Below are positions 1-64,000 of a DNA stretch of 64,000 nt, piece by piece. This stretch comes from Bacillus sp. ISL-7 (GTDB taxonomy: Bacteria; Bacillota; Bacilli; Bacillales_B; DSM-18226), in assembly GCF_018613065.1 (NCBI RefSeq), contig NZ_JAGGQW010000002.1, positions 39,869 to 103,868 on the forward strand, in the 5' to 3' direction. The notes under the pieces are model-generated. The model saw nothing but the letters and a program-made list of their open reading frames with translations. It was not told the origin of the DNA and did not search any database. Numbering within the stretch: the stretch's first letter is position 1; every line of letters starts with the position of its first letter. Position numbers and translations under genes: made by a program.

Positions 1-758
1 AAACTGACTATTTCATTTTTTGCGACAACACAATATAAGACTTCACGCTCACTTTTAGTGTAAGAGCCGTATCCCTTTAGGACTGTTACTCCTCGGTCCA
101 TTTCTTCCATAATCTTAGAGGCAATTTGCTCGTTCTTTTCCGAAATAATCATAGCTCCTCGCGCTGAATAAGCACCTTCTAACATGAAATCAATTACTCT
201 AGCGCCGATAAACACAGCTACGAGTGTGTACATTGCTTGTTTATAATTTAAGTATGTTACCAAAGATAAAGCGATAACACATGCATCAAACAAGAACATT
301 GTTTTTCCCATATTCCAGCCTGCATATTTTTGGACAAGCCTAGCAATAATATCTACTCCTCCTGTAGTTCCTCCATAACGGAAGATCACGCCTAAACCAA
401 TGCCTGTAAAAACCCCTGCAAATAATGCAGCTAATGTTAAATCACTTTGAAGTGGCATATCAATGGAATAGCGTTGAAATATCCATAAAAAAATGGACAC
501 CCCGACTGTCCCTAATATCGTATATAAAAATGTATTACGTCCTAACAATTTCCACCCAATAAAAAAAAGTGGTATATTTAAGAATAGATTTGAATAGGAT
601 GGATCCCATTTAAACAAGAAATAAAATAGAAGTGCGATGCCTGTGAAGCCGCCTTCTGCCAATTTGTTTTGCATATTAAAATTGACAAGGCCAAACGACA
701 TTATCGCTGCTCCCAATAGGATAAATAATATGTTTTTTACTTTAAGACCATGTAACAT
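1..758 (-). CDS. ypjC: YitT family membrane protein (YpjC), 3' end outside window
   Basis: About 252 residues are visible; the frame is still open at base 1, so the C-terminus is missing. The ATG at 756-758 follows a strong G-rich ribosome site (GAGGGGGG). The N-terminal two thirds are hydrophobic helices with conserved short motifs such as GGFTGIA and RYGGTTGGVDIIAR, typical of the YitT/DUF161 family. The last visible part (from about residue 205) is a soluble domain with GAMIIS and GVTVLKGYGSY, matching DUF2179. Substrate unknown; family members are integral membrane proteins. It is divergent from ypjD, as ypjC neighbours ypjD in B. subtilis. Confidence 0.85.
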   Translation of the reverse strand, partial: MLHGLKVKNILFILLGAAIMSFGLVNFNMQNKLAEGGFTGIALLFYFLFKWDPSYSNLFLNIPLFFIGWKLLGRNTFLYTILGTVGVSIFLWIFQRYSIDMPLQSDLTLAALFAGVFTGIGLGVIFRYGGTTGGVDIIARLVQKYAGWNMGKTMFLFDACVIALSLVTYLNYKQAMYTLVAVFIGARVIDFMLEGAYSARGAMIISEKNEQIASKIMEEMDRGVTVLKGYGSYTKSEREVLYCVVAKNEIVS

Positions 759-954
759 TAATAACCCCCCTCTACCATAAATTCTCTTATATGGCGGTTT
801 TTATTATATCGAATAAAAAATGTTAGGGCAATGAGTACAGTAAAAGAGGGTAATATAAATGAAAACATTTGTAAATCGTCGTTAATTTAGCTAACATAAA
901 CAATAGAATAAGGATATGGACATAATTATCAGTCTTATTGATGAGGTGAAATAC

Positions 955-1299
955 ATGGCCAAAGAAAAGACGATGAAAGACCTTCAGCAAGAAGTAGATT
1001 TGTACATTAGTCAATTTAAAGAGGGGTATTTCAGTCCGCTTGCGATGCTAGCAAGACTTACAGAAGAACTAGGGGAATTTGCTAGAGAAGTTAACCATTA
1101 TTATGGTGAGAAACCCAAAAAAACAAGTGAAACTGAAAAGGCCATCGAAGAAGAACTTGGTGATCTTTTATTTGTATTAATTTGTTTTGCTAACTCTTTA
1201 AATATCAGCTTAGAAGATGCACATAATTATGTAATGGAAAAATTTAAGACAAGAGACAAAAATCGGTGGACAAGAATTAATGAAGAAAAAATGGAGTGA
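955..1299 (+). CDS. ypjD: MazG-like nucleotide pyrophosphohydrolase YpjD
   Basis: A 114-residue all-alpha MazG fold. The metal-binding motif is E37-E38-x-x-E41 followed by E67-x-x-D70, the arrangement of MazG/dUTPase-like enzymes that cleave nucleoside triphosphates to monophosphate and pyrophosphate. An upstream in-frame ATG at 916 exists, but the ATG at 955 has GAGGTGA seven bases before it and gives the family length of about 111 residues, so I use 955. It is the first gene of the dapB run and overlaps the dapB ribosome site. The actual substrate is not shown by the sequence. Confidence 0.88.
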
Positions 1300-1304
1300 A
1301 CTTT

Positions 1305-2108
1305 ATGGAACAAATTAAAATTATCATCGCTGGTCCCCGCGGCCGAATGGGCAGTGAAGCAGTGAAGTTAGTAACGAATATTGATCATTTTGAACTTTTA
1401 GCTGTTGTGGATCATAAATATGATGGAATGATGCTTAGCGACTTGGAAGGCTTTCATTCAATACATAACGTACCCGTTTATAAAAATATCGAAACATGTC
1501 TGCAAAATGTCCATGCGGATGTCTTGATTGATCTAACCACACCTGAGGTGGGCATGCATCACGCAAAAACTGCACTTACAAACAATGTTCGACCGGTGGT
1601 TGGAACAACAGGTTTTACTGCAAGAGATTTAGAGGAATTAGAACATATTTGTCATGAGAAAAAACTGGGATGTATTATTGCTCCGAATTTTGCCATTGGT
1701 GCTGTGTTAATGATGAAATTCTCACAAATGGCTGCGAAATATTTTAACGATATAGAAATTATTGAATTGCATCACGATCAAAAACTGGATGCTCCTTCAG
1801 GAACAGCTGTAAAAACAGCAGAAATGATTTCTGCAGTTCGTGAGGAAAAAAATCAGGGGCACCCAAATGAGAAAGAAACGATCCAAGGTGCGCGGGGTGC
1901 AACGTTCGATGGAATGCATATTCACTCGGTACGCTTGCCTGGACTTGTTGCCCACCAACAGGTTTTATTTGGATCTGATGGTCAGACTCTAACAATAAGG
2001 CATGATTCATACCATCGCGGCTCTTTTATGTCGGGTGTAAAAGTGGCAGTAGAATCTGTAATGACACATAATACTTTTGTTTATGGACTAGAAAATATTT
2101 TAGAGTAG
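1305..2108 (+). CDS. dapB: 4-hydroxy-tetrahydrodipicolinate reductase
   Basis: This enzyme reduces hydroxy-tetrahydrodipicolinate with NAD(P)H in the diaminopimelate/lysine pathway, which also feeds dipicolinate for spores. The 267-residue protein has an N-terminal Rossmann motif (AGPRGRMG, residues 9-16), the catalytic stretch [15 protein letters not shown] and the C-terminal SFMSGV segment. A GTG at 1296 lies inside the GGAG ribosome site, so the ATG at 1305 is chosen; it gives exactly the family length. Spacing to mgsA is 11 bases, consistent with one operon. Confidence 0.97.
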
Positions 2109-2119
2109 GGAGTAAATAT

Positions 2120-2536
2120 ATGAATATTGCCTTAATAGCTCATGATAAAAAGAAAAATGATTTGGTTCAGTTCGCGACTGCTTATCAAAATATATTTTCG
2201 AAGCATACATTATTTGCGACTGGGACAACTGGACAGCGAATTAGTGAGGCAACGGGTCTAAGTATAACTCGTTTTCAATCTGGACCCCTTGGCGGTGACC
2301 AGCAAATCGGAGCAATGATTGCCCAAAATAAAATGGATGCTGTTTTCTTCTTCCGTGACCCATTAACATCACAGCCACATGAACCAGATGTAACAGCATT
2401 GGTTAGACTATGTGATGTATACTCGATTCCACTTGCTACTAATATGGGAACTGCAGAATTATTAATTAGAGGCCTAGAACTGGGGCTTATTGAGTGGAGA
2501 AATCTAAATAAAGAGAATGGTGCAATCAATGATTAA
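2120..2536 (+). CDS. mgsA: methylglyoxal synthase
   Basis: Converts dihydroxyacetone phosphate to methylglyoxal and phosphate, a bypass of lower glycolysis. The 138-residue protein carries GTTGQRI, the phosphate-binding [12 protein letters not shown] stretch with the catalytic Asp, and FFRDPL, all characteristic of MgsA. A ribosome site (GGGAG) precedes the ATG. Its end overlaps the start of bshB1. Placement next to bacillithiol genes is the conserved Bacillus order; bacillithiol is needed to detoxify methylglyoxal, so the pairing makes physiological sense (inference). Confidence 0.96.
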
Positions 2537-3239
2537 TCAGCACCTTCATGTCCTTGCATTTGGTGCACATGCGGACGATGTCGAGATTGGCATGGCTGGA
2601 ACGATTGCTAAATTGACCTCCCAAGGGAAACAAGTTGGTATCTGTGACTTAACAGATGCCGACCTTTCTTCAAATGGGAATGTACCCCTAAGAAAAGAGG
2701 AGGCGGCAAAGGCTGCAGGGATACTAAACGTCTCTATGCGTACATCACTGGGTTTTCCAGATAGAGGATTATTTCTTAAAGACGAATACATAAGAGAGAT
2801 TGCAAGGATTATTAGAACATACAAGCCTCACAGTGTGTTTGCACCTTATTTTGAAGACCGCCATCCTGACCATGGTCATTGTGCTAGTTTAGTGGAGGAA
2901 GCTGTTTTTTCATCTGCCATAAGAAAATATGTAACAGAAGGTAATGAACCTGCACATCGGGTGGAAAGAGTTTATTTTTATATGATTAATGGTTTTCATA
3001 ATCCAGATTTCACCATTGATATTACTCAATATATGGATAAAAAACTCCAAGCATTGAGGGAGTACAAAAGCCAATTCGAGCAAACAGAAGAAAGCTATAG
3101 TACTCCGCTTGTAAATGGGTATATTGAAACTGTTGAGTCAAGGGAAAGAATGTTTGGTAAGTTGGTTGGTGTTACATTTGCTGAAGGGTTCAAAACGAAA
3201 GTTCCAATCCTTTTGAATCGTGATTTGATAGGAGAATAA
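2529..3239 (+). CDS. bshB1: bacillithiol biosynthesis deacetylase BshB1
   Basis: A LmbE/PIG-L zinc deacetylase that removes the acetyl group from GlcNAc-malate, the second step of bacillithiol synthesis. Zinc ligands are visible in [10 protein letters not shown] near the N-terminus and in DRHPDHGH. Start is uncertain: in-frame ATG at 2517, GTG at 2520 and ATG at 2529. The last gives 236 residues, the usual length, and overlaps mgsA by 8 bases; 2517 would add four residues. Two bases separate it from bshA, so translation is probably coupled. Confidence 0.93.
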
Positions 3240-3241
3240 AC

Positions 3242-4369
3242 ATGAGGAAACTTAAAATTGGTATTACTTGCTATCCGACAGTAGGTGGTTCAGGTGTAGT
3301 AGCGACGGAATTAGGGAAAATGCTCGCTGAAAAGGGACATGAAATTCATTTCATCTCATCAAGTATCCCATTTAGATTAAATAAAATGTACCATAATATC
3401 TATTATCATCAGGTTGAAGTGAATCAATATTCCGTGTTTCAGTACCCACCTTACGATATCGCCTTAGCAAGTAAAATGGCGGAAGTGGCTAATCGGGAAA
3501 AATTAGATCTGCTACACGTCCACTATGCTATTCCTCACGCTGTATGTGCAATACTAGCAAAGCAAATGAGCCATCGAGATATTAAAATTGTCACAACATT
3601 ACATGGTACCGATATAACGGTTTTGGGGTATGATCCTTCTTTGACAGATGCGATTAAATTTGGAATTGAAAAATCGGATGTGGTAACAGCAGTTTCCAAG
3701 GCTTTAGTGGACCAAACCTATGAGTTGATCAATCCAGATAAACAAATTGAAACAGTGTATAACTTTATTGATGACCGCATTTATAAAAAAAGTGATGCAC
3801 GTGCTTTAAAGTCAGAATTTGGGATAAAAGAAGATGAAAGGGTAATTATTCACGTTTCCAATTTCCGTCCAGTGAAACGGGTACAAGATGTAGTAAAGTC
3901 CTTTGCAAAGATTGCAGCTGTAATGCCAGCCAAGCTACTATTGGTCGGTGATGGCCCTGAAATGACCATCATCTGTAAACTTGTCAGAGAGTTTGGACTA
4001 GAAGATCAAGTCATTTTCTTAGGTAAACAAGAGAGCCTAGAGGAATTGTACTCCATCAGTGATTTAATGCTGTTATTATCGGAAAAGGAAAGCTTTGGAC
4101 TTGTTGCATTAGAGGCGATGGCATGTGGAGTTCCTTGTGTCGGTACGAATGTTGGTGGTGTACCAGAAGTTATTAATCATGGAATGAATGGATTTATTTG
4201 TGAAGTAGGCGACATCGACGATATCTCTAATAAGTCATTAGCCATTTTAGTTGATCAGGACCTTCATCAGCAATTTTCCAAACAATCTGTGGAGACAGCA
4301 AAAACTAAATTTAAGGCTGACCAAATTGTTGAACAATATGAACAAATATATTTTAATTTACTGAATTAA
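3242..4369 (+). CDS. bshA: N-acetyl-alpha-D-glucosaminyl L-malate synthase BshA
   Basis: A GT4 glycosyltransferase that joins UDP-GlcNAc to L-malate, the first step of bacillithiol synthesis. At 375 residues it has the GT-B pattern: N-terminal [24 protein letters not shown] in the middle, and the sugar-nucleotide motif [16 protein letters not shown] with GGVPEVI near residue 300. It follows bshB1 with almost no gap and precedes cca by 10 bases, so dapB through birA look co-transcribed. Confidence 0.96.
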
Positions 4370-4379
4370 GGTGAAGTAA

Positions 4380-5579
4380 ATGATTGACCCATTTTTAGCA
4401 GCAAGTCCTGTATTAAAAAAGCTGGAGGATGCTGGCTTTGAAGCCTATTTTGTTGGTGGCTCCGTTAGAGATTTTCTGTTAAAACGAGAGATTAATGACG
4501 TTGATATTGCAACAAGCGCAACCCCCGATGAAGTGAAAAGGATTTTTCCAAAAACAGTGGACATTGGAATCGAACATGGAACAGTTCTCGTTCTTGTAAA
4601 TAATGGAGGATATGAAATTACCACCTTTAGGACCGAATCAGACTATCAAGATTATCGAAGACCCAAAGAGGTTACCTTTATCCGCAACTTAAAAGAGGAT
4701 TTACAGCGCAGAGATTTTACAATGAATGCTATTGCAATGGACAGAAATAGAAAATTAATTGACCCATTTAATGGATTTATAGCCATTCAAGAAAGAATAA
4801 TTCAAACAGTTGGAAGTCCGAATGACCGCTTCCAAGAAGACGCCTTAAGAATGATGAGAGCAGTTAGGTTTGTAAGCCAACTCTCTTTTCAGATCGAAAG
4901 CGGTACGGTTCAAGCATTAGCAAAGCTTGTTCACTTGCTTGATAACATTGCTGTAGAGAGAAAAAGGGCGGAGTTTGAGAAACTCTTAATTGGTAAAAAT
5001 AAGACTAAAGCGTTGAATATTCTCCTTGAAGCAAATATTTATTCTTATTTGCCAGGTTTGAAGGGAAAGAGGCAGCAATTAGAGGAGTTCCGTAGTTTTA
5101 AAAGTGGGAATCTTAATAAAAATGAAATGTGGTCACTCTTAATTTTCTGTATAAATTTAAAAGAAAAAGAGATAGAGTTATTTTTAAAAGAGTGGCGGCT
5201 TGCACTTAAGGAAATAAGAGAGATTCAACAAGTTGTTCATTTCCTTACAAAAAGACTTGAACAAGATTGGACCATATATCACCTATATTCTGCTGGTCGT
5301 GAACATATCCTATCAACGGAAAAGCTCTACCATGTTATTAATGGGACCAACGAAGTTCAATCGATTGAACATTTGATTAAGCTGTATGAAACCCTGCCGA
5401 TAAAAGACCGTTCAGAAATGAATGTGACTGGAAATGACGTAATGGATTGGTTCAATAAAAGAGGTGGACCATGGCTTAAGGAGACGCTTTTAACCATCGA
5501 AGAAAATATTCTAGCCGGAAATCTAGATAACGACAAAGAAAAGATCAAGGAGTGGCTAATGAAGTGCAATCAGAAATAA
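4380..5579 (+). CDS. cca: CCA tRNA nucleotidyltransferase
   Basis: Adds CCA to tRNA 3' ends. The 399-residue protein has the class II nucleotidyltransferase head: GGSVRD at residues 27-32, VDIATSA with the catalytic Asp pair, and RRDFTMNAIAMD, followed by the RNA-binding helical domains and a C-terminal extension as in the Bacillus single-enzyme form. The GGTGAAG ribosome site lies before the ATG. The 3' end overlaps birA by 16 bases. Confidence 0.96.
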   Translation: MIDPFLAASPVLKKLEDAGFEAYFVGGSVRDFLLKREINDVDIATSATPDEVKRIFPKTVDIGIEHGTVLVLVNNGGYEITTFRTESDYQDYRRPKEVTFIRNLKEDLQRRDFTMNAIAMDRNRKLIDPFNGFIAIQERIIQTVGSPNDRFQEDALRMMRAVRFVSQLSFQIESGTVQALAKLVHLLDNIAVERKRAEFEKLLIGKNKTKALNILLEANIYSYLPGLKGKRQQLEEFRSFKSGNLNKNEMWSLLIFCINLKEKEIELFLKEWRLALKEIREIQQVVHFLTKRLEQDWTIYHLYSAGREHILSTEKLYHVINGTNEVQSIEHLIKLYETLPIKDRSEMNVTGNDVMDWFNKRGGPWLKETLLTIEENILAGNLDNDKEKIKEWLMKCNQK

Positions 5580-6541
5580 GAAAAGAATTAATTGATGCCT
5601 TTACAACTGCAGGTGAAACCTTTTTATCAGGGCAGCATCTAGCAGAACTCATTGGCTGCTCAAGGACGGCAGTATGGAAGCATATTGAGGAATTAAGGAA
5701 GGAAGGATTTGAATTAGAAGCCGTTAGAAACAAAGGTTACCGGATTCTAAAAACTCCTGAAAAAGTGACTGCAGATGAGGTAAGGCTTGGCTTAACCACA
5801 AACTTTATAGGGAGAAATATCCATTATGTAGAAAGTGTGGAGTCTACCCAAAAGCTTGCCCATCACTTTGCTTCAGAAGATGCCCCGGAAGGCACGGTCA
5901 TCATCGCAGAAGAGCAGTTGTCAGGCAGGGGTAGAATGGCCCGAAAATGGCATTCTCCAAAATATACAGGTATATGGATGAGTATGATTATACGTCCAAA
6001 TATACCCCTAAGCAATGCGCCACAATTGACATTGCTCGCAGCAGTTGCGATTGTTCAAGCCATTGAAGAAATGACAGACCTTATTCCGGAAATAAAATGG
6101 CCGAATGATATTCTTATTAACGGAAAGAAAGTAACGGGAATATTAACGGAATTACAAGCGGAGGCCGACCTTGTTCATTCAATTATCATAGGAATTGGTA
6201 TAAATGTGAATCAGAAGAAAGAAGATTTCCCGTTAGAACTTCAAGAAATAGCTACTTCCCTATTTATCGAGGATGGAGAAACTGTTTCGAGAGCAGAGTT
6301 AATTAGATCTATTTTCAAACACTTTGAAAAATTATATACGCTGTATCTAGAACAAGGATTTCTTCCAATAAAGCTTTTATGGGAGGGTTATGCCGGCAGT
6401 ATCGGAAAATACATAAAAGCTAGAACCCTTACGAATACCATTGAAGGAAAAGCACTAGGAATAACCAATGATGGAGTGCTGCAGTTAGAGGATTTGACCG
6501 GTACGATTCATCATATCTATTCTGCGGATATTGAGTTTTAA
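5564..6541 (+). CDS. birA: biotin--[acetyl-CoA-carboxylase] ligase / biotin repressor BirA
   Basis: Bifunctional: attaches biotin to the biotin carboxyl carrier protein and represses biotin genes. Residues 1-65 are a winged helix (LIGCSRTAVWKHIEEL); the ligase part has GRGRMARKW (biotin/AMP loop) and KWPNDILINGKK, then a C-terminal SH3-like domain. The GTG at 5564 is chosen over the GTG at 5552: the latter lies within AAGGAG itself, while 5564 is 10 bases after it and gives 325 residues starting MQSEIRKEL, aligning with the B. subtilis N-terminus as I remember it. Confidence 0.95.
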   Translation: MQSEIRKELIDAFTTAGETFLSGQHLAELIGCSRTAVWKHIEELRKEGFELEAVRNKGYRILKTPEKVTADEVRLGLTTNFIGRNIHYVESVESTQKLAHHFASEDAPEGTVIIAEEQLSGRGRMARKWHSPKYTGIWMSMIIRPNIPLSNAPQLTLLAAVAIVQAIEEMTDLIPEIKWPNDILINGKKVTGILTELQAEADLVHSIIIGIGINVNQKKEDFPLELQEIATSLFIEDGETVSRAELIRSIFKHFEKLYTLYLEQGFLPIKLLWEGYAGSIGKYIKARTLTNTIEGKALGITNDGVLQLEDLTGTIHHIYSADIEF

Positions 6542-6545
6542 AAGC

Positions 6546-6573
6546 TTGAACTTTTCGTAGAATTTGTTATAAT
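6546..6573 (+). promoter_or_regulatory. sigma-A type promoter of panBCD
   Basis: TTGAAC at 6546-6551 and a perfect TATAAT at 6568-6573, 16 bases apart, immediately after birA. A start near 6580 gives a leader of about 200 bases before panB. Confidence 0.8.
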
Positions 6574-6579
6574 TCTATC

Positions 6580-6740
6580 CAATGGGCAGTATCCAATGAG
6601 AACTGCACCTTTACGAAACTAACAATTAATAAGGTTTCTGCCTAGATCCGTATAGCGGACCGGGACAGAGGGATGAAGCATGTTAAAAGTGTAACTGGGA
6701 TCCTCTGCCTTCAGAAGGATCTTTTTATTTGCTCTTTTAA
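6580..6740 (+). promoter_or_regulatory. panB leader with terminator/antiterminator (possible pan motif or other attenuator)
   Basis: The roughly 200-base untranslated leader of panBCD contains an early stem GCAGT/ACTGC (about 6586-6605), a TCCG/CGGA hairpin (about 6648-6660), and an intrinsic terminator: GATCCT-CTG pairs with CAG-AGGATC (6699-6721, one unpaired A), then a T run. CAGAGGGAT at 6666-6674 can instead pair with ATCCTCTG at 6700-6707 (one bulged G), which would break the terminator. Mutually exclusive pairing is seen in the sequence. A pan RNA motif is described upstream of pantothenate genes in Bacillota; membership here is inference. Confidence 0.6.
6699..6727 (+). terminator. 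intrinsic terminator inside the panB leader
   Basis: A nine-pair stem with a CCTT loop and one bulge, followed by TTTTTATTT, lies about 55 bases before panB. Being upstream of the operon, it fits conditional termination rather than the end of birA alone. Confidence 0.75.
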
Positions 6741-6782
6741 AATCTTTTTATCCCCTCTCCCATATAAAAGGAGGGAAAATTG

Positions 6783-7619
6783 ATGAAGCAAACAACAGAT
6801 TTCTTGAAAATGAAGGAAAATAATGAAAAAATCGTTATGTTAACCGCGTATGATTACCCTTCGGCTAAGCAGGCTGAAGAGGGCGGAGTTGACGTTATAT
6901 TGGTGGGAGACTCTCTTGGGATGGTAGTCCTTGGTTATGACTCAACCATACCAGTAACGCTTGACGACATGATCCATCATACAAAAGCTGTAAAACGTGG
7001 AGCAAAAGATACCTTTATTCTCGCTGATATGCCGTTTCTAACTTATCATTTATCTGTTCGAGATACATTATTAAATGCTGCCAGACTAATACAAGAAACG
7101 GGTGCACATGCGGTTAAACTAGAAGGTGCAGATGATGTTATTGAAAAAATTACTGCTTTAACTAGAGCCGGTATTCCTGTCTGTGCCCATTTAGGGTTAA
7201 CTCCTCAATCTGTAGGTGTATTAGGTGGATATAGAGTACAAGGGAAAGATGCCCAAGCAGCAAGGAAATTACTCCAAGATGCAAAGAAATGTGAAGAAGC
7301 CGGTGCCTTTGCTATCGTTCTTGAATGTGTACCAAAACAACTGGCAGAGGAAGTTGCCCAAATGATTTCTATTCCAGTTATTGGTATTGGGGCCGGAGTT
7401 GCGGTCGATGGTCAAGTTCTCGTTTATCATGATATTCTGGGCTATGGCGTTAATCGCGTACCGAAGTTCGTCAAACAATATCATGCTGTCAATCCATTTA
7501 TGATTGAATCAATTCAAGCCTATGCAGCTGACGTTAAAAATGAACGGTTTCCTGAAGAAAAACATTCTTTCACAATGAAGGAACAGGAACTGAAAGGGCT
7601 TTATGGAGGTACGAAATGA
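6783..7619 (+). CDS. panB: 3-methyl-2-oxobutanoate hydroxymethyltransferase
   Basis: Transfers a hydroxymethyl group from methylene-tetrahydrofolate to ketoisovalerate, the first committed step to pantoate. The 278-residue TIM barrel has TAYDYPSAK, the metal/substrate site [15 protein letters not shown] and VILECVP...IGIGAG. The ATG at 6783 follows AAGGAGG with good spacing (a TTG lies directly before it). It overlaps panC by four bases (ATGA), so the two are translationally coupled. Confidence 0.97.
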
Positions 7620-8464
7620 AGGTTATCTCAACCATTATGGAAATGCAGGCAATAATAAATAAACATAAGCTTCAAGAAAAATCGATTGGCTTTGTACCAA
7701 CAATGGGATTTTTGCATGAAGGTCATTTAACACTTTTAAATAAAGCAAGACAAGATAATGATATCGTTGTTCTAAGCATTTTTGTTAACCCATTACAATT
7801 TGGACCAAAAGAGGATTATGCTGAATACCCGCGTGATCTTGATCGTGATTGCGCCTTGGCTGAAAGTGAAATGGTCGATTTTCTTTTCCATCCATCCGTT
7901 GAGGAAATGTATCCAAACGAGCCTTCGGTTAAAGTTAACGTCCGTGATCGCACGGATGTTTTATGTGGGAAATCACGCCCAGGCCATTTTGATGGCGTCG
8001 CTACAGTAATAACAAAACTCTTTAACATTATCATGCCAACAAGAGCTTATTTTGGAAAAAAAGATGCCCAGCAGGTGGCAGTTCTTGAAGGGTTAGTTTC
8101 TGATTTTAATATTCCTGTGGAACTTATTGCAGTCGATATCGTTCGTGAAAATGATGGACTTGCTAAGAGTTCACGGAATGTTAATCTTCTGCCCAAGGAA
8201 AGACAAGAAGCTCCTGTAATGTATCACAGCCTTCAAGCTGCAGTGGCAGCAATTAATGAAGGTGAGCGAAATCCAGCGAAATTAATTAGTATGATTAGTG
8301 AAATGATTACCAATGAATCAACGGGTACAATTGATTATGTCCAAATCTACTCCTATCCACAATTAAAGCAACTGGAAAAATTAGAGGGTACAATTATTAT
8401 TGCACTGGCTGTAAAATTTACGAAGGTACGATTAATAGACAATTACATTACGAATTTAGATTGA
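7616..8464 (+). CDS. panC: pantothenate synthetase
   Basis: Condenses pantoate and beta-alanine using ATP. The 282-residue protein shows [11 protein letters not shown] (HxGH nucleotide motif, about residues 29-39), [19 protein letters not shown] and the [13 protein letters not shown]-like loop. Middle gene of panB-panC-panD; start overlaps panB by four bases and a gap of 29 bases leads to panD. Confidence 0.97.
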
Positions 8465-8493
8465 TAGAAAAAAGAGAACGGGGGAGGAATATA

Positions 8494-8877
8494 ATGTTTC
8501 GCAACATGATGAACGGAAAAATCCATCGAGCAACTGTTACAGAGGCTAATCTAAATTATGTAGGCAGTATCACGATTGATGAGGACTTATTAGATGCAGT
8601 TGGAATGATTGCAAATGAAAAGGTGCAAATTGTTAACAATAACAATGGTGCGCGTCTAGAGACCTATATTATTCCTGGCGAGAGAGGTAGTGGTGTCATT
8701 TGTTTAAATGGTGCAGCTGCCCGCTTGGTTCAAAAAGGTGATATCGTTATTATCATTTCCTACGCCCTTATTGCTGAAGAAAAGGTAGCAGCACATAAAC
8801 CTAAAGTAGCGATCATGGATGAAGACAATCGGATTAAAGAACTAATCTATGCAGAACCAGCTCTAACCATCATGTAA
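8494..8877 (+). CDS. panD: aspartate 1-decarboxylase
   Basis: Makes beta-alanine for pantothenate. The 127-residue proenzyme self-cleaves between Gly24 and Ser25 (YVGSITID), which creates the pyruvoyl group; both residues are present. An in-frame upstream codon at 8461 exists, but the ATG at 8494 follows GGGGGAGG and gives the standard length. Last gene of the operon, followed directly by a terminator. Confidence 0.97.
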
Positions 8878-8900
8878 TCCCCAATTTAGGGGATTTTTCT
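8878..8900 (+). terminator. terminator of panBCD
   Basis: TCCCC-AATTTA-GGGGA stem followed by TTTTTCTTTTTTT right after the panD stop codon. Confidence 0.85.
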
Positions 8901-9044
8901 TTTTTTACGACTGTTTTATATAATAAATATAAAAAAGATCGTAAAGATAATGGTAGAATGGGAAGCATCCTAGTATTGTTTACTTTTTCTTTTGAAGATA
9001 ATGTGATACCGTTCTAATGAACGAAGGTTTGGGGTGTTAATGAA

Positions 9045-11846
9045 ATGATAAATAAATTCGTCGTAATTGATTTGGAAACAACGGGAAACATTCCAAAAAA
9101 GGGTGACAAAATCATCCAATTTGCTGCTGTGATCATTGAAAATGGAAAAATCACAGAAAAATTTTCGTCATTAATAAATCCGAAAAAATCCATTCCAATA
9201 TTTATTGAAGAATTGACCGGCTTAAATGATGACATGGTGAAGGATGCTCCCCTATTTTCGGAAATAGCAGAAAAGGTCACGGCTTTACTGGATGGGGCTT
9301 ATTTTGTTGCACATAATGTGTTATTTGACTTGTCTTTTCTTCAGGAAGAATTAATCCAATCGGGTCAGGAAGGGTTCTTTGGCCCTGTTCTTGATACGGT
9401 GGAAATGGCAAGAATACTTTATCCGACAGCTGATGGTTATAAGTTATCGGATTTAGCAGAGAAAGAAAATCTTAATCATGATCGCCCCCACCAAGCTGAT
9501 AGTGATGCACAGGTAACTGCTGAGCTTTTCTTAATTCTTTTAAATCGTTTGACATCCTTACCTAGAGTAACGCTAAAACAGCTTGCACATCTTTCTGGCG
9601 GTCTCAAAAGTGATCTACAGCAGTTTCTTGATGAAATACTCGTAAACAAAGATGACTCGATTGAACAATTTTCGGAGTCGTTCGAGATTTTTAAGGGGAT
9701 AGCCTTAAAAAGGCTTTCTGAGCAGTCAGGAACGAAGGATGAAGGTAAAGAATATCAATATCCTGCAAGTGAGGATGAAAAAACCGAGCTAGTAAAACAA
9801 GCCTTTGCAGCCTTTGAGAAGAGGACAGGCCAATTTACCATGATGGATACTGTGTATCAATCCTTTCAAAATGAAAACCATACATTGATTGAAGCTGGAA
9901 CCGGTGTCGGAAAATCACTTGGGTACCTGCTGCCGATTGCCTACTTTTCAAGGCAAAAGGAGCTTCCTATAGTTGTAAGCACGCATACCATTCAGTTACA
10001 AGAACAAATTCTAAAAAATGAAATCCCGATCTTAGATAAAATTTTGCCCTTTAAGCTTAACTCTGTTCTCCTAAAGGGTAGGAATCATTATATTAGTTTA
10101 GAAAAGTTTAATCAGACACTTGCAGATGATAGTGATAATTACGATACAGGGTTAACCAAAATGCAAATTCTTGTTTGGCTGATTGAAACTGAAACAGGTG
10201 ATCGGGATGAGTTAAACCTATCAAGCGGCGGGCAAATATTCTGGAATAAAATTAAGAACGAACCCGCTATGTTTATGCAGAACCAGGCTTGGCAAGAAAG
10301 AGATTTTTATTTGAAGGCCAAAAGAAATGCGCAAACTGCCGATATTATTATTACCAATCACTCTTTGCTATTAAGTGATATTAAAGGAGAAGGCACAATT
10401 TTGCCCGATTTTTCTTTCGCTATCATTGATGAAGGACATCATTTTGAAAAAGTAGCAAGTCAGTTTTTTGGTCATACATTAGATTACTTATCCACTCGGC
10501 TCTTATTGGGTCAATTTGGTGTTTTAGAACAAAAACAGCTCTTTTATGAATTGGAGAAGCTAATTGCTTCTGTACCAAAGAAACCTGAGATGATGGCACC
10601 TGCAACTAAGTTAAATCAAATAAATGTTGACCTTGCTTTTGAAACAGACGAATTTTTTCAATTGATTGCAATTTTTGCAAAAGCCAAGCTTACAAATAAA
10701 AGAGGAATTAACCGTGCCAAGGTGCGCTTTTCTCTTCAAGACGAGGTAAAAGAAAAAAAGGCACTTGTACATAGTGCAGAAAGGTTTGCCTTTTTACTTA
10801 AGGATTTTCATTCAGTCATTATTGAACGACTCGAATGGATCAAAAGGGAAAGTAATTCGTTAACACGTTCCCAAGAAAATAAAATGGAAGAAATCCAAAC
10901 CTTTCTAAATGATCTATCAGAATTAAGAGACACGGTTATTCATTCCTTTATTAAAAAAACGAACGATGTAAAATGGATTGAAATAGATATTCGTTCACCG
11001 CAAAATGTTACAACCTTTATAGCTCAGCCAGCATCTGTGGCCGACCAACTAAAGGCACAATTTTTTCAACTTAAAAAAGCGGTAGTGGTTACTTCTGCTA
11101 CTTTGACTGTGAATAAATCATTTGACTATATCATGAAAGAAATTGGACTTGATCCAGTTTCAACGATACAGTTGAACATTCCGTCGCCATTTGAATATAA
11201 TCAACAGGTACAACTCTTAATACCTGAAGACTTACCAGAAATAAACACGGTATCGTTAGAAGATTATGTCATTTCTATTACTGAGCATATCATCACAATT
11301 GCAGAGGCAACAAAAGGAAGAATGCTGATTCTATTTACCGCCTATGACATGCTAAAGAAAACCTATGAATTAATTAAAGAAAGTGGTTTTTTGCATGACT
11401 ATGCAATGATTGCCCAAGGGATAACCAGTGGCAGCCGAACTAGGCTAACTAGAAATTTCCAGAGATATGATAAGGCATTATTGCTAGGGACAAGCAGTTT
11501 CTGGGAAGGGGTAGATATACCTGGTGAGGACTTATCGTGCCTTGTAATTGTTAGGCTGCCATTTAGTCCCCCTGATGAACCTTTAACAGAGGCAAAATGT
11601 CAGTTAATCGAAAAACGCGGGGGTAATGCTTTTTCTGAATACTCACTGCCAGAAGCGGTCCTAAGATTTAAACAAGGATTTGGTCGGTTAATTCGTACGG
11701 AAAATGACCGTGGAATTATTGTGGTTTTTGATAAAAGAATTGTAACGACCAAGTATGGTAAGGCCTTTTTGAAATCAATTCCCAATGTTCCCATAAAAAA
11801 GGGGAAGATGGATGATTTAGCTGAAATTATTGACTCTTGGTTATAA
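9045..11846 (+). CDS. dinG: DinG family helicase/exonuclease
   Basis: 933 residues. Residues 1-170 are a DnaQ-like 3'-5' exonuclease (DLETTG near the N-terminus, HNVLFDLSFL and HQADSDA). The rest is a superfamily 2 XPD-like helicase with Walker A GTGVGKS (about residue 290), DEGH box (about 465), SATL, FWEGVDIPG and QGFGRLIR. I see no obvious iron-sulphur cysteine set, as in the Bacillus type that combines exonuclease and helicase domains. A weak LexA-box-like sequence (TGAAC-N4-GTTTG, 9018-9031) precedes it. The role is DNA repair/replication; the precise reaction here is inferred from the family. Confidence 0.95.
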   Translation: MINKFVVIDLETTGNIPKKGDKIIQFAAVIIENGKITEKFSSLINPKKSIPIFIEELTGLNDDMVKDAPLFSEIAEKVTALLDGAYFVAHNVLFDLSFLQEELIQSGQEGFFGPVLDTVEMARILYPTADGYKLSDLAEKENLNHDRPHQADSDAQVTAELFLILLNRLTSLPRVTLKQLAHLSGGLKSDLQQFLDEILVNKDDSIEQFSESFEIFKGIALKRLSEQSGTKDEGKEYQYPASEDEKTELVKQAFAAFEKRTGQFTMMDTVYQSFQNENHTLIEAGTGVGKSLGYLLPIAYFSRQKELPIVVSTHTIQLQEQILKNEIPILDKILPFKLNSVLLKGRNHYISLEKFNQTLADDSDNYDTGLTKMQILVWLIETETGDRDELNLSSGGQIFWNKIKNEPAMFMQNQAWQERDFYLKAKRNAQTADIIITNHSLLLSDIKGEGTILPDFSFAIIDEGHHFEKVASQFFGHTLDYLSTRLLLGQFGVLEQKQLFYELEKLIASVPKKPEMMAPATKLNQINVDLAFETDEFFQLIAIFAKAKLTNKRGINRAKVRFSLQDEVKEKKALVHSAERFAFLLKDFHSVIIERLEWIKRESNSLTRSQENKMEEIQTFLNDLSELRDTVIHSFIKKTNDVKWIEIDIRSPQNVTTFIAQPASVADQLKAQFFQLKKAVVVTSATLTVNKSFDYIMKEIGLDPVSTIQLNIPSPFEYNQQVQLLIPEDLPEINTVSLEDYVISITEHIITIAEATKGRMLILFTAYDMLKKTYELIKESGFLHDYAMIAQGITSGSRTRLTRNFQRYDKALLLGTSSFWEGVDIPGEDLSCLVIVRLPFSPPDEPLTEAKCQLIEKRGGNAFSEYSLPEAVLRFKQGFGRLIRTENDRGIIVVFDKRIVTTKYGKAFLKSIPNVPIKKGKMDDLAEIIDSWL

Positions 11847-11924
11847 TAAATCAGTCGGACCAATTGTTTAATATACTGGATAATATTTGGTAAAAAACAC
11901 ATCCTATATTATGGGAGGTGTATC

Positions 11925-12779
11925 ATGAGAACCTTACTATTATTACTGTCCATATTCATTCAATCGACACTCATGGTAGAGGCATCAAAGACGACTACTG
12001 TAAATAATATTGAAAACATTGACTTAAATATTAAGGATCATGAAGTTGCTGTTACTTTTTTAGGCCTGTCTGAAGGTGATTCAACCCTTATTCAAGGCTC
12101 AAATGGTGAAAATATCTTGGTAAATGCCGGCGGGAAAGAGACGGATGCAGAATTGGAAGGATGGCTTTATCTTTATGATGTGAAGAAAATTTCGAAGCTA
12201 ATTCTTACAAAGAACAATCTGGAGCTTTCAGAAAAACAAATCAATAAGCTAATAACGAAGTATAGTATTAAAGAAATTATCACAACACCGGAGTTATCTG
12301 CCCAAATAACAAACAAACTAGGCATACCAAATAAACCTGCAGTCGTCACCTGGGGTGAGGGAACAAAAAAAACCATTCTTCCGGAGTTGACTGCAGTGGT
12401 CCAATTTGTTGGAAATGAACCCAATGAGGGCATGGATTTGACACTGGATTTTTTTAATCACCGCATTTTCCTGATGACTTCATTTACACCACATGCGGAG
12501 GAAACCTTGATGAAGAAAAACTTGGAAAATATTAATGTTTTTAAGATTCCTAATTGTGCAATGGAGGACTCTTTATCTGAAAAATTAATCCAGTATTTAA
12601 ATCCGCAAATTTCGATTCTATTTGCACCGGAAGAAGAGGAGCATGACCCAGATATTCTTGTCGATCTCCATGAAACTTGGTCAGAAATCTATACTACCAA
12701 AAAACATGGTACCGTCACGATAAAATTCACCGATTCAAACTATGAAGTAATAACGATCCCTGTCGAAGAGGATAACTAA
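11925..12779 (+). CDS. exported metallo-beta-lactamase-fold-like protein with a lost metal site
   Basis: 284 residues starting with a signal-like hydrophobic stretch (RTLLLLLSIFIQSTLMVEA). The mature part follows the ComEC/Rec2 C-terminal MBL pattern: VTFLGLSEGDSTLIQG resembles the FLDVGQGDS entry strand, then ENILVNAGG, then KLILTKNN where true enzymes carry the HxHxDH metal motif (LTHPHADH-like). The histidines are absent, so a catalytic metal centre is unlikely. The C-terminus is acidic. GGAGGTG precedes the ATG. It lies between dinG and ypmA, a place where B. subtilis has nothing comparable that I know of. Fold assignment is inference from motif spacing. Confidence 0.6.
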   Translation: MRTLLLLLSIFIQSTLMVEASKTTTVNNIENIDLNIKDHEVAVTFLGLSEGDSTLIQGSNGENILVNAGGKETDAELEGWLYLYDVKKISKLILTKNNLELSEKQINKLITKYSIKEIITTPELSAQITNKLGIPNKPAVVTWGEGTKKTILPELTAVVQFVGNEPNEGMDLTLDFFNHRIFLMTSFTPHAEETLMKKNLENINVFKIPNCAMEDSLSEKLIQYLNPQISILFAPEEEEHDPDILVDLHETWSEIYTTKKHGTVTIKFTDSNYEVITIPVEEDN

Positions 12780-12896
12780 GAAAAAATTAGAAAAATTCAT
12801 ATAATCACAGACCCGCTTTTTGCTTCCACCTGTTATAATAATGGTTGAGATTTATCAATTATTGTAGAGAAATAGGCAAATATTGGAGGAAAACGG

Positions 12897-13067
12897 ATGG
12901 AAAGTAAAATTGAAGTGTTATCAACAGTAAAAATCCAGCACAGTCCGGATTTGTATAAAATTGTTGATGCCCTTAATCGAACCTTGAAGCAAAAAGATCT
13001 TATGTTTGGATTGGCACTTGATCAAGAAGATAAAAATACAGCGATTTTTACCATTTATCGTACATAA
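12897..13067 (+). CDS. ypmA: YpmA family small protein (DUF4264)
   Basis: A 56-residue soluble protein starting MESKIEVLSTVKIQ and ending AIFTIYRT. It has a good ribosome site (TTGGAGG) and lies nine bases upstream of the ypmB gene region, the B. subtilis order dinG-ypmA-ypmB-aspB. A TATAAT at 12834-12839 may be its promoter. Function unknown; the family is widely kept among Bacillaceae. Confidence 0.88.
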   Translation: MESKIEVLSTVKIQHSPDLYKIVDALNRTLKQKDLMFGLALDQEDKNTAIFTIYRT

Positions 13068-13081
13068 AGAAGTGAGTGCTT

Positions 13082-13555
13082 ATGAAAAAGTGGATTATAT
13101 TTATAGTAATATTTATAGTAGTGATTTTTGGTTTATTAATAAAAGTGTATTTCACATCTGTGGATCCTGTTAAAGCTGCAGAGAAAAAAGCGGTTGCACT
13201 AGCCAAAAAGGAAATATCTATAAAAGAAGTTGAGGATTTTCATATATATAATGGCATAGAAACTGTTAATGTCATTGAGGGAAAAAGTAATAATGGTGAA
13301 AAAATTATCGTTTGGATTCCTGAAAAAAGTAAAAAAGTTTACGTGAAAAAAGCAAAGGATGGTTTATCAAAAGAAGAAGCCATTCAGAAACTTTTACAAG
13401 AAAAAAGTCCTAAAAAGGTTATTTCAGTAAGACTTGGCATGGAAAAAAATATCCCCTTGTGGGAAATATATTATCGTTCTAATAATAATTTAATAAATTA
13501 TTACTATGTTCACTTTGAAACAGGTGAATGGCTAAAGAAAATCGAAAACCTATAG
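13082..13555 (+). CDS. ypmB: YpmB-like membrane-anchored PepSY/DUF5590 protein
   Basis: 157 residues: an N-terminal membrane anchor (residues 2-24) and an extracellular part with a PepSY-like region (DGLSKEEAIQKLL and VRLGMEKNIPLWEIYY). A GTG at 13076 is in frame but the ATG at 13082 is the more natural start. Position between ypmA and aspB and size (about 160 in B. subtilis) identify it as YpmB. Function unknown; it could modulate a cell-wall or protease partner (inference). Confidence 0.85.
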   Translation: MKKWIIFIVIFIVVIFGLLIKVYFTSVDPVKAAEKKAVALAKKEISIKEVEDFHIYNGIETVNVIEGKSNNGEKIIVWIPEKSKKVYVKKAKDGLSKEEAIQKLLQEKSPKKVISVRLGMEKNIPLWEIYYRSNNNLINYYYVHFETGEWLKKIENL

Positions 13556-13582
13556 ATGTAATGGAGAATGGAGGAAATATTT

Positions 13583-14785
13583 ATGGTATTGGAATTAGCA
13601 AATCGTGTGAAGGCACTTACACCTTCAACAACATTAGCAATTACTGCAAAAGCAAAGGAATTAAAGGAACAAGGTGAAGACGTTATCGGTTTGGGAGCAG
13701 GTGAACCTGACTTTAATACTCCACAATATATATTAGATGCTGCGTCCCAATCTATGAAAGAAGGGCATACGAAGTATACCCCATCAGCAGGCTTACCTGC
13801 ATTAAAAAAAGCAATTATTAAGAAATTTGAAGCGGACCAAGGGTTAACATATAAACTGAATGAAATCATTGTAGGAAATGGAGCTAAACACGTTCTTTAT
13901 ACATTATTTCAAGTCCTATTAAATGATGGGGATGAGGTTATAATCCCTACTCCATATTGGGTCAGCTATCCAGAGCAAGTCAAATTAGCAGGCGGCGTTC
14001 CTGTGTATATCGAAGGATTAGAGCAAAATCAATTTAAAGTAACCCCAGAGCAATTAAAGAGCGCCATTACGAAAAATACGAAAGCTGTTATAATTAATTC
14101 ACCTAGCAATCCAACGGGTGTGTTGTATACAGCAGAAGAACTTTATGAGTTAGGCAAAGTTTGTCTTGAGGAAAATATTCTCATTGTTTCAGATGAAATT
14201 TATGAAAAGCTAGTTTATGGGGAAAATAAACATGTTTCGATCGCACAACTTTCTCCAGAATTTAAAAACCAAACCATTGTAATTAATGGCGTTTCTAAAT
14301 CACATTCGATGACAGGTTGGAGAATCGGGTACGCGGCTGGAAATAAAGTAATTATTGAGGCGATGACAAACCTCGCAAGTCATAGTACATCTAATCCGAC
14401 AACCACAGCCCAGTATGCAGCAATCGCTGCTTACAATGGCTCACAGCAGCCAGTAGAAGATATGCGCCAGGCATTTGAAAAAAGATTATCAATAATTTTT
14501 GATAAACTAGTAGCGATTCCCGGTGTAACATGTGTGAAACCGCAAGGAGCATTTTACCTTTATCCAAATGTAAGAAAAGCTGCTGAATTGACAGGATATC
14601 AAAATGTTGATGCTTTTGTTGAAGCCTTGCTGGTCGATGCCAAAGTCGCTGTTATCCCAGGTTCAGGCTTTGGAACTCCTGACAATATTCGACTCTCCTA
14701 TGCAACTTCTTTAGAATTATTGGAAAAAGCAGTGGAGAGAATCCACCAATTTGTTACATCCAAATCAAGCATTGTCAATAATTAA
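13583..14785 (+). CDS. aspB: aspartate aminotransferase (class I PLP enzyme)
   Basis: 400 residues. Interconverts aspartate/2-oxoglutarate and oxaloacetate/glutamate. Visible: LGAGEPDFNTP, NSPSNPTG, SDEIYEKLVY, and the PLP lysine in GVSKSHSMTGWRIGY, then the substrate Arg region RLSYA. GGAGG eight bases upstream selects the ATG at 13583 over the one at 13568. In B. subtilis asnS follows; here it is absent and a terminator follows instead. Confidence 0.95.
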   Translation: MVLELANRVKALTPSTTLAITAKAKELKEQGEDVIGLGAGEPDFNTPQYILDAASQSMKEGHTKYTPSAGLPALKKAIIKKFEADQGLTYKLNEIIVGNGAKHVLYTLFQVLLNDGDEVIIPTPYWVSYPEQVKLAGGVPVYIEGLEQNQFKVTPEQLKSAITKNTKAVIINSPSNPTGVLYTAEELYELGKVCLEENILIVSDEIYEKLVYGENKHVSIAQLSPEFKNQTIVINGVSKSHSMTGWRIGYAAGNKVIIEAMTNLASHSTSNPTTTAQYAAIAAYNGSQQPVEDMRQAFEKRLSIIFDKLVAIPGVTCVKPQGAFYLYPNVRKAAELTGYQNVDAFVEALLVDAKVAVIPGSGFGTPDNIRLSYATSLELLEKAVERIHQFVTSKSSIVNN

Positions 14786-14791
14786 AAACGT

Positions 14792-14824
14792 AAAAAGTCT
14801 GCTAAGGTCTGCAGGCTTTTTGCT
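14792..14824 (+). terminator. terminator after aspB
   Basis: AAAAAGtCTGC pairs with GCAGgCTTTTT around an eight-base loop, ending in a T-rich tract. Confidence 0.8.
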
Positions 14825-14855
14825 TTTAGTTACCAAAGATGGATGCCTAAAACTC

Positions 14856-14884
14856 TTACTCGGATAATTTGTTCGTGGTATACT
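14856..14884 (+). promoter_or_regulatory. sigma-A type promoter of dnaD
   Basis: TTACTC at 14856-14861 and TATACT at 14879-14884 with a 17-base spacer; 17 bases further is the dnaD start. The very short leader includes the GGAGGTG ribosome site. Confidence 0.65.
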
Positions 14885-14901
14885 TAACTGGAGGTGTCCT
14901 A

Positions 14902-15603
14902 ATGATGAAAACAAACTTTTTAGCATGGATTCAAGAAGGTAATATCACCGTTCCAACATTATTATTTTCTGAATACCGTAATCTAAATTTAAATGAATTT
15001 GAACTTGTTCTTTTATTAAATATACTAACCTTTTTAGAAAAGGGGCATGAATTCCCTACACCAGATGAGTTATCGGCACGAATGACGATTTCCATTTCGG
15101 AATGTAATGAAATGCTTAGAAAGTTGATTCAAAGAGGTTTTATCGAAATTACCGATGAATATACGAATGAAGGTATCCGATATGAAAAGTATTCTGTCAT
15201 CCCTTTATGGGAAAGACTTGTTGAACATTTCTTGAAAAATAATAAAAGTAATAAGGAAACAGATAAGAAAGCAGACGAAACCGACCTTTATACTTGCTTT
15301 GAGAAGGAATTTGGCCGACCGTTATCTCCATTTGAATGTGAATCCCTAGCCATGTGGATGGATGATGATCATCACGCCCCAATTATTATCAAAGCAGCTT
15401 TACGGGAAGCTGTAATGTCTGGAAAATTAAACTTCCGGTATATTGATAGAATTCTTTTTGAGTGGAAGAAAAATGGGATAAAAACGATTGAGCAAGCGAA
15501 AACCCATGGACTTAAATTTCGTCAAAAGCAAACACCTAATGGAACTGTGAAGGGTGAAACACATCAACCAACTGTGCCCTTTTACAATTGGTTAGAACAA
15601 TAA
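14902..15603 (+). CDS. dnaD: primosomal DNA replication protein DnaD
   Basis: 233 residues; initiates chromosomal replication restart with DnaA, DnaB and DnaI. The N-terminal winged-helix domain (LNLNEFELVLLLNIL, PTPDELSARM) is followed by the C-terminal DnaD/DnaB helical domain with the FEKEFGRPLSPFE signature and FRYIDRILFEWKKNG. Start at 14902 is seven bases after GGAGG; a second ATG follows directly. Confidence 0.95.
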   Translation: MMKTNFLAWIQEGNITVPTLLFSEYRNLNLNEFELVLLLNILTFLEKGHEFPTPDELSARMTISISECNEMLRKLIQRGFIEITDEYTNEGIRYEKYSVIPLWERLVEHFLKNNKSNKETDKKADETDLYTCFEKEFGRPLSPFECESLAMWMDDDHHAPIIIKAALREAVMSGKLNFRYIDRILFEWKKNGIKTIEQAKTHGLKFRQKQTPNGTVKGETHQPTVPFYNWLEQ

Positions 15604-15610
15604 TTTGATT

Positions 15611-15636
15611 AACGAGGGAGTTATCTCTCGTTTTAT
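15611..15636 (+). terminator. probable weak terminator between dnaD and nth
   Basis: AACGA...GAG pairs with CTC...TCGTT with a two-base bulge and is followed by TTTTATT. Confidence 0.5.
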
Positions 15637-15663
15637 TCATTTTAATAATAGTAGGTGATAGAT

Positions 15664-16326
15664 ATGTTGAATAATACCCAAATCCGTTATTGCCTTGATC
15701 AAATGGGTGCGATGTTTCCAGAGGCCCACTGTGAATTAAATCATTCAAATCCATTCGAACTAGTCATTGCTGTGGCCTTATCGGCACAATGTACCGATGT
15801 GCTCGTAAATAAAGTGACTAAATCGTTATTTGAAAAATACAAAATACCTGAGGATTATCTTGAGGTTTCACTAGAAGAATTACAAAACGACATACGTTCG
15901 ATTGGCCTTTACCGAAATAAAGCTAAAAACATTCAAAGCCTTTCCCGAATGGTATTAGAAGAGTATAAAGGTGAAATCCCAATGGATCGTGATGAGTTAA
16001 CAAAGCTGCCTGGTGTGGGCAGGAAAACAGCAAATGTAGTTGTGTCCGTTGCTTTTAATGTACCTGCTATAGCAGTAGATACTCACGTTGAAAGAGTGAG
16101 TAAGCGTTTAGGGATTTGCCGTTGGAAGGATTCTGTACTCGAAGTGGAAAAAACATTAATGAGGAAGATCCCAAAAGACGAATGGTCAGTTACACATCAT
16201 CGCTTGATATTTTTCGGCCGCTATCATTGTAAAGCCCAAAATCCACAATGTCCAAGCTGCCCACTAGTAGGGCTATGCAGGGAGGGTAAAAAGCGGATGA
16301 AAGGTCAGGTATCTATCAGTGGTTAA
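15664..16326 (+). CDS. nth: endonuclease III
   Basis: 220-residue DNA glycosylase/AP lyase for oxidised pyrimidines. The helix-hairpin-helix LPGVGRKTANVV contains the catalytic Lys, VDTHVERV the catalytic Asp, and the C-terminal cluster C-x6-C-x2-C-x5-C (YHCKAQNPQCPSCPLVGLC) binds a 4Fe-4S centre. The ATG at 15664 follows AGGTGAT; an in-frame GTG at 15655 lies within that site. It overlaps ypoC by eight bases. Confidence 0.96.
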   Translation: MLNNTQIRYCLDQMGAMFPEAHCELNHSNPFELVIAVALSAQCTDVLVNKVTKSLFEKYKIPEDYLEVSLEELQNDIRSIGLYRNKAKNIQSLSRMVLEEYKGEIPMDRDELTKLPGVGRKTANVVVSVAFNVPAIAVDTHVERVSKRLGICRWKDSVLEVEKTLMRKIPKDEWSVTHHRLIFFGRYHCKAQNPQCPSCPLVGLCREGKKRMKGQVSISG

Positions 16327-16681
16327 AAAGGTTGAGAACATTTCCAGCCTATTGAAGGAATGGGAAAATAGTAAGGTCCAACTCGAAGCATTATTTCGTG
16401 AACGAGATTATCAAAACGCAAAAGTGTTGATGGAAAAGGGAATTTTAATGTTTATTCAGTTCTTGTCTTGGTCAAATGAATTGCCTGCAACTCTGGATGA
16501 ACCTTTTAACTCTTATAAATTTGAGTTTAAACCTGTCAATGTGGAAGAACGGTTAGGTTTTATCATGTCTAGACCAAATCTATATCATTCATATCGGCAG
16601 TTATCAGAGTTAATGGTTGAGCAAGAAAAGCTGTATTCGAAAAGAAGAATACTAAAAAAAGCGTCTAAACCTAAAGGTTAG
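16319..16681 (+). CDS. ypoC: YpoC-like conserved protein
   Basis: A 120-residue alpha-helical soluble protein starting at a GTG inside the end of nth, so translation is coupled. The segment NVEERLGFIMSRPNLYHSYRQLSEL near the C-terminus is the most conserved-looking part. Identification rests on position between nth and ponA, as in B. subtilis. Function unknown. The last codons form one arm of the following terminator. Confidence 0.8.
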   Translation: MVKKVENISSLLKEWENSKVQLEALFRERDYQNAKVLMEKGILMFIQFLSWSNELPATLDEPFNSYKFEFKPVNVEERLGFIMSRPNLYHSYRQLSELMVEQEKLYSKRRILKKASKPKG

Positions 16682-16693
16682 ACGCTTTTTTAC
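16654..16693. terminator. bidirectional terminator between ypoC and ponA
   Basis: AAAAAAGCGTCTAA-ACC pairs with GGT-TAGACGCTTTTTT over a TAAA loop; A-run and T-run on the two sides serve both converging genes. Confidence 0.85.
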
Positions 16694-16705
16694 TATTCTT
16701 TTTAG

Positions 16706-19450
16706 TTAGGGTAATGTTGTAGGTGTACCTGAATTTGCTCCATTTACTGTCCCATTGTCGACCGGGGTATCTGGTGGAGTAGTAACGCCGTCATCTTGGT
16801 TGTCAGTACCTGTGCCATTCCCAGTACCATCACCATTACCAGTATCGTTGCCAGTACCATTCCCAGTACCAGTACCAGTACCAGTACCAGTACCAGTACC
16901 AGTACCAGTACCAGTACCAGTACCAGTACCAGTACCAGTACCATCGCCATTACCAGTACCAGTACCATCGCCATTACCGTTGCCATTACCAGTACCGTTG
17001 CCATTACCGGTACCATTCCCATTGCCGTTCCCGTTTCCATTTCCTGGATTTGTACCATTGCCAGGATTGGTATTACCTGGGTTTTCTTCTTGAATAGGTA
17101 GTGGTATGTCAATTGCAGCAGTTGCTGGATTACTAGTTCGATCACCACTGATTGCCACAATCGTGAAAGAATATTTAGTACCAGGTACTGCAGGGATGCT
17201 TAAAGATGTTTCTGCTTGATTATATTGCTTTTGACCAGTCCCGCTATTTACCGTTACAGAGAAAGTAACATTTGCCTCTTTTGAATTATTGTAATCCCAT
17301 GTTAAGGTAATATTTTTATTTACTTCATCATATTTGGCATTTAGTTTTTTCGGAGCATTCAGTTTGTCATACCTTTGGGAGACACGTTTAGGTGCATGAC
17401 CTTTCACAGCATACTCAGTAATAACTTGACTTCCAGGGGTATATTTACTTGCCAATACCGGCGGCATGGAGCCTCTTTCAATACTTACTCTTTGAACGCT
17501 GTTTGGCATAGTAAAGTCAGGTGTATCGATATCCTTTGATACATGTTCCATTAAGTTTTTAAAAATTAATTGGGCTAAACGTTGATTATTTCCGACCGCG
17601 TTGATAGGTGTACTTCGGTTTTTGTATCCTGTCCAAATAGACGCAGTGTAATTAGTTGTATATCCAGTAAACCAGGCATCAGGAACGGACCTGCTGCTCG
17701 GAATACCCCATTTTTGTATTTCCTCATCTGTATAATTCGTTGTACCGGTCTTACCGGCGATTGGAAGTCCGGGAACTTTTGCCCTTGTTCCTGTCCCAGG
17801 AGATACGAGGACACTTTTTAACATATCGGTAATCATAAAAGCGGTCGAATCTTTCATTACCACTTTTGGTTCAGGTTCTGTGCTAATAAAGGTTCCATCA
17901 CGCAACTTGATTTTTCTAATAGCATGTGGTTTTGTATAAATGCCATTATTGCCAAAGGCGCTATAGGCACCAGCCATTTCAAGTGGGGAAACCCCCGTTT
18001 TAAAACCGCCAATTGCGTAGGATTCAAAAATTTCTTTTAAAGGAATACCTAAACCAACTGCAAAGTCTTTCGCTTTTTCAAGACCAACCTGCTGTAGAGT
18101 CTGAACGGCTGGTGAGTTTCGTGATAATTGCAGTGCAGTTCTAATCGTCATCGGTCCTTTATAGCTTTGGTCCCAGTTCCCAAACTTTTTCCCAGATGAA
18201 TAGGTTATTGGTTTATCCTCAATCATTTCAAAGGTTCCCCAATTTAAATATTCAATCGCGGGAGCATAATCAAGCACAGGCTTGATTGTTGAACCTGGTT
18301 GACGTTGTGTATCGATGGCATAGTTAAACCCACGTTTTACTTTCTGGTTCCTTCCGCCTCCAATTGCCCGAATTTCTCCAGTTTTTGTATCAAGGAGAGC
18401 AACCCCAGCTTGGAATTCATCATCAGGATAATCAATAATGTCTGATTTATTAAGAATGTCTTCAACATATGATTGCGCATCTGGATCTAGAGTCGTATGG
18501 ATTGTTAAACCATCTGTAAAGATATCAAAATCAGATGTTTCTTTCACTTCATCAATAACTGCATCCACAAATGAATCAAAGGGTTTTTCATTAACTTTAC
18601 GTTGTTGTTCATTTAGAACGGTCGACTTAACTGAAACCTTTTTCGCATTTTCCATCTCTTTCTTAGAAATAAAACCATGCTGGTGCATTAACGTCAAGAC
18701 AATATTTCGTCTCTTCTCAGCTAAATCAGGATGATCGAATGGGTTATAATTATTAGGACTTTGCGGCATCCCAGCAATTTGGGCAGCCTCTGATAATGTT
18801 AAATCTTTTAATTCTTTTCCATAATAAATTTTTGCGGCAGTTGCAATACCGTGGCTATTTTCAGAAACATAAACCTTATTTACATACATCTCGAAAATCT
18901 GGTGTTTAGTATATTGCTGTTCAAGCTGATAAGAGAGCCAGGCTTCTTCGACTTTCCGCTTTAAGGTTTTTTCGGGAGTTAAAAATGAGTTTTTAACCAC
19001 TTGTTGTGTGATTGTGCTGGCACCTTCAGATCCAAATCCATGTTGGATATTAGCTAAAACAGCACCGCCTAATCTAATCGGGTCAATACCATGGTGTTTG
19101 TAGAAACGGTAATCCTCGGTTGCCAAAATGGCATTTTCAACTACTTGTGGTATGTCTTTGTAATTTACATATTCCCGATTAACTGCACCTACTTCAGTAA
19201 TCAACTTGTCATCTTTATCTAAAATCTTCGAAGGGATTGGATCTTTTAATAATTTTGGGTCAAGTACGGGAGCATCCTTTACTAAGTAGGCGAAAGTCCC
19301 CACTCCCGAAAGTATTCCAATAATACCAAGGGCCACTAGGGTTAGAAAAATTTTCTTTATTAATCCACCCGATTTTTTCTTGGTTTTTGGTTTACCTTTG
19401 GTTTGGAGTTTCTTTCGGCGCTCCTCTCTTGATTGGTACTGTTCTGACAT
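16706..19450 (-). CDS. ponA: penicillin-binding protein 1A/1B with long Gly-Asn/Gly-Thr tail
   Basis: 914 residues. Bifunctional class A PBP: cytoplasmic basic N-terminus, one membrane helix (about residues 35-60), GT51 transglycosylase (EDYRFYKHHGID, GASTITQQ, KVEEAWLSYQLE), then transpeptidase with STIKP, SRNSP and KTGT. A fibronectin-like domain follows (LTWDYNNSKEANVTFSV). The last about 110 residues are nearly pure Gly/Asn/Thr/Asp, encoded partly by 13 perfect hexamers. The ATG at 19450 has GAAGGAA upstream; a longer TTG start at 19483 abuts the recU stop and is less likely. It is downstream of recU, the usual recU-ponA pair. Confidence 0.95.
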   Translation of the reverse strand: MSEQYQSREERRKKLQTKGKPKTKKKSGGLIKKIFLTLVALGIIGILSGVGTFAYLVKDAPVLDPKLLKDPIPSKILDKDDKLITEVGAVNREYVNYKDIPQVVENAILATEDYRFYKHHGIDPIRLGGAVLANIQHGFGSEGASTITQQVVKNSFLTPEKTLKRKVEEAWLSYQLEQQYTKHQIFEMYVNKVYVSENSHGIATAAKIYYGKELKDLTLSEAAQIAGMPQSPNNYNPFDHPDLAEKRRNIVLTLMHQHGFISKKEMENAKKVSVKSTVLNEQQRKVNEKPFDSFVDAVIDEVKETSDFDIFTDGLTIHTTLDPDAQSYVEDILNKSDIIDYPDDEFQAGVALLDTKTGEIRAIGGGRNQKVKRGFNYAIDTQRQPGSTIKPVLDYAPAIEYLNWGTFEMIEDKPITYSSGKKFGNWDQSYKGPMTIRTALQLSRNSPAVQTLQQVGLEKAKDFAVGLGIPLKEIFESYAIGGFKTGVSPLEMAGAYSAFGNNGIYTKPHAIRKIKLRDGTFISTEPEPKVVMKDSTAFMITDMLKSVLVSPGTGTRAKVPGLPIAGKTGTTNYTDEEIQKWGIPSSRSVPDAWFTGYTTNYTASIWTGYKNRSTPINAVGNNQRLAQLIFKNLMEHVSKDIDTPDFTMPNSVQRVSIERGSMPPVLASKYTPGSQVITEYAVKGHAPKRVSQRYDKLNAPKKLNAKYDEVNKNITLTWDYNNSKEANVTFSVTVNSGTGQKQYNQAETSLSIPAVPGTKYSFTIVAISGDRTSNPATAAIDIPLPIQEENPGNTNPGNGTNPGNGNGNGNGNGTGNGNGTGNGNGNGDGTGTGNGDGTGTGTGTGTGTGTGTGTGTGTGTGTGNGTGNDTGNGDGTGNGTGTDNQDDGVTTPPDTPVDNGTVNGANSGTPTTLP
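16863..16940. repeat. 13 tandem copies of a hexamer within ponA
   Basis: CCAGTA (TACTGG on the coding strand) repeats 13 times without a mismatch and continues as degenerate copies on both sides (about 16800-17045). Each unit encodes Gly-Thr, so copy-number change lengthens or shortens the surface tail without shifting frame. Confidence 0.97.
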
Positions 19451-19479
19451 GGTAATATTCCTTCCTTTCAAGCCTTTTC

Positions 19480-20091
19480 TCAATTATGAAGCTTATCTAT
19501 AATTTTAATATAGTCAATTCGCGGTTGAAAACCAAGTGGGATCTGATGTCCTTGTAGTTCCACTTCCTCTTTGGTTATTGATTTTCTGCCGCCATTATTC
19601 ATTCGTTTCCAAAATGTTAACAAGTGTTTTGCTTCGAGTAAAAAAACCTGCTCATATCTTGTAAAACGAAGGATAACAAAACAAATACCTCCTTGATCCA
19701 GGACTTCTTCCATATGCTGTATCTGGTGTTGATGGAAATTCTTTAATGGAAAAGAGGTAGGGTTCTGTGTTTCTTTAGCTTCGAAATCAATATACTTTCC
19801 TTTATAAACACCATTATAATCCGTGGTGGAGGCAAGTTTGAAATATGCCTCTTTAATTACAGCAGCACTGCGGTTTGGATAATCAACTTGGACAATTTGA
19901 ACCGGCGTTGGTTTCTTATGAATAACAGCTACTTTTCTCGCACGGTAATATTCATTTGTCTCATTTAAATCTTCCTCAAGTGTCATTCCTCTGTTACTAT
20001 AAGAGCCATTTTTCTTTTTTTTATTATTGATATTTTCTGTGTTCTGTTCTCTTGGTAAGTATCTTTTTCCATTTGGATAGTTAAAGTTCAC
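19480..20091 (-). CDS. recU: Holliday junction resolvase RecU
   Basis: 203 residues; cleaves Holliday junctions and is needed for chromosome segregation. The nuclease core is visible: [36 protein letters not shown] contains the acidic and Lys residues, followed by [18 protein letters not shown] start has AGAGGTG six bases upstream. Its stop is about 30 bases from the ponA ATG, so recU-ponA is one transcript. Confidence 0.94.
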
Positions 20092-20287
20092 GTTTTACAC
20101 CTCTCAAACTCTTCCTTATCATATCAAATCTTGAAGAGAATGGGGTGTATAAAATACATTTGCATACACACTCTAATAACAATTGTACTGTGACTGCTAA
20201 ATTTATACATGATGCATTTCTCATAAAAGAATTTAAACTCAATCATAGTACTAATAATCTATTAAAAAAACTTAAGGGAAGATGAAT

Positions 20288-21265
20288 ATGAATCATCTTA
20301 CAATACAGGAACGAACAATCATTCGTCAAATTCAAGAGGAAACCAATAAAAAAAATGTCGATAATATCTCAAGGACTGAAGCATACTTTTCTTTTTTTAA
20401 GAAACATCCAGATATCATTTGGTCTTTCTTAGCAAGCATGGTATCTAGGAATGGGGGGTGGAATATGTGTGACCTCCAAGGGTCAATATTTCCTCAATTA
20501 TTAACGGACATGACGAGAAAGCAGCTTTTCCTTACCTATGAGCGGGCAAATTGGTTGATTTTCCATGATGTCTATCCCCAGTTATTGGTCTACCAATATT
20601 CGACGAAATTAAATCGAAAAATGTTTCATTTACTCCCTTATTTTCATGTTTCTACGTTTATCCAAAAAGAATGGTTCCGATATTGGAAAGAAAATGATAA
20701 GAACAGACTGACCACTTCATTAATCATAAATGAACAAAATGTCATTCAAACACCGGTTATTGATCACCCTCTATATAAGAAAAAGGTTTTCCAATCGAAG
20801 CTTTTTTCTTTTCAAGATTGGTTTCATTTCAGTTGTGTCCTATTTCCAACCTGCGGGGGAGAAGTATATGGGGCAAGTGCAAATGGTTTCAAATCACTTT
20901 CAAAAAGAATCAACCTGGGTAAAAGACTAGCCAGCATACTTTTTCATCCACGGCTATTTCCTTATTTTTATGAATTCGCTGAAAAAACGCCGCATACTGG
21001 TTCAAGAAATGATTATGAACAATATTTTAAAATAAAAACTGGCCTGAAAACCCCGATTTTGCGAGTGAGTTTCCCAGTTATAAAGCATAATCAACATAAA
21101 TATGAGGATTGGAGTACGCAACGCAGAGTATCCCCCTTCTTGTTGTATCTTCCCGCACGACATCGTCACCCCATTCACCTTACTGATTGGTACTTTGCTA
21201 AATCAAACCAACTTCAATTAATGTTGGCCCTCCAAAAGACCTTGCAGCTAAAAAAATGGAAATAA
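20288..21265 (+). CDS. yppC: YppC, DUF2515 family protein
   Basis: 325 residues, rich in aromatic and basic residues, with no signal or clear membrane helix. Conserved-looking blocks: NKKNVDNISRTEAYFSFF, ASMVSRNGGWNMCDL, ERANWLIFHDVYPQL and RISVSP-like segments near the C-terminus. These fit DUF2515 (YppC), which lies divergently next to recU in Bacillus. Two ATGs compete; 20288 has AAGGGA eight bases before it while 20282 would be too close. Function unknown. Confidence 0.85.
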   Translation: MNHLTIQERTIIRQIQEETNKKNVDNISRTEAYFSFFKKHPDIIWSFLASMVSRNGGWNMCDLQGSIFPQLLTDMTRKQLFLTYERANWLIFHDVYPQLLVYQYSTKLNRKMFHLLPYFHVSTFIQKEWFRYWKENDKNRLTTSLIINEQNVIQTPVIDHPLYKKKVFQSKLFSFQDWFHFSCVLFPTCGGEVYGASANGFKSLSKRINLGKRLASILFHPRLFPYFYEFAEKTPHTGSRNDYEQYFKIKTGLKTPILRVSFPVIKHNQHKYEDWSTQRRVSPFLLYLPARHRHPIHLTDWYFAKSNQLQLMLALQKTLQLKKWK

Positions 21266-21296
21266 AAAAGCAGGGGAAGTGTCCCTTGCTTTTTGG
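21264..21296. terminator. bidirectional terminator between yppC and the SASP gene
   Basis: AAAAAGCAgGGGA pairs with TCCCttGCTTTTT around AGTG. Confidence 0.8.
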
Positions 21297-21303
21297 TTGG
21301 TTG

Positions 21304-21417
21304 TTATTCGGCAGGTCGGTTTTCTCCCACAAGCTTTTTATCACCGTAGCCTGTTTTTGTTGCTGCATCAGATTGAACTGTTTGCTGCTTTTTGTTTTGT
21401 TTATTATTTTTTGACAT
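21304..21417 (-). CDS. small acid-soluble spore protein, SspM-like
   Basis: 37 residues: a Lys/Gln/Asn-rich start followed by GYGDKKLVGENRPAE. The ending resembles the DKKLGGPNRP ending I remember for B. subtilis SspM, which sits in the same ypp neighbourhood. GGAGGTG precedes the ATG. Minor SASPs are made in the forespore and enter the spore core. Too short for confident family choice; SspL or SspO-type naming is possible. Confidence 0.7.
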   Translation of the reverse strand: MSKNNKQNKKQQTVQSDAATKTGYGDKKLVGENRPAE

Positions 21418-21616
21418 TAAAAAACACCTCCAACAATAGCTTGTGCGCTTTTTTATTTTTTCATGCAGGATTTAATTGATGTCGAATTACATGGAGGAAA
21501 ATGCCATTTAACCACTACCTTTGACGAATAGCTTCTAGTTTTGTCAGGGTAGAAGGAAGCCGAAAAAAGAAAGAGAATAATTATACTTAATAGAAATTGC
21601 TGGGAGGGTTTAATAG

Positions 21617-21892
21617 ATGAATAAGCCATTGTCCGATAAGGAAAAGTTGATTTCAATGTTGTCAGAAATATACGATCAATTAGAAGAATTGGAAGTGGTG
21701 CTTGAAGCATCCTTCTCAGACCTGCGCAAAAGTTTAGACAAGAAAGAGCAGGCTAAGTTAATCGTATCAAAACAAAAACTAATGGGACTTGAACGGAGTA
21801 TTGATAAAGTTAACTCCATATCTAATTTAGAGATTGCTTGTGCCAATCCAAATCATGTGTCTAGAGCCCTACAACTTGAATTGGGCTATTAA
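21617..21892 (+). CDS. small helical protein in the yppD position
   Basis: 91 residues, strongly alpha-helical and probably coiled-coil in the first half (LSEIYDQLEELEVVLEAS), with Lys-rich middle and ending ALQLELGY. Ribosome site GGGAGGG lies before the ATG. Between yppC and yppE it occupies the B. subtilis yppD place, but I do not recognise the sequence well enough to assign the symbol. Function unknown. Confidence 0.75.
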   Translation: MNKPLSDKEKLISMLSEIYDQLEELEVVLEASFSDLRKSLDKKEQAKLIVSKQKLMGLERSIDKVNSISNLEIACANPNHVSRALQLELGY

Positions 21893-21918
21893 TTGCCTAT
21901 AAAATAATAGTAACGATT

Positions 21919-21955
21919 AAAGTAGCATAAAGATCTTTGCTACTTTTTATTTTTT
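21919..21955 (+). terminator. terminator after the yppD-position gene
   Basis: AAAGTAGCA pairs with TGCTACTTT around a ten-base loop, followed by TTATTTTTT. Confidence 0.8.
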
Positions 21956-21991
21956 AGGCTATGTTAAAGCTTATTGTTGATTTTGGCACAA

Positions 21992-22028
21992 GTTGATTGG
22001 AGCGAAGCGCCTGGAGCGGAAATCAACA
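21992..22028. repeat. short copy of intergenic repeat family A
   Basis: GTTGATTGGAGCGAA joined directly to GCGCCTGGAGCGGAAATCAAC. It equals the two ends of the long copy at 23442-23573 with the centre removed. Confidence 0.75.
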
Positions 22029-22075
22029 GCCAAGTATAACAGAGCCATTTTTTAAAGAAAGGGTTTATTAAAAAG

Positions 22076-22432
22076 ATGTATGAAGAAATTATCCAATTAA
22101 CGGAAAAACTTTTAGCTTATAATAGTTTATTCATGAAGTACTATCTAGAGGGAAGGGAGTCAGGGCTCAAGCATGATTTTCATGAAGTGATTAAGCCATT
22201 TGCAAATGAAGTTAAGGAAATAAATGACCAATGGAAACATGCCATGAAGAAATGGCTGTCTGAAACGGACCATAAACATCTTCATTTAAAGCAAATCGAC
22301 ACGACATCTGAACATATTGACCAGTTGTCAATTCAATCCTTTTTCCCGGAAACTAGCAAAACGAGATTTTTAAATGCAAATCGTACGGTTGAATTTTTCC
22401 TCTTGGAAATATTAAAAGAGGTTAAAAAATAG
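22076..22432 (+). CDS. yppE: YppE family protein (DUF1798)
   Basis: 118 residues, all-helical and charged, beginning MYEEIIQLTEKLLAYNSLF. Length and place (about 123 residues in B. subtilis, between yppD and yppF) fit YppE/DUF1798, a family known as a small helical bundle of unknown function. A perfect palindromic terminator follows its stop codon. Confidence 0.85.
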   Translation: MYEEIIQLTEKLLAYNSLFMKYYLEGRESGLKHDFHEVIKPFANEVKEINDQWKHAMKKWLSETDHKHLHLKQIDTTSEHIDQLSIQSFFPETSKTRFLNANRTVEFFLLEILKEVKK

Positions 22433-22433
22433 A

Positions 22434-22457
22434 AAAGAGATGCAGCTGCATCTCTTT
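22434..22457. terminator. palindromic terminator between yppE and yppF
   Basis: AAAGAGATGCAG pairs perfectly with CTGCATCTCTTT; it sits between converging genes. Confidence 0.75.
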
Positions 22458-22465
22458 AATTATTA

Positions 22466-22675
22466 TTAAGAATGTTCGATGAGGGAGTTTTCATTATCCG
22501 TTTCAGGTATTACCGCGCCTTGTTTTTCAAGTTCACGGACAAGAAGACGATATTCTTTAATGTTAATATCGTTTTGAATATACGCTTTCTTAGCAAAATC
22601 CATTAATGTATTAACATCATCTGGTGTATAATCCCGACTTTGAATAAATTTGCTTTTTAATTCGCGAATGTCCAT
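22466..22675 (-). CDS. yppF: YppF family protein
   Basis: 69 residues from the ATG at 22675, which has AAGGAGGAG nine bases upstream; a longer frame starting at 22696 would put the ribosome site inside the gene. The body (DIRELKSKFIQSRDYTPDDVNTLMDFAKKAYI) matches the YppF pattern and the gene lies next to yppE and yppG as in B. subtilis. Function unknown. Confidence 0.8.
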   Translation of the reverse strand: MDIRELKSKFIQSRDYTPDDVNTLMDFAKKAYIQNDINIKEYRLLVRELEKQGAVIPETDNENSLIEHS

Positions 22676-22866
22676 ATCTATTAGCTCCTCCTTCATCCTT
22701 TTTTCTATCGTATCACGAAAATAAAGGATTCCTAGTTTTTAAAATATTTAAACTTCAGACAAAATTCTCGTCATTTTGACATAATTATTGTTTTTCAAAA
22801 GAATCACCTTTCCTCTCTCTCCTTCATAATGTGTAGTAGATAAAAAAGCGGAGGAGATGTTTGCCC

Positions 22867-23430
22867 ATGTTTGGCAAAAAAAGGCCAGCTAATTACCTCA
22901 ATTATGAATATTCGGGGCAAATGATGCAGCAAGGTCCAGTTGGTCAGATCAGGAATCAGCAGCTTTTTAATAGTAATCAACCCTTCCATTACCAAGCTCA
23001 GCCCCAAAACTATGATTGGACCGCTTATCAACAACCCAATCAACAAATTCCTTATTACCCGCCAGTGTACCAGCAATATGGTCAAAACTATCAACCTGGC
23101 TACGTTTCTCAAAATACGCCATTCAATAGCCAGCCATTTTCGCAAAAAGATTCGCAATTCCTATTCCAGAACCCGTTACAGCCACAGGAAGAAATAGTTC
23201 AAAAACCACAGTATATGCCCATGAATGGTTATCCAGTGATGAACCCTTATCCAAAGCAAAGTGCAACCTCAAAACAGCCAGGAGGAGTCCAATCGTTTAT
23301 GAATTCCTTCAAGTCCCAAGATGGATCAGTGGATATAAATAAAATGGTGAATACAGCAGGTCAAATGATGAATGCTGTAAATCAAGTATCATCACTTGTA
23401 AAGGGATTCGGTGGAATATTTAAGGCTTAA
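22867..23430 (+). CDS. yppG: YppG-like protein, proline/glutamine-rich
   Basis: 187 residues. The first 140 are rich in Gln, Pro, Tyr and Asn; the C-terminus carries the YppG-like signature (FMNSFKSQDGSVDINKMVN followed by AGQMMNAVNQVSSLVKGFGGIF). A TTG at 22861 is in frame, but the ATG at 22867 has better spacing from GGAGGAG. Such proteins are often spore-associated; function unknown. A family A repeat follows. Confidence 0.85.
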   Translation: MFGKKRPANYLNYEYSGQMMQQGPVGQIRNQQLFNSNQPFHYQAQPQNYDWTAYQQPNQQIPYYPPVYQQYGQNYQPGYVSQNTPFNSQPFSQKDSQFLFQNPLQPQEEIVQKPQYMPMNGYPVMNPYPKQSATSKQPGGVQSFMNSFKSQDGSVDINKMVNTAGQMMNAVNQVSSLVKGFGGIFKA

Positions 23431-23441
23431 TAAAAACCCCA

Positions 23442-23573
23442 GTTGATTGAAGCGGAAGGCGCGAATACTCCTGCGGGAGGACGGGGCAGGGGAGACCCAA
23501 CAGGTGCTTAGCGCCGAGGAGGCTCCCCAGACCGCCCGCGGAAAGCGAAACCCCTGGAGTGGAAATCAACAGC
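23442..23573. repeat. long copy of intergenic repeat family A
   Basis: A GC-rich 132-base element between yppG and the heat-shock gene. It begins GTTGATTGAAGCGGAAGGCGC and ends with GGAAATCAAC, terminal inverted repeats. The centre contains GCGCCGAGGAGGCTCCCC and ACCGCCCGCGGAAAGCG. It matches the reverse complement of 63841-63940. An open frame from 23447 through it is not a gene. Confidence 0.9.
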
Positions 23574-23586
23574 TAAGTTTTAACAG

Positions 23587-23617
23587 CAAAAAGACGGCTT
23601 TTTTACTAGCCGTCTTT
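23587..23617. terminator. bidirectional terminator after the Hsp20 gene
   Basis: AAAAAGACGGC pairs with GCCGTCTTTT. Confidence 0.75.
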
Positions 23618-23639
23618 TCATATGGAAGGGAAATGGAAT

Positions 23640-24122
23640 TTAGTCTTCGATTTCAATAATTTTCCCTTTTTCCTGTGGAATGCGGATTTTTAATAAACCA
23701 TCACGATAGGATGCTTTCACCTTCTCTTCATTAATCGTATGCGGCAGTGAAACCGTTCTTGATGATTTTTGGCGTAAGTATTTACGTCGATATAAATGAT
23801 TGATTTCGTCTTCCTCGGTTTCAAGTTCGTTATTTTCCACAGAAATAGTTAAATAGTTTCCAGAAATGTTTAAATGAATTTGCTCTCTTTTTATCCCTGG
23901 CAGTTCTGCAGAGATGATGTATTCCCCGCCTGTTTCAATCGTGTCAACATGAAAGCTCGATCCAGATGGAAATGGACTTTTAAAAAAATCATCGATTGAT
24001 TGTAGGAAGCCTTTGATTGGTTTTTCATTGAAAAAGTCGTTCATCGATTTCATTAACTCGCCAAAAGCTTCTGTTTTCGGCTTTTTAGGGTCATTCTTAT
24101 CACTCGGTACCTTAGATGACAT
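23640..24122 (-). CDS. Hsp20/alpha-crystallin family protein, possibly spore coat type
   Basis: 160 residues: a helical N-terminus (residues 15-60) and an alpha-crystallin domain with SAELPGIKREQIHLNISGNYLTISVE and the closing ASYRDGLLKIRIPQ. The ATG at 24122 follows GAGGGG; a longer frame to 24194 lacks a ribosome site. Upstream, AC-N17-CATATAATA fits a sigma-K type promoter, so this may be a coat-linked Hsp20 like CotM/CotP rather than a heat-shock gene (inference). Confidence 0.85.
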   Translation of the reverse strand: MSSKVPSDKNDPKKPKTEAFGELMKSMNDFFNEKPIKGFLQSIDDFFKSPFPSGSSFHVDTIETGGEYIISAELPGIKREQIHLNISGNYLTISVENNELETEEDEINHLYRRKYLRQKSSRTVSLPHTINEEKVKASYRDGLLKIRIPQEKGKIIEIED

Positions 24123-24155
24123 TAAGTTCCCCTCGCTTTCCAATATTTCACTCAC

Positions 24156-24183
24156 TATTATATGCTGGCTAAACTGGGTAGGT
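24156..24183 (-). promoter_or_regulatory. candidate sigma-K promoter of the Hsp20 gene
   Basis: On the minus strand AC, 17 bases, then CATATAATA, matching the mother-cell consensus AC-N16/17-CATANNNTA. It sits 34 bases upstream of the start codon. Confidence 0.5.
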
Positions 24184-24236
24184 GCCGTCATCAAATGGCA
24201 ATAATTTTATGAACGATTTATTACAGTTGCTTTAAA

Positions 24237-24279
24237 TGTGATGTAAATCACATTAAATTTTTTGGTCGATTAGTATAGT
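24237..24279 (+). promoter_or_regulatory. Fnr-type site and promoter of hcp
   Basis: A perfect TGTGA-N6-TCACA at 24237-24252 followed by TATAGT at 24274-24279. The predicted start near 24286 places the site centre at -41.5, the classic activating position for Crp/Fnr proteins. Confidence 0.88.
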
Positions 24280-24313
24280 AAAGCAGAAATAAAATCGAAA
24301 GTGAGGAATTAAA

Positions 24314-25612
24314 ATGTTCTGTTATCAATGTGAACAAACTCCATCTGGCGGCTGTAATGTCATCGGTGTGTGTGGTAAAGATGAAACCATTGCTAGCTTA
24401 CAAGACACGATTATTTTTGCATTAAAAGGAATTGCGGCCTATCGAACCCATGCTAATCAATTAGGATATACAGATCCCTTTGTCGATGCCACCACCCATG
24501 AAGCCCTTTATTTGACTTTAACGAATTCAAATTTTAATGTTCAAGAACATATCGACATGGCGATGAAAGTTGGCCAATCAGCAGTCCGCGTAATGGAAAT
24601 GCTAGATGAAGCTCATACAAAGCGTTTAGGTATTCCTGAGCCAATCCGGGTCAGCCAAAACAAAATTAAAGGAAAATGTATTATTGTTACAGGACACAAC
24701 TTATTTGCTTTAGAGGAACTATTAAAGAAAACAGAGGGAAAGGGTATCAATATCTATACGCACTCTGAAATGCTACCTGCGCACGGCTATCCAGCATTGA
24801 AGAAATATACTCATCTAAAAGGGAATATCGGAAAAGCTTGGTACGACCAGCGACGACTTTTTGAAAATTTCCCTGGAGCGATTCTAGCAACGACCAACTG
24901 TGTAATGCCAATTAAAGGGACTTATGCAGACAGGATGTTTACATATGAAGTAGCAGGTCTTGAAAATGTAGAGAAAATTATAAATGATGATTTTACACCA
25001 TTAATTAACCGAGCTTTAGAGCTTCCTGAAGCAGCAATTGATTCCGAAGAAACATTGTTAACAGGGTTCCATCATGAAACGGTTCTAGGCTTAGCACCTG
25101 AAGTAATTGATGCAGTCAAAGCTGGTAAAATCAAGCGATTCTTTGTTATCGCAGGCTGTGATGCACCGGGACCAGGCGGAAATTATTATCGTGAACTTGC
25201 CACTTCACTACCGCCAGAGACTGTTATATTAACAACCTCTTGTGGAAAATTCCGCTTTAATGACGTGGATTATGGTGTGGTGCCGGGAACCAATATTCCA
25301 CGGTATATAGATTTAGGTCAATGCAATAACTCTGGATCAACTGTTAAGATTGCTTTAGCACTTGCAGATGCATTTGGATGTGAAGTGAATGAACTGCCGG
25401 TCAGCATCGTGTTATCTTGGTTTGAACAAAAAGCAGTTGCTATTTTGCTTGGTTTATTTAGCTTAGGGATCCAGGATATCCGCATTGGCCCGAAGCCGCC
25501 TGAATTTATCTCTGAAGGGGTATTACAGGTCCTTCAGGACACCTTTAATCTAAAATTGATTGGAACAGCTAAAGAAGACATGGAAGACATGCTACAGCTC
25601 TCAATTAAATAA
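24314..25612 (+). CDS. hcp: hydroxylamine reductase / hybrid cluster protein
   Basis: 432 residues. Hybrid cluster proteins act as hydroxylamine or nitric oxide reductases under anoxic or nitrosative conditions. The N-terminal cluster motif C3-x2-C6-x7-C14-x5-C20 is complete, and the hybrid-cluster ligands lie in TGHNLFALEE, ATTNCVMP, VIAGCDAPG, LTTSCGKFRFND and LGQCNNSG. It is preceded by a perfect Fnr-type site at -41.5 and convergent with a Crp/Fnr gene, which suggests induction on oxygen limitation or NO. Confidence 0.96.
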   Translation: MFCYQCEQTPSGGCNVIGVCGKDETIASLQDTIIFALKGIAAYRTHANQLGYTDPFVDATTHEALYLTLTNSNFNVQEHIDMAMKVGQSAVRVMEMLDEAHTKRLGIPEPIRVSQNKIKGKCIIVTGHNLFALEELLKKTEGKGINIYTHSEMLPAHGYPALKKYTHLKGNIGKAWYDQRRLFENFPGAILATTNCVMPIKGTYADRMFTYEVAGLENVEKIINDDFTPLINRALELPEAAIDSEETLLTGFHHETVLGLAPEVIDAVKAGKIKRFFVIAGCDAPGPGGNYYRELATSLPPETVILTTSCGKFRFNDVDYGVVPGTNIPRYIDLGQCNNSGSTVKIALALADAFGCEVNELPVSIVLSWFEQKAVAILLGLFSLGIQDIRIGPKPPEFISEGVLQVLQDTFNLKLIGTAKEDMEDMLQLSIK

Positions 25613-25619
25613 ATATAAT

Positions 25620-25650
25620 AAAACCGCAGCATAGATTTGCTGCGGTTTTT
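25620..25650. terminator. bidirectional terminator between hcp and the Crp/Fnr gene
   Basis: CCGCAGCA pairs with TGCTGCGG, flanked by A and T runs. Confidence 0.85.
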
Positions 25651-25656
25651 AATGTA

Positions 25657-26355
25657 TTAGATTAGATTAATTTCTTCCATTAGAATTTCAACATCTACAA
25701 TCATGTTGCCTTCTTCATCTACTTCTATTAATTCATCTTTTTTCATTTTTGTTAGCGTCCTGCTTATGGTTTCTCTTGTCGTGCCGATCATATTGGCAAG
25801 ATCCTTATTCGTGAATTCGGACTTTAAAAGGATCGTACCATCTTCTTGTTCTTTACCATGCTTCTGGGCGAGCCGAATCAGTAGTTTAATAATTTGTTCG
25901 TATGTGTTATTGAGAATCTTTTCTTCTAAACGATTTTGCAAATCAACGATTTTTTCTCCTAATACTTTAAAAACTTTAATACATAGTTCAGGGTTTTCAA
26001 TCAGTACAGTTTCAAATTTTGAAATTGGAACAGCAATAAGAGTTGAGGACTCAAGTACTTCTGCATAGGCTGGGTAATCGCCTTTTCTGAAAAAACCTAC
26101 ATGGGGAAACATCTCACCTTTTTTAGCAATGGCGACGATTTGTTCTTTGCCATTAATGTCACTTTTATAAATTTTAATTTTTCCGTCATAAATAAAATAG
26201 ACATTTTCAAGCGGGTCACCTTGGAGAAACACATGACTATGTTTTTTCCATTCCCTAGCAATAGCGATATCAGAGATTTTTGTTATTTCAAAATCATTCA
26301 ATTCACGAAAAAGGGTAAAATCAGCGAGCACCCTTTTAATTTCTTCAATTTTCAT
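25657..26355 (-). CDS. Crp/Fnr family transcriptional regulator
   Basis: 232 residues. Effector-binding beta-roll (FLQGDPLENVYFIYDGKIKIYK, GEMFPHVGFF), a long dimer helix (ENPELCIKVFKVLGEKIVDLQNRLEE) and a winged helix with IGTTRETISRTLTKM; the Arg-Glu and Ser-Arg contacts are those that read TGTGA half-sites. Only one cysteine is present, so an iron-sulphur sensor like FNR is unlikely; heme or another ligand is possible. Convergent to hcp and likely regulator of the four Fnr-type sites in this window (inference). Confidence 0.92.
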   Translation of the reverse strand: MKIEEIKRVLADFTLFRELNDFEITKISDIAIAREWKKHSHVFLQGDPLENVYFIYDGKIKIYKSDINGKEQIVAIAKKGEMFPHVGFFRKGDYPAYAEVLESSTLIAVPISKFETVLIENPELCIKVFKVLGEKIVDLQNRLEEKILNNTYEQIIKLLIRLAQKHGKEQEDGTILLKSEFTNKDLANMIGTTRETISRTLTKMKKDELIEVDEEGNMIVDVEILMEEINLI

Positions 26356-26524
26356 CCAATCACCTTCAAATATAGATTCCGTTACTATCTATTGTAACAA
26401 AAATTCTAGCAATAGTTTTAATGTTATTGATATTTATTGGTTAAGTAGAATTTAAAGTTATTCTTACGCTTGGAAAAAAATACTAGGCATATAAGAAATA
26501 AAAAAGTCGTTTTTTCTTTTGTTG

Positions 26525-26538
26525 CGAACGTTCATTCG
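26525..26538. promoter_or_regulatory. LexA (SOS) box-like site before mrfA
   Basis: CGAAC-GTTC-ATTCG, one mismatch from the Bacillus CGAAC-N4-GTTCG operator. It overlaps the region between a weak -35 and TAAAAT at 26540-26545, where binding would block transcription. Confidence 0.55.
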
Positions 26539-26567
26539 TTAAAATAGAAGTAATGAGGTGAGGAAGC

Positions 26568-28844
26568 ATGAAGTTAAGAAAAAGCCTGCAAGAAATTTTG
26601 TCAGACTTAAAAATAAATGATCAATTTAAGGAAAATATCGTTACATGGCACACCATCGAGGAAAAGCCGGCCCAAACAGTCCCGATGCCAAGAGACCTTC
26701 ATCCGGTTTTAAAGTCTGCTCTAAAGAGCAAGGGAATTGAACAACTTTATACACATCAAAAATCAGCCTATGAAAAAATTATTGAGGGAAAAAGTATCGT
26801 TGCTGTTACCCCTACAGCTTCAGGAAAAACCCTTTGCTATAACCTTCCAGTTTTACAATCGATTCTAGCAAAGCCAAGTACACGAGCTCTTTATATGTTT
26901 CCTACAAAAGCACTTGCTCAGGATCAAAAGAGTGAAATCAATGAAATTATTCAAGCGGCTGGCGTAGAGATTAACAGCTATACGTACGACGGGGATACAC
27001 CAGCTAATATTCGTCAACGAGTAAGACAGGCGGGGCATGTGGTTATTACTAACCCAGATATGCTCCACTCAGCCATACTGCCACATCATACAAAATGGGT
27101 TTCTTTGTTTGAGAACCTTAAATTTATTGTCATCGATGAACTTCATACCTATCGAGGTGTTTTTGGCAGTCATGTGGCCAATGTGATCAGAAGGTTGAAG
27201 CGTATTTGTAAGTATTATGGGAGTAACCCTGTATTTATTTGCACGTCAGCAACCATTGCTAATCCACTTGAACTCGCAGAAACCCTAACAGAAGAAAAGA
27301 TGAACCTGATTGATAATAATGGGGCCCCTAGTGGTACAAAGCATTTTCTATTCTATAATCCACCTATTGTAAACAAACCATTAAACATTAGAAGAAGTGC
27401 CACACTTGAGGTTCGGAAAATTGCGGGTGAACTTTTAAAAAATAAAATTCAAACCATCGTTTTTGCGAGAAGCAGAGTTAGAGTCGAAATCATTTTGACC
27501 TATTTGCAGGAATTAGTAAAGAATCAGTTGGGGGCAAAATCCATAATGGGCTATCGGGGCGGGTATCTACCCACCGAACGAAGGAAGATTGAAAAAGGGC
27601 TTCGTTCAGGTGATATATACGGTGTGGTCAGTACGAATGCACTTGAACTAGGAGTGGATATTGGGCAGTTGCAAGTGTGTATCATGACAGGCTACCCTGG
27701 TACGATATCCAGCGCATGGCAGCAGGCTGGAAGAGCGGGAAGAAGGCATGGAGAAGCCCTTGTCATTATGGTTGCAAGCTCCAGTCCCCTAGATCAATAC
27801 ATCATCCAGAATCCGGATTACTTTTTTAACAAAAGCCCTGAAACAGCAAGGATTAATCCTGATAATTTAATTATTTTAATCGATCATATGAAATGTGCTG
27901 CCTATGAACTCCCTTTTAAAGCGGGTGAGCATTTTGGAAGTGTAGAAACAGAGGAACTACTAGAATATTTAACAGAAGAACGTGTCCTTTATCATAATGG
28001 CGGGAAATGGTATTGGATGAATGATTCTTTTCCAGCACATAACATTAGTTTAAGGTCTGCATCACAAGAGAACGTGATTATCGTTGATCAGTCAGATGTT
28101 GCGAATGTAAAAGTAATTGGAGAAATGGATCGTTTTTCAGCGATGACTCTTCTCCATGATGAAGCAATTTATTTACATCAAGGGACTCAATTCCAGGTAG
28201 AAAAGCTTGATTGGGAAGAGAAAAAGGCGTTCGTTAGGGAAGTCGATGTAGACTATTTTACTGATGCCAATTTAGCGGTTCAATTAAAAGTACTGGAAGT
28301 AGACAAACTTGAATCAAAAGATGATGCTGAATTCGGTTATGGGGATGTTAGTGTAAGGGCGATGGCCACAATTTTTAAGAAAATTAAATTCGAAACCCAT
28401 GAAAATATAGGGTCTGGACCGATCCATTTACCGGAAGAGGAGCTTCATACAAATGCGGCCTGGATTTCCTTAAACCATCCGATATCAGAAATGGGCCATG
28501 AGCGACTCGAACAGGGACTTGTCGGGACTGCGCATGCACTAAACCATATAGCTCCCTTATTCGTAATGGCCGACCCTCAGGATATTCATGTCATTCCGCA
28601 AGTAAAGGCAGACCATAACGAAAAGCCAACCATTTTCTTTTATGATCGCTACCCAGGTGGGATAGGATTAAGCGAGAAAATACACACAGGTATGTCGGAA
28701 GTATTTGAGGAAACAAAGAAAATGATTACTCGCTGTCAATGCGGATCCGGCTGCCCGTCATGTATTGGTACAGACACCGTTAGTGATACAGCAAAAAATG
28801 ATACCTTAAAAATTATTGAAGCCTTTTTAAAACCCTCAATATAG
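26568..28844 (+). CDS. mrfA: DEAD/DEAH-box helicase MrfA (YprA)
   Basis: 758 residues. MrfA works with the MrfB exonuclease in repair of mitomycin C damage in B. subtilis. Helicase motifs: Walker A region TPTASGKTL, DELH (VIDELHTYRG), SAT, then VVSTNALELGVDIG and QQAGRAGRR. A DUF1998 C-terminus ends with four cysteines (RCQCGSGCPSCIG) likely binding zinc. Ribosome site GAGGTGAGG. mrfB follows after 17 bases. A SOS-type box precedes the gene. Confidence 0.94.
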   Translation: MKLRKSLQEILSDLKINDQFKENIVTWHTIEEKPAQTVPMPRDLHPVLKSALKSKGIEQLYTHQKSAYEKIIEGKSIVAVTPTASGKTLCYNLPVLQSILAKPSTRALYMFPTKALAQDQKSEINEIIQAAGVEINSYTYDGDTPANIRQRVRQAGHVVITNPDMLHSAILPHHTKWVSLFENLKFIVIDELHTYRGVFGSHVANVIRRLKRICKYYGSNPVFICTSATIANPLELAETLTEEKMNLIDNNGAPSGTKHFLFYNPPIVNKPLNIRRSATLEVRKIAGELLKNKIQTIVFARSRVRVEIILTYLQELVKNQLGAKSIMGYRGGYLPTERRKIEKGLRSGDIYGVVSTNALELGVDIGQLQVCIMTGYPGTISSAWQQAGRAGRRHGEALVIMVASSSPLDQYIIQNPDYFFNKSPETARINPDNLIILIDHMKCAAYELPFKAGEHFGSVETEELLEYLTEERVLYHNGGKWYWMNDSFPAHNISLRSASQENVIIVDQSDVANVKVIGEMDRFSAMTLLHDEAIYLHQGTQFQVEKLDWEEKKAFVREVDVDYFTDANLAVQLKVLEVDKLESKDDAEFGYGDVSVRAMATIFKKIKFETHENIGSGPIHLPEEELHTNAAWISLNHPISEMGHERLEQGLVGTAHALNHIAPLFVMADPQDIHVIPQVKADHNEKPTIFFYDRYPGGIGLSEKIHTGMSEVFEETKKMITRCQCGSGCPSCIGTDTVSDTAKNDTLKIIEAFLKPSI

Positions 28845-28861
28845 GAGAAGGAAGACTAGCG

Positions 28862-30118
28862 ATGTCGTTAAAAAATAAATTAAATCGTTTAAAACCACAT
28901 CTTTCTGTTGGCGATCAATCTGAAAAAATTAGTACTCCCCCTTTAGCGGTTAACATTGAGGTTCCTTTCAAGGAACAATGGGAGCAAGAAAACGTTTTTC
29001 CGTTTTTTATGGATCAAAATTACTGTTTAATCAGAGAAGTGAAATATCCACTCTCATATCAGCATGGTCATTACTGTTTTCGTGATTTTCTAACCGCAGT
29101 AGAAATATGGAACAAACAGCCCGTAAATCATCCTTTATCAGCAGAAGGGCATCAAGCGGAAGAATTATTCTTTTTTGATACTGAAACAACTGGACTTGGC
29201 GGTGGGGTCGGAAACACGATTTTTTTACTCGGCTATGCGAGCATTTCTGGTGATTCCCTTATCTTAAGACAACATATTTTACCGAATCCGGGGGCAGAGG
29301 TCCCTTTATATCAAAGCTTTCTAGAAAAAGTGAATTATAAAACGCTAGTTACCTATAATGGGAAGTCATTTGATTGGCCGCAGGTAAAAACAAGGCATAC
29401 GCTCGTAAGAGAACATGTGCCAAAGCTGCCGCATTTTGGGCATTTCGATTTATTTCATGCGGCTAGAAGGCTATGGAAGCATAAATTAGACCGTTTAAAG
29501 TTAGCTGTTGTGGAGAAAGAGGTTCTTGGGGTAGAAAGGGTAGATGATATTCCTGGCTTTTTGGCCCCGATGATTTACTTTGAGTTTATTGATAGTAAAC
29601 AGCCTGATGGAATGCTTGGTATTCTAAAACATAATGAAATTGATATTTTATCGCTTGTTACCTTGTATACACATATAACCTTTCAACTATGTGGAACAGA
29701 TACTTCTCAAACCAGACCCGAGTCCTTTGAGGTAGGGCGCTGGTTTGCTTCATTAGGAGAACAAAATGAAGCAGAAAAAGTTTTGACCAAGCTTGCAAAT
29801 GGAAGTGATTTTACTTCCTATCAAGCAAAGCATGCTTTAGCTATACAACACAAAAAAGAACGCGACTGGGAAAGAGCACGGAAATTGTTTTCGGATGTTG
29901 TTGATTCGGGTGATAAACCAATGATGTTAGATGCATGCCTGGAGCTAACCAAGATCCATGAACATAGGCTAAAAGATTATCAACTTGCGTTGGATTACTG
30001 TCAAAAAGCGATTATGATCGTATCCCAATTTGAAAAACCACCTAAAATTACAAATCAAAATAGCTTAGAACAACTCAAATTCCGTCTTAGCCGGTTAGAG
30101 AGAAAAAATGCAAAATAA
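28862..30118 (+). CDS. mrfB: MrfB (YprB) DEDD exonuclease
   Basis: 418 residues. Central DnaQ-like 3'-5' exonuclease with FFFDTETTGLGGG (DxE), LVTYNGKSFDWPQVKTRH, FDLFHAARRLWKHKLDRLKLA and HNEIDILSLVTL carrying the remaining acidic residues; the C-terminal third is TPR-like. In B. subtilis this is the nuclease partner of MrfA for interstrand or bulky DNA damage. Same transcript as mrfA. Confidence 0.93.
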   Translation: MSLKNKLNRLKPHLSVGDQSEKISTPPLAVNIEVPFKEQWEQENVFPFFMDQNYCLIREVKYPLSYQHGHYCFRDFLTAVEIWNKQPVNHPLSAEGHQAEELFFFDTETTGLGGGVGNTIFLLGYASISGDSLILRQHILPNPGAEVPLYQSFLEKVNYKTLVTYNGKSFDWPQVKTRHTLVREHVPKLPHFGHFDLFHAARRLWKHKLDRLKLAVVEKEVLGVERVDDIPGFLAPMIYFEFIDSKQPDGMLGILKHNEIDILSLVTLYTHITFQLCGTDTSQTRPESFEVGRWFASLGEQNEAEKVLTKLANGSDFTSYQAKHALAIQHKKERDWERARKLFSDVVDSGDKPMMLDACLELTKIHEHRLKDYQLALDYCQKAIMIVSQFEKPPKITNQNSLEQLKFRLSRLERKNAK

Positions 30119-30283
30119 CCTGTCTGACTATTGTTTTTTGTAAAGTTCATCTAATTGCCACAAAATCAGTGAAAATTAATTTAAAAAACCAGCATTTCCA
30201 TATTGTTTATCATAGTTGAAAGAGGTAAAATTTGAAATTAGATTGAGAAAAAAACGACTAACAAAACATTTGGAGCTGGTAAC

Positions 30284-30379
30284 ATGTATAAAGCGATTTT
30301 ATTCTTATTTTTTATTGTCGTTTGTTTGACTGCAGTTATTTTTACGAGTTTAAAAGATAGCTTTTATTCTTTTTTATAA
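30284..30379 (+). CDS. small single-helix membrane peptide
   Basis: 31 residues: MYKAI, then about 18 hydrophobic residues, then TSLKDSFYSFL. A GGAG motif nine bases upstream supports translation. It stands alone between mrfB and cotD. Not recognised; could be a short membrane regulator or a spurious frame. Confidence 0.45.
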   Translation: MYKAILFLFFIVVCLTAVIFTSLKDSFYSFL

Positions 30380-30502
30380 ATGAAACATATGTCTAGGGGA
30401 GCAGCCCTTTTTTGAGCAAAACTAGGCATATCTGAACATATATAAATATTGAAAACATAGCAATGAACGTATTAAACCAAAAAAATAGGTATTTTCATTA
30501 GT

Positions 30503-30530
30503 ACAAGAGTAATCCCTTCAACATAGGCTG
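30503..30530 (+). promoter_or_regulatory. candidate sigma-K promoter of cotD
   Basis: AC at 30503-30504, 17 bases, then CATAGGCTG, one mismatch from CATANNNTA, 35 bases before the start codon. cotD is a mother-cell gene in B. subtilis. Confidence 0.45.
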
Positions 30531-30564
30531 TAATGTAAACAAATAATTGAAGGGAGACTATTAT

Positions 30565-30975
30565 ATGTATCTTGGAACTAATTTTATGCCGCCAGTCATT
30601 CATCCGACTCAACAAATTGTGAACCATACGTTTTCAACGACAGTGGTTCCCCATATTCACCCTGTCCACACAACCACGGTAAATCACCATTTGTATCAAC
30701 ATAAACATTACTGTCCGCAAACTGCTTCTTGTGCTGAAGAGGTATGCAATCAGCAAATTAACTGCTGTAACCCATGTGCACCTACTGCAATGCCAGTGGC
30801 TATGCCTGCTGCAAATGCTTTACCAAATGCTATGCCAGGAATGGGTGGTCCAGGCTTTGGACCAGGAGGCCCAGGCTTTGGACCAGGAGGCCCAGGCTTT
30901 GGACCAGGAGGCCCAGGTTTTGGACCAGGAGGCCCAGGCTTTGCACCAGGACCATTCATGGGTCCTAGACGTTAA
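30565..30975 (+). CDS. cotD: spore coat protein CotD
   Basis: 136 residues. The first 75 have the CotD pattern: PPVIHPTQQIVNHTFSTTVVPHIHPVHTTTVNHH, His-rich, then a Cys-rich patch (YCPQTASCAEEVCNQQINCCNPC). The rest is a glycine/proline/phenylalanine tail made from five 21-base repeats. Start at the ATG 30565, eight bases after AAGGGAG. Located between mrfB and ypsA, close to its B. subtilis place. Inner coat protein, assembled in the mother cell. Confidence 0.9.
   Translation: MYLGTNFMPPVIHPTQQIVNHTFSTTVVPHIHPVHTTTVNHHLYQHKHYCPQTASCAEEVCNQQINCCNPCAPTAMPVAMPAANALPNAMPGMGGPGFGPGGPGFGPGGPGFGPGGPGFGPGGPGFAPGPFMGPRR
30847..30951. repeat. five tandem 21-base units within cotD
   Basis: Near-identical copies of a unit encoding Gly-Pro-Gly-Phe-Gly-Pro-Gly; the first and last copies each carry a single codon variation. 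Copy number can change without a frameshift. Confidence 0.9.
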
Positions 30976-30993
30976 TTGAAGTAATGTCTTTTG

Positions 30994-31020
30994 CAGGGGC
31001 TTTTTAGCCCTTGTTTTTTA
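30994..31020 (+). terminator. terminator after cotD
   Basis: CAGGGGCT pairs with AGCCCTTG around TTTT, followed by a T run. Confidence 0.75.
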
Positions 31021-31105
31021 ATTTTTATTTACTAATATGATATGCTTGTTTCATTCAAATGTTTGTCCATTTTAAAAAAATTTCTTGGTGAGGAGAACAT
31101 TCTTT

Positions 31106-31663
31106 ATGAAAGTTCTGGCCATTTCAGGTTATAAACCCTATGAATTAGGAATTTTTAAAAATGACCATCCATCGGTATTATTTCTCAAGGCTGCTATTAA
31201 AAAATCACTTATTCCAATGATAGACGAAGGATTAGAGTGGGTGCTGATTAGTGGACAATTAGGTGTGGAACTGTGGGCTGCTGAGGTTGTATTTGAACTA
31301 CAATTGGAATTTCCAGATCTAAAACTAGCAGTAATAACGCCTTTTTTAGATCAGCAAGCGTCTTGGAAGGAAAATAATCAGGAATGGTATGAGTCAGTCC
31401 TTGCACAAGCTGATTTCATTGATTCTGTTACAAAAAAGGGATATGAAAAGCCATGGCAATTTAGGCTGAAAAATCAATTTTTTGTAGAAAAAAGTGAGGG
31501 ACTCCTCCTACTTTACGATCAGGAAAGGGATGGGAGCCCAAAATATCTATATGAAATGGCTCTTGAGTACCAAAAAAAACATCTATACCCGATTGAGCTA
31601 ATTACATTTTATGATTTGCAGATGATTGTCGAGGAAGAACAAATGAAACTCGCTGACTTTTAA
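31106..31663 (+). CDS. ypsA: YpsA, DUF1273/SLOG family protein
   Basis: 185 residues with a Rossmann-like SLOG fold: [16 protein letters not shown] at the start, [18 protein letters not shown] (the nucleotide-binding-like Gly loop), and [17 protein letters not shown]. In B. subtilis and S. aureus YpsA affects cell division when overproduced; its ligand is unknown. The ATG at 31106 follows GAGGAG. It precedes gpsB as in related genomes. Confidence 0.92.
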
Positions 31664-31808
31664 CCTTATTAGTCATTTTTTAAGTACAAATTCATATATT
31701 GAAATGATTTATCAAATCAAAAATTTAGCAAAACAAATGAAAATTGACAAAACTACATATTTTTGAAAAAATAATAGGTAGTGATTGGCGAATACTGAGG
31801 TGAATAGA

Positions 31809-32111
31809 ATGCTGTCAGATAAAGTGAAATTAACAGCTAAGGATATTTTAGAAAAAGAGTTTAAGACTGGTGTACGCGGCTATAAACAAGAAGATGTTGA
31901 TAAGTTTTTGGATTTAATCATTAAAGATTATGGAACATTTCATCAGGAGGTTGAAGATCTACAACAGGAAAATCTTCGGCTTCGGAAACAGCTTGAAGAA
32001 ACTTCAAAAAGGCAGCCGGCAGCACAACCTGCGGGTACCACAAATTTTGATATCTTGAAACGATTATCCAATCTTGAAAAACATGTTTTTGGTAACAAGC
32101 TCTACGATTAA
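31809..32111 (+). CDS. gpsB: cell division regulator GpsB
   Basis: 100 residues. DivIVA-like N-terminal domain ([34 protein letters not shown]) and coiled coil, a Gln/Pro/Ala linker, and the C-terminal helix [16 protein letters not shown]. It shuttles PBP1 between septum and side wall, so it works with the ponA product. The ATG at 31809 follows GAGGTGA; an upstream TTG at 31785 is not needed. Confidence 0.95.
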
Positions 32112-32183
32112 CAGGATGTATTAAAATTTCCTAATAATAACCATTGAATTACCAGCGTGAAATACATATAATAAATTGTATTC

Positions 32184-32607
32184 ATTAATAACGTTCGGGT
32201 AATCGCTGTAAGAAGCATTTGCATTCTTGCAGAGGAAAGTCCATGCTCGCACGAGCTGAGATGCTCGTAGTGTTCGTGCCTAGCGAATTCATAAGCTAGG
32301 GCAGCTGGGGCTAGCATCCAGTTGACGGCCGGGAAAATACCTAAGTCCTTTTGGGGATATGGTATGAATACCTATAAAAGTGCCACAGTGACGTAGCCTT
32401 TCCAGAAATGGAAAGGGTGGAACGGGTAAACCCCACGAGCGAGAAACCCAAATAATGGTAGGGGCACTTTCTCTGAGGAATTGAACAAGGAGAAGGACAG
32501 GTTCAAATCTGAGCCTGTAGATAGATGATTACCACCTAAGTACGAGACACACCCGTGTCGTTTGTAGTACACTGGTACAGAACATGGCTTACAGAACGTT
32601 ATTAATG
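32184..32607 (+). ncRNA. rnpB: RNase P RNA, Bacillus (class B) type
   Basis: The catalytic RNA of RNase P. Ends are set by helix P1: CATTAATAACGTTC at 32184-32197 pairs perfectly with GAACGTTATTAATG at 32594-32607. Conserved blocks are present: GAGGAAAGTCCATGCTCGCAC, GTGCCACAGTGACG, AACGGGTAAACCCC followed by GAGCGAGAAACCCAAAT, GGACAGGTTC, and the 3' ATGGCTTACAGAACGTT. Located between gpsB and ypsC as in B. subtilis. Confidence 0.97.
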
Positions 32608-32631
32608 GGAAAGTATGCTGGATATTAAATG

Positions 32632-32657
32632 GCTCTCCTGATAAGGAGAGCTTTTTA
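32632..32657 (+). terminator. terminator of rnpB
   Basis: GCTCTCCT-GATA-AGGAGAGC followed by TTTTT. Confidence 0.9.
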
Positions 32658-32768
32658 TTATTACGGGACATATTGCATTCGTTGTCGACTTTTTGTCAAT
32701 AATGAAAGCGAATTAAGATTATTTTTATTAAACATAAACATACATACAAATGAATTAAGGGTGAAAAA

Positions 32769-33923
32769 ATGGGAAATTATCAATTAATAGCTACGGCGGC
32801 AATGGGACTTGAAGCTTTAGTTGCCAAAGAAGTACGATCATTAGGATATGACTGTGAAGTTGAAAATGGCAAAGTCACCTACACTGGTGATGAATATGCG
32901 ATAGCCCGCAGTAATTTATGGCTCCGAACAGCGGACAGAATTAAGATCAAGGTCGGAGAATTTAAGGCATATACCTTTGATGAATTATTCGAGAAAACCA
33001 AGGCACTCCCGTGGGAAAAATTCTTACCTGAAGACGCGGAATTTCCTGTGGTTGGTAAATCTGTAAAGTCAAAGCTCTTTAGTGTTTCTGATTGCCAGGC
33101 AATTGTTAAAAAAGCAGTGGTAGAACGAATGAAACAACATTATAAACGAAGTACCTGGTTTGAGGAAACCGGTGCTTATTTTCGCATCGAAGTCGCACTA
33201 TTAAAAGATGTTGCTACGATCACCATTGACACTAGTGGTCAAGGGCTTCATAAACGCGGCTATCGTCTCGATCAGGGGGAGGCACCCCTAAAGGAAACAC
33301 TTGCTGCTGCACTTGTCTTACTCACCAATTGGAAGGCAGACCGTCCTTTTATGGATCCTTTCTGCGGCTCGGGGACTATTCCCATTGAAGCGGCAATGAT
33401 AGGGCAAAATATCGCTCCAGGTTTTAACAGAGAATTTGTTTCTGAGCGTTGGAATTGGTTTTCTGCAAAGGTTTGGGAGGACGCTAGAAATGAAGCTGAG
33501 GACCTTGCAAATTATGATCAACCATTAGACATATTAGGCACTGATATCGACCATAGAATGGTGAAAATTGCCCAAGAAAACGCCTTTGAAGCTGGATTCG
33601 CTGACTTAATTCATTTCAAGCAAATGCAGGTTAAAGATATTTCTACCAATAAACAGTACGGTGTCATAGTCGGAAATCCACCTTATGGTGAAAGACTAGG
33701 GGATAAAAAAGCGGTCGAACACATGTATAAAGAAATGGGTGAAGCATTCAATGCGCTTGATACATGGTCAATTTATATCCTGACTTCTAATGAACAGTTC
33801 GAACAATTTTATGGAAAGCCAGCGACTAGGAAGAGAAAGCTATTTAATGGCTTTATTCGTACTGACCTTTATCAATATTGGGGAAAGAAACCTCCTCGTC
33901 AAAATGAACTGAATCTAGAATAA
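32769..33923 (+). CDS. THUMP-domain class I rRNA methyltransferase (YpsC, RlmL-like)
   Basis: 384 residues. N-terminal ferredoxin-like/THUMP RNA-binding region (MGLEALVAKEVRSLGY), then a Rossmann methyltransferase with MDPFCGSGTIPIEAA (SAM site) and the base-flipping motif NPPYGERLG typical of N2-guanine methyltransferases of 23S rRNA. It follows rnpB as ypsC does in B. subtilis. Confidence 0.9.
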   Translation: MGNYQLIATAAMGLEALVAKEVRSLGYDCEVENGKVTYTGDEYAIARSNLWLRTADRIKIKVGEFKAYTFDELFEKTKALPWEKFLPEDAEFPVVGKSVKSKLFSVSDCQAIVKKAVVERMKQHYKRSTWFEETGAYFRIEVALLKDVATITIDTSGQGLHKRGYRLDQGEAPLKETLAAALVLLTNWKADRPFMDPFCGSGTIPIEAAMIGQNIAPGFNREFVSERWNWFSAKVWEDARNEAEDLANYDQPLDILGTDIDHRMVKIAQENAFEAGFADLIHFKQMQVKDISTNKQYGVIVGNPPYGERLGDKKAVEHMYKEMGEAFNALDTWSIYILTSNEQFEQFYGKPATRKRKLFNGFIRTDLYQYWGKKPPRQNELNLE

Positions 33924-33983
33924 TCAATCGATTAATATACTTATGTTTGTGGTAACACATGAAAGTTTTTTGGGGAGGGTACT

Positions 33984-35906
33984 ATGCAAAAACGCATGCC
34001 ATTTGAGATTGCAAAAACTGAATCCTTTTATGATAAATTAGGTGAATGGATTGGTGACTTATTTTATGATATTTTGCCTGAAGCTGGATTCGAACTGAGA
34101 GATGAACAGATATTTATGGCTTTTCAACTTGAAAATGCCTACAAGGATAAAAAAGTAATGTTTGCAGAAGCAGGGGTTGGAACAGGGAAAACCATTGTAT
34201 ATTTGCTTTATGCGATTATGTATGCACGTTATACCAATCGTCCGGCTGTTATTGCTTGTGCGGATGAGACTTTAATTGAGCAGTTGGTTAAAAAAGAGGG
34301 AGATATCGCAAAGCTGGAGAAAATTCTTGGACTAGATATCGATGTCCGCTTGGCAAAATCGCGAGATCAATACCTGTGTTTAAAAAAGCTAGATCTGACC
34401 AGGAATACTGATTTTTCAGATGAAATTTCAGATATTTATGAAAAACTGCCTGATTTTGTTCATTCTGTTGGCTCCATGCAAACATTTGAAAGATATGGTG
34501 ACAGAAGAGATTATCCAGCTTTATCAGATGAAAAATGGAGTGAACTTAATTGGGATGCTGTCCAAGATTGTTTTTCTTGTGAAAAGCGTCATCGCTGTGG
34601 GCTGACATTGCACCGTGATTATTATCGACATTCAGAGGATTTAATTATCTGTTCCCATGATTTTTATATGGAGCATATCTGGACAAAGGAATCAAGAAAG
34701 CGAGAAGGGCAGCTTCCGCTTTTACCTGAGCATTCTTCCGTTGTTTTTGATGAAGGACACCTGCTTGAATATGCAGCGCAAAAAGCATTGAGCTACCGGT
34801 TTACTGATTATACATTAGAAACCCTGCTCACGAGGTTAATGGAAAATGAAGTACGTGAGAAGACCTTGTATACGATTGATGAGGCTTTATTAGATAACGA
34901 GGCATTTTTTGATGCGATTTCACAATTCTCCTCTCTTTCACAAGGTTCTGAAAAACAAATGATTACGAAGCATCCATTAGTATTAAAAACATGCAGAAAG
35001 TTACTTTCAACCCTTCAAGGATTAGAGGAGGAATTAGTGTTTGAAAGTGAGTTATATGTCATTAATGAGTATGATCTGAAAATTGTCGAGGAATATTTAG
35101 AGCAAATCACCTATTCGTTATCACTTTTTCTTCAGGAATTAAACGGAATCACTTGGTTCGAGGAAAAAGGGGGAGAACGCACACTGGTTATTATGCCTAA
35201 AATGGTCGAGGAAGTAATGCGGGAAGAAGTTTTCACTCAGAAAAAGCCGTTTATTTTCTCATCTGCGACGCTAGCAAATCAAAAGTCGTTCGACTATATT
35301 GCTTCTAGTATTGGCGTTGATGACTATTTATCTTTTTCAGTGACATCTCCTTTTGATTATGATGATAGGATGGAGCTTTACCTTCCAAAATTTAAAGATG
35401 CTGATATTGAAGGGAAATTAGAATATATTTTAGAGGAAATTCGCAAATCAGAGGGACGCGCATTAGTTCTATTAAATAATAAAGAGGAATTGGCACAACT
35501 AAAGAAAAAGCTATCAGGAGCAGTCCCGTATCCAGTTTATTTTGAAGGAGATGAAGAAATAAGCACACTTGTTTCTAAATTTCAGAATGAAGAACATGCG
35601 ATACTTTGTTCACTTCATCTATGGGAAGGTCTTGATATTCCGGGAAGATCACTTGAAAATGTCTTGATATTTTCACTTCCTTTTCCACCTAATGATCCTG
35701 TCTTTACCGCAAAAAAGGCCGGTGTAGATAATCCATTTACGGAAGTTGACTTGCCGTATATGCTTCTCCGCTTACGTCAAGGCGTTGGCCGCTTGATCAG
35801 GAGTGAAAAGGATCAAGGAACGGTTCATATTTTAATTGATGAAGATATCGACACAATTGTCTTACAGAAAATTAAAGAAGTATTGCCAACAGAGGCTAAA
35901 GATTGA
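33984..35906 (+). CDS. ypvA: DinG-like (XPD family) ATP-dependent helicase YpvA
   Basis: 640 residues. Walker A GVGTGKT (about residue 65), Fe-S cysteine set (YLCLKK, then DCFSCEKRHRCGL), DEGH, SSATLA, LWEGLDIPG and RQGVGRLIRS. Unlike the window's dinG it lacks an exonuclease domain and has the iron-sulphur motif, so it is a true XPD-type helicase. Location after ypsC matches ypvA. Confidence 0.92.
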   Translation: MQKRMPFEIAKTESFYDKLGEWIGDLFYDILPEAGFELRDEQIFMAFQLENAYKDKKVMFAEAGVGTGKTIVYLLYAIMYARYTNRPAVIACADETLIEQLVKKEGDIAKLEKILGLDIDVRLAKSRDQYLCLKKLDLTRNTDFSDEISDIYEKLPDFVHSVGSMQTFERYGDRRDYPALSDEKWSELNWDAVQDCFSCEKRHRCGLTLHRDYYRHSEDLIICSHDFYMEHIWTKESRKREGQLPLLPEHSSVVFDEGHLLEYAAQKALSYRFTDYTLETLLTRLMENEVREKTLYTIDEALLDNEAFFDAISQFSSLSQGSEKQMITKHPLVLKTCRKLLSTLQGLEEELVFESELYVINEYDLKIVEEYLEQITYSLSLFLQELNGITWFEEKGGERTLVIMPKMVEEVMREEVFTQKKPFIFSSATLANQKSFDYIASSIGVDDYLSFSVTSPFDYDDRMELYLPKFKDADIEGKLEYILEEIRKSEGRALVLLNNKEELAQLKKKLSGAVPYPVYFEGDEEISTLVSKFQNEEHAILCSLHLWEGLDIPGRSLENVLIFSLPFPPNDPVFTAKKAGVDNPFTEVDLPYMLLRLRQGVGRLIRSEKDQGTVHILIDEDIDTIVLQKIKEVLPTEAKD

Positions 35907-35925
35907 TAATCATGAAGAATAAACA

Positions 35926-35967
35926 AAAGCGGAAGGACCTATTGAGGGTTCTTCCGCTTTGTATTTT
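35926..35967. terminator. bidirectional terminator between ypvA and the DUF59 gene
   Basis: AAAGCGGAAG pairs with CTTCCGCTTT, with a T-rich tract on each side. Confidence 0.8.
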
Positions 35968-36268
35968 ATCTACCTAATAATCGTAGGCCTTCCGGTGTCA
36001 TTTTTTCTGGTGACCAGGCCGGCTCCCAGGCAAGATTTACTTCAACTTTTTTAGTTTCTTCCATTCCTTCCACACAATAACCTACCCCGCTGGTTATGCT
36101 GTCATGGAGTGGGCAGCCGGGTGTTGTTAACGTCATGGTAATAGTAACATCAGCGGTTTCTGTTACTTCTACATTATAAATTAAGCCTAGGTCAACGACA
36201 TTTATATTTAATTCAGGATCGTAAACACTCTTTAACTCAGTTAGGATCTTTTCTTTTATATTCATCAT
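35966..36268 (-). CDS. metal-sulfur cluster assembly factor (DUF59/PaaD-like)
   Basis: 100 residues. MIP18/PaaD fold: ILTELKSVYDPELNINVVDLGLIY, TLTTPGCPLHDSI and PAWSPEKMTPEGLRLLG. Family members help load Fe-S clusters or other metal centres. Start ambiguous between adjacent ATGs (36268, 36265), both just after GAGGTG. Last gene of a minus-strand run with the 12-TM protein and two DUF2249 genes, so it likely assists that module. Confidence 0.88.
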   Translation of the reverse strand: MMNIKEKILTELKSVYDPELNINVVDLGLIYNVEVTETADVTITMTLTTPGCPLHDSITSGVGYCVEGMEETKKVEVNLAWEPAWSPEKMTPEGLRLLGR

Positions 36269-36278
36269 AAACACCTCA

Positions 36279-37523
36279 CTATTTTTTTAAAACGCTTAGG
36301 ATATTAATTGCAATGATAATAAAAACAATCGAAAGTACGGACTGTCCAACATTAAAGAGAATAGCAATATGAAAAGCTAGAGCGCAAAAAACTATCAGTA
36401 TAGCGACGATAAATAAAGAAAATAACGGCATAACCATTTTTTCATTCATCATCTCTTTTATTGAAGGGACCTTATTTTTCCCGATTTCCTTACTGTATTT
36501 GTAAGTCCACCAAAGGAATGGAACTATTTTATATAAATAACTAACAATACTTAAGACAATCCAAAGTAATAAATAGGCATAGATAAGTGGACCAGTAAAA
36601 GTGTTAACATCATGATTCCAAAGCATAATAAAAGCTGCAAAATGAATTACATTTCCAAATCCAATAGCCACTAGTGTAAACGTAAAAGGTTTATCTAATG
36701 TTTTCTTCAATCTTTTTTTGATGATTATTCTGATATGCCAGCTGAAAATGGAAAATCCTATTAAAAGCAGCAAGCAACCAATTTTCAAAAGGGTATTGTT
36801 ATGAGTAAAGAAGGAAACCAGCGATACGACAAGACCAGAAAGGTAAGAAACATAAACATACTTAGCTTGAATCATCGGAAAACCATGAGATAGAGAAAAC
36901 ATTGGCACCATCTTATATGAAAATCCAAAAATTAACAATGTAAACCAACCAGTAACTCCCATTAATAAATGGGCTTTAAAGATCGATTGATAATTTTCAC
37001 CGGCAAATCCTGTTTTTAAGCAATAAATCAATGTAATCCCTAAAGAAATCGTAATAAATAAACAAACAAGGGACGAACCTACGAAAGCGGTAAGAATAGT
37101 TGGTTTTGCTTGTTTTTTTAGTGTTATAAACATTTGGAATAAAAACATTAAGATGCCGAGTAAAGTAAGGACACCAGGAATCATTGCATTTTGTGGTGAC
37201 CAATATAACATTGCTGAAAATGATGTTATACCAATCGCAGTAAGAAAAAATTGTATAAAACCAAATCTTTCATTCCATATTTTAGTTAGGAATGCAACAG
37301 GTACAAGCTGATACATCGCACCCATTGCTGCCATTAATGCCCACCCTAGAATTAATATATGGGCTGAAGACCAAATTACTGGGATTCTAAAGCTCCCATC
37401 CGCCATCAATTGACCATTTACTAAAAGAAGAATTTGCGAGAACACCAAGGCAATTAAACTAAACAAGATAAATGAAAATGGAAGCTTAATATTCGTTTCA
37501 CTTCCCATATTTTGAGGAAGCAT
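36279..37523 (-). CDS. 12-TM membrane protein related to heme-copper oxidase subunit I/NnrS-like
   Basis: 414 residues with about twelve hydrophobic helices. Histidines fall inside helices (SSAHILILGWALMAAMGAMY near residue 54; KAHLLMGVTGWF near 190; GNVIHFAAFI near 300), which is how heme ligands are placed in subunit I-like and NnrS-like proteins. A copper site like that of true oxidases is not evident. It is co-directional with DUF2249 and DUF59 genes and lies behind a Fnr-type site, so a role in NO or low-oxygen metabolism is likely (inference). Confidence 0.7.
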   Translation of the reverse strand: MLPQNMGSETNIKLPFSFILFSLIALVFSQILLLVNGQLMADGSFRIPVIWSSAHILILGWALMAAMGAMYQLVPVAFLTKIWNERFGFIQFFLTAIGITSFSAMLYWSPQNAMIPGVLTLLGILMFLFQMFITLKKQAKPTILTAFVGSSLVCLFITISLGITLIYCLKTGFAGENYQSIFKAHLLMGVTGWFTLLIFGFSYKMVPMFSLSHGFPMIQAKYVYVSYLSGLVVSLVSFFTHNNTLLKIGCLLLLIGFSIFSWHIRIIIKKRLKKTLDKPFTFTLVAIGFGNVIHFAAFIMLWNHDVNTFTGPLIYAYLLLWIVLSIVSYLYKIVPFLWWTYKYSKEIGKNKVPSIKEMMNEKMVMPLFSLFIVAILIVFCALAFHIAILFNVGQSVLSIVFIIIAINILSVLKK

Positions 37524-37537
37524 GACATTTCACCCTC

Positions 37538-37744
37538 TTACCGGAAGATTTCAATTTTAAAACTTCCGTCATTTTGTTGTTCTGTACGCTGCTGATAGCC
37601 TAATTCTTCTAATTGCTCATAAAGGAACATCGGCCTGCGGTCATTAATTATTGTCAAAACCTCATTTTCCCCAAGGGTTTCCAAGGCGGCCAAGGTTCTC
37701 ATCATTGGCTGTGGCGGTTCTAAACCTCGATTATCCAAAATCAT
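37538..37744 (-). CDS. DUF2249 (TusA-like) protein, copy 2
   Basis: 68 residues: LDNRGLEPPQPMMRTLAALETLGENEVLTIINDRRPMFLYEQLEELGY is the DUF2249 signature, a TusA-like fold. Ribosome site GGAGGG. The family often sits beside hemerythrin, NnrS or NO reductase genes; biochemical role unknown. Gap of 14 bases to the 12-TM gene. Confidence 0.85.
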   Translation of the reverse strand: MILDNRGLEPPQPMMRTLAALETLGENEVLTIINDRRPMFLYEQLEELGYQQRTEQQNDGSFKIEIFR

Positions 37745-37765
37745 GAATATTCCCTCCTTCTTCCA

Positions 37766-37999
37766 TTACGCTTTCTTTGTGAAAGTTACTTTCCAATGTT
37801 TACTCTCAATTTCTTCTTCTTCATGAGTAAAGCCTTTTGCTTTTAAAACCGCGAATAGTGGAACTGGATTAAAGGGGGCATGAAGGATAAATATATCATT
37901 ATCCTTTACTTCCTTAATAGCCTCCATTATTTTTTGAAAGGGTTCAATTTTATTCTTTAAATCCTCGCGTACATCAAGTTCGATAATTCGTTGTTCCAT
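37766..37999 (-). CDS. DUF2249 (TusA-like) protein, copy 1
   Basis: 77 residues: IIELDVREDLKNKIEPFQKIMEAIKEV then FILHAPFNPVPLFAVLKAKGF, a DUF2249-type fold with the Pro-x-Pro-Leu loop. GAGGAG precedes the ATG. It and the second copy differ strongly, so they are old paralogues. Directly downstream of the regulator remnant. Confidence 0.82.
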   Translation of the reverse strand: MEQRIIELDVREDLKNKIEPFQKIMEAIKEVKDNDIFILHAPFNPVPLFAVLKAKGFTHEEEEIESKHWKVTFTKKA

Positions 38000-38044
38000 C
38001 GTAGTTACAACTCCTCTATATTTTATAAATCAAAGCCTGCTAAA

Positions 38045-38279
38045 TTAATAGAATAATTCCCGCTGAAGTGCTTCCCTGTCAATTAGATAAAAACCATCCT
38101 CATTCAAGGCAACATAGTCTTTCTTTTTCACATGATTGATCGTCCTGCATAAAAATAAACATCTTATGTTTATAAAAACGAGTTTGTGCAATCTTCACGA
38201 TGGGCTCTATTTCTTCTGTCGATAATTCTTTGAAGATTGGGACCTCAGATAATCTTTTTACTATGTCACCTTGCTTCAT
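38045..38279 (-). pseudogene. Crp/Fnr regulator with central deletion and frameshift
   Basis: The ATG at 38279 has a ribosome site and opens 47 residues typical of a Crp/Fnr N-terminus (MKQGDIVKRLSEVPIFKEL, then KHKMFIFMQDD). The frame then runs 14 odd residues to a stop at 38100. In another frame the same stretch encodes KKKDYVALNEDGFYLIDREA...ELFY and a stop at 38045, the usual ending of a Crp-type winged helix. About 150 residues between are missing. Both ends and the promoter are intact, so the deletion looks recent. Confidence 0.8.
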
Positions 38280-38316
38280 TAACATCACCTTCGTATTAGT
38301 AATTCTGTTTGACTAA

Positions 38317-38360
38317 ATTGTAGCAGTGTTTTCACTGTAATTATGTGACCTCCGTCATAG
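38317..38360 (-). promoter_or_regulatory. Fnr-type site and promoter of the regulator remnant/DUF2249 operon
   Basis: TGTGA-N6-TCATA at 38345-38360 and, on the minus strand, TACAAT (plus 38317-38322). The predicted start near 38310 puts the site centre at about -42. Confidence 0.75.
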
Positions 38361-38402
38361 ATAACTCGTTTTTATGAAAATAATTCTCAGTTGGAACTGT
38401 GG

Positions 38403-38418
38403 TGTGGGAAATATCACA
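38403..38418. promoter_or_regulatory. Fnr-type site before the qNOR-derived gene
   Basis: TGTGG-GAAATA-TCACA, one mismatch from the consensus, about 90 bases upstream of the gene. A TACAAT at 38463-38468 would put it near -64. A separate palindrome TTGTAA-AAG-TTACAA (38453-38467) overlaps that -10 and may be another operator. Confidence 0.65.
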
Positions 38419-38507
38419 GGAGTACGATGAGTTGCTTCACTGTGTGACGGTCTTGTAAAAGTTACAATACGATTTGTGACGACAAACTATGAAAGGGTGA
38501 ATTTGGA

Positions 38508-39479
38508 ATGGAAATACAACGGGGAACACCAACAAAAAAAGTGGTGAAGACAAATAAAAATGCCATGCTTAAATCAATATTAGTTATAACCATTTTACTG
38601 AGCTTCACGGTATTACTAGTAGGTGGCTATTGGATCTTTAAGGAGCAGGCACCAAGACCTGTAGAAGTTACCAATGAAAAGGGTGACGTTTTATTTACAA
38701 AAGATACAATTATGGGCGGTCAGGCCGTTTTTCAAAGGTACGGTTTAATGGATTATGGTACCGTTTTAGGTCACGGTTCTTATATGGGTCCCGATTATAC
38801 AGCGGAAGCTTTAAAGCTCTATACTGAAGGAATGCAAGATTTTAAAGCAAATGCTGAATTCGGTAAAAATTATGCTTCATTAAATGAAGATCAAAAATCT
38901 GTTATAAAAAATAAAGTAATAAAAGAAATGCGTAAAAATCGTTATGATAGCAATAGCGATACAATGAAACTAACAAATGCTCAAGCGTATGGACTTGAAA
39001 AAGTAAGAGAGTACTATAAAAAGATATTTACTAAAGTCGACGGTTGGGGCTTAACACCTGCTCACGGTCATGGATCCATGATGGGTGTGTACGGAATGTT
39101 TGCATGTGCAGTATTACTTTACTCATTGAGAAACATTGTAAAACCAGAGGCATGGAATCATAAGTGGATTAAATTTAGCTGTATCATGTTAAACGTTGGA
39201 CTTGCAGTAATGGTTTTCCTATCCTTGCTTCCTGTTGGTTTCATCCAAATCAAAGAAGCATTTAATCATGGTTATGATGCTTCTCGTTCAGCATCATTCC
39301 TACAAAAGGATATTGTTGAAACATTAAGAAAATGGCGTGCGGTGCCTGACACCATTTTCTTAATCGGAGTGGTAGTATTATTGTTATTCTGTACTAAAGC
39401 AATCTTTAATTTACGGAAGCCAACCCACAAAGAAGGAGAAAAACTTCCTGTTAAAGATCTTTCAATTGACGAAGATTAA
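38508..39479 (+). CDS. quinol-type nitric oxide reductase with the catalytic core deleted in frame
   Basis: 323 residues where qNOR is usually about 750-790. Residues 1-176 are a standard qNOR start: membrane helix 21-45, then FTKDTIMGGQAVFQRYGLMDYG with LGHGSYMGPDYTAEAL and the long extracellular helices. Residues 182-323 are the standard ending: LTPAHGHGSMMGVYGM, LNVGLAVMVFLSLLPVGF and the last helix. Everything between, with the FeB histidines and glutamate, is gone. The two heme histidines H186 and H188 remain. No stop codon breaks the frame. NO reduction by this product is not expected. Confidence 0.85.
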   Translation: MEIQRGTPTKKVVKTNKNAMLKSILVITILLSFTVLLVGGYWIFKEQAPRPVEVTNEKGDVLFTKDTIMGGQAVFQRYGLMDYGTVLGHGSYMGPDYTAEALKLYTEGMQDFKANAEFGKNYASLNEDQKSVIKNKVIKEMRKNRYDSNSDTMKLTNAQAYGLEKVREYYKKIFTKVDGWGLTPAHGHGSMMGVYGMFACAVLLYSLRNIVKPEAWNHKWIKFSCIMLNVGLAVMVFLSLLPVGFIQIKEAFNHGYDASRSASFLQKDIVETLRKWRAVPDTIFLIGVVVLLLFCTKAIFNLRKPTHKEGEKLPVKDLSIDED

Positions 39480-39483
39480 TAGA

Positions 39484-39517
39484 AAAATCCGCAAAGGTCA
39501 GCTTTGCGGATTTTCTT
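39484..39517. terminator. bidirectional terminator after the qNOR-derived gene
   Basis: AAAATCCGCAAAG pairs with CTTTGCGGATTTT around GTCAG; it also overlaps the 3' end of the opposite small gene. Confidence 0.85.
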
Positions 39518-39650
39518 TGTTCAAAATCAATATTTCGTGGCATTCAAAACAATAAATCTCTTTCTCCTCGGTATGGATACCGTTAAAGAAGCCATCTAAG
39601 CAATAAATTTCTTTACTGCAGGACTTACACTTTCCAATTAGTTCCTTCAT
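39498..39650 (-). CDS. small zinc-ribbon-like protein
   Basis: 50 residues with two Cys pairs, CKSC near residue 8-11 and CFEC at 34-37, the spacing of a zinc ribbon (KELIGKCKSCSKEIYC, then EEKEIYCFECHEI). A G-rich ribosome site (CAGGGGG) precedes the ATG. It overlaps the terminator arm and is divergent from the DUF2249 remnant. Not recognised by name. Confidence 0.6.
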   Translation of the reverse strand: MKELIGKCKSCSKEIYCLDGFFNGIHTEEKEIYCFECHEILILNKENPQS

Positions 39651-39688
39651 TGGTCATACCCCCTGTATTAACAAAATCATCTTATTGG

Positions 39689-39731
39689 TGTGATACCACT
39701 CACTAAGTTTTAGACCAAGTTTCCTTATAAT
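39689..39731 (+). promoter_or_regulatory. Fnr-type site and promoter of the DUF2249 remnant
   Basis: TGTGA-TACCAC-TCACT at 39689-39704 and a perfect TATAAT at 39726-39731. The predicted start near 39738 puts the site centre at -41.5. Confidence 0.85.
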
Positions 39732-39767
39732 AAAAAAGAAGTTAACAAACTAATGGGAGTGATAATA

Positions 39768-39944
39768 ATGCAAACTTACGCAAAAGTCATTAATGTACCA
39801 GATTTTCCACCACGTGAAAAACATCCAACAATCTTACTAACATCCTCTTTTCCCTATAAATTTATTTTACAACAGAAATTCATTCTGTTGTTTTTTATTC
39901 ACTTGTGCACAGTATTTTGCATACTTTTCAGAATAATGTGTTAA
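39768..39944 (+). pseudogene. DUF2249 gene truncated after about 22 residues
   Basis: The ATG at 39768 has GGGAGTGAT upstream. The first residues, KVINVPDFPPREKHPTIL, match the DUF2249 opening (D-x-PPREKHPxI). From about residue 23 the sequence loses all resemblance and runs into the terminator ACAACAGAA/TTCTGTTGT (39869-39897) and beyond. The remaining two thirds of the domain are absent, so it is read as a deletion remnant with intact promoter and terminator. Confidence 0.72.
39869..39897 (+). terminator. terminator of the truncated DUF2249 gene
   Basis: ACAACAGAA-ATTCA-TTCTGTTGT stem followed by TTTTTT, located inside the readthrough frame of the remnant. Confidence 0.8.
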
Positions 39945-39976
39945 AATTTTAATGGGAATTAAAAGGGGGGATTGCT

Positions 39977-41494
39977 TTGAAATATGAACTATTAGAAAAA
40001 GAATTTCTAGATTATGTGAAAAAGATGTCTGCCTACAACGAAGCACTTGGATTAGTTTATTGGGATCTAAGAACTGGGGCCCCGAAGCATGGGGTGGAAC
40101 AACGGTCCGAGGTAATTGGGATGTTATCGTCCGAAGTATTTAAAATGTCTACTTCTGAAGAGATGGCAGCATACATAGCTAATTTATCAAAACAATCACT
40201 GTCAGAAAAGACACGCAAAATCCTCGAAGAATGTAAAAAAGAATATGAAAGAAATAAAAAAATCCCAGCTGAAGAATACAAGGAATTTGTGATTCTCCAG
40301 TCAAAGGCAGAGAGTGTGTGGGAGGAAGCGAAGGGAAATTCGGATTTTGCCTCATTTAGTCCTTACTTAGAAAAGCTTGTCGCGATGACAAAAAAGTTTA
40401 TCACTTATTGGGGTCATGAAGAAAATAAATATGATGTGTTATTAGATATGTACGAACCTGGCATCACAATGAAAGTTTTAGATCAAGTATTTGGTGAATT
40501 AAGAGATAAAATAGTTCCTTTGGTTAAACAAATTTCAAAATCTCTACATAAACCAAAAACGGATTTTCTATTTGAAAAATTTCCAAAGGAAAAACAACGT
40601 GAATTTAGTTTGAAGATCCTTGACAAAATAGGTTATAACTTTCAAGCAGGAAGACTGGATGAAACCGTTCATCCTTTTGCAATTGGGTTAAATCCTGGCG
40701 ATGTCCGCGTTACCACCAAATATGACGAAAACGACTTTAGGACAGCAGTTTTTGGTACGATTCATGAAGGCGGTCATGCTTTATATGAACAGAATGTTTC
40801 AAAAGACTTGATTGGGACCCCTCTTTGTTCAGGAACATCAACTGGAATTCACGAATCTCAGTCTCTTTTTTATGAGAACATCCTTGGACGAAGTTTACCA
40901 TTTTGGAAAAATAACTACGATCTTTTAAAAGAGTATGCAAATGGTCAATTTGACCAAGTGGAAATTGAAGATTTCTACCGCGCTATAAACGAATCTAAAC
41001 CCTCATTTATTAGAATTGAAGCAGATGAATTAACATACCCGCTCCATGTTATTATCCGCTATGAAATTGAAAAAGGCTTATTCAATGATGAGATCGATGT
41101 GAAGGATTTACCGACTATTTGGAATGACAAGTACGAAGAATACTTAGGAATTCGTCCTGAAAATGATGCACAGGGAGTTCTTCAAGATGTCCATTGGGCA
41201 GGAGGCAGCTTTGGTTATTTTCCATCTTATGCCTTAGGCTACATGTATGCAGCACAATTTAAGCATAAAATGATGGATAATCTTCCAAATTTTGATCAAT
41301 TAGTCGAAGACGGTACCATTCTGCCGATAAAAGAATGGCTGACCGAAAATATCCACCAATATGGAAAAATGAAAAAACCGCTTGAAATCTTACAGGATGT
41401 TACAGGAGAAGGCCTAAATCCTAAATATTTAATTGATTATCTTTATGAGAAATATAGAAAGATTTATTTGTTAAATAAAAAAGGCTCATTGTGA
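39977..41494 (+). CDS. ypwA: carboxypeptidase M32 (YpwA, thermostable carboxypeptidase 1 type)
   Basis: 505-residue zinc metallocarboxypeptidase. The active site is HEGGHALYEQ (HExxH), with the downstream HESQS providing the third ligand and ADELTYPLHVIIRYE and the IRPENDAQGVLQDVHW segment conserved. It starts at TTG 39977, eight bases after AAGGGGGG; no in-frame ATG is close. Place after ypvA matches ypwA. Confidence 0.94.
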   Translation: MKYELLEKEFLDYVKKMSAYNEALGLVYWDLRTGAPKHGVEQRSEVIGMLSSEVFKMSTSEEMAAYIANLSKQSLSEKTRKILEECKKEYERNKKIPAEEYKEFVILQSKAESVWEEAKGNSDFASFSPYLEKLVAMTKKFITYWGHEENKYDVLLDMYEPGITMKVLDQVFGELRDKIVPLVKQISKSLHKPKTDFLFEKFPKEKQREFSLKILDKIGYNFQAGRLDETVHPFAIGLNPGDVRVTTKYDENDFRTAVFGTIHEGGHALYEQNVSKDLIGTPLCSGTSTGIHESQSLFYENILGRSLPFWKNNYDLLKEYANGQFDQVEIEDFYRAINESKPSFIRIEADELTYPLHVIIRYEIEKGLFNDEIDVKDLPTIWNDKYEEYLGIRPENDAQGVLQDVHWAGGSFGYFPSYALGYMYAAQFKHKMMDNLPNFDQLVEDGTILPIKEWLTENIHQYGKMKKPLEILQDVTGEGLNPKYLIDYLYEKYRKIYLLNKKGSL

Positions 41495-41517
41495 TTAAAG
41501 CAATGTAACAATGATAC

Positions 41518-41552
41518 AAAAAGGCTTCAATCGATGAGATTGAAGCCTTTTC
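41518..41552 (+). terminator. terminator after ypwA
   Basis: AAAAGGCTTCAATC pairs with GATTGAAGCCTTTT around a GATG loop. Confidence 0.9.
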
Positions 41553-41591
41553 CTATAAGATAAGAAAATATAAGTTTTTGAACTTAGATAA

Positions 41592-41733
41592 CTGTCTAGC
41601 TCCAGCGCCCAGCGGAATTCGCCCTTTTCCCTACGATAAGTCAAGCACGAATGCGCTAGCGCTCTCCGTGTTTCCTTTACTCAGTCAAAGTGTTCCAGTC
41701 CATACGCCGCTAAACGGGCGCTTGCGCTTTTCT
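41592..41733. repeat. intergenic repeat family B
   Basis: A GC-richer element starting GTCTAGCTCCAGCGCCCAGCG and ending CGCTAAACGGGCGCTTGCGC. Such AGCGCC/GGGCGCTTGCGC-ended elements recur in many Bacillus chromosomes. It touches the 3' end of the cbaA remnant. Confidence 0.7.
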
Positions 41734-41738
41734 TATTA

Positions 41739-42157
41739 CTATTTACTCCAAGTCTGAAATCCTTTTGAACCTGGAGGGGCATTTTGAATAATATCGATAA
41801 ACGGAATCGTGTAAGCAAAAAGAATAAGGGCTGCTGCAATTCCAAGCCACAATTTCCAGTTTTCAAATACCATTGGTGCTTTTTCTTCAAGATTTTCTGC
41901 AACAGCAACAGGGAATTCTTCTTCCCCTTTTGGAGCAAAGAAGGCAAGATTGATAAATATGATAATAACCAGAATAATTCCTAGGAATAAAATAGTCCCG
42001 CCGACTGCTTGAGCGATTTGATAAGGAATCCATTCTGCTGCTTGCTTTGCCCCTCCGTATGTAGAGAAAGCGGAACGTCTTGGACCGAAAAGTGGGCCAT
42101 TGAAAGCTTTGCATCACGAGGATCAACTTTTACTTTTGCTGCTGTCGAGTTAGCCAT
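41739..42157 (-). pseudogene. cbaA: ba3-type cytochrome c oxidase subunit I with central deletion
   Basis: The ATG at 42157 overlaps the subunit II stop by one base (TAATG). It encodes 23 residues of a normal subunit I start (MANSTAAKVKVDPRDAKLSM, then AHF). From about 42088 the reading frame shifts, and the sequence encodes the subunit I ending: GPRRSAFSTYGGAKQAAEW, IPYQIAQAVGGTILFLG, a last membrane helix, and APPGSKGFQTWSK with a stop at 41739. All central helices and heme/copper ligands, roughly 400 residues, are missing. The ends are well preserved, so the loss looks recent. Confidence 0.85.
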
Positions 42158-42633
42158 TATTTTACCACCTCAATCATCGAACTCATTAAATGGTGCCCAG
42201 CACCACAATATTCATTACAAACAATTAAATATTCACCAGCTTTATCAAACGTGGTTGTATATTCGCTGACATAACCAGGTTCAAGCATCATGTTAATATT
42301 TGTTCCAGCTACTTCAAACCCGTGGACAACATCTTTGGTTGTAGCAATAACTTTTACCTTTGCCCCAACTGGTACTTCCACTTTCACTGGATTATAGGAG
42401 AACGCTGCAGCTGCATATACTAATTCATAGTCCCAATCTTTACCTTCAACCTTATGTAATCCTGGTTTATCAAATGGTTTTGCTTGATCGACCTTATCCA
42501 CATTAATTGTAGTTAAACAACTTGGCGGCTTGTTACCAAGATAGAATGCGCTTACACCCACAACTGTCAAAAATACAACCAGTGCACTAATTCCGAAAGT
42601 TAGCCAAATCTTCTCGAACTTATGCATATGCAT
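42157..42633 (-). CDS. cbaB: ba3-type cytochrome c oxidase subunit II
   Basis: 158 residues: one membrane helix (about residues 8-31) and a CuA cupredoxin domain outside the cell. CuA ligands are complete: H in VVHGFEV and CNEYCGAGHHLM. Start at the ATG 42633, seven bases after GGGGGA; another ATG follows at 42627. Its subunit I partner directly downstream is a remnant, so this protein has no visible partner in the window. Confidence 0.9.
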   Translation of the reverse strand: MHMHKFEKIWLTFGISALVVFLTVVGVSAFYLGNKPPSCLTTINVDKVDQAKPFDKPGLHKVEGKDWDYELVYAAAAFSYNPVKVEVPVGAKVKVIATTKDVVHGFEVAGTNINMMLEPGYVSEYTTTFDKAGEYLIVCNEYCGAGHHLMSSMIEVVK

Positions 42634-42822
42634 AATTCTTTCCCCCTTCAATTATTAAAAGCGTTCAACAAATAGGATCACACTTTACCTGTGATAAAAG
42701 TAATTGAATAATCATTCACACACGAAATTAACCACCCTTTTTGAAATGAATGTCACACTTTGGAATCCTATAAATATGATATTAAGAAATTCATATTTTC
42801 CTTCAGAAAAGAGTGTGTTTTT

Positions 42823-42948
42823 GTGGAAAAATATTATTGTGATAATTGCCGCCTTTTGTATGACCAGGTAGAAATCTGTAAAATCTGCGGAACATTAGTA
42901 AAAAATAAAATTAAAATTGAAGTTCAAAAACAACCCGATAAAAAATAA
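42823..42948 (+). CDS. small zinc-ribbon protein
   Basis: 41 residues from a GTG at 42823: YYCDNCRLLYDQVEICKICGTLV holds two CxxC pairs 12-13 residues apart, a likely zinc ribbon, then a Lys-rich tail. A longer frame from 42760 exists. Divergent from cbaB. Family not recognised; could be a rubredoxin-like or nucleic-acid-binding microprotein. Confidence 0.5.
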   Translation: MEKYYCDNCRLLYDQVEICKICGTLVKNKIKIEVQKQPDKK

Positions 42949-43079
42949 GTTGAAAAAACATTTATAAGCATTTTTCTTGCTGTTTATTAAGAACTTCTGA
43001 ACTGGAAATCATTAGTTAATGAATGAAATCAGTATCCATTATATAATTTAAGAGCACAGCAACAACCTTCAAAACGTTT

Positions 43080-43134
43080 GCTTCCCAGAGTGGAAACTTT
43101 TGGTTTCCTCTTCATATAGGGAAGCTTTTTTTTG
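43080..43134 (+). terminator. two-level hairpin with T run before bpsA
   Basis: Outer stem GCTTCCC (43080-43086)/GGGAAGC (43119-43125) encloses an inner stem GGAAAC/GTTTCC, then eight T. A TATAAT at 43042-43047 lies just upstream, so a short transcript of about 80 bases is possible (small RNA or attenuator leader of bpsAB). Confidence 0.6.
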
Positions 43135-43206
43135 CTTTCTGAAACCCTTGAATAAAAACCTTTAAACTGGAAAAAATACCCTTACATAGATTGAAGGAGC
43201 AAAAAC

Positions 43207-44295
43207 ATGCCTACAATTATTTCAGTTTCAGAGGTTATTCCCCCTTTTGAAGTTAACCAAAATCAAGCTTTGGAATTCGCACGAGAGCTTTTCTCAGATT
43301 CCTTTAAGGATATTGAAAGACTTTTACGAGCTTTTCAAAATGGACAAATTGAAAAAAGACATTTTGTTAAAAATCTCGATTGGTTTAAAGAAGACCATAC
43401 TTTTGAGGAAAAAAATTCTGCATATATTGAATCTGCTGTGACACTTGGAAAAGAAGCAATCGAGAAGTGTTTAAATAATAAGGATTACTTAAAGCGAAAT
43501 ATTAATTATCAAGAAATTGACATCATTTTTTTTATTTCAACCACGGGGATGGCCACACCTAGTATCGAAGCTAGAATCATGAATCTCCTCCCGTTTAATT
43601 TACACACTAAGAGGGTACCTATTTGGGGACTTGGCTGTGCAGGCGGTGCTGCTGGTCTATCGAGAGCCTATGAATATTGTCTTGCCTTTCCAAAAGCAAA
43701 GGCCCTAGTACTCTCAGTTGAGCTTTGCAGCCTAACGTTTCAGCGCAACGATCTTTCGAAAAGTAATTTAATCGGAACTTCTTTGTTTGCCGATGGTGTA
43801 GCTTGTGCCTTGGTTTGTGGTGATGATTCATACTCTTCAGATTTCAGGAAGAAGCCGACTTCCCCCTCCATCATTGCTACACAGTCCACTCTTATGCCGA
43901 ACTCTTTAGATGTGATGGGCTGGGCTATTAGGAGCACAGGGCTGTTTGTTGTATTTTCTCGAGATATCCCCCAGATCATAGAGGATTGGTTAAAGCCGAA
44001 TGTAAGTGGATTTTTAGGTGAACATCAAATCAATCTTGAACAAATTGACTATTTTATTGCTCATCCGGGTGGGAAAAAAGTGATAGATGCCTATGTAAAA
44101 TCATTAGAGTTACCTCCATCCATGACTGACGTTTCACTTGAAGTGTTAAAACAATTTGGGAATATGTCTTCAACAACGATATTTTATGTGCTGAAACGTT
44201 ACATGGAGATGGATATTCCTCAGGATGCTTTAGGACTTGGTACCGCGCTTGGACCTGGTTTCAGTTCCGAACTGCTTTTATTTAGGTGGGAGTAA
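43207..44295 (+). CDS. bpsA: type III polyketide synthase (alkylpyrone synthase)
   Basis: 362 residues. Makes alkylpyrones from long-chain acyl-CoA and malonyl-CoA. Catalytic triad visible: Cys in WGLGCAGGAAGLSRA, His in FIAHPGGKKV and Asn in QFGNMSSTT. The C-terminal GLGTALGPGFSSELLLFRW is typical of the chalcone-synthase family. The next gene is the matching methyltransferase, one base past the stop, as in B. subtilis bpsAB. Confidence 0.94.
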   Translation: MPTIISVSEVIPPFEVNQNQALEFARELFSDSFKDIERLLRAFQNGQIEKRHFVKNLDWFKEDHTFEEKNSAYIESAVTLGKEAIEKCLNNKDYLKRNINYQEIDIIFFISTTGMATPSIEARIMNLLPFNLHTKRVPIWGLGCAGGAAGLSRAYEYCLAFPKAKALVLSVELCSLTFQRNDLSKSNLIGTSLFADGVACALVCGDDSYSSDFRKKPTSPSIIATQSTLMPNSLDVMGWAIRSTGLFVVFSRDIPQIIEDWLKPNVSGFLGEHQINLEQIDYFIAHPGGKKVIDAYVKSLELPPSMTDVSLEVLKQFGNMSSTTIFYVLKRYMEMDIPQDALGLGTALGPGFSSELLLFRWE

Positions 44296-44296
44296 A

Positions 44297-44866
44297 ATGA
44301 AAGACATTATCTCATTTCTGATATTAGTTGGATTCATCGGCCTTCAGCGGATTGTTGAGCTAAGAATAGCAAACAGCAATGAAAAGTGGATGAAGAAACG
44401 TGGGGCCATTGAATTTGGCGAAAAACATTATCGATATATGGTAACGATGCATTCGCTGTTTTTTATTTTCTTAAGTTGTGAAAAAATTTTCATGAATTTG
44501 GGTCTATCTCCTTTATGGGGCATCCTAATAATTGTTTTTCTTATAGCCCAGCTATTAAGAATATGGGCGATTGCATCACTAGGAAGGTTTTGGAATACAA
44601 AAATTATTGTCTTAAGAAATGCGAATGTGATTAGAAAGGGACCATACCGTTTAATCAGACATCCCAATTATTTTGTTGTTGCGGTTGAACTGGCTGTTGT
44701 TCCATTGTTGTTCAACGCTTATTTTACAGCTAGTTTATTTACGATATTAAATATCATCGTGCTTAGGATTCGTATACCTGAGGAGGAACAGGCACTTAGG
44801 GAGCTGACGGAATATGAAGGGACATTTCAGGATTGTAATCGTTTTCTACCTAAAGTTGTTAAATAA
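44297..44866 (+). CDS. bpsB: isoprenylcysteine carboxyl methyltransferase family protein (alkylpyrone O-methyltransferase)
   Basis: 189 residues with four or more membrane helices. The ICMT signature is RKGPYRLIRHPNYFVV and RIPEEEQALREL near the C-terminus. In B. subtilis BpsB methylates BpsA alkylpyrones. The ATG at 44297 follows GGTGGGAG; the longer frame from 44237 lies within bpsA. Confidence 0.9.
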   Translation: MKDIISFLILVGFIGLQRIVELRIANSNEKWMKKRGAIEFGEKHYRYMVTMHSLFFIFLSCEKIFMNLGLSPLWGILIIVFLIAQLLRIWAIASLGRFWNTKIIVLRNANVIRKGPYRLIRHPNYFVVAVELAVVPLLFNAYFTASLFTILNIIVLRIRIPEEEQALRELTEYEGTFQDCNRFLPKVVK

Positions 44867-44889
44867 TTGTGACAGTTAGAAATGGGCTA

Positions 44890-44944
44890 TTGAAAATGAT
44901 TATCACCTATGTTAAACTTTGGTTATCGATGAAAATCATTCTCA
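44890..44944 (+). promoter_or_regulatory. promoter with two Fur boxes
   Basis: TGAAAATGATTATCA (44891-44905) and TGAAAATCATTCTCA (44930-44944) each fit the 7-1-7 Fur consensus with few mismatches. TTGAAA (44890-44895) and TAAACT (44913-44918) are 17 bases apart, so box 1 overlaps the -35 and box 2 the early transcript. Confidence 0.75.
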
Positions 44945-44972
44945 ATGAAGTCTGATAAGGAAGGTGTTACAA

Positions 44973-45053
44973 TTGACTTTTGCTTTAGTTGGTGGAACGG
45001 TTATTATTTATGCATTTGTCATGAAGCACGTCTTAAAAAACGTTACACATTAA
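44973..45053 (+). CDS. Fur-box-controlled 26-residue membrane micropeptide
   Basis: TTG start with AAGGTG ahead: TFALVGGTVIIYAFVMKHV then LKNVTH. One hydrophobic segment of about 15 residues followed by a positive end. It has its own promoter with two Fur-like boxes and its own terminator, so it looks like a real iron-repressed gene. Not recognised; function unknown. Confidence 0.6.
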   Translation: MTFALVGGTVIIYAFVMKHVLKNVTH

Positions 45054-45072
45054 ATTAATCGTGTATTTTGAG

Positions 45073-45101
45073 AGCCAGGGTCTTGCACCTTGGCTTTTTA
45101 T
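45073..45101 (+). terminator. terminator of the Fur-box micropeptide
   Basis: AGCCAGGGT pairs with ACCTTGGCT (one G-T pair), then TTTTTA. Confidence 0.8.
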
Positions 45102-45209
45102 CGTTTTTGGAAGAAATTTGTTTTAAGTAAAAGAAGTGTCAAGATAGGAAAAATTTGAATTATCGTATAAAATAAAAAATATTACAAAGTTGCTAAGGGG
45201 ATTAAGTAA

Positions 45210-48200
45210 ATGGTGAAAATAGCCAATCAAGAAGAAACCATCCAAACACTAAAAACTAAAATCGTTTCAGTATTTGAATATATAAACGAACAAGAAGATT
45301 ATGAAAATGCGGAAAAAATAAAACAACTAGCAAAGAAGCTGAAGAACAAAGAGTTTATGATTGCATTTTGTGGCCATTTCTCTGCAGGGAAATCGACAAT
45401 GATCAATCAACTCGTTGGAGAGAATTTACTTCCATCTAGTCCAATTCCGACAAGTGCAAACTTAGTGAAAGTAAAAGCTGGAGAAGAATATGCAAAGGTC
45501 TTTTTCAAAAATGAAAAGCCTCGCATCTATTTAGCTCCGTATGATTATGAATTAGTCAAAAATTATTGCAAAGACGGCGATCAAATTGAAGAAATTGAAA
45601 TTAGTCACAGTGAAACAGGGTTACCCGATCATACGGTAATCATGGATACACCTGGAATTGATTCTGCTGATGATGCCCACCGGATTGCAACCGAATCAGC
45701 AATTCATCTTGCCGATATCGTTCTATATGTCATGGATTTTAACCACGTCCAAGCAGAGTTGAATTTTTTATTTACAAAGGAATTAACCCAAGCTGGAAAA
45801 GAGGTTTATTTAGTAATTAACCAAATTGATAAACACAATGATGAAGAACTGAGCTTCGATGAGTTTCAAAACAGTGTGGTGGATTCGTTTGCATCTTGGG
45901 GAGTGAAACCAGCAAGAATTTTTTATACTTCTTTGAAAAATAAAAACCATGCCTTCAATGAATTCAATGATCTTCAGGAATTTATTACAGACAAATTGGC
46001 CTCAAAAGACCAATTATTAATACCATCGGTTTTTCATTCCTTAAAAAAAATTACCCAAGATCATATTGCTCAATTAAGTAAATTAGATGAGCGTGAGCTA
46101 AGACCTATCGTTGAGGTATTGAATGAATTAACTGAGGAAGAAAAAAGTGAATTATCCAATAGTTCTCGAGAAATGGAAGAAAACCTCCAGACTTTAAAAG
46201 AGGGGGTAATCGGAACAGAGAAGGAATTTGATCATCAAATTGCCCAAATACTTAAAAACGCATACCTCATGCCATTTCAAACCAGAGAGTTAGCGGAGAG
46301 TTATTTGGAATCATGTCAACCGGAATTCAAAATTGGATTCATATTTTCCAAGCAAAAGACGTTGGATGAGAAGAATGTGAGGCTTGAACGCTTTCATCAT
46401 GATATTCATGATAAAGCAAAATCTCAGCTCGAGTGGCACGTACGCGAATATTTACTGCGCACCTTAAAGGAAACGGGTCTTGACGGAGGAGATTTACAGG
46501 GCTTGGCGCAGTCTTATTCAATCGATGTGCAGGCAAACCTCTTATCCGATACTGTTAAAACTGGCGCACGAGTATCAGGTGAATATGTCCTACATTACAC
46601 AGAAGACGTGGCTAATGAAATTAAAAAAATCGCACGACAAAAACTGGCTATTTTTAAGGAAGAGTTCCTAAAAGCATTAAAGCAACAAACAGCTAAATTA
46701 ATTGGACAGTATGAACAGGAACTGAGCAAAAACGATCGATACCTAAATGCCTTGTCAGAACTGGAAAAGGTTAAGCAGAATGCTAAGTTGAAGGAAACAA
46801 AGATCGAAGAGTTATTAACACAAGATGATATTTTACAAGAAGATATTTATCATCTTTTTAGTCAGGACGAAGAAGAATATGAAGTGGTCAAAACACAGCT
46901 AAAGTCTGAAAACGGAAGTAGCAACATGAAAAACGATTTGAAAGGCAAAGTGATTGAGAGCGCGAAAAATGATTCAAAGGTACTTCCATCAGGCAATCAT
47001 TTAGAGAGAACCGTCGAACGTCTAGTAAAGACTTCATCCTTAATTAGAGACCTCCCTGGTTTTTATAAGCTTTCTAAAGAATTATCCGAAAAAGCGGAAA
47101 GACTTGAAAACAAGGGATTTACCGTAGCATTATTTGGAGCATTCAGTGCAGGCAAATCTTCTTTTGCCAATGCACTTATGGGTGCTAAGATCCTGCCTGT
47201 TTCACCCAATCCAACGACTGCAGCCATTAACAAAATTAAACCTGTTACGGAAAGACATCCGCATGGCACCGTGCTTGTTAAGTTTAAGGAAGTATCAGCC
47301 ATGCTTGAAGATGTAAATCGCTCATTAAGGGTTTTTGAACTCCAAGCAGATGATTTTGATGGTGCGGTCAAAAAAATTGACCAGGTTATGCTTCAAAAAC
47401 AGCAAGAAGGCGGTGTCTTGGAGAAGACACATATTGCTTTCTTACAGGCATTTACTAGAGGTTATCAATCATTTGGTAATTCTTTGGGAAGCGTTCTTGA
47501 AACAGACTTAAGTGAATTTACCGATTTCGTTGCTAATGAAGAAAAATCCTGCTTCGTAGAATGGATTGAGCTCTACTACGAATGCGAGTTAACTAATAAA
47601 GGAATTACTCTGGTTGATACACCAGGAGCGGATTCTATCAATGCCCGCCATACAGGTGTCGCTTTTGATTACATTAAAAATTCGGATGCATGTTTTTTTG
47701 TTACCTATTACAATCATGCATTTTCGAAAGCAGATCGTGAATTTTTAATCCAGCTTGGACGTGTAAAGGAATCCTTTCAAATGGATAAAATGTTCTTTAT
47801 TATTAATGCCATTGACCTTGCTGAGAATGAAGAAGAAAAGGAAACCGTTATTGAATATGTCGAGGAGCAGCTTAGCAAATATGGAATAAGAAATCCTCAT
47901 CTCTATCCTGTATCAAGCTTGCTGGCGTTAAAAGAAAAGGAGACACCAAATCCTATTTCGGAATCTGGAATGGCTAACTTTGAGCAGGCCTTTTATCATT
48001 TTATTACTAATGAACTAACGGAAATGGCTATTTCCTCTGCAGAAAAAGAAATAACCCGGGTTCATGATTTAATTGATAAACTTATCAAAAGTTCACAGGA
48101 AGACCAAACTGTAAAAGAGAGAAAACGCGGGACTATTGAAAAACAAAAAGCAGATATCTTAGTGTCATTGAAAAACCAAACGATTGAAATCTTGCAAAAT

Positions 48201-48860
48201 CGTTTGTACCAGGAAGCAGAAGAGTTAGTTTATTACATTAAACAAAGAGTCTTCCTCCGCTTTGGGGATTTCTTTAGGGAGTCATTTAATCCCGCCATAC
48301 TAAAGGATGATGGTCGTCATTTGAAAAAAGTATTACTAGCTGCACTGGATGAATTTCTCGAAAGTCTAGGCTTTGATTTTGCTCAGGAATTGCGGGCAAC
48401 GACAGTTCGCCTGGAAAGATTTGCCGAAAAGCAATTGGCTGATTACCAATCAGGTCTCATCCGAAATTTACAAGAAATCAATCAAGACCTTTCCTTTTCA
48501 GCATTTGAAGTGAAGCATCAACAAGCAATCGAATTTCCTATCGCTTTTAAAGATATGAATAAACAATTATTTGCTAAAGCCTTGTCGTACTTTAAAAATC
48601 CAAAATCATTTTTTGAAAAAAATGAAAAAAAATTCATGAGTGATGAACTGTATCAAGTGCTGAATTTGCCTGCGGATGAATATCTATCGAATGGAGCTCA
48701 CCGTTTAAAAACACATTATTCAGATGACATAACAAAGGAATTCAATCGGCTAATAGAACAAATGAACGAACAAGTAAATGATTTTTATTTGAGTTATCTT
48801 TCAGCCTTAGATGGCGGAATTTCTATTGAATATTTAAGGGAAATACAAAAAAACTTATAA
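45210..48860 (+). CDS. dynA: dynamin-like GTPase DynA
   Basis: 1216 residues containing two dynamin units in tandem, as in B. subtilis DynA. Unit 1 has GHFSAGKST (about residue 55) and MDTPGID with NQID; unit 2 has GAFSAGKSS (about 645) with VDTPGAD and NAID. Each is followed by long helical stalks and tips. DynA tethers and fuses membranes and protects against membrane damage and phage. It stands alone behind the micropeptide. Confidence 0.95.
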   Translation: MVKIANQEETIQTLKTKIVSVFEYINEQEDYENAEKIKQLAKKLKNKEFMIAFCGHFSAGKSTMINQLVGENLLPSSPIPTSANLVKVKAGEEYAKVFFKNEKPRIYLAPYDYELVKNYCKDGDQIEEIEISHSETGLPDHTVIMDTPGIDSADDAHRIATESAIHLADIVLYVMDFNHVQAELNFLFTKELTQAGKEVYLVINQIDKHNDEELSFDEFQNSVVDSFASWGVKPARIFYTSLKNKNHAFNEFNDLQEFITDKLASKDQLLIPSVFHSLKKITQDHIAQLSKLDERELRPIVEVLNELTEEEKSELSNSSREMEENLQTLKEGVIGTEKEFDHQIAQILKNAYLMPFQTRELAESYLESCQPEFKIGFIFSKQKTLDEKNVRLERFHHDIHDKAKSQLEWHVREYLLRTLKETGLDGGDLQGLAQSYSIDVQANLLSDTVKTGARVSGEYVLHYTEDVANEIKKIARQKLAIFKEEFLKALKQQTAKLIGQYEQELSKNDRYLNALSELEKVKQNAKLKETKIEELLTQDDILQEDIYHLFSQDEEEYEVVKTQLKSENGSSNMKNDLKGKVIESAKNDSKVLPSGNHLERTVERLVKTSSLIRDLPGFYKLSKELSEKAERLENKGFTVALFGAFSAGKSSFANALMGAKILPVSPNPTTAAINKIKPVTERHPHGTVLVKFKEVSAMLEDVNRSLRVFELQADDFDGAVKKIDQVMLQKQQEGGVLEKTHIAFLQAFTRGYQSFGNSLGSVLETDLSEFTDFVANEEKSCFVEWIELYYECELTNKGITLVDTPGADSINARHTGVAFDYIKNSDACFFVTYYNHAFSKADREFLIQLGRVKESFQMDKMFFIINAIDLAENEEEKETVIEYVEEQLSKYGIRNPHLYPVSSLLALKEKETPNPISESGMANFEQAFYHFITNELTEMAISSAEKEITRVHDLIDKLIKSSQEDQTVKERKRGTIEKQKADILVSLKNQTIEILQNRLYQEAEELVYYIKQRVFLRFGDFFRESFNPAILKDDGRHLKKVLLAALDEFLESLGFDFAQELRATTVRLERFAEKQLADYQSGLIRNLQEINQDLSFSAFEVKHQQAIEFPIAFKDMNKQLFAKALSYFKNPKSFFEKNEKKFMSDELYQVLNLPADEYLSNGAHRLKTHYSDDITKEFNRLIEQMNEQVNDFYLSYLSALDGGISIEYLREIQKNL

Positions 48861-48890
48861 AGTATTAATCAATGACGAGGAGGAAGCTGC

Positions 48891-49718
48891 GTGAAATTTG
48901 TTAAAGACAAAGAATGGTTATTGAAAAGCTTAACCGAGAGCAATGTCAGGGTTGTCGATTGCCGGTTTTCATTAGCTGAACCAGAAAAAGGGAGACAGGA
49001 ATATTTAAAAGGTCATTTACCTAGCGCAGTTTTCTTTGATTTAGAAAAAGATTTATCAAGTCCAGTTCAAGTCCATGGCGGACGGCATCCTTTGCCTAGA
49101 CTTGAGGAATTTATCATGAAACTTGAGAAAGAGGGAATTAATGAAAACACAGTCGTTGTAGCCTATGATACTGGTGAAGGGGCGTATGCAGCCCGCTTTT
49201 GGTGGCTGCTTCAATACCTTGGTCATGAAAATGTTTATGTACTTGATGAGGGATTTAATGGATGGGCAGCAGCAAATTATCCAGTAACAAAAGATATTCC
49301 TTCATTTGAAAAGGTAAAATTCCATTGCAACTTAAAGCCGGAATTACTAGCAACTACAGAAGAAGTAAAAGAAGTAGTCGAAAAACAGCTGGAAAACAAG
49401 ATATTAATCGATTCAAGGGAATCAAAAAGATATCTAGGGCTAGAAGAACCGATTGATAAAAAAGCCGGTCACATCCCTGGTGCCATAAATAAGCCGTGGA
49501 TGGAGGGGATTCGTGGCGGGCGATATAAACAAGCTGAGGAACAGAGACAAAGGTTTTCAGATATCGAACCTAATATGGATATTATTGTTTACTGTGGATC
49601 TGGGGTCACGGCCACACCTAATTACTTGGCATTAAAGGAGGCTGGATTTAATAAAGTAAAGCTTTATGTCGGAAGCTTTAGTGATTGGATTTCTTATGCG
49701 GATCATAAAATAGAATAA
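48891..49718 (+). CDS. sulfurtransferase (rhodanese / 3-mercaptopyruvate type)
   Basis: 275 residues in two rhodanese domains. The C-terminal one is catalytic: YCGSGVTATPN carries the active-site Cys, with a CGSGVTA loop typical of 3-mercaptopyruvate sulfurtransferases. Domain 1 has VVDCRFSLAEPEKGRQEY and GHLPSAVFFDL. The GTG at 48891 follows GAGGAGGAAG. It follows dynA after 30 bases. Confidence 0.92.
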   Translation: MKFVKDKEWLLKSLTESNVRVVDCRFSLAEPEKGRQEYLKGHLPSAVFFDLEKDLSSPVQVHGGRHPLPRLEEFIMKLEKEGINENTVVVAYDTGEGAYAARFWWLLQYLGHENVYVLDEGFNGWAAANYPVTKDIPSFEKVKFHCNLKPELLATTEEVKEVVEKQLENKILIDSRESKRYLGLEEPIDKKAGHIPGAINKPWMEGIRGGRYKQAEEQRQRFSDIEPNMDIIVYCGSGVTATPNYLALKEAGFNKVKLYVGSFSDWISYADHKIE

Positions 49719-49788
49719 TCTTTCAGGCCAACTTATGTTATAATGGAAAGCGTGTTGTTTTTAAACGACACCAATAAGGAGGTCCAAT

Positions 49789-50682
49789 ATGACAAATCAA
49801 AAGCCTTCACTTATGCTTGTTGATGGAATGGCGTTGCTATTCCGAGCTTTTTACGCTACGGCAGTTACAGGACAATTTATGATAAATTCAAATGGAACAC
49901 CGACCAATGGAATTCATGGCTTTGTTAAGCATTTATTCACGGCAGTTTCATCATTTAAACCTTCCCATCTCGCAGTTTGTTGGGATATGGGCAGTAAGAC
50001 CTTTCGTACTGAATTATTCTCAGATTATAAAGGTAATCGCGGTGATGCTCCGATAGAGCTTATCCCACAATTTGATTTAGTAAAAGAAGTGGTTGCTTCC
50101 TTTGATATCCCCAATATTGGATTAGCAGGCTATGAAGCAGATGACTGCATTGGAACAATCGCTAAGCAATCAAAGGACTTTGCCGATGTGTCCATCCTAA
50201 CCGGTGACCAGGATATGCTGCAACTGCTTGATGATAGTATTTCTGTTATTTTGTTGAAAAAAGGTTATGGAAATTACCTGGTTCATACACCAGATTCCTT
50301 CTTTGAAGAAAAAGGAATTACTCCTCGGCAGATGATAGATTTAAAAGCCCTCATGGGGGACCCTAGCGATAATTATCCTGGCGTAAAAGGGATAGGAGAG
50401 AAGACAGCCCTTAAGCTCTTACAGGAGTTTGAACATATTGAGGGCATTATCTCTAATTTAGATCGATTATCAAAGTCAAATAAGACTAAAATTGAGCAAG
50501 ATTTAGACATGCTTCATTTGTCGAGACTGCTTGCTGAAATAAAATGCGATGTTCCAGTGAGCTGTTCATTGGATGATGCAGGACTTCGTATTGAAAAAGA
50601 AAAAGCATTGAATAAGTTAATGGAATTAGAACTTCGTGGAGTGCAACGGCTCTTGCCAATAGACGAAGCGTATGTTTCCTGA
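49789..50682 (+). CDS. ypcP: 5'-3' exonuclease YpcP (FEN1/PolA exonuclease-like)
   Basis: 297 residues. The acidic metal site of the family is present: LMLVDGMALLFRAF, CWDMGSKTFR, YEADDCIGTIA, LTGDQDMLQL and GDPSDNYPGVKGIGEKTA with the helix-hairpin-helix. It resembles the 5' nuclease domain of DNA polymerase I as a separate protein and supports Okazaki fragment processing. GGAGG precedes the ATG. Confidence 0.94.
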   Translation: MTNQKPSLMLVDGMALLFRAFYATAVTGQFMINSNGTPTNGIHGFVKHLFTAVSSFKPSHLAVCWDMGSKTFRTELFSDYKGNRGDAPIELIPQFDLVKEVVASFDIPNIGLAGYEADDCIGTIAKQSKDFADVSILTGDQDMLQLLDDSISVILLKKGYGNYLVHTPDSFFEEKGITPRQMIDLKALMGDPSDNYPGVKGIGEKTALKLLQEFEHIEGIISNLDRLSKSNKTKIEQDLDMLHLSRLLAEIKCDVPVSCSLDDAGLRIEKEKALNKLMELELRGVQRLLPIDEAYVS

Positions 50683-50720
50683 AAAAATAAGGTTGTCCAT
50701 TAGAGACAACCTTATTTTTT
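50682..50720 (+). terminator. terminator after ypcP
   Basis: AATAAGGTTGTC pairs with GACAACCTTATT, followed by TTTTT. Confidence 0.85.
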
Positions 50721-50791
50721 ATGGATAAACATACAGGAATTCTTGTCTTACTAATAATAAGATATAAAAAACAGGGGCCACAAAGGGGGGG

Positions 50792-51541
50792 GGAGCTACA
50801 TTCGAAAAGTACACACTGGATCATCAAACTTTAGGTAAGGGTGCGACAAGCCTTGTCTTTCTTGGTCTGAATCAACGAAATGAAAGGGTAGTAATAAAAA
50901 AGGTGGATAGCAGAAGAGAAGCAGAACAAGAGAGCGATATACTAAGAAGCTTACCGGTTCATAAACATATCATCACCTGGCTAGATTTTTTTGAGGATGA
51001 ACATAAAGGGTATATTGTTTTAGAATATCACGAAGGGGGAAGGCTGGGGCATTTTAAAAAAGGGATTATCCATGATCAAAAATTAGCCGTTCAAATAACA
51101 ATTAACATCCTTAAAGGGTTAAAGGAGATCCACCAACATGGCATTCTCCATTGCGATATTACTCCACATAACATTTTAATTTGTAATGATGACCCCCAAA
51201 CAGTAAAAATCATCGATTTCGGCTCTGCTGTCCGCACAAATGACTCTGGTGAATATATTGGAAATCATCGAGGGGCAACGAGATGGTATCGACCACCTGA
51301 GCTTAAGAAACAAAATCATATCTTTACTGCTAATTTAAACTATTGCTCAGATTTATATAGTGTTGCATGTGTATGTTTGTACCTGTTAACTGGTTTTGCA
51401 CCGTATCGAAAAAAACAGGCGTGCAAACAGATTCCCAATCAGAAATTACAAAAGGTTCTGAGGAAATCAACAAGAAAGCATAAACTCAAACGGTATCAAT
51501 CGGCACAAGAATTTATTGATGCACTTCTACCATTTTCATAA
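50792..51541 (+). CDS. Hanks-type serine/threonine protein kinase, start codon unclear
   Basis: The frame encodes a complete kinase domain: Gly loop TLGKGATSLVFLG, Lys in RVVIKKVD, HCDITPHNIL catalytic loop, IIDFGSAV, and RWYRPPEL. The coding sequence can be read back to a stop at 50765-50767, but no ATG, GTG or TTG precedes the Gly loop. Only CTG at 50816 lies there; GTG at 50903 would remove the Gly loop and Lys. A run of nine G (50785-50793) lies right before. With ten G, an ATG at 50721 would come into frame. The gene may be frameshifted, slippage-controlled, or mis-sequenced. Confidence 0.72.
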   Translation, partial: GATFEKYTLDHQTLGKGATSLVFLGLNQRNERVVIKKVDSRREAEQESDILRSLPVHKHIITWLDFFEDEHKGYIVLEYHEGGRLGHFKKGIIHDQKLAVQITINILKGLKEIHQHGILHCDITPHNILICNDDPQTVKIIDFGSAVRTNDSGEYIGNHRGATRWYRPPELKKQNHIFTANLNYCSDLYSVACVCLYLLTGFAPYRKKQACKQIPNQKLQKVLRKSTRKHKLKRYQSAQEFIDALLPFS

Positions 51542-51614
51542 AAGGTAGTCTCTGGATATGCTTTAACAGGAAGCACAAAACAATAATAATTTCCATTAAA
51601 GGAGATAATGCAAG

Positions 51615-52199
51615 TTGAATGATTTTACCCAAATTGTTGTTACGCCGGGAAAACCAGTTCAGGTTCAAACCAATCCAACCGACTATCCACTCATTGGAAA
51701 AGGATTACAAGGTGCAGTGTTTAAACTATCCGAAGACCGATGTGTGAAAATTTATTCAAAACAAATATATTGCCTTCGAGAAAAGAAGGTACTACAACAA
51801 ATCGGTGAAAAAACTGCCATTTTACCAGAGGTTTATGAAGCGGGAGAAAATTTTATTATAATGGAATACCTTGCTGGACCTTCCTTACAAGAATATCTTG
51901 AAAAATCAAAGACAATTTCCGAGGATTTAACAGTTGAAATTATCAATTTAATAAAAGAACTTAGAAGTTTACAGTTTATGAGAATTGATTTCTCCTTACG
52001 ACACACCATCTATGATATAAATGGAAAGTTGAAAATCATAGATCATGTTAATTCTTTTAAAATTCAAAGGTCGTTTCCAAAACGACTTTTCAAAGACTTA
52101 AAACAATTGGGTTTATTGGCAACGTTTTTAGAGCATGTAAATAATCAAGAGCCTGACCTCTATAAACAATGGAAGAAATCGTTGAAAATAAAAGACTAA
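51615..52199 (+). CDS. degenerate protein kinase-like protein
   Basis: 194 residues, kinase-like N-lobe: IGKGLQGAVFKL (Gly loop), CVKIYSK (Lys) and FIIMEYLAGPSLQEYL. The C-lobe is shortened: the catalytic loop reads RIDFSLRHTIYD and the metal loop reads IIDHVN rather than DFG. Resembles small Bacillus YrzF-like kinases. TTG start after GGAGAT. Located 73 bases after the first kinase. Activity doubtful; a pseudokinase is possible. Confidence 0.7.
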   Translation: MNDFTQIVVTPGKPVQVQTNPTDYPLIGKGLQGAVFKLSEDRCVKIYSKQIYCLREKKVLQQIGEKTAILPEVYEAGENFIIMEYLAGPSLQEYLEKSKTISEDLTVEIINLIKELRSLQFMRIDFSLRHTIYDINGKLKIIDHVNSFKIQRSFPKRLFKDLKQLGLLATFLEHVNNQEPDLYKQWKKSLKIKD

Positions 52200-52294
52200 T
52201 ATCAGCGGGTTACTCCCATATGCCTATACAGTTTCATAGAATCATGAATAGAAATATTTTAAATGACCTGAAAATGATTGAAGGTGACTGAGTA

Positions 52295-54652
52295 ATGGAT
52301 GAAAAGTCTATTGGCATTATTTTATCAAAACGGCAATGGAATAGGCTGGCCCAAGAGGAATTAAACGATGATGATTCCTATGTTTTACAATATGCAAAAG
52401 CGGGCGAAGAGTTAAATTTTGACGTACTATTTATTAATATTGAAGGATTGCTGGTAAAAGAGCGTAAGGGAAATGCAATTATGATAAAGGATGAGGAGAT
52501 CGTTTTACTAGGTTTCGTTGATATTCCGTCAATTATCTATAATCCCACAAATTATCATCGTAAGAAAAACAATCGGACAATCTTTGAACTCGCACAGCAA
52601 ACAGGTGTAACTCTAATAAATGAAAAGAATAATATTAAGAATAAGCATTTCCTAGAATTGATAGCAACACACCCTGCACTAAAGGATTTTAATTTAATAG
52701 CGGAAAATCAAATTCCAACTTCATTTAGTTTTTACGTTTTAGGACAAAAAGATTGCCATCATCAATGGACGACTCCGATTATTTATGCAAAGAATAATGA
52801 CCAAGTGTTAACCTTTAAGGAAGCCTATCTGCTACTTACCGGTGATCACCAAATGCAAGAAGAGACACAAGAGTACCTTTATGAAGTAACCCACCGTATT
52901 TTAGAAATTCTTCACTATTATTATCCAAGAATTTATGAAATCGGTCTTCAATTTGTCGGGATGGAAACTGGTGAAATTCGAATTCATTCCACTTGTCCTA
53001 TCTTTACCATTGTGAAAGACTTAAGTTATAGCAACAAAAAAGTAGTGGGTATGATTCTTAAGTGGCCGATTGATCTAGCAAAAGAAATCAAGGAATTGAA
53101 AAACGATGAAAAGACAATGGATACGTATAGTGGAGAAACTGAGGCAACCGTTCAGGTAAGCAGTGGAGAATTACACGACGATAATATTACGCCATTTACC
53201 AGGAAATCAAGTCAGCTTTTTGAGAATGTTTGGGTGAAATTTAAAGTTTTTCAAGACCATGAAATGATAATGAAATTACCTAACCGAATTACAGAAAGCT
53301 GGAGGGAACAACCTGAAATTGTAAAATTTGGGGTAAATGAGCTGCCATGTCACTTTGTAAATTACGAAGAAGCAATTCCGCTAAGACATAATTCCTATCA
53401 AAATCCCATAGAGCTATTTGTTTCCGACACTCTAGTAGAATATCTGCATCTTCCTGTTGACCTAGTTTATCAAATCCAATTTTCAGAGGGAAAGGCAATT
53501 ATCGGTCCAACAATTGGCTTACTATTAGGTGAAAAAAATCACGTTTATAATTTGGATTATATGGAGAAATTCAATGACCGTTTTGGTGAATACCATCGCT
53601 ATGGCGGAGTAACGATCGCCTTTTCAGCAAGGTCAGTCGACTGGGAAAAGAGAATTGCATATGGGATGATCTATGACCCAGTAAAAAAACATTGGCGCTA
53701 TGGTTCTACTCCGATTCCCTCTACTATATACCGTAGAAATTTCCATCAAAAGAAAGATAATATTAGACAACTAGTGGAAATAACCAATAATAATTTATTT
53801 AACTCCTACCACTTTAAAAAATCAGATCTTTATTTATTAAAAAATACCCCAGAAATTAAACAACACTTACCTGCAACTTTCCTTTTAAATAACATGGAAG
53901 AATTAATTGACTTTTTAATAGAAAATAAGAAGATTATTTTAAAGCCTGTTAGCTTATCAAGAGGACGCGGAATTTTCATACTAGAATTAAATGACGAAAC
54001 AGAAGGTTTTAGTTTATACGATTATCGGAGTATGACAAAGGTACAACACAGATTGAAGGATAAAGAAGGTTTACAAGTATTATTAAAGGAGTTTGGAATT
54101 TTTAAACAGGAGTATTTATATCAAACCTACATTCCGCTTTTAAAGGTAAATAATCGAGCCCTTGATGTCAGGGTTGTGATGCAGAAATATAACAAAGGGA
54201 AGTGGCAATGCACTGGAATTGAATGCAGGGTTGCTCGAGAAGATGAGGATCTAACTAATATTGCTCGGGGTGGAGAAGCGATGACATTAGAAACAGTTAT
54301 AAAGAAGTCTTCTCAAGACCTCAGCTATTCACTTGTTTATCGGAATATATTAAACCTTTGTCAAAGGTTTTGCCGCATCATGGATCAAAGAAATGATCAT
54401 TTCGCTGAATTTGGTATAGATATTGCTTTAGATGAAGTGGGCTTCCCGTGGATTCTTGAAGCAAATATATATCCTAGCTTCAAAGGCTTTAAGAAATTGG
54501 ATTATGATACGTATTTAAAAATTCGTAATCAACCAATGTTTTATGCAGTTCAAATTCAAGGGTTTCAAATTCTTGATGAAGATGCATTTAAAAATACTTT
54601 TCACTTCCAAAAAGAGTATATTTTTTATAGTCATTCACGTCCCTTTTCATAA
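52295..54652 (+). CDS. YheC/YheD-like spore coat-associated ATP-grasp protein, double-length
   Basis: 785 residues, about the length of YheC plus YheD joined. Residues 1-310 begin like YheC (SIGIILSKRQW, IIYNPTNYHRKK) but lack an obvious ATP-binding core. Residues 315-785 are a full YheD-like ATP-grasp: FVSDTLVEYLHLP, then IILKPVSLSRGRGIF, QTYIPLLKVNNRALDVRVVMQK, NIARGGEA, EFGIDIALDE and ILEANIYPSFKG. ATP-grasp enzymes join carboxylates to amines; YheC/D proteins are coat-associated. Substrate unknown. No Shine-Dalgarno stronger than GGTGA is seen. Confidence 0.8.
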   Translation: MDEKSIGIILSKRQWNRLAQEELNDDDSYVLQYAKAGEELNFDVLFINIEGLLVKERKGNAIMIKDEEIVLLGFVDIPSIIYNPTNYHRKKNNRTIFELAQQTGVTLINEKNNIKNKHFLELIATHPALKDFNLIAENQIPTSFSFYVLGQKDCHHQWTTPIIYAKNNDQVLTFKEAYLLLTGDHQMQEETQEYLYEVTHRILEILHYYYPRIYEIGLQFVGMETGEIRIHSTCPIFTIVKDLSYSNKKVVGMILKWPIDLAKEIKELKNDEKTMDTYSGETEATVQVSSGELHDDNITPFTRKSSQLFENVWVKFKVFQDHEMIMKLPNRITESWREQPEIVKFGVNELPCHFVNYEEAIPLRHNSYQNPIELFVSDTLVEYLHLPVDLVYQIQFSEGKAIIGPTIGLLLGEKNHVYNLDYMEKFNDRFGEYHRYGGVTIAFSARSVDWEKRIAYGMIYDPVKKHWRYGSTPIPSTIYRRNFHQKKDNIRQLVEITNNNLFNSYHFKKSDLYLLKNTPEIKQHLPATFLLNNMEELIDFLIENKKIILKPVSLSRGRGIFILELNDETEGFSLYDYRSMTKVQHRLKDKEGLQVLLKEFGIFKQEYLYQTYIPLLKVNNRALDVRVVMQKYNKGKWQCTGIECRVAREDEDLTNIARGGEAMTLETVIKKSSQDLSYSLVYRNILNLCQRFCRIMDQRNDHFAEFGIDIALDEVGFPWILEANIYPSFKGFKKLDYDTYLKIRNQPMFYAVQIQGFQILDEDAFKNTFHFQKEYIFYSHSRPFS

Positions 54653-54668
54653 AGGGACGTTCTTTTAT
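54637..54668. terminator. bidirectional terminator
   Basis: ACGTCCCTTT-TCAT-AAAGGGACGT, then TCTTTT; lies between converging genes. Confidence 0.85.
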
Positions 54669-55831
54669 TTTTCAGATACATTTTGGTTATATAATTGGAG
54701 GATACGGTTAGCACTTTTTTCCCATGTGAAACTTTCCTTCACTCTATCTATACTGTTAAGACCTAACCTTTTAATTCTTTTGGGATTATTTAAGAGCTGA
54801 ATAACACAATTGGATAGTTCCACTTCAATGTTTTGAGTATTGATCAAATACCCCGTCCTGCCATGTTCAATAACCTCTGGCATTCCCCCAATATTCGTTG
54901 CGATCACGGGGACACCACATGCCATTGCCTCCACATTCACTAATCCAAATGCTTCATGTCCAATTGAGGGTACTAATACAATCTCTGCCGCCTCAAACCA
55001 AATGTGGATTTCCGCATGTGGAATAAACGACATAAACTTGACATGCTCTGGGAAATCCTTTGCTAACGCATGCAATTTATCAACATAGCTTGTTCTTCTT
55101 TCTGAACCATAAAAGGCGCTTCCGGCAATAATTAATATGGTGTCAGGCACCGCTTGAATAATGGAAGGCATCGCTTGAAGTATTTTATGAATGCCCTTTA
55201 TTTTTCTTAAACGTCCGACAAATAGGATGATTTTCCTTCCTTCGAGGTTTAATTGTTTAATAAAATTCTCTATTTTACTTTTTTGATCGATGGACCATTT
55301 CGAATGAAATTGTGTTATATCCACACCTAAATAATTAACAATGACTTTATTTTCCTCACAACCAGTTTGAACAATTAAATAGTTTTTAAGAAAATGGCTG
55401 TTAACAATGATCTTATCAGCTTGATGAAGACAACTAATTAACTCTTCCTTTTCAATATGTGGACTTGAAATAAACATGGTCGAGTGCAGTGACAACCAAA
55501 TTTGAGCTTTTTGAAACTTGTTCCGAATGATGGGAATATATTTAGGGCGATTTTCAATTTGGATGATATCAGGATTGATTCTTGATAACTTAGGAATGAC
55601 CTTTGTGAGGTACCTTGTCCAATTTTGATAAGGAAACCGGATAAAAGAAATATTTCCTTGGTTTTCAGTAGAGGCCATTCCTTTAGCCTTTTTCCCAAAT
55701 ATTGTGAAATCAACATCGTTTTGAAGAATGTTTGTTTGCATTTCAACCACTGTTTCAACTGAACTTGCACGAGAGGATGGAATAGGGAAGGAACCAGGGG
55801 TAATAATGGCTACCTTTGGTTTAGTTCTCAT
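54665..55831 (-). CDS. GT4 glycosyltransferase, CotSA-like
   Basis: 388 residues, GT-B fold. VAIITPGSFPIPSSRASSVE at the N-terminus and [33 protein letters not shown] and GGMPEVIEHGRTGYL at the C-terminus. CotSA in B. subtilis is a coat glycosyltransferase of this type. The ATG at 55831 follows AGAGGTG. It is opposite in direction to its ATP-grasp neighbours, sharing a 176-base upstream region with the next one. Confidence 0.85.
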   Translation of the reverse strand: MRTKPKVAIITPGSFPIPSSRASSVETVVEMQTNILQNDVDFTIFGKKAKGMASTENQGNISFIRFPYQNWTRYLTKVIPKLSRINPDIIQIENRPKYIPIIRNKFQKAQIWLSLHSTMFISSPHIEKEELISCLHQADKIIVNSHFLKNYLIVQTGCEENKVIVNYLGVDITQFHSKWSIDQKSKIENFIKQLNLEGRKIILFVGRLRKIKGIHKILQAMPSIIQAVPDTILIIAGSAFYGSERRTSYVDKLHALAKDFPEHVKFMSFIPHAEIHIWFEAAEIVLVPSIGHEAFGLVNVEAMACGVPVIATNIGGMPEVIEHGRTGYLINTQNIEVELSNCVIQLLNNPKRIKRLGLNSIDRVKESFTWEKSANRILQLYNQNVSEK

Positions 55832-56007
55832 AAAGCAAAACACCTCTTAGATTAATGTAAGTTAGTGTATTCACGTATTTAATGAATGTTTCAAAATAAT
55901 TCGGGTTTTTATCTCTCCAAATATACAACTTTTGCATTTAATAGTACGAAAGAAGTTTATTTATTTAACCTGAAAGTAAACCCTATTAATAAGGCGGGGA
56001 AAATAGC

Positions 56008-57093
56008 TTGGAACAGCAATTTATTGGAATTATAATCAGCTCGCAATTATATAGAGAACTTGACCGCGGTAATCAACCAAAAGTCTTGGCTTTCTATGAG
56101 GAAGGGGGCAAAATAAATAATCTGATTCCTGTTTATCTTCGTTTGGAGGATTTACAGCCTGGTGAACCAGAGACAACGGGTTTTGTGATGAATATCAACG
56201 GTGAGTATCAGAAGTACACTATACCTAAACCATTTGTGATTCATAACAGAGGGTATCATTGGACGAAGGATGCCAAGAAACAGATAAAAATGCTACTAGC
56301 TGAAGGCTTAATCATTTTTAATGAATGGAATCAATATGGGAAACACAAAGCTCATAAGTTATTAATGGAAAGTGAAGAGATTAGACCACACCTCCCAGAA
56401 ACGGTTCGATTCAATCTTGGTAATATGGTCAAAATGATGGGAAAACATAGGGAGTTAATCATAAAACCAAACAGTGGAACATTTGGAAAACGTAACATGA
56501 GAGCAACACGCCTTAACGATACAGAGTGGTTGTTATCCTATCCCCAACAAGACATGTGGCAAGAAGAAATGTATTCTGCGGACCAATTACCTTTGAAGAT
56601 AGGATCTTTGCTCACAAGCGGGCTGTATATAATTCAAGAGAGAATTCAACTTGCAGAATATAATAATAATCCATTTGACCTTCGGGTAACCGTCCAACGA
56701 AATAAGGATGGAGAATGGCAAGTGACAGGGATGGTGGGGAAAGTAGCAAAAACAGGCAGCTTTGTTACAAATGTTGCTAGAGGTGGTATCTGCATTTCTC
56801 TTGAAGATATCCTTAGAAGCCTTCCATACCTTGATGAAAAACAGGTCGTAGCTGACGTGAAACAGGTATCACTAATGGTTGCCAAACAGATGGGCAATCA
56901 AATTGATAACCTAGCAGATCTTGGGCTTGATGTCGGGATTACAGCAGATGGTTTTCCAATGTTTATTGAATGTAATGCGCGAGATCTAAGGTTAGCATTT
57001 CGTCATGCTTTAATGTTCGAAACATGGCGAGAAACCTACATTACCCCAATATGCTATGGGAAATATTTGTTGACTAAAAGAAATAGCCAATAA
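56008..57093 (+). CDS. YheC/YheD family ATP-grasp protein
   Basis: 361 residues, TTG start after GGCGGGG. Body: FIGIIISSQLYREL, IHNRGYHW, then the ATP-grasp: IIKPNSGTFGKRNMRAT, YIIQERIQLAEYNNNPFDLRVTVQR, NVARGG, LADLGLDVGITADG and IECNARDLRLAF. Complete nucleotide- and metal-binding residues (Lys, Asp-Arg, Glu-x-Asn) are present. Likely spore-coat associated. It starts the plus-strand run of three ATP-grasp genes. Confidence 0.85.
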   Translation: MEQQFIGIIISSQLYRELDRGNQPKVLAFYEEGGKINNLIPVYLRLEDLQPGEPETTGFVMNINGEYQKYTIPKPFVIHNRGYHWTKDAKKQIKMLLAEGLIIFNEWNQYGKHKAHKLLMESEEIRPHLPETVRFNLGNMVKMMGKHRELIIKPNSGTFGKRNMRATRLNDTEWLLSYPQQDMWQEEMYSADQLPLKIGSLLTSGLYIIQERIQLAEYNNNPFDLRVTVQRNKDGEWQVTGMVGKVAKTGSFVTNVARGGICISLEDILRSLPYLDEKQVVADVKQVSLMVAKQMGNQIDNLADLGLDVGITADGFPMFIECNARDLRLAFRHALMFETWRETYITPICYGKYLLTKRNSQ

Positions 57094-57117
57094 AAAACAA
57101 AGAGGAAGTAGGTTGGT

Positions 57118-58341
57118 ATGCAAACAATTGTCTTTATTGGAAGTAACAAATCAGGAACGAGCCGAGAAGCTCTGAGTATTTCAACAACTATGGGTTATTA
57201 TACTGTTTTGTTAACGAACAGAAGAGAATTTATAAAGCAAGAGAAAGAATTCCCTGAAGTACATCAAATGGTATATGTCGAAAATCTAATGGATAAGGAG
57301 ATGATTTTTTCAATAATTAATAACCTTGAAGAAGATAGAAAACAAATCTGTGCTGTTATTAGTTTCATTGATCCATTTGTCTCTTTTGCGGCGCGAATCT
57401 CGAAAAAATTAGGACTTTTTCAAATGTCCACGGATGCTTTGGCAATCATGGAGGAGAAAACTCGTTTTCGTGAACACCTTAAAACACTGCCTGTTACACC
57501 AAAGTTTACAATTTTTCAAAGAGAACAGTCTATTCAAAAATTTGTTGCGGAAAATCAATGTCATTTACCACTAATATTAAAGTCTCCTGTATCAAATGGG
57601 TCAAAGGATGTATTATTGGTTGAAACCTGCTCAGAGTTAAAAGAAGGATTGGAGTACTTAAATAAAAAATTCCCTTCTATTCCGGTACTAATTGAAGAAT
57701 ATTTGATTGGAACGCAATATCTAATCGAAGTCATCGTTAAGGATGGGCTGATTGCTATGGTGGCAGTAATTGAACAAGAGGTCTTAAATGGTGATCGCTT
57801 TATTATTACCGGGTATTGTTATCCGGCCGTACTAGAAAATGAGACTTTAGAGGAATTAGAAGTTGCAGTTGCAAGTATTATTCAAGTACTTGAATTAGAA
57901 AATGGAACTTGTCATTTAGAAATGAGGCTTATTGAAGGGAAGTGGAAGTTAATAGAAATAAATCCAAGAATGTCGGGCGGAGCAATGAATAAAATTATTG
58001 AAGAGGGTACTGGAATCAATTTAATTAAAGAAACACTTAAACTCTTCTTAGGGCTAGATCCCGTCTTAAAAGCAACGAAAAAGTCGCATGTTTATGCAAA
58101 ATTTCTTACTGTTAATTCAAGGGGCCGACTCATAAAAGTAACAGGAAAAACTAAAGCCTTAAATTATGATGGTGTAAAGGAAGTTTATGTGAAACCAAGA
58201 AAAGGGGCGATCTTAACAAAGCCGTATTCACTCGGTGATCGCTATGCCTATGTGATTGCCAGCGCTGATACACCTGAACAGGCCAAGGAGATTGCATTAA
58301 TAGCTTCGAAAGAAATCAAGTTTTACTTAGAGCCATTTTAA
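57118..58341 (+). CDS. ATP-grasp carboxylate-amine ligase (L-amino acid ligase-like)
   Basis: 407 residues, a different ATP-grasp subfamily from its neighbours: N-terminal IVFIGSNKSGTSREAL, AISFIDPFVSFAA, then LPLILKSPVSNGSKDVLLV, VLIEEYLIGTQYLIEVIV, LEMRLIEGKWKLIEINPRMSGG (metal ligands) and a C-terminal lid. Similar to enzymes that join amino acids into dipeptides or add residues to a scaffold. Spaced 24 bases after the previous gene and 7 before the next, so it is in their operon. Confidence 0.85.
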   Translation: MQTIVFIGSNKSGTSREALSISTTMGYYTVLLTNRREFIKQEKEFPEVHQMVYVENLMDKEMIFSIINNLEEDRKQICAVISFIDPFVSFAARISKKLGLFQMSTDALAIMEEKTRFREHLKTLPVTPKFTIFQREQSIQKFVAENQCHLPLILKSPVSNGSKDVLLVETCSELKEGLEYLNKKFPSIPVLIEEYLIGTQYLIEVIVKDGLIAMVAVIEQEVLNGDRFIITGYCYPAVLENETLEELEVAVASIIQVLELENGTCHLEMRLIEGKWKLIEINPRMSGGAMNKIIEEGTGINLIKETLKLFLGLDPVLKATKKSHVYAKFLTVNSRGRLIKVTGKTKALNYDGVKEVYVKPRKGAILTKPYSLGDRYAYVIASADTPEQAKEIALIASKEIKFYLEPF

Positions 58342-58348
58342 GGATGTG

Positions 58349-59377
58349 ATGATTTTGAAGTCGATTGGGATGCTTCACTATCGAAAAAATCCGCTAGAAG
58401 TTAAAAAAGCTTATCCCTTTGCTGCTGTCGCAAAAATGGAGGGAATCCCCTTTTTTTATTTTTCTTACAACAATGTTGATTTTAATCATTTGAAAATTAA
58501 TGGCTGGGTGTATCAAAATGGTGAATGGACACAAAAAGTTATCGACTTTCCAACAGTCATCATTAACAGCTGCAACCCTAAAACGAAAAGACAATCCACC
58601 ATTTTGAAAAAATTAAAGCAATATGCTATTTTTACAAGTTATCCTGTTGGAAATAAGTTTAAAGTGTACAAAAAAATCTTTAATGCGAAAGAATTCTCCA
58701 GTTATTTGATTCCTTCCACAAAATTAAATCATTCACAAAAATTTATCTCTTTTTTCCAGGAACATTCTCGAGTTGTAATTAAACCAGTAACCGGTAATCA
58801 AGGTAAAAAAATATTATTTATCGAAAAACTTAATGAAAAGCAACTGTTCAAATTAACCGAGGGTCAGAAAGTTAGCGTACTTAACCAAAAAGAAATGGAG
58901 GTTCTAATTGAAGGGCTGGTCCTTGAGCAAAAATATTTGCTTCAGCCTTTTATTGAATGTAAAACAAAAGCCGGATTAACCTATGATTTTCGCTTGCATG
59001 TTCAAAAAAATGGATGTGGTTTTTGGGAAATTACCTTAATTTATCCACGGATCAGCGGCAACGCCCAATTGATTAGCAATATTAGCAGCGGAGGGTACCG
59101 CGGTGACTTAGAAACTTTTCTTTTAGATGAATTTGGGGAAGAGTCAGATCGAATAAAAACAGTTCTAGAGCAATTTGCATTAACATTTTCTGCTCATTTC
59201 GACACATTATACGCACATTCCTTTGATGAACTGGGTATTGATGTTGGAATGGATCAACTCCAAAGGCTATGGTTATTTGAAGTCAATTGGAGGCCAGGTT
59301 GTAAGCATAGGGAATTTGAAGTGGCCAGGCGGCTTATTCCTTATTGCATCTATCTTGCGAATAGGCAAAAACTTTAA
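58349..59377 (+). CDS. YheC/YheD family ATP-grasp protein
   Basis: 342 residues. SIGMLHYRKNPLEVKKAYPFA at the start; ATP-grasp body with RVVIKPVTGNQGKKILFIE, YLLQPFIECKTKAGLTYDFRLHVQ, NISSGGY, DELGIDVGMD and LFEVNWRPGCKHREF. GTG 58346, ATG 58349 and TTG 58355 are all possible starts; the ATG is used. Third of three co-directional ATP-grasp genes, followed by a strong terminator. Confidence 0.83.
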   Translation: MILKSIGMLHYRKNPLEVKKAYPFAAVAKMEGIPFFYFSYNNVDFNHLKINGWVYQNGEWTQKVIDFPTVIINSCNPKTKRQSTILKKLKQYAIFTSYPVGNKFKVYKKIFNAKEFSSYLIPSTKLNHSQKFISFFQEHSRVVIKPVTGNQGKKILFIEKLNEKQLFKLTEGQKVSVLNQKEMEVLIEGLVLEQKYLLQPFIECKTKAGLTYDFRLHVQKNGCGFWEITLIYPRISGNAQLISNISSGGYRGDLETFLLDEFGEESDRIKTVLEQFALTFSAHFDTLYAHSFDELGIDVGMDQLQRLWLFEVNWRPGCKHREFEVARRLIPYCIYLANRQKL

Positions 59378-59382
59378 ATAGA

Positions 59383-59417
59383 AACTAGCTGTCTCGACAA
59401 GGGACAGCCAGTTTTTA
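59383..59417. terminator. bidirectional terminator between the ATP-grasp operon and sspL
   Basis: AACTaGCTGTC pairs with GACAGCcAGTT, followed by TTTTT. Confidence 0.8.
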
Positions 59418-59426
59418 TGTTTGCGT

Positions 59427-59564
59427 CTATTTAGTGTTTTTTTTCTTTGCTGCATTTTCTAGTTTACTTTTTGGTTCTTCAGCGAACTCCGCATCTTGAC
59501 CATATCCTTGAGGATTAACCCCTGGAGCTTTGACACCTCGATTAGTTTGACCATTTTTACCCAT
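59427..59564 (-). CDS. sspL: small acid-soluble spore protein SspL-like
   Basis: 45 residues: GKNGQTNRGVKAPGVNPQGYG then DAEFAEEPKSKLENAAKKKNTK. The VNPQG and the Lys-Ser-x-Leu-Glu-x-x-Ala-Lys-Lys pattern is that of the SspL minor SASP, a forespore protein. Ribosome site GGGAGGTGA. Its presence near ypcP agrees with the B. subtilis order. Confidence 0.78.
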   Translation of the reverse strand: MGKNGQTNRGVKAPGVNPQGYGQDAEFAEEPKSKLENAAKKKNTK

Positions 59565-59648
59565 CTACGTTCACCTCCCACTTTTTTAGTATTTCCATGT
59601 GGAATAATAAAACACGGGCTTTCGAACAATATTAGCAGGGGTGATATG

Positions 59649-60140
59649 ATGAACAAGGGTGTTTATTTAGCACTTTTCAGCATGGGACTAGCACAAGGGA
59701 TGAAAATTCCTATACATTATTATAATAAGAAAGAATGGCGTCCAGAGTTGTTTTTTGGTACCGGTGGGATGCCTAGCTCACATTCAGCAGGGGTTTCTAC
59801 ATTAACAACATACATTGCAATGCAGCGTGGACTGCCAACCTTTGATTTTGCCCTTTCCCTCATCTACGGCTTAATTGTCATGTATGATGCGCAAGGGGTA
59901 AGAAGGCAAACAGGGGAGCTAACATTAAAGGTGAATTCAATGAATGAATTAATAGAAAAAATTCATAAAGAGGAAAGTGTTGAATTTAAACAGGACTCTC
60001 CAAAAAAGCTAAAAGAAATGTTAGGCCATGAGCCCGAAGAAGTTGTTGGAGGGGCAATTCTAGGTGTTTTGGTGGGAGTCATTGGTCACTTATGTACAAA
60101 AAAGAATAGAAAATTATCAAAATTTAAGTTAAGATTCTAA
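59649..60140 (+). CDS. divergent PAP2 family protein (YuiD-like, DUF212)
   Basis: 163 residues, about four membrane helices. GGMPSSHSAGVSTL is the phosphatase-like signature, followed by YDAQGVRRQTGE; GHEPEEVVGGAILG is the C-terminal helix start. The family is related to lipid phosphatases, but a reaction has not been shown. Start at ATG 59649 after GGGGTGAT; the frame extends upstream to 59496, over sspL on the other strand, which is not needed. Confidence 0.87.
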   Translation: MNKGVYLALFSMGLAQGMKIPIHYYNKKEWRPELFFGTGGMPSSHSAGVSTLTTYIAMQRGLPTFDFALSLIYGLIVMYDAQGVRRQTGELTLKVNSMNELIEKIHKEESVEFKQDSPKKLKEMLGHEPEEVVGGAILGVLVGVIGHLCTKKNRKLSKFKLRF

Positions 60141-60168
60141 GGGATGTTCACAGTTTGTTGGGAGAGGG

Positions 60169-60450
60169 ATGGCAAAGTTATTGGGAACAGTCGAAGATTA
60201 TTTGCACCACTTGGAAGGAAAAGGATTTCAATTCCAAGAGGATGCAATTGGCTTTATATTTTTTGGGAAACACTACACAAATGCTTCTGATGAGATGAGT
60301 ATTACAGCCATTGAACTGACATTAAAAGCGCAAAAAAGTTTTGATGGCAGTTTTTATGTATCCTTACTGGAAACATTAATTTCGAACAGGATCAACTCAA
60401 GGAAAGATGCCATTAGGTTCGTTAAAGAAAAGGAACTGTTAGCGATATAA
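60169..60450 (+). CDS. short conserved protein (DUF6123-like)
   Basis: 93 residues, soluble and helical: LLGTVEDYLHHLEGKGFQFQ, GFIFFGKHY, then a Lys-rich helix. I recall a DUF6123 protein in this neighbourhood among Bacillaceae but cannot verify it. Ribosome site GGGAGAGGG. Followed by a terminator shared with the convergent transporter gene. Confidence 0.65.
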   Translation: MAKLLGTVEDYLHHLEGKGFQFQEDAIGFIFFGKHYTNASDEMSITAIELTLKAQKSFDGSFYVSLLETLISNRINSRKDAIRFVKEKELLAI

Positions 60451-60455
60451 TTAGG

Positions 60456-60487
60456 AAAAAACTCCCTTCTCTGAAAGGGAGTTTTTT
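60456..60487. terminator. bidirectional terminator
   Basis: AACTCCCTT pairs with AAGGGAGTT, flanked by A and T runs. Confidence 0.8.
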
Positions 60488-61415
60488 ATGAGACCCTATC
60501 CTCAAAGGGCTTGTTTTTTCTAAGTAAAGGGATTTTGTTTGTTGGCATCTCAGCAAAAATCATTCCTGCAAAAATGAGGCAGCATCCAACTAAGGCACTA
60601 TAGGAAAGTCGTTCATTTGCCCAATAAAAACCTGTAATCGCGGCAAATACCGGCTCCATTGCAAAAATTAACGCAACTCGTGTTGCAGAAGTGTATTTTT
60701 GAAAATTTGTTTGAATCAAAAATGCCAGTGCTGTTGCAAATATGCTTGTGATTACAAGGGCAACTAGAACATCTTGCTTGAGTAATATATGTAGATTAAA
60801 TGACTTTTTCCAATCATCAAAAAAGAAAGAGGATAAAATCGATAAAAGGGCAACTGTTGAAATTTGAATGACTGTTAACAGCAAGGTTGGATATTTATTA
60901 CTAAACTTACCTGTATAGATGATCTGTAGTGCGAAACTGATGGCGCAAATGAAAACGAAACCATCACCTCTATTTAATGAAGTAACATCCGTCATCGTCA
61001 GTAGGAATAAGCCAATGGTCGCAGTTAACACGCCCAAGACAGCATTCCTGTTCGGAAACTGCTTTAATAACATCATTGAAAATATTGGAACAAGGACAAC
61101 ATTTAACCCTGTAATAAAACCAGCTTTGGAAGAAGTTGTATATAAAAGGCCGATTGTTTGGGTAGCATAACCAAGGAAAAGCCAAAATCCGATAAATATA
61201 CCTGATAAAAGCAGTTTTAAATTCAATTGTTTTAACTGTTTTTTTTCAAATATTACAAGGCAGAAAATCAATAAAATCGCTGCCGCAAGAAAGCGAATGC
61301 TATTAAAGGAAAATGGTTCAAGAAAATCAATCGCATTTTGGACTAACACAAAAGTGCTGCCCCAGATGATCGTTACAAGGAGCAAACTTAAATCTGCAAA
61401 TATAGGTTTTTTCAT
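60486..61415 (-). CDS. EamA/DMT family transporter
   Basis: 309 residues, ten predicted helices in two EamA repeats: WGSTFVLVQNAIDFLEP-FSFNSIRF in repeat 1 and ALAFLIQTNFQKYTSATRVALIFAMEPVFAAITGF in repeat 2. Exporter of small metabolites or amino acids; substrate cannot be told. It lies six bases downstream of the RNase H-like gene and likely shares its transcript. Confidence 0.9.
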   Translation of the reverse strand: MKKPIFADLSLLLVTIIWGSTFVLVQNAIDFLEPFSFNSIRFLAAAILLIFCLVIFEKKQLKQLNLKLLLSGIFIGFWLFLGYATQTIGLLYTTSSKAGFITGLNVVLVPIFSMMLLKQFPNRNAVLGVLTATIGLFLLTMTDVTSLNRGDGFVFICAISFALQIIYTGKFSNKYPTLLLTVIQISTVALLSILSSFFFDDWKKSFNLHILLKQDVLVALVITSIFATALAFLIQTNFQKYTSATRVALIFAMEPVFAAITGFYWANERLSYSALVGCCLIFAGMIFAEMPTNKIPLLRKNKPFEDRVS

Positions 61416-61421
61416 GATGTA

Positions 61422-61844
61422 TCATTGCTCCTCGGGAATATTTTTTCTTATTGCCTGCCTTGCTAGTTCATCCGCCGCTTTATTTTCAGCACTTGGGATC
61501 CATTTCATAAAAAATAATTGAAATTTCTTTGATAAGTGTAATGCCTGTTCAAATAATGGTAAGTATAGTTTGTTTTTTACAAATTCTTTTTCTATCGCAT
61601 TGTTAACTAATTGAGAGTCGGTCCGAAATGACACGACTTCATTTTCAAATCCCTTTTCTAAACATATTTCCAATGCCTTAATAAATGCATGATATTCTGC
61701 TTCATGATTCGTCATTTTTCCTAATGGAATCGAATATTTTTCTGTAATACCGTTTCCTTTAATAAATATCCCGGCCCCACTTGGTCCAGGATTTCCAGCA
61801 CTAGCCCCGTCAATATAAACCTCAATCAATTCTGTTTCCTCCAT
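61422..61844 (-). CDS. ypeP: RNase H-like protein YpeP
   Basis: 140 residues with the RNase HI fold. Acidic residues are present: VYIDGASAGNPGPSGAG (Asp), HEAEYHAFIKAL (Glu), FRTDSQLV (Asp) and AADELARQA (Asp). Probably cleaves RNA in RNA-DNA hybrids; B. subtilis YpeP was reported with little or no activity, so this is uncertain. A second RNase H-like gene is divergent from it. Confidence 0.85.
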   Translation of the reverse strand: MEETELIEVYIDGASAGNPGPSGAGIFIKGNGITEKYSIPLGKMTNHEAEYHAFIKALEICLEKGFENEVVSFRTDSQLVNNAIEKEFVKNKLYLPLFEQALHLSKKFQLFFMKWIPSAENKAADELARQAIRKNIPEEQ

Positions 61845-62030
61845 AAACTTAATATTGAAAGTTTATCATATTTCTTTTAAGTCAGAAAATATTTATTCTT
61901 ATAACTACTATGAAGAAGTGGGTATGATAAGAATATATATCAGAATAGGTTAGAATGATGTAGTCGATATAGTGTCATGGAATATGTTATTTAAAAAGCC
62001 CTTGAATTCTTTTTAGAAAGGTTGAGGACA

Positions 62031-62687
62031 TTGAACTATAGATTAGAGTGGATGTATAAAATTAAAAGTAATGAAAAGGTACAGTTTTCCTCTGAAATGG
62101 TATCAGGTGAAACGGCTATACAAATTGGTGAAGAGCTTGAAATGACTGGGAAGGTATCTGATTTGTTTTTTTATGATGAAAAGGGAACATCATGGATCTT
62201 AAAGGAAATGAAAAAGTTGATGACCGAAATTGAAGATGATCCTCATGAAATAACTGTTTACTTTGATGGAGGGTTTCAAAAGGAAACAAATCAAGCAGGT
62301 CTTGGGGCTGTAATCTTTTTTAAGCAGGGGAAGAAGAAATACCGTATCCGAGCCAATGAACGGATTGATGAATTGGAAACAAATAATGAAGCAGAGTATG
62401 CTGCTTTTTATTATGCACTAAGTATTTTAGAGGATTTAGGAGTTCATCATTTATCTTGTGAATTTAAAGGTGACTCCCAAGTGGTTTTAAAACAGCTGGA
62501 AGGGGATTGGCCTTGTTATGAAGATACGCTTAATAGCTGGCTTGACAGAATAGAGGAAAAAATTAGAACGCTTGGTTTAGTCCCTAAATATACGTCCATT
62601 GCTAGAAAAGATAACAAAGAAGCTGATAAATTGGCGACACAAGCATTAGAAGGAAAAGAAATTTTTGCAAAAACATTGATTCTTTAG
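62031..62687 (+). CDS. RNase H-like protein with N-terminal extension (YpdQ-like)
   Basis: 218 residues from TTG 62031 (another TTG at 62022 lies within the ribosome site). Residues 1-75 form an N-terminal domain; residues 80-210 are RNase H-like: TVYFDGGFQKETNQAGLG, NNEAEYAAFYYAL, FKGDSQVVLKQL and NKEADKLATQA contain the four acidic positions. Divergent from the ypeP-like gene. Enzyme activity is plausible but not proven. Confidence 0.8.
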   Translation: MNYRLEWMYKIKSNEKVQFSSEMVSGETAIQIGEELEMTGKVSDLFFYDEKGTSWILKEMKKLMTEIEDDPHEITVYFDGGFQKETNQAGLGAVIFFKQGKKKYRIRANERIDELETNNEAEYAAFYYALSILEDLGVHHLSCEFKGDSQVVLKQLEGDWPCYEDTLNSWLDRIEEKIRTLGLVPKYTSIARKDNKEADKLATQALEGKEIFAKTLIL

Positions 62688-62707
62688 GAAATGGGTGTGA
62701 AACTCTT

Positions 62708-62893
62708 GTGAAGGACTTAAACAAAAGGCAATTATTGGTTCATGTAGAATCCTTAATGGTTCAATACTGTGAAGGCTGCTTTTTACACCAGCATTTGAAA
62801 AAAGAAGGTGGGCGGAGAGCAGCACACCGGTTTTGCATTTCAAAGTGTACAGTGGGAGAACAACTTCAGGAGTATGGGAAGAAACTGAGTTGA
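62708..62893 (+). CDS. ypeQ: YpeQ family zinc-finger protein
   Basis: 61 residues: QYCEGCFLHQHLKKEGGRRAAHRFCISKCTVGEQL shows C-x2-C with a His and a C-x3-C, the small zinc-finger family called YpeQ. GTG start 20 bases after the upstream stop; likely same transcript. Function unknown. Confidence 0.8.
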   Translation: MKDLNKRQLLVHVESLMVQYCEGCFLHQHLKKEGGRRAAHRFCISKCTVGEQLQEYGKKLS

Positions 62894-62921
62894 AAATTCA
62901 CCTAAGTCCTGTCAGCGCCTA

Positions 62922-62953
62922 TTAAAAAGGCTGACGAAAACGTCAGCCCTTGA
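62922..62953. terminator. terminator of cspD (also for ypeQ)
   Basis: AAGGCTGACG-AAAA-CGTCAGCCCTT, with a run of A on the left that is the T run for the minus-strand gene. Confidence 0.85.
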
Positions 62954-62967
62954 TTGATTATTTTAGA

Positions 62968-63168
62968 TTATAGTTTTACAACGTTAGCTGCTTGTGGTCC
63001 ACGGTTTCCTTCAACGATTTCAAAAGAAACTTCTTGGCCTTCTTCTAAAGATTTGAAGCCTTCGCCAGTGATAGCGCTGAAGTGTACGAATACATCGTCG
63101 CCGCCTTCTACTTCGATAAAACCAAAACCTTTTTCATTGTTGAACCATTTTACTTTACCGTTTTGCAT
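62968..63168 (-). CDS. cspD: cold shock protein CspD
   Basis: 66 residues, a single cold-shock domain with RNP1 KGFGFIEV and RNP2 VFVHFSAI. Binds single-stranded RNA/DNA as an RNA chaperone. GGAGG precedes the ATG. The leader of about 100 bases from the promoter at 63271-63299 may control expression on cold. Place beside ypeQ fits cspD. Confidence 0.95.
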
Positions 63169-63270
63169 TTACTTCTTCCTCCTAAGCCTTTCAAGCCACC
63201 CTTATTGGTGCCAAAGATAAATATTATCACGCAGCCACTTGCTATGCATATATAGTTACATGATGCTTTA

Positions 63271-63299
63271 AATATACAATAATGAAAATTTACAGTCAA
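63271..63299 (-). promoter_or_regulatory. sigma-A type promoter of cspD
   Basis: On the minus strand TTGACT (plus 63294-63299), 17 bases, TATATT (plus 63271-63276), about 100 bases before the start codon. Confidence 0.75.
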
Positions 63300-63442
63300 G
63301 GAATGACTTGTCTCTTTTATTGAAATTATGGTAGTTTCTATGAAAATATTTAAGTGTCTGATTTTGTCCGTATCCCTAACATGAAAAATACCTCTGCATC
63401 ATATCTTAAATTAATCAATTTATTTACAGAGGCGGGGATAGG

Positions 63443-63727
63443 ATGTACCGATTTTCCATTGAAGGCGATGAGTGGATATTAAGATTTTCACCCCAAGTTT
63501 ATATTGATTCTGATGAAAAGCAGACCATTTTATTTGCACTGCTCCATATGGGGTTAGACCTAGATAATTATTCACATGGAAATGCCTTTATCATATTTAC
63601 AAAGAAAATTGGTGCAATTGTGTTCAATGTGGAGAGAATTCCATCCTTAATTTTAACTGTTTCGAATATTATCCCCGAGGATAATTGGTTTAGTCAGGAT
63701 CTCCCTTCAATAAAGCCGTTGAGTTAA
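63443..63727 (+). CDS. hypothetical protein
   Basis: 94 residues, one small domain with alternating hydrophobic strands (YRFSIEGDEWILRFSPQVY, GNAFIIFTKKIGAIVFNVERIP). GAGGCGGGGATAGG before the ATG supports translation. No family recognised. Stands alone between cspD and the repeat. Confidence 0.6.
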   Translation: MYRFSIEGDEWILRFSPQVYIDSDEKQTILFALLHMGLDLDNYSHGNAFIIFTKKIGAIVFNVERIPSLILTVSNIIPEDNWFSQDLPSIKPLS

Positions 63728-63840
63728 CAATAGCAAGCATTATGGATGATCATTTGATCACTCAGATTGTCGAGAAAGGGTATTTATCTCGGCAATTTTT
63801 TATTCTCGCATTTAATTATTCATAGTACCTGCTAATGGGC

Positions 63841-63940
63841 CTGTTGATTTCCGCTCTAGGCACTTCGCTTTCCGCGGGCGGTCTGGGGAGCCTCCTCGGC
63901 GCTAGCGCCTGCGGGGTCTCCCCAGCCCCGTCCTCGAGGG
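63841..63940. repeat. repeat family A, truncated reverse copy
   Basis: Reverse complement of the long copy at 23442-23573: begins CTGTTGATTTCCGCTC, contains CCGCGGGCGGTCTGGGGAGC and GGCGCTAGCGCC, and stops after TCCTCGAGGG without the second end. Bases 63728-63840 and 63941-64000 hold nothing else that I can identify. Confidence 0.85.
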
Positions 63941-64000
63941 CACTGAAAAACTTACGTTTTTATTTTTTATGGTTGAACAAAAGACAAAAAAAGCAACTTT

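Follow-up and report, generated by a model that had tools for sequence, protein, structure and literature searches.

The window analysed here, a stretch of 64,000 nucleotides from Bacillus sp. ISL-7, very probably carries a recent pseudogene cluster, in which a low-oxygen/NO respiration module was broken by five ordinary deletions in one Neobacillus-type lineage. Alignment with the nearest comparison genome, Bacillus sp. OV166 (G001, locus L010; matching blocks 95-99% identical), and with five further relatives revealed five deletions across neighbouring NO/low-oxygen respiration genes, and the missing stretches are present at the same place in all six aligned loci (L010-L015). When polarised with outgroup G038, all five deletions (5/5) fall on the branch of the window. 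A preliminary description of this DNA had noted truncations of a Crp/Fnr regulator, qNOR, a DUF2249 gene and ba3 oxidase subunit I beside a full-length ypwA; comparison with the relatives confirmed the four truncations and the integrity of ypwA, and added a fifth deletion in the ba3 operon that had been overlooked. The features of the locus are as follows.

35966-37999, minus strand: DUF59 gene, COX1/NnrS-like membrane protein gene and a pair of DUF2249 genes, all with open reading frames, lying downstream of the Crp/Fnr remnant
38045-38288, minus strand: pseudogene of a Crp/Fnr-family regulator, frame-shifted by the loss of 458 bp at a 9-bp direct repeat (38138-38146)
38344-38359 and 38403-38418: two FNR-like boxes, one mismatch each, retained between the Crp/Fnr and qNOR remnants
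38508-39479, plus strand: qNOR (NorB-type quinol NO reductase) pseudogene, junction 39049/39050
39689-39704: a further FNR-like box with one mismatch, retained upstream of the DUF2249 remnant
39753-39835, plus strand: what is left of the 5' part of a DUF2249 gene; about 217 bp after 39835 are lost, among them the 3' end and stop codon
39977-41494, plus strand: ypwA-like M32 carboxypeptidase, full length, spared between damaged genes
41739-42157, minus strand: pseudogene of subunit I of a ba3-type (CbaA) oxidase, frame-shifted by a 1246-bp deletion at about 42087/42088
42157-42651, minus strand: subunit II (CbaB) of the ba3 oxidase, with an intact reading frame but lacking its upstream region and partner subunits
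42676/42677: fifth deletion junction, 331 bp missing, comprising the subunit IIa gene and the upstream region with an FNR-like box

The Crp/Fnr regulator is encoded intact by Bacillus sp. OV166 as a protein of 233 aa. The 458 bp lost from the window are not a multiple of three, so the remnant is frame-shifted, and the interval previously assigned to it (38045-38279) contains two stops when translated straight through. A second Crp/Fnr gene and an Hcp-like gene are retained in the window, so the loss may not extend to NO and low-oxygen respiration as a whole. The gene at 25657-26355 is a paralogue match to the Crp/Fnr gene.

In the qNOR gene, 1392 bp (464 codons) have been removed in frame, leaving 323 aa of the 787 aa of the intact protein. 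The cytochrome-c-like domain of NorB is still matched, and of PF00115 just profile positions 342-411 remain, below the curated cut-off; since most of the catalytic domain is gone, the remnant has probably lost its activity. For the third unit, the DUF2249 remnant, the start codon may lie at 39753 or 39768.

The ba3 operon was struck twice. The deletion in subunit I measures 1246 bp by alignment and 1247 bp by BLAST offset, and the last codon of this remnant is now also a stop. The fifth deletion removed the gene of subunit IIa (49 aa, PF08113 CoxIIa) along with the upstream region of the operon, so the earlier statement that the promoters of the damaged genes are intact is wrong for ba3. Subunit I was found in 60 of 61 genomes of the genus, and its loss is thus not routine. 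With the subunit I query, each of the 61 genomes yields 3 to 7 matches, including distant ones, which makes it likely that other oxidases are encoded beside ba3.

The damaged units have FNR-like boxes in common. A search for TGTGAN6TCACA with at most one mismatch in L010, L011 and L013 located four box sites in each, all of which sit upstream of units damaged in the window, and no such box was found for ypwA in the relatives searched. The boxes are presumably functional.

The preliminary description had reasoned that decay at random should leave point mutations as well, treating these as absent; point changes are in fact present in the remnants. The qNOR remnant has nine private residues, a total that is not extreme (0 to 16 in intact homologues), and six of them occupy columns invariant in 30 intact homologues of the genus, where the highest count for any intact homologue is four. 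These private changes at invariant columns suggest that the remnant may be drifting as a pseudogene. With the 30 bases beside the block ends excluded, N:S counts on the window branch were 14:8 for the remnants versus 34:56 for eight intact genes (Fisher p 0.03), and 10:3 for qNOR alone (p 0.014). Three of the qNOR changes are common to P0002, a relative's protein, 99% identical in the region the two have in common, in which qNOR continues past the junction of the window, and are therefore older than the qNOR deletion; without them, p rises to 0.13 when all remnants are counted and to 0.09 for qNOR. Comparison with these remnants on the branch of G001 gave p 0.16. The N:S counts thus agree weakly with a drifting pseudogene.

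The five deletions, 217-1392 bp in size, occupy about 8.5 kb of ancestral sequence out of a total of about 67.6 kb. In a simulation with uniform placement this clustering had p about 0.0009, a value to be read as post hoc, since the deletions were the reason for choosing the locus; in the remaining ~59 kb no other window-branch deletion of at least 100 bp was seen with outgroup G038. Perfect repeats at the junctions do not exceed 9 bp, four of the five junctions have 0-1 bp of strict homology, and no sequence common to all five was evident on comparison by eye.

The tight clustering, the absence of other large deletions on this branch and the four junctions with almost no homology would fit the loss of all five pieces in one episode, by multi-break end joining or repeated fork template switching, and Ku, which is required for end joining, is found in all five relatives searched (5/5). 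Such an episode is nevertheless unlikely to be the explanation, given that each box-bearing unit was struck and ypwA was spared, a pattern that a blind event would not have to produce, that one junction lies at a 9-bp repeat, and that the kept segments between deletions have the same order and orientation as in the relatives; sequential loss of a useless module accounts for the pattern without a new process. If it were true, the locus would be a bacterial equivalent, on a small scale, of clustered rearrangement, one confined to about 8 kb that by chance silenced a whole segment of an FNR-box regulon.

The truncated products were also sought in other genomes. Neither of the two junctions tested occurs in the 61 genomes of the genus (0/61 each). 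P0001 has one member, and none of the other 62 matches extends over more than 57% of the query; P0064 likewise has one member, with two further matches covering 76%; and the protein search with the ba3 remnant returned no match. The possibility, raised in the preliminary description, that the short lengths are those of a conserved family is not borne out, as the same fusion was found in no other protein; conserved mini-proteins were rejected because the fusions are singletons.

That these singletons all lie on one contig of 103,868 bp, and that the N:S counts support drift weakly, could point to an artefact of assembly, amplification or chimeric reads, the source genome being intact. This is still less probable than a single episode. 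Assembler k-mers are longer than 9 bp, and hence longer than any perfect junction repeat here; all five junctions fall within one functional group; and the private qNOR changes at invariant sites exceed those of any of the 30 intact genes. Programmed or site-specific excision of heme-copper genes, suggested by the fact that two of the four genes belong to the heme-copper family and keep both ends, is very improbable, given that the junctions have no evident sequence in common, that sizes and frames differ, that the Crp/Fnr and DUF2249 genes are not heme-copper genes, that the qNOR remnant is changed at invariant sites, and that 72,556 plasmid records hold three short matches to the missing qNOR centre (4-5% of the query) and one distant match, a 65% Geobacillus homologue, to that of ba3 subunit I.

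Of the two readings originally offered, the loss of these genes in this lineage by several deletions is thus well supported for this locus, while assembly or a precise-excision process is not supported in view of the short repeats, the lack of a common junction sequence and the private qNOR changes. Under stepwise decay, the module comprising Crp/Fnr, qNOR, DUF2249 and the ba3 operon, whose units have FNR-like boxes in common, would have become useless or costly before the deletions took place. Five illegitimate deletions, one at the 9-bp direct repeat and the others at 0-1 bp homology, would then have inactivated every unit and spared ypwA, probably in succession, through slippage or end joining, and the remnants would have drifted afterwards.

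No precise-excision process is required and no new mechanism is indicated: this is real yet ordinary gene decay, unusual only in its tight clustering and in the loss of the ba3 oxidase. The locus provides a snapshot of the loss of a respiratory module, in which units sharing a box were each struck and the unrelated gene between them was spared. An annotation based on domains or gene names could still report a qNOR here, leading to over-prediction of denitrification. A literature search found no published account of this five-deletion cluster.

Broken qNOR copies occur in 7 of the 61 genomes of the genus. The closest parallel is Neobacillus (Bacillus) bataviensis LMG 21833, in which the same locus (contig55; L016/L120) carries a qNOR pseudogene that has undergone a large internal deletion (217 aa); Heylen & Keltjens (2012; PMC3475470) regarded both qNorBs of this strain as corrupted and inactive. 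Unlike in the window, its qNOR has extra stops, and its Crp/Fnr gene, three DUF2249 genes and ba3 operon are matched over their full length and contain no stops, whereas the window has five deletions across four units. Three other genomes (G010, G052 and G055; loci L121, L124 and L125) resemble the window in having lost the NO module, the DUF59-NnrS-DUF2249-Fnr-qNOR block being gone with a qNOR tail left beside ypwA. However, each apparently results from a single deletion with different ends and keeps the ba3 operon, whereas loss in the window was piecemeal and struck ba3 too. The present case also resembles the general reductive decay of bacterial genes, for example in Shigella (PMC3218036), in that genes of a pathway were lost by mutation. 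It differs in that the genus of the window is largely free-living, that a single locus is concerned, and that the losses arose by deletion instead of through stops or insertion elements.

Apart from four intragenic gaps and a fifth upstream of the gene for ba3 oxidase subunit II, the window gives a near-continuous BLAST match to Bacillus sp. OV166, the nearest genome compared, with which it has 37% of sampled 31-letter words in common and main matching blocks of 94.7-98.6% identity. The gaps correspond to the following deletions:

38045-38288, minus strand: Crp/Fnr regulator remnant; 458 bp lost (BLAST against OV166)
38508-39479, plus strand: qNOR remnant; 1392 bp lost (comparison with OV166 and alignment of relatives)
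39753-39835, plus strand: DUF2249 remnant; about 217 bp lost (sized against loci of three further relatives, L011-L013, because of an insertion near that place in OV166)
41739-42157, minus strand: ba3 subunit I remnant; 1246 bp lost (comparison with OV166 and alignment of relatives)
42676/42677, junction upstream of the gene for ba3 subunit II; 331 bp lost (comparison with OV166 and alignment of relatives)

The next-closest genomes, Neobacillus drentensis, Bacillus sp. AFS006103 and Neobacillus sp. OS1-33, give blocks of 84-92% identity over the part compared. Otherwise the window differs from OV166 by indels of 1-14 bp, by changes in tandem repeats (42 bp at most) and by dispersed repeats that one genome has and the other lacks. 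Tandem-repeat copy number differs within the ORFs at 16819-17039 and 30861-30921, while short dispersed repeats at 23438-23585 and 63841-63931 match, respectively, two other spots in the OV166 stretch and its insert between the DUF2249 gene and ypwA. Divergence peaks at 56000-57000, where 1 kb holds 116 mismatches; every other 1-kb bin has between 11 and 63.

The stretches lost in the window are all kept in the six relatives aligned (6/6), and polarisation with the outgroup G038 places 5/5 deletions on the window's branch. Of the two readings offered in the preliminary description, the ordinary one is right for this locus: this lineage lost the genes by several deletions. The truncated genes reported there were correctly recognised, if slightly understated, the 331-bp deletion being additional to the four gene gaps. 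With the same outgroup, the rest of the window contained no further deletion of at least 100 bp specific to its branch. The OV166 branch carries one, of 442 bp, in a different gene, and this loss provides a reference for the background frequency of deletion; the affected 392-aa ORF (54665-55843), a candidate glycosyltransferase, is open in the window. Tight clustering of the five deletions had a simulated, post hoc p of about 0.0009.

The other reading invoked an assembly error or a precise-excision process. Short direct repeats, proposed there as something to look for at the junctions, were found at one of them: the first junction sits within a 9-bp perfect direct repeat, and the other four have strict homology of 0-1 bp, two of them adjoining a short or imperfect match. 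No junction sequence common to the five that would suggest a recombinase was found. The junctions are of the ordinary illegitimate type, for which slippage or end joining would suffice; Ku was found in 5/5 relatives searched.

The 323-aa qNOR remnant has nine private residues relative to 30 intact qNORs of the genus, six of them at otherwise invariant columns; the other 30 proteins have 0-16 private residues, yet merely 0-4 at such columns. The remnant thus stands out by the location of its changes rather than by their number. The changes at invariant sites speak against a conserved short protein as well as against an assembly artefact, and with them the objection that the point mutations expected of decay are absent is answered; together with the lack of a common junction sequence, they leave the assembly or excision reading unsupported.

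On the window branch, with the 30 bases beside block ends excluded, nonsynonymous and synonymous changes number 14 and 8 in the remnants versus 34 and 56 across eight intact genes other than subunit II (Fisher p 0.03); the qNOR remnant alone gives 10:3 (p 0.014), two of these changes coming from one codon. Three qNOR changes are common to a relative's 99% identical protein that continues past the junction (P0002) and are therefore older than the deletion; leaving them out raises p to 0.13 for all remnants and 0.09 for qNOR. On the OV166 branch the same remnants have 4 nonsynonymous and 7 synonymous changes (window branch versus these, p 0.16). This test agrees weakly, in direction, with the invariant-column result. 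Another relative's qNOR fragment (P0003, 189 aa) leaves the family at the same DGW position via a different sequence, perhaps through a frameshift at a G run.

The FNR-like consensus TGTGAN6TCACA was used to search for regulatory boxes. In the loci of OV166 and two further relatives (L010, L011 and L013, about 21.5 kb each), just four sites with at most one mismatch occur, two between Crp/Fnr and qNOR and one each upstream of DUF2249 and the ba3 operon. Because these sites are confined to the damaged units, the units look like one regulon segment sharing predicted FNR-like boxes; the spared ypwA, which lies amid them, has no box at this threshold. Across the 64 kb of the window five sites qualify, namely 24237, 13606 and three of the four positions just listed (the remaining one has been deleted), against 1 to 3 in each of five mononucleotide shuffles of the window. 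The site at 13606, with one mismatch, lies outside the damaged cluster. The box at 24237 is perfect and precedes an open Hcp-like gene of the hybrid-cluster/hydroxylamine reductase family (24314-25612), which an open Crp/Fnr gene adjoins on the opposite strand (24237-26355 region). Since both are kept, decay did not take all NO-related genes. Reading frames also remain open in the DUF2249, NnrS-like and DUF59 genes downstream of the Crp/Fnr remnant.

The 331-bp stretch, on the minus strand, codes for most of a 49-aa protein matching CoxIIa (PF08113) and also contains the ba3 operon's upstream region, with a one-mismatch FNR-like site. The loss in this operon therefore exceeds the middle of subunit I: the subunit IIa gene and the upstream region are missing as well, and only subunit II is open.

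Among 61 genomes of the genus queried with an intact qNOR, 31 have a near full-length copy (at least 84% identity), seven a broken or remnant one (G002, G010, G026, G043, G052, G053 and G055), two only a more distant copy (G016 and G047) and 21 no match. For G026 and G053, a sequencing frameshift may account for the break. The N. bataviensis locus has its own broken qNOR, and in the loci of G010, G052 and G055 (L121, L124 and L125) the DUF59-to-qNOR block is gone with different ends in each, so that part of DUF59 stands beside a qNOR tail; the ba3 operon there matches fully or nearly. Loss of the qNOR module is thus recurrent. An orthologue of ba3 subunit I (at least 85% identity) is present in 60/61 genomes, which makes its loss here the less expected part; the G026 copy begins at query residue 20 and is apparently frame-shifted.

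No comparable cluster of five deletions was found in the literature searched. According to a 2024 study of denitrification genotypes in Bacillota (PMC11388526), complete denitrifiers commonly have three NOR types. Heylen & Keltjens (2012, PMC3475470) report that in Neobacillus (Bacillus) bataviensis qnorB2, which lies at this locus, is a pseudogene lacking 217 residues, and that the second qnorB is truncated. They judge the third ba3-type enzyme of this species (BABA_08951-08956) most likely an oxidase; by its locus-tag number and neighbours, it is probably the orthologue of the ba3 enzyme broken in the window.
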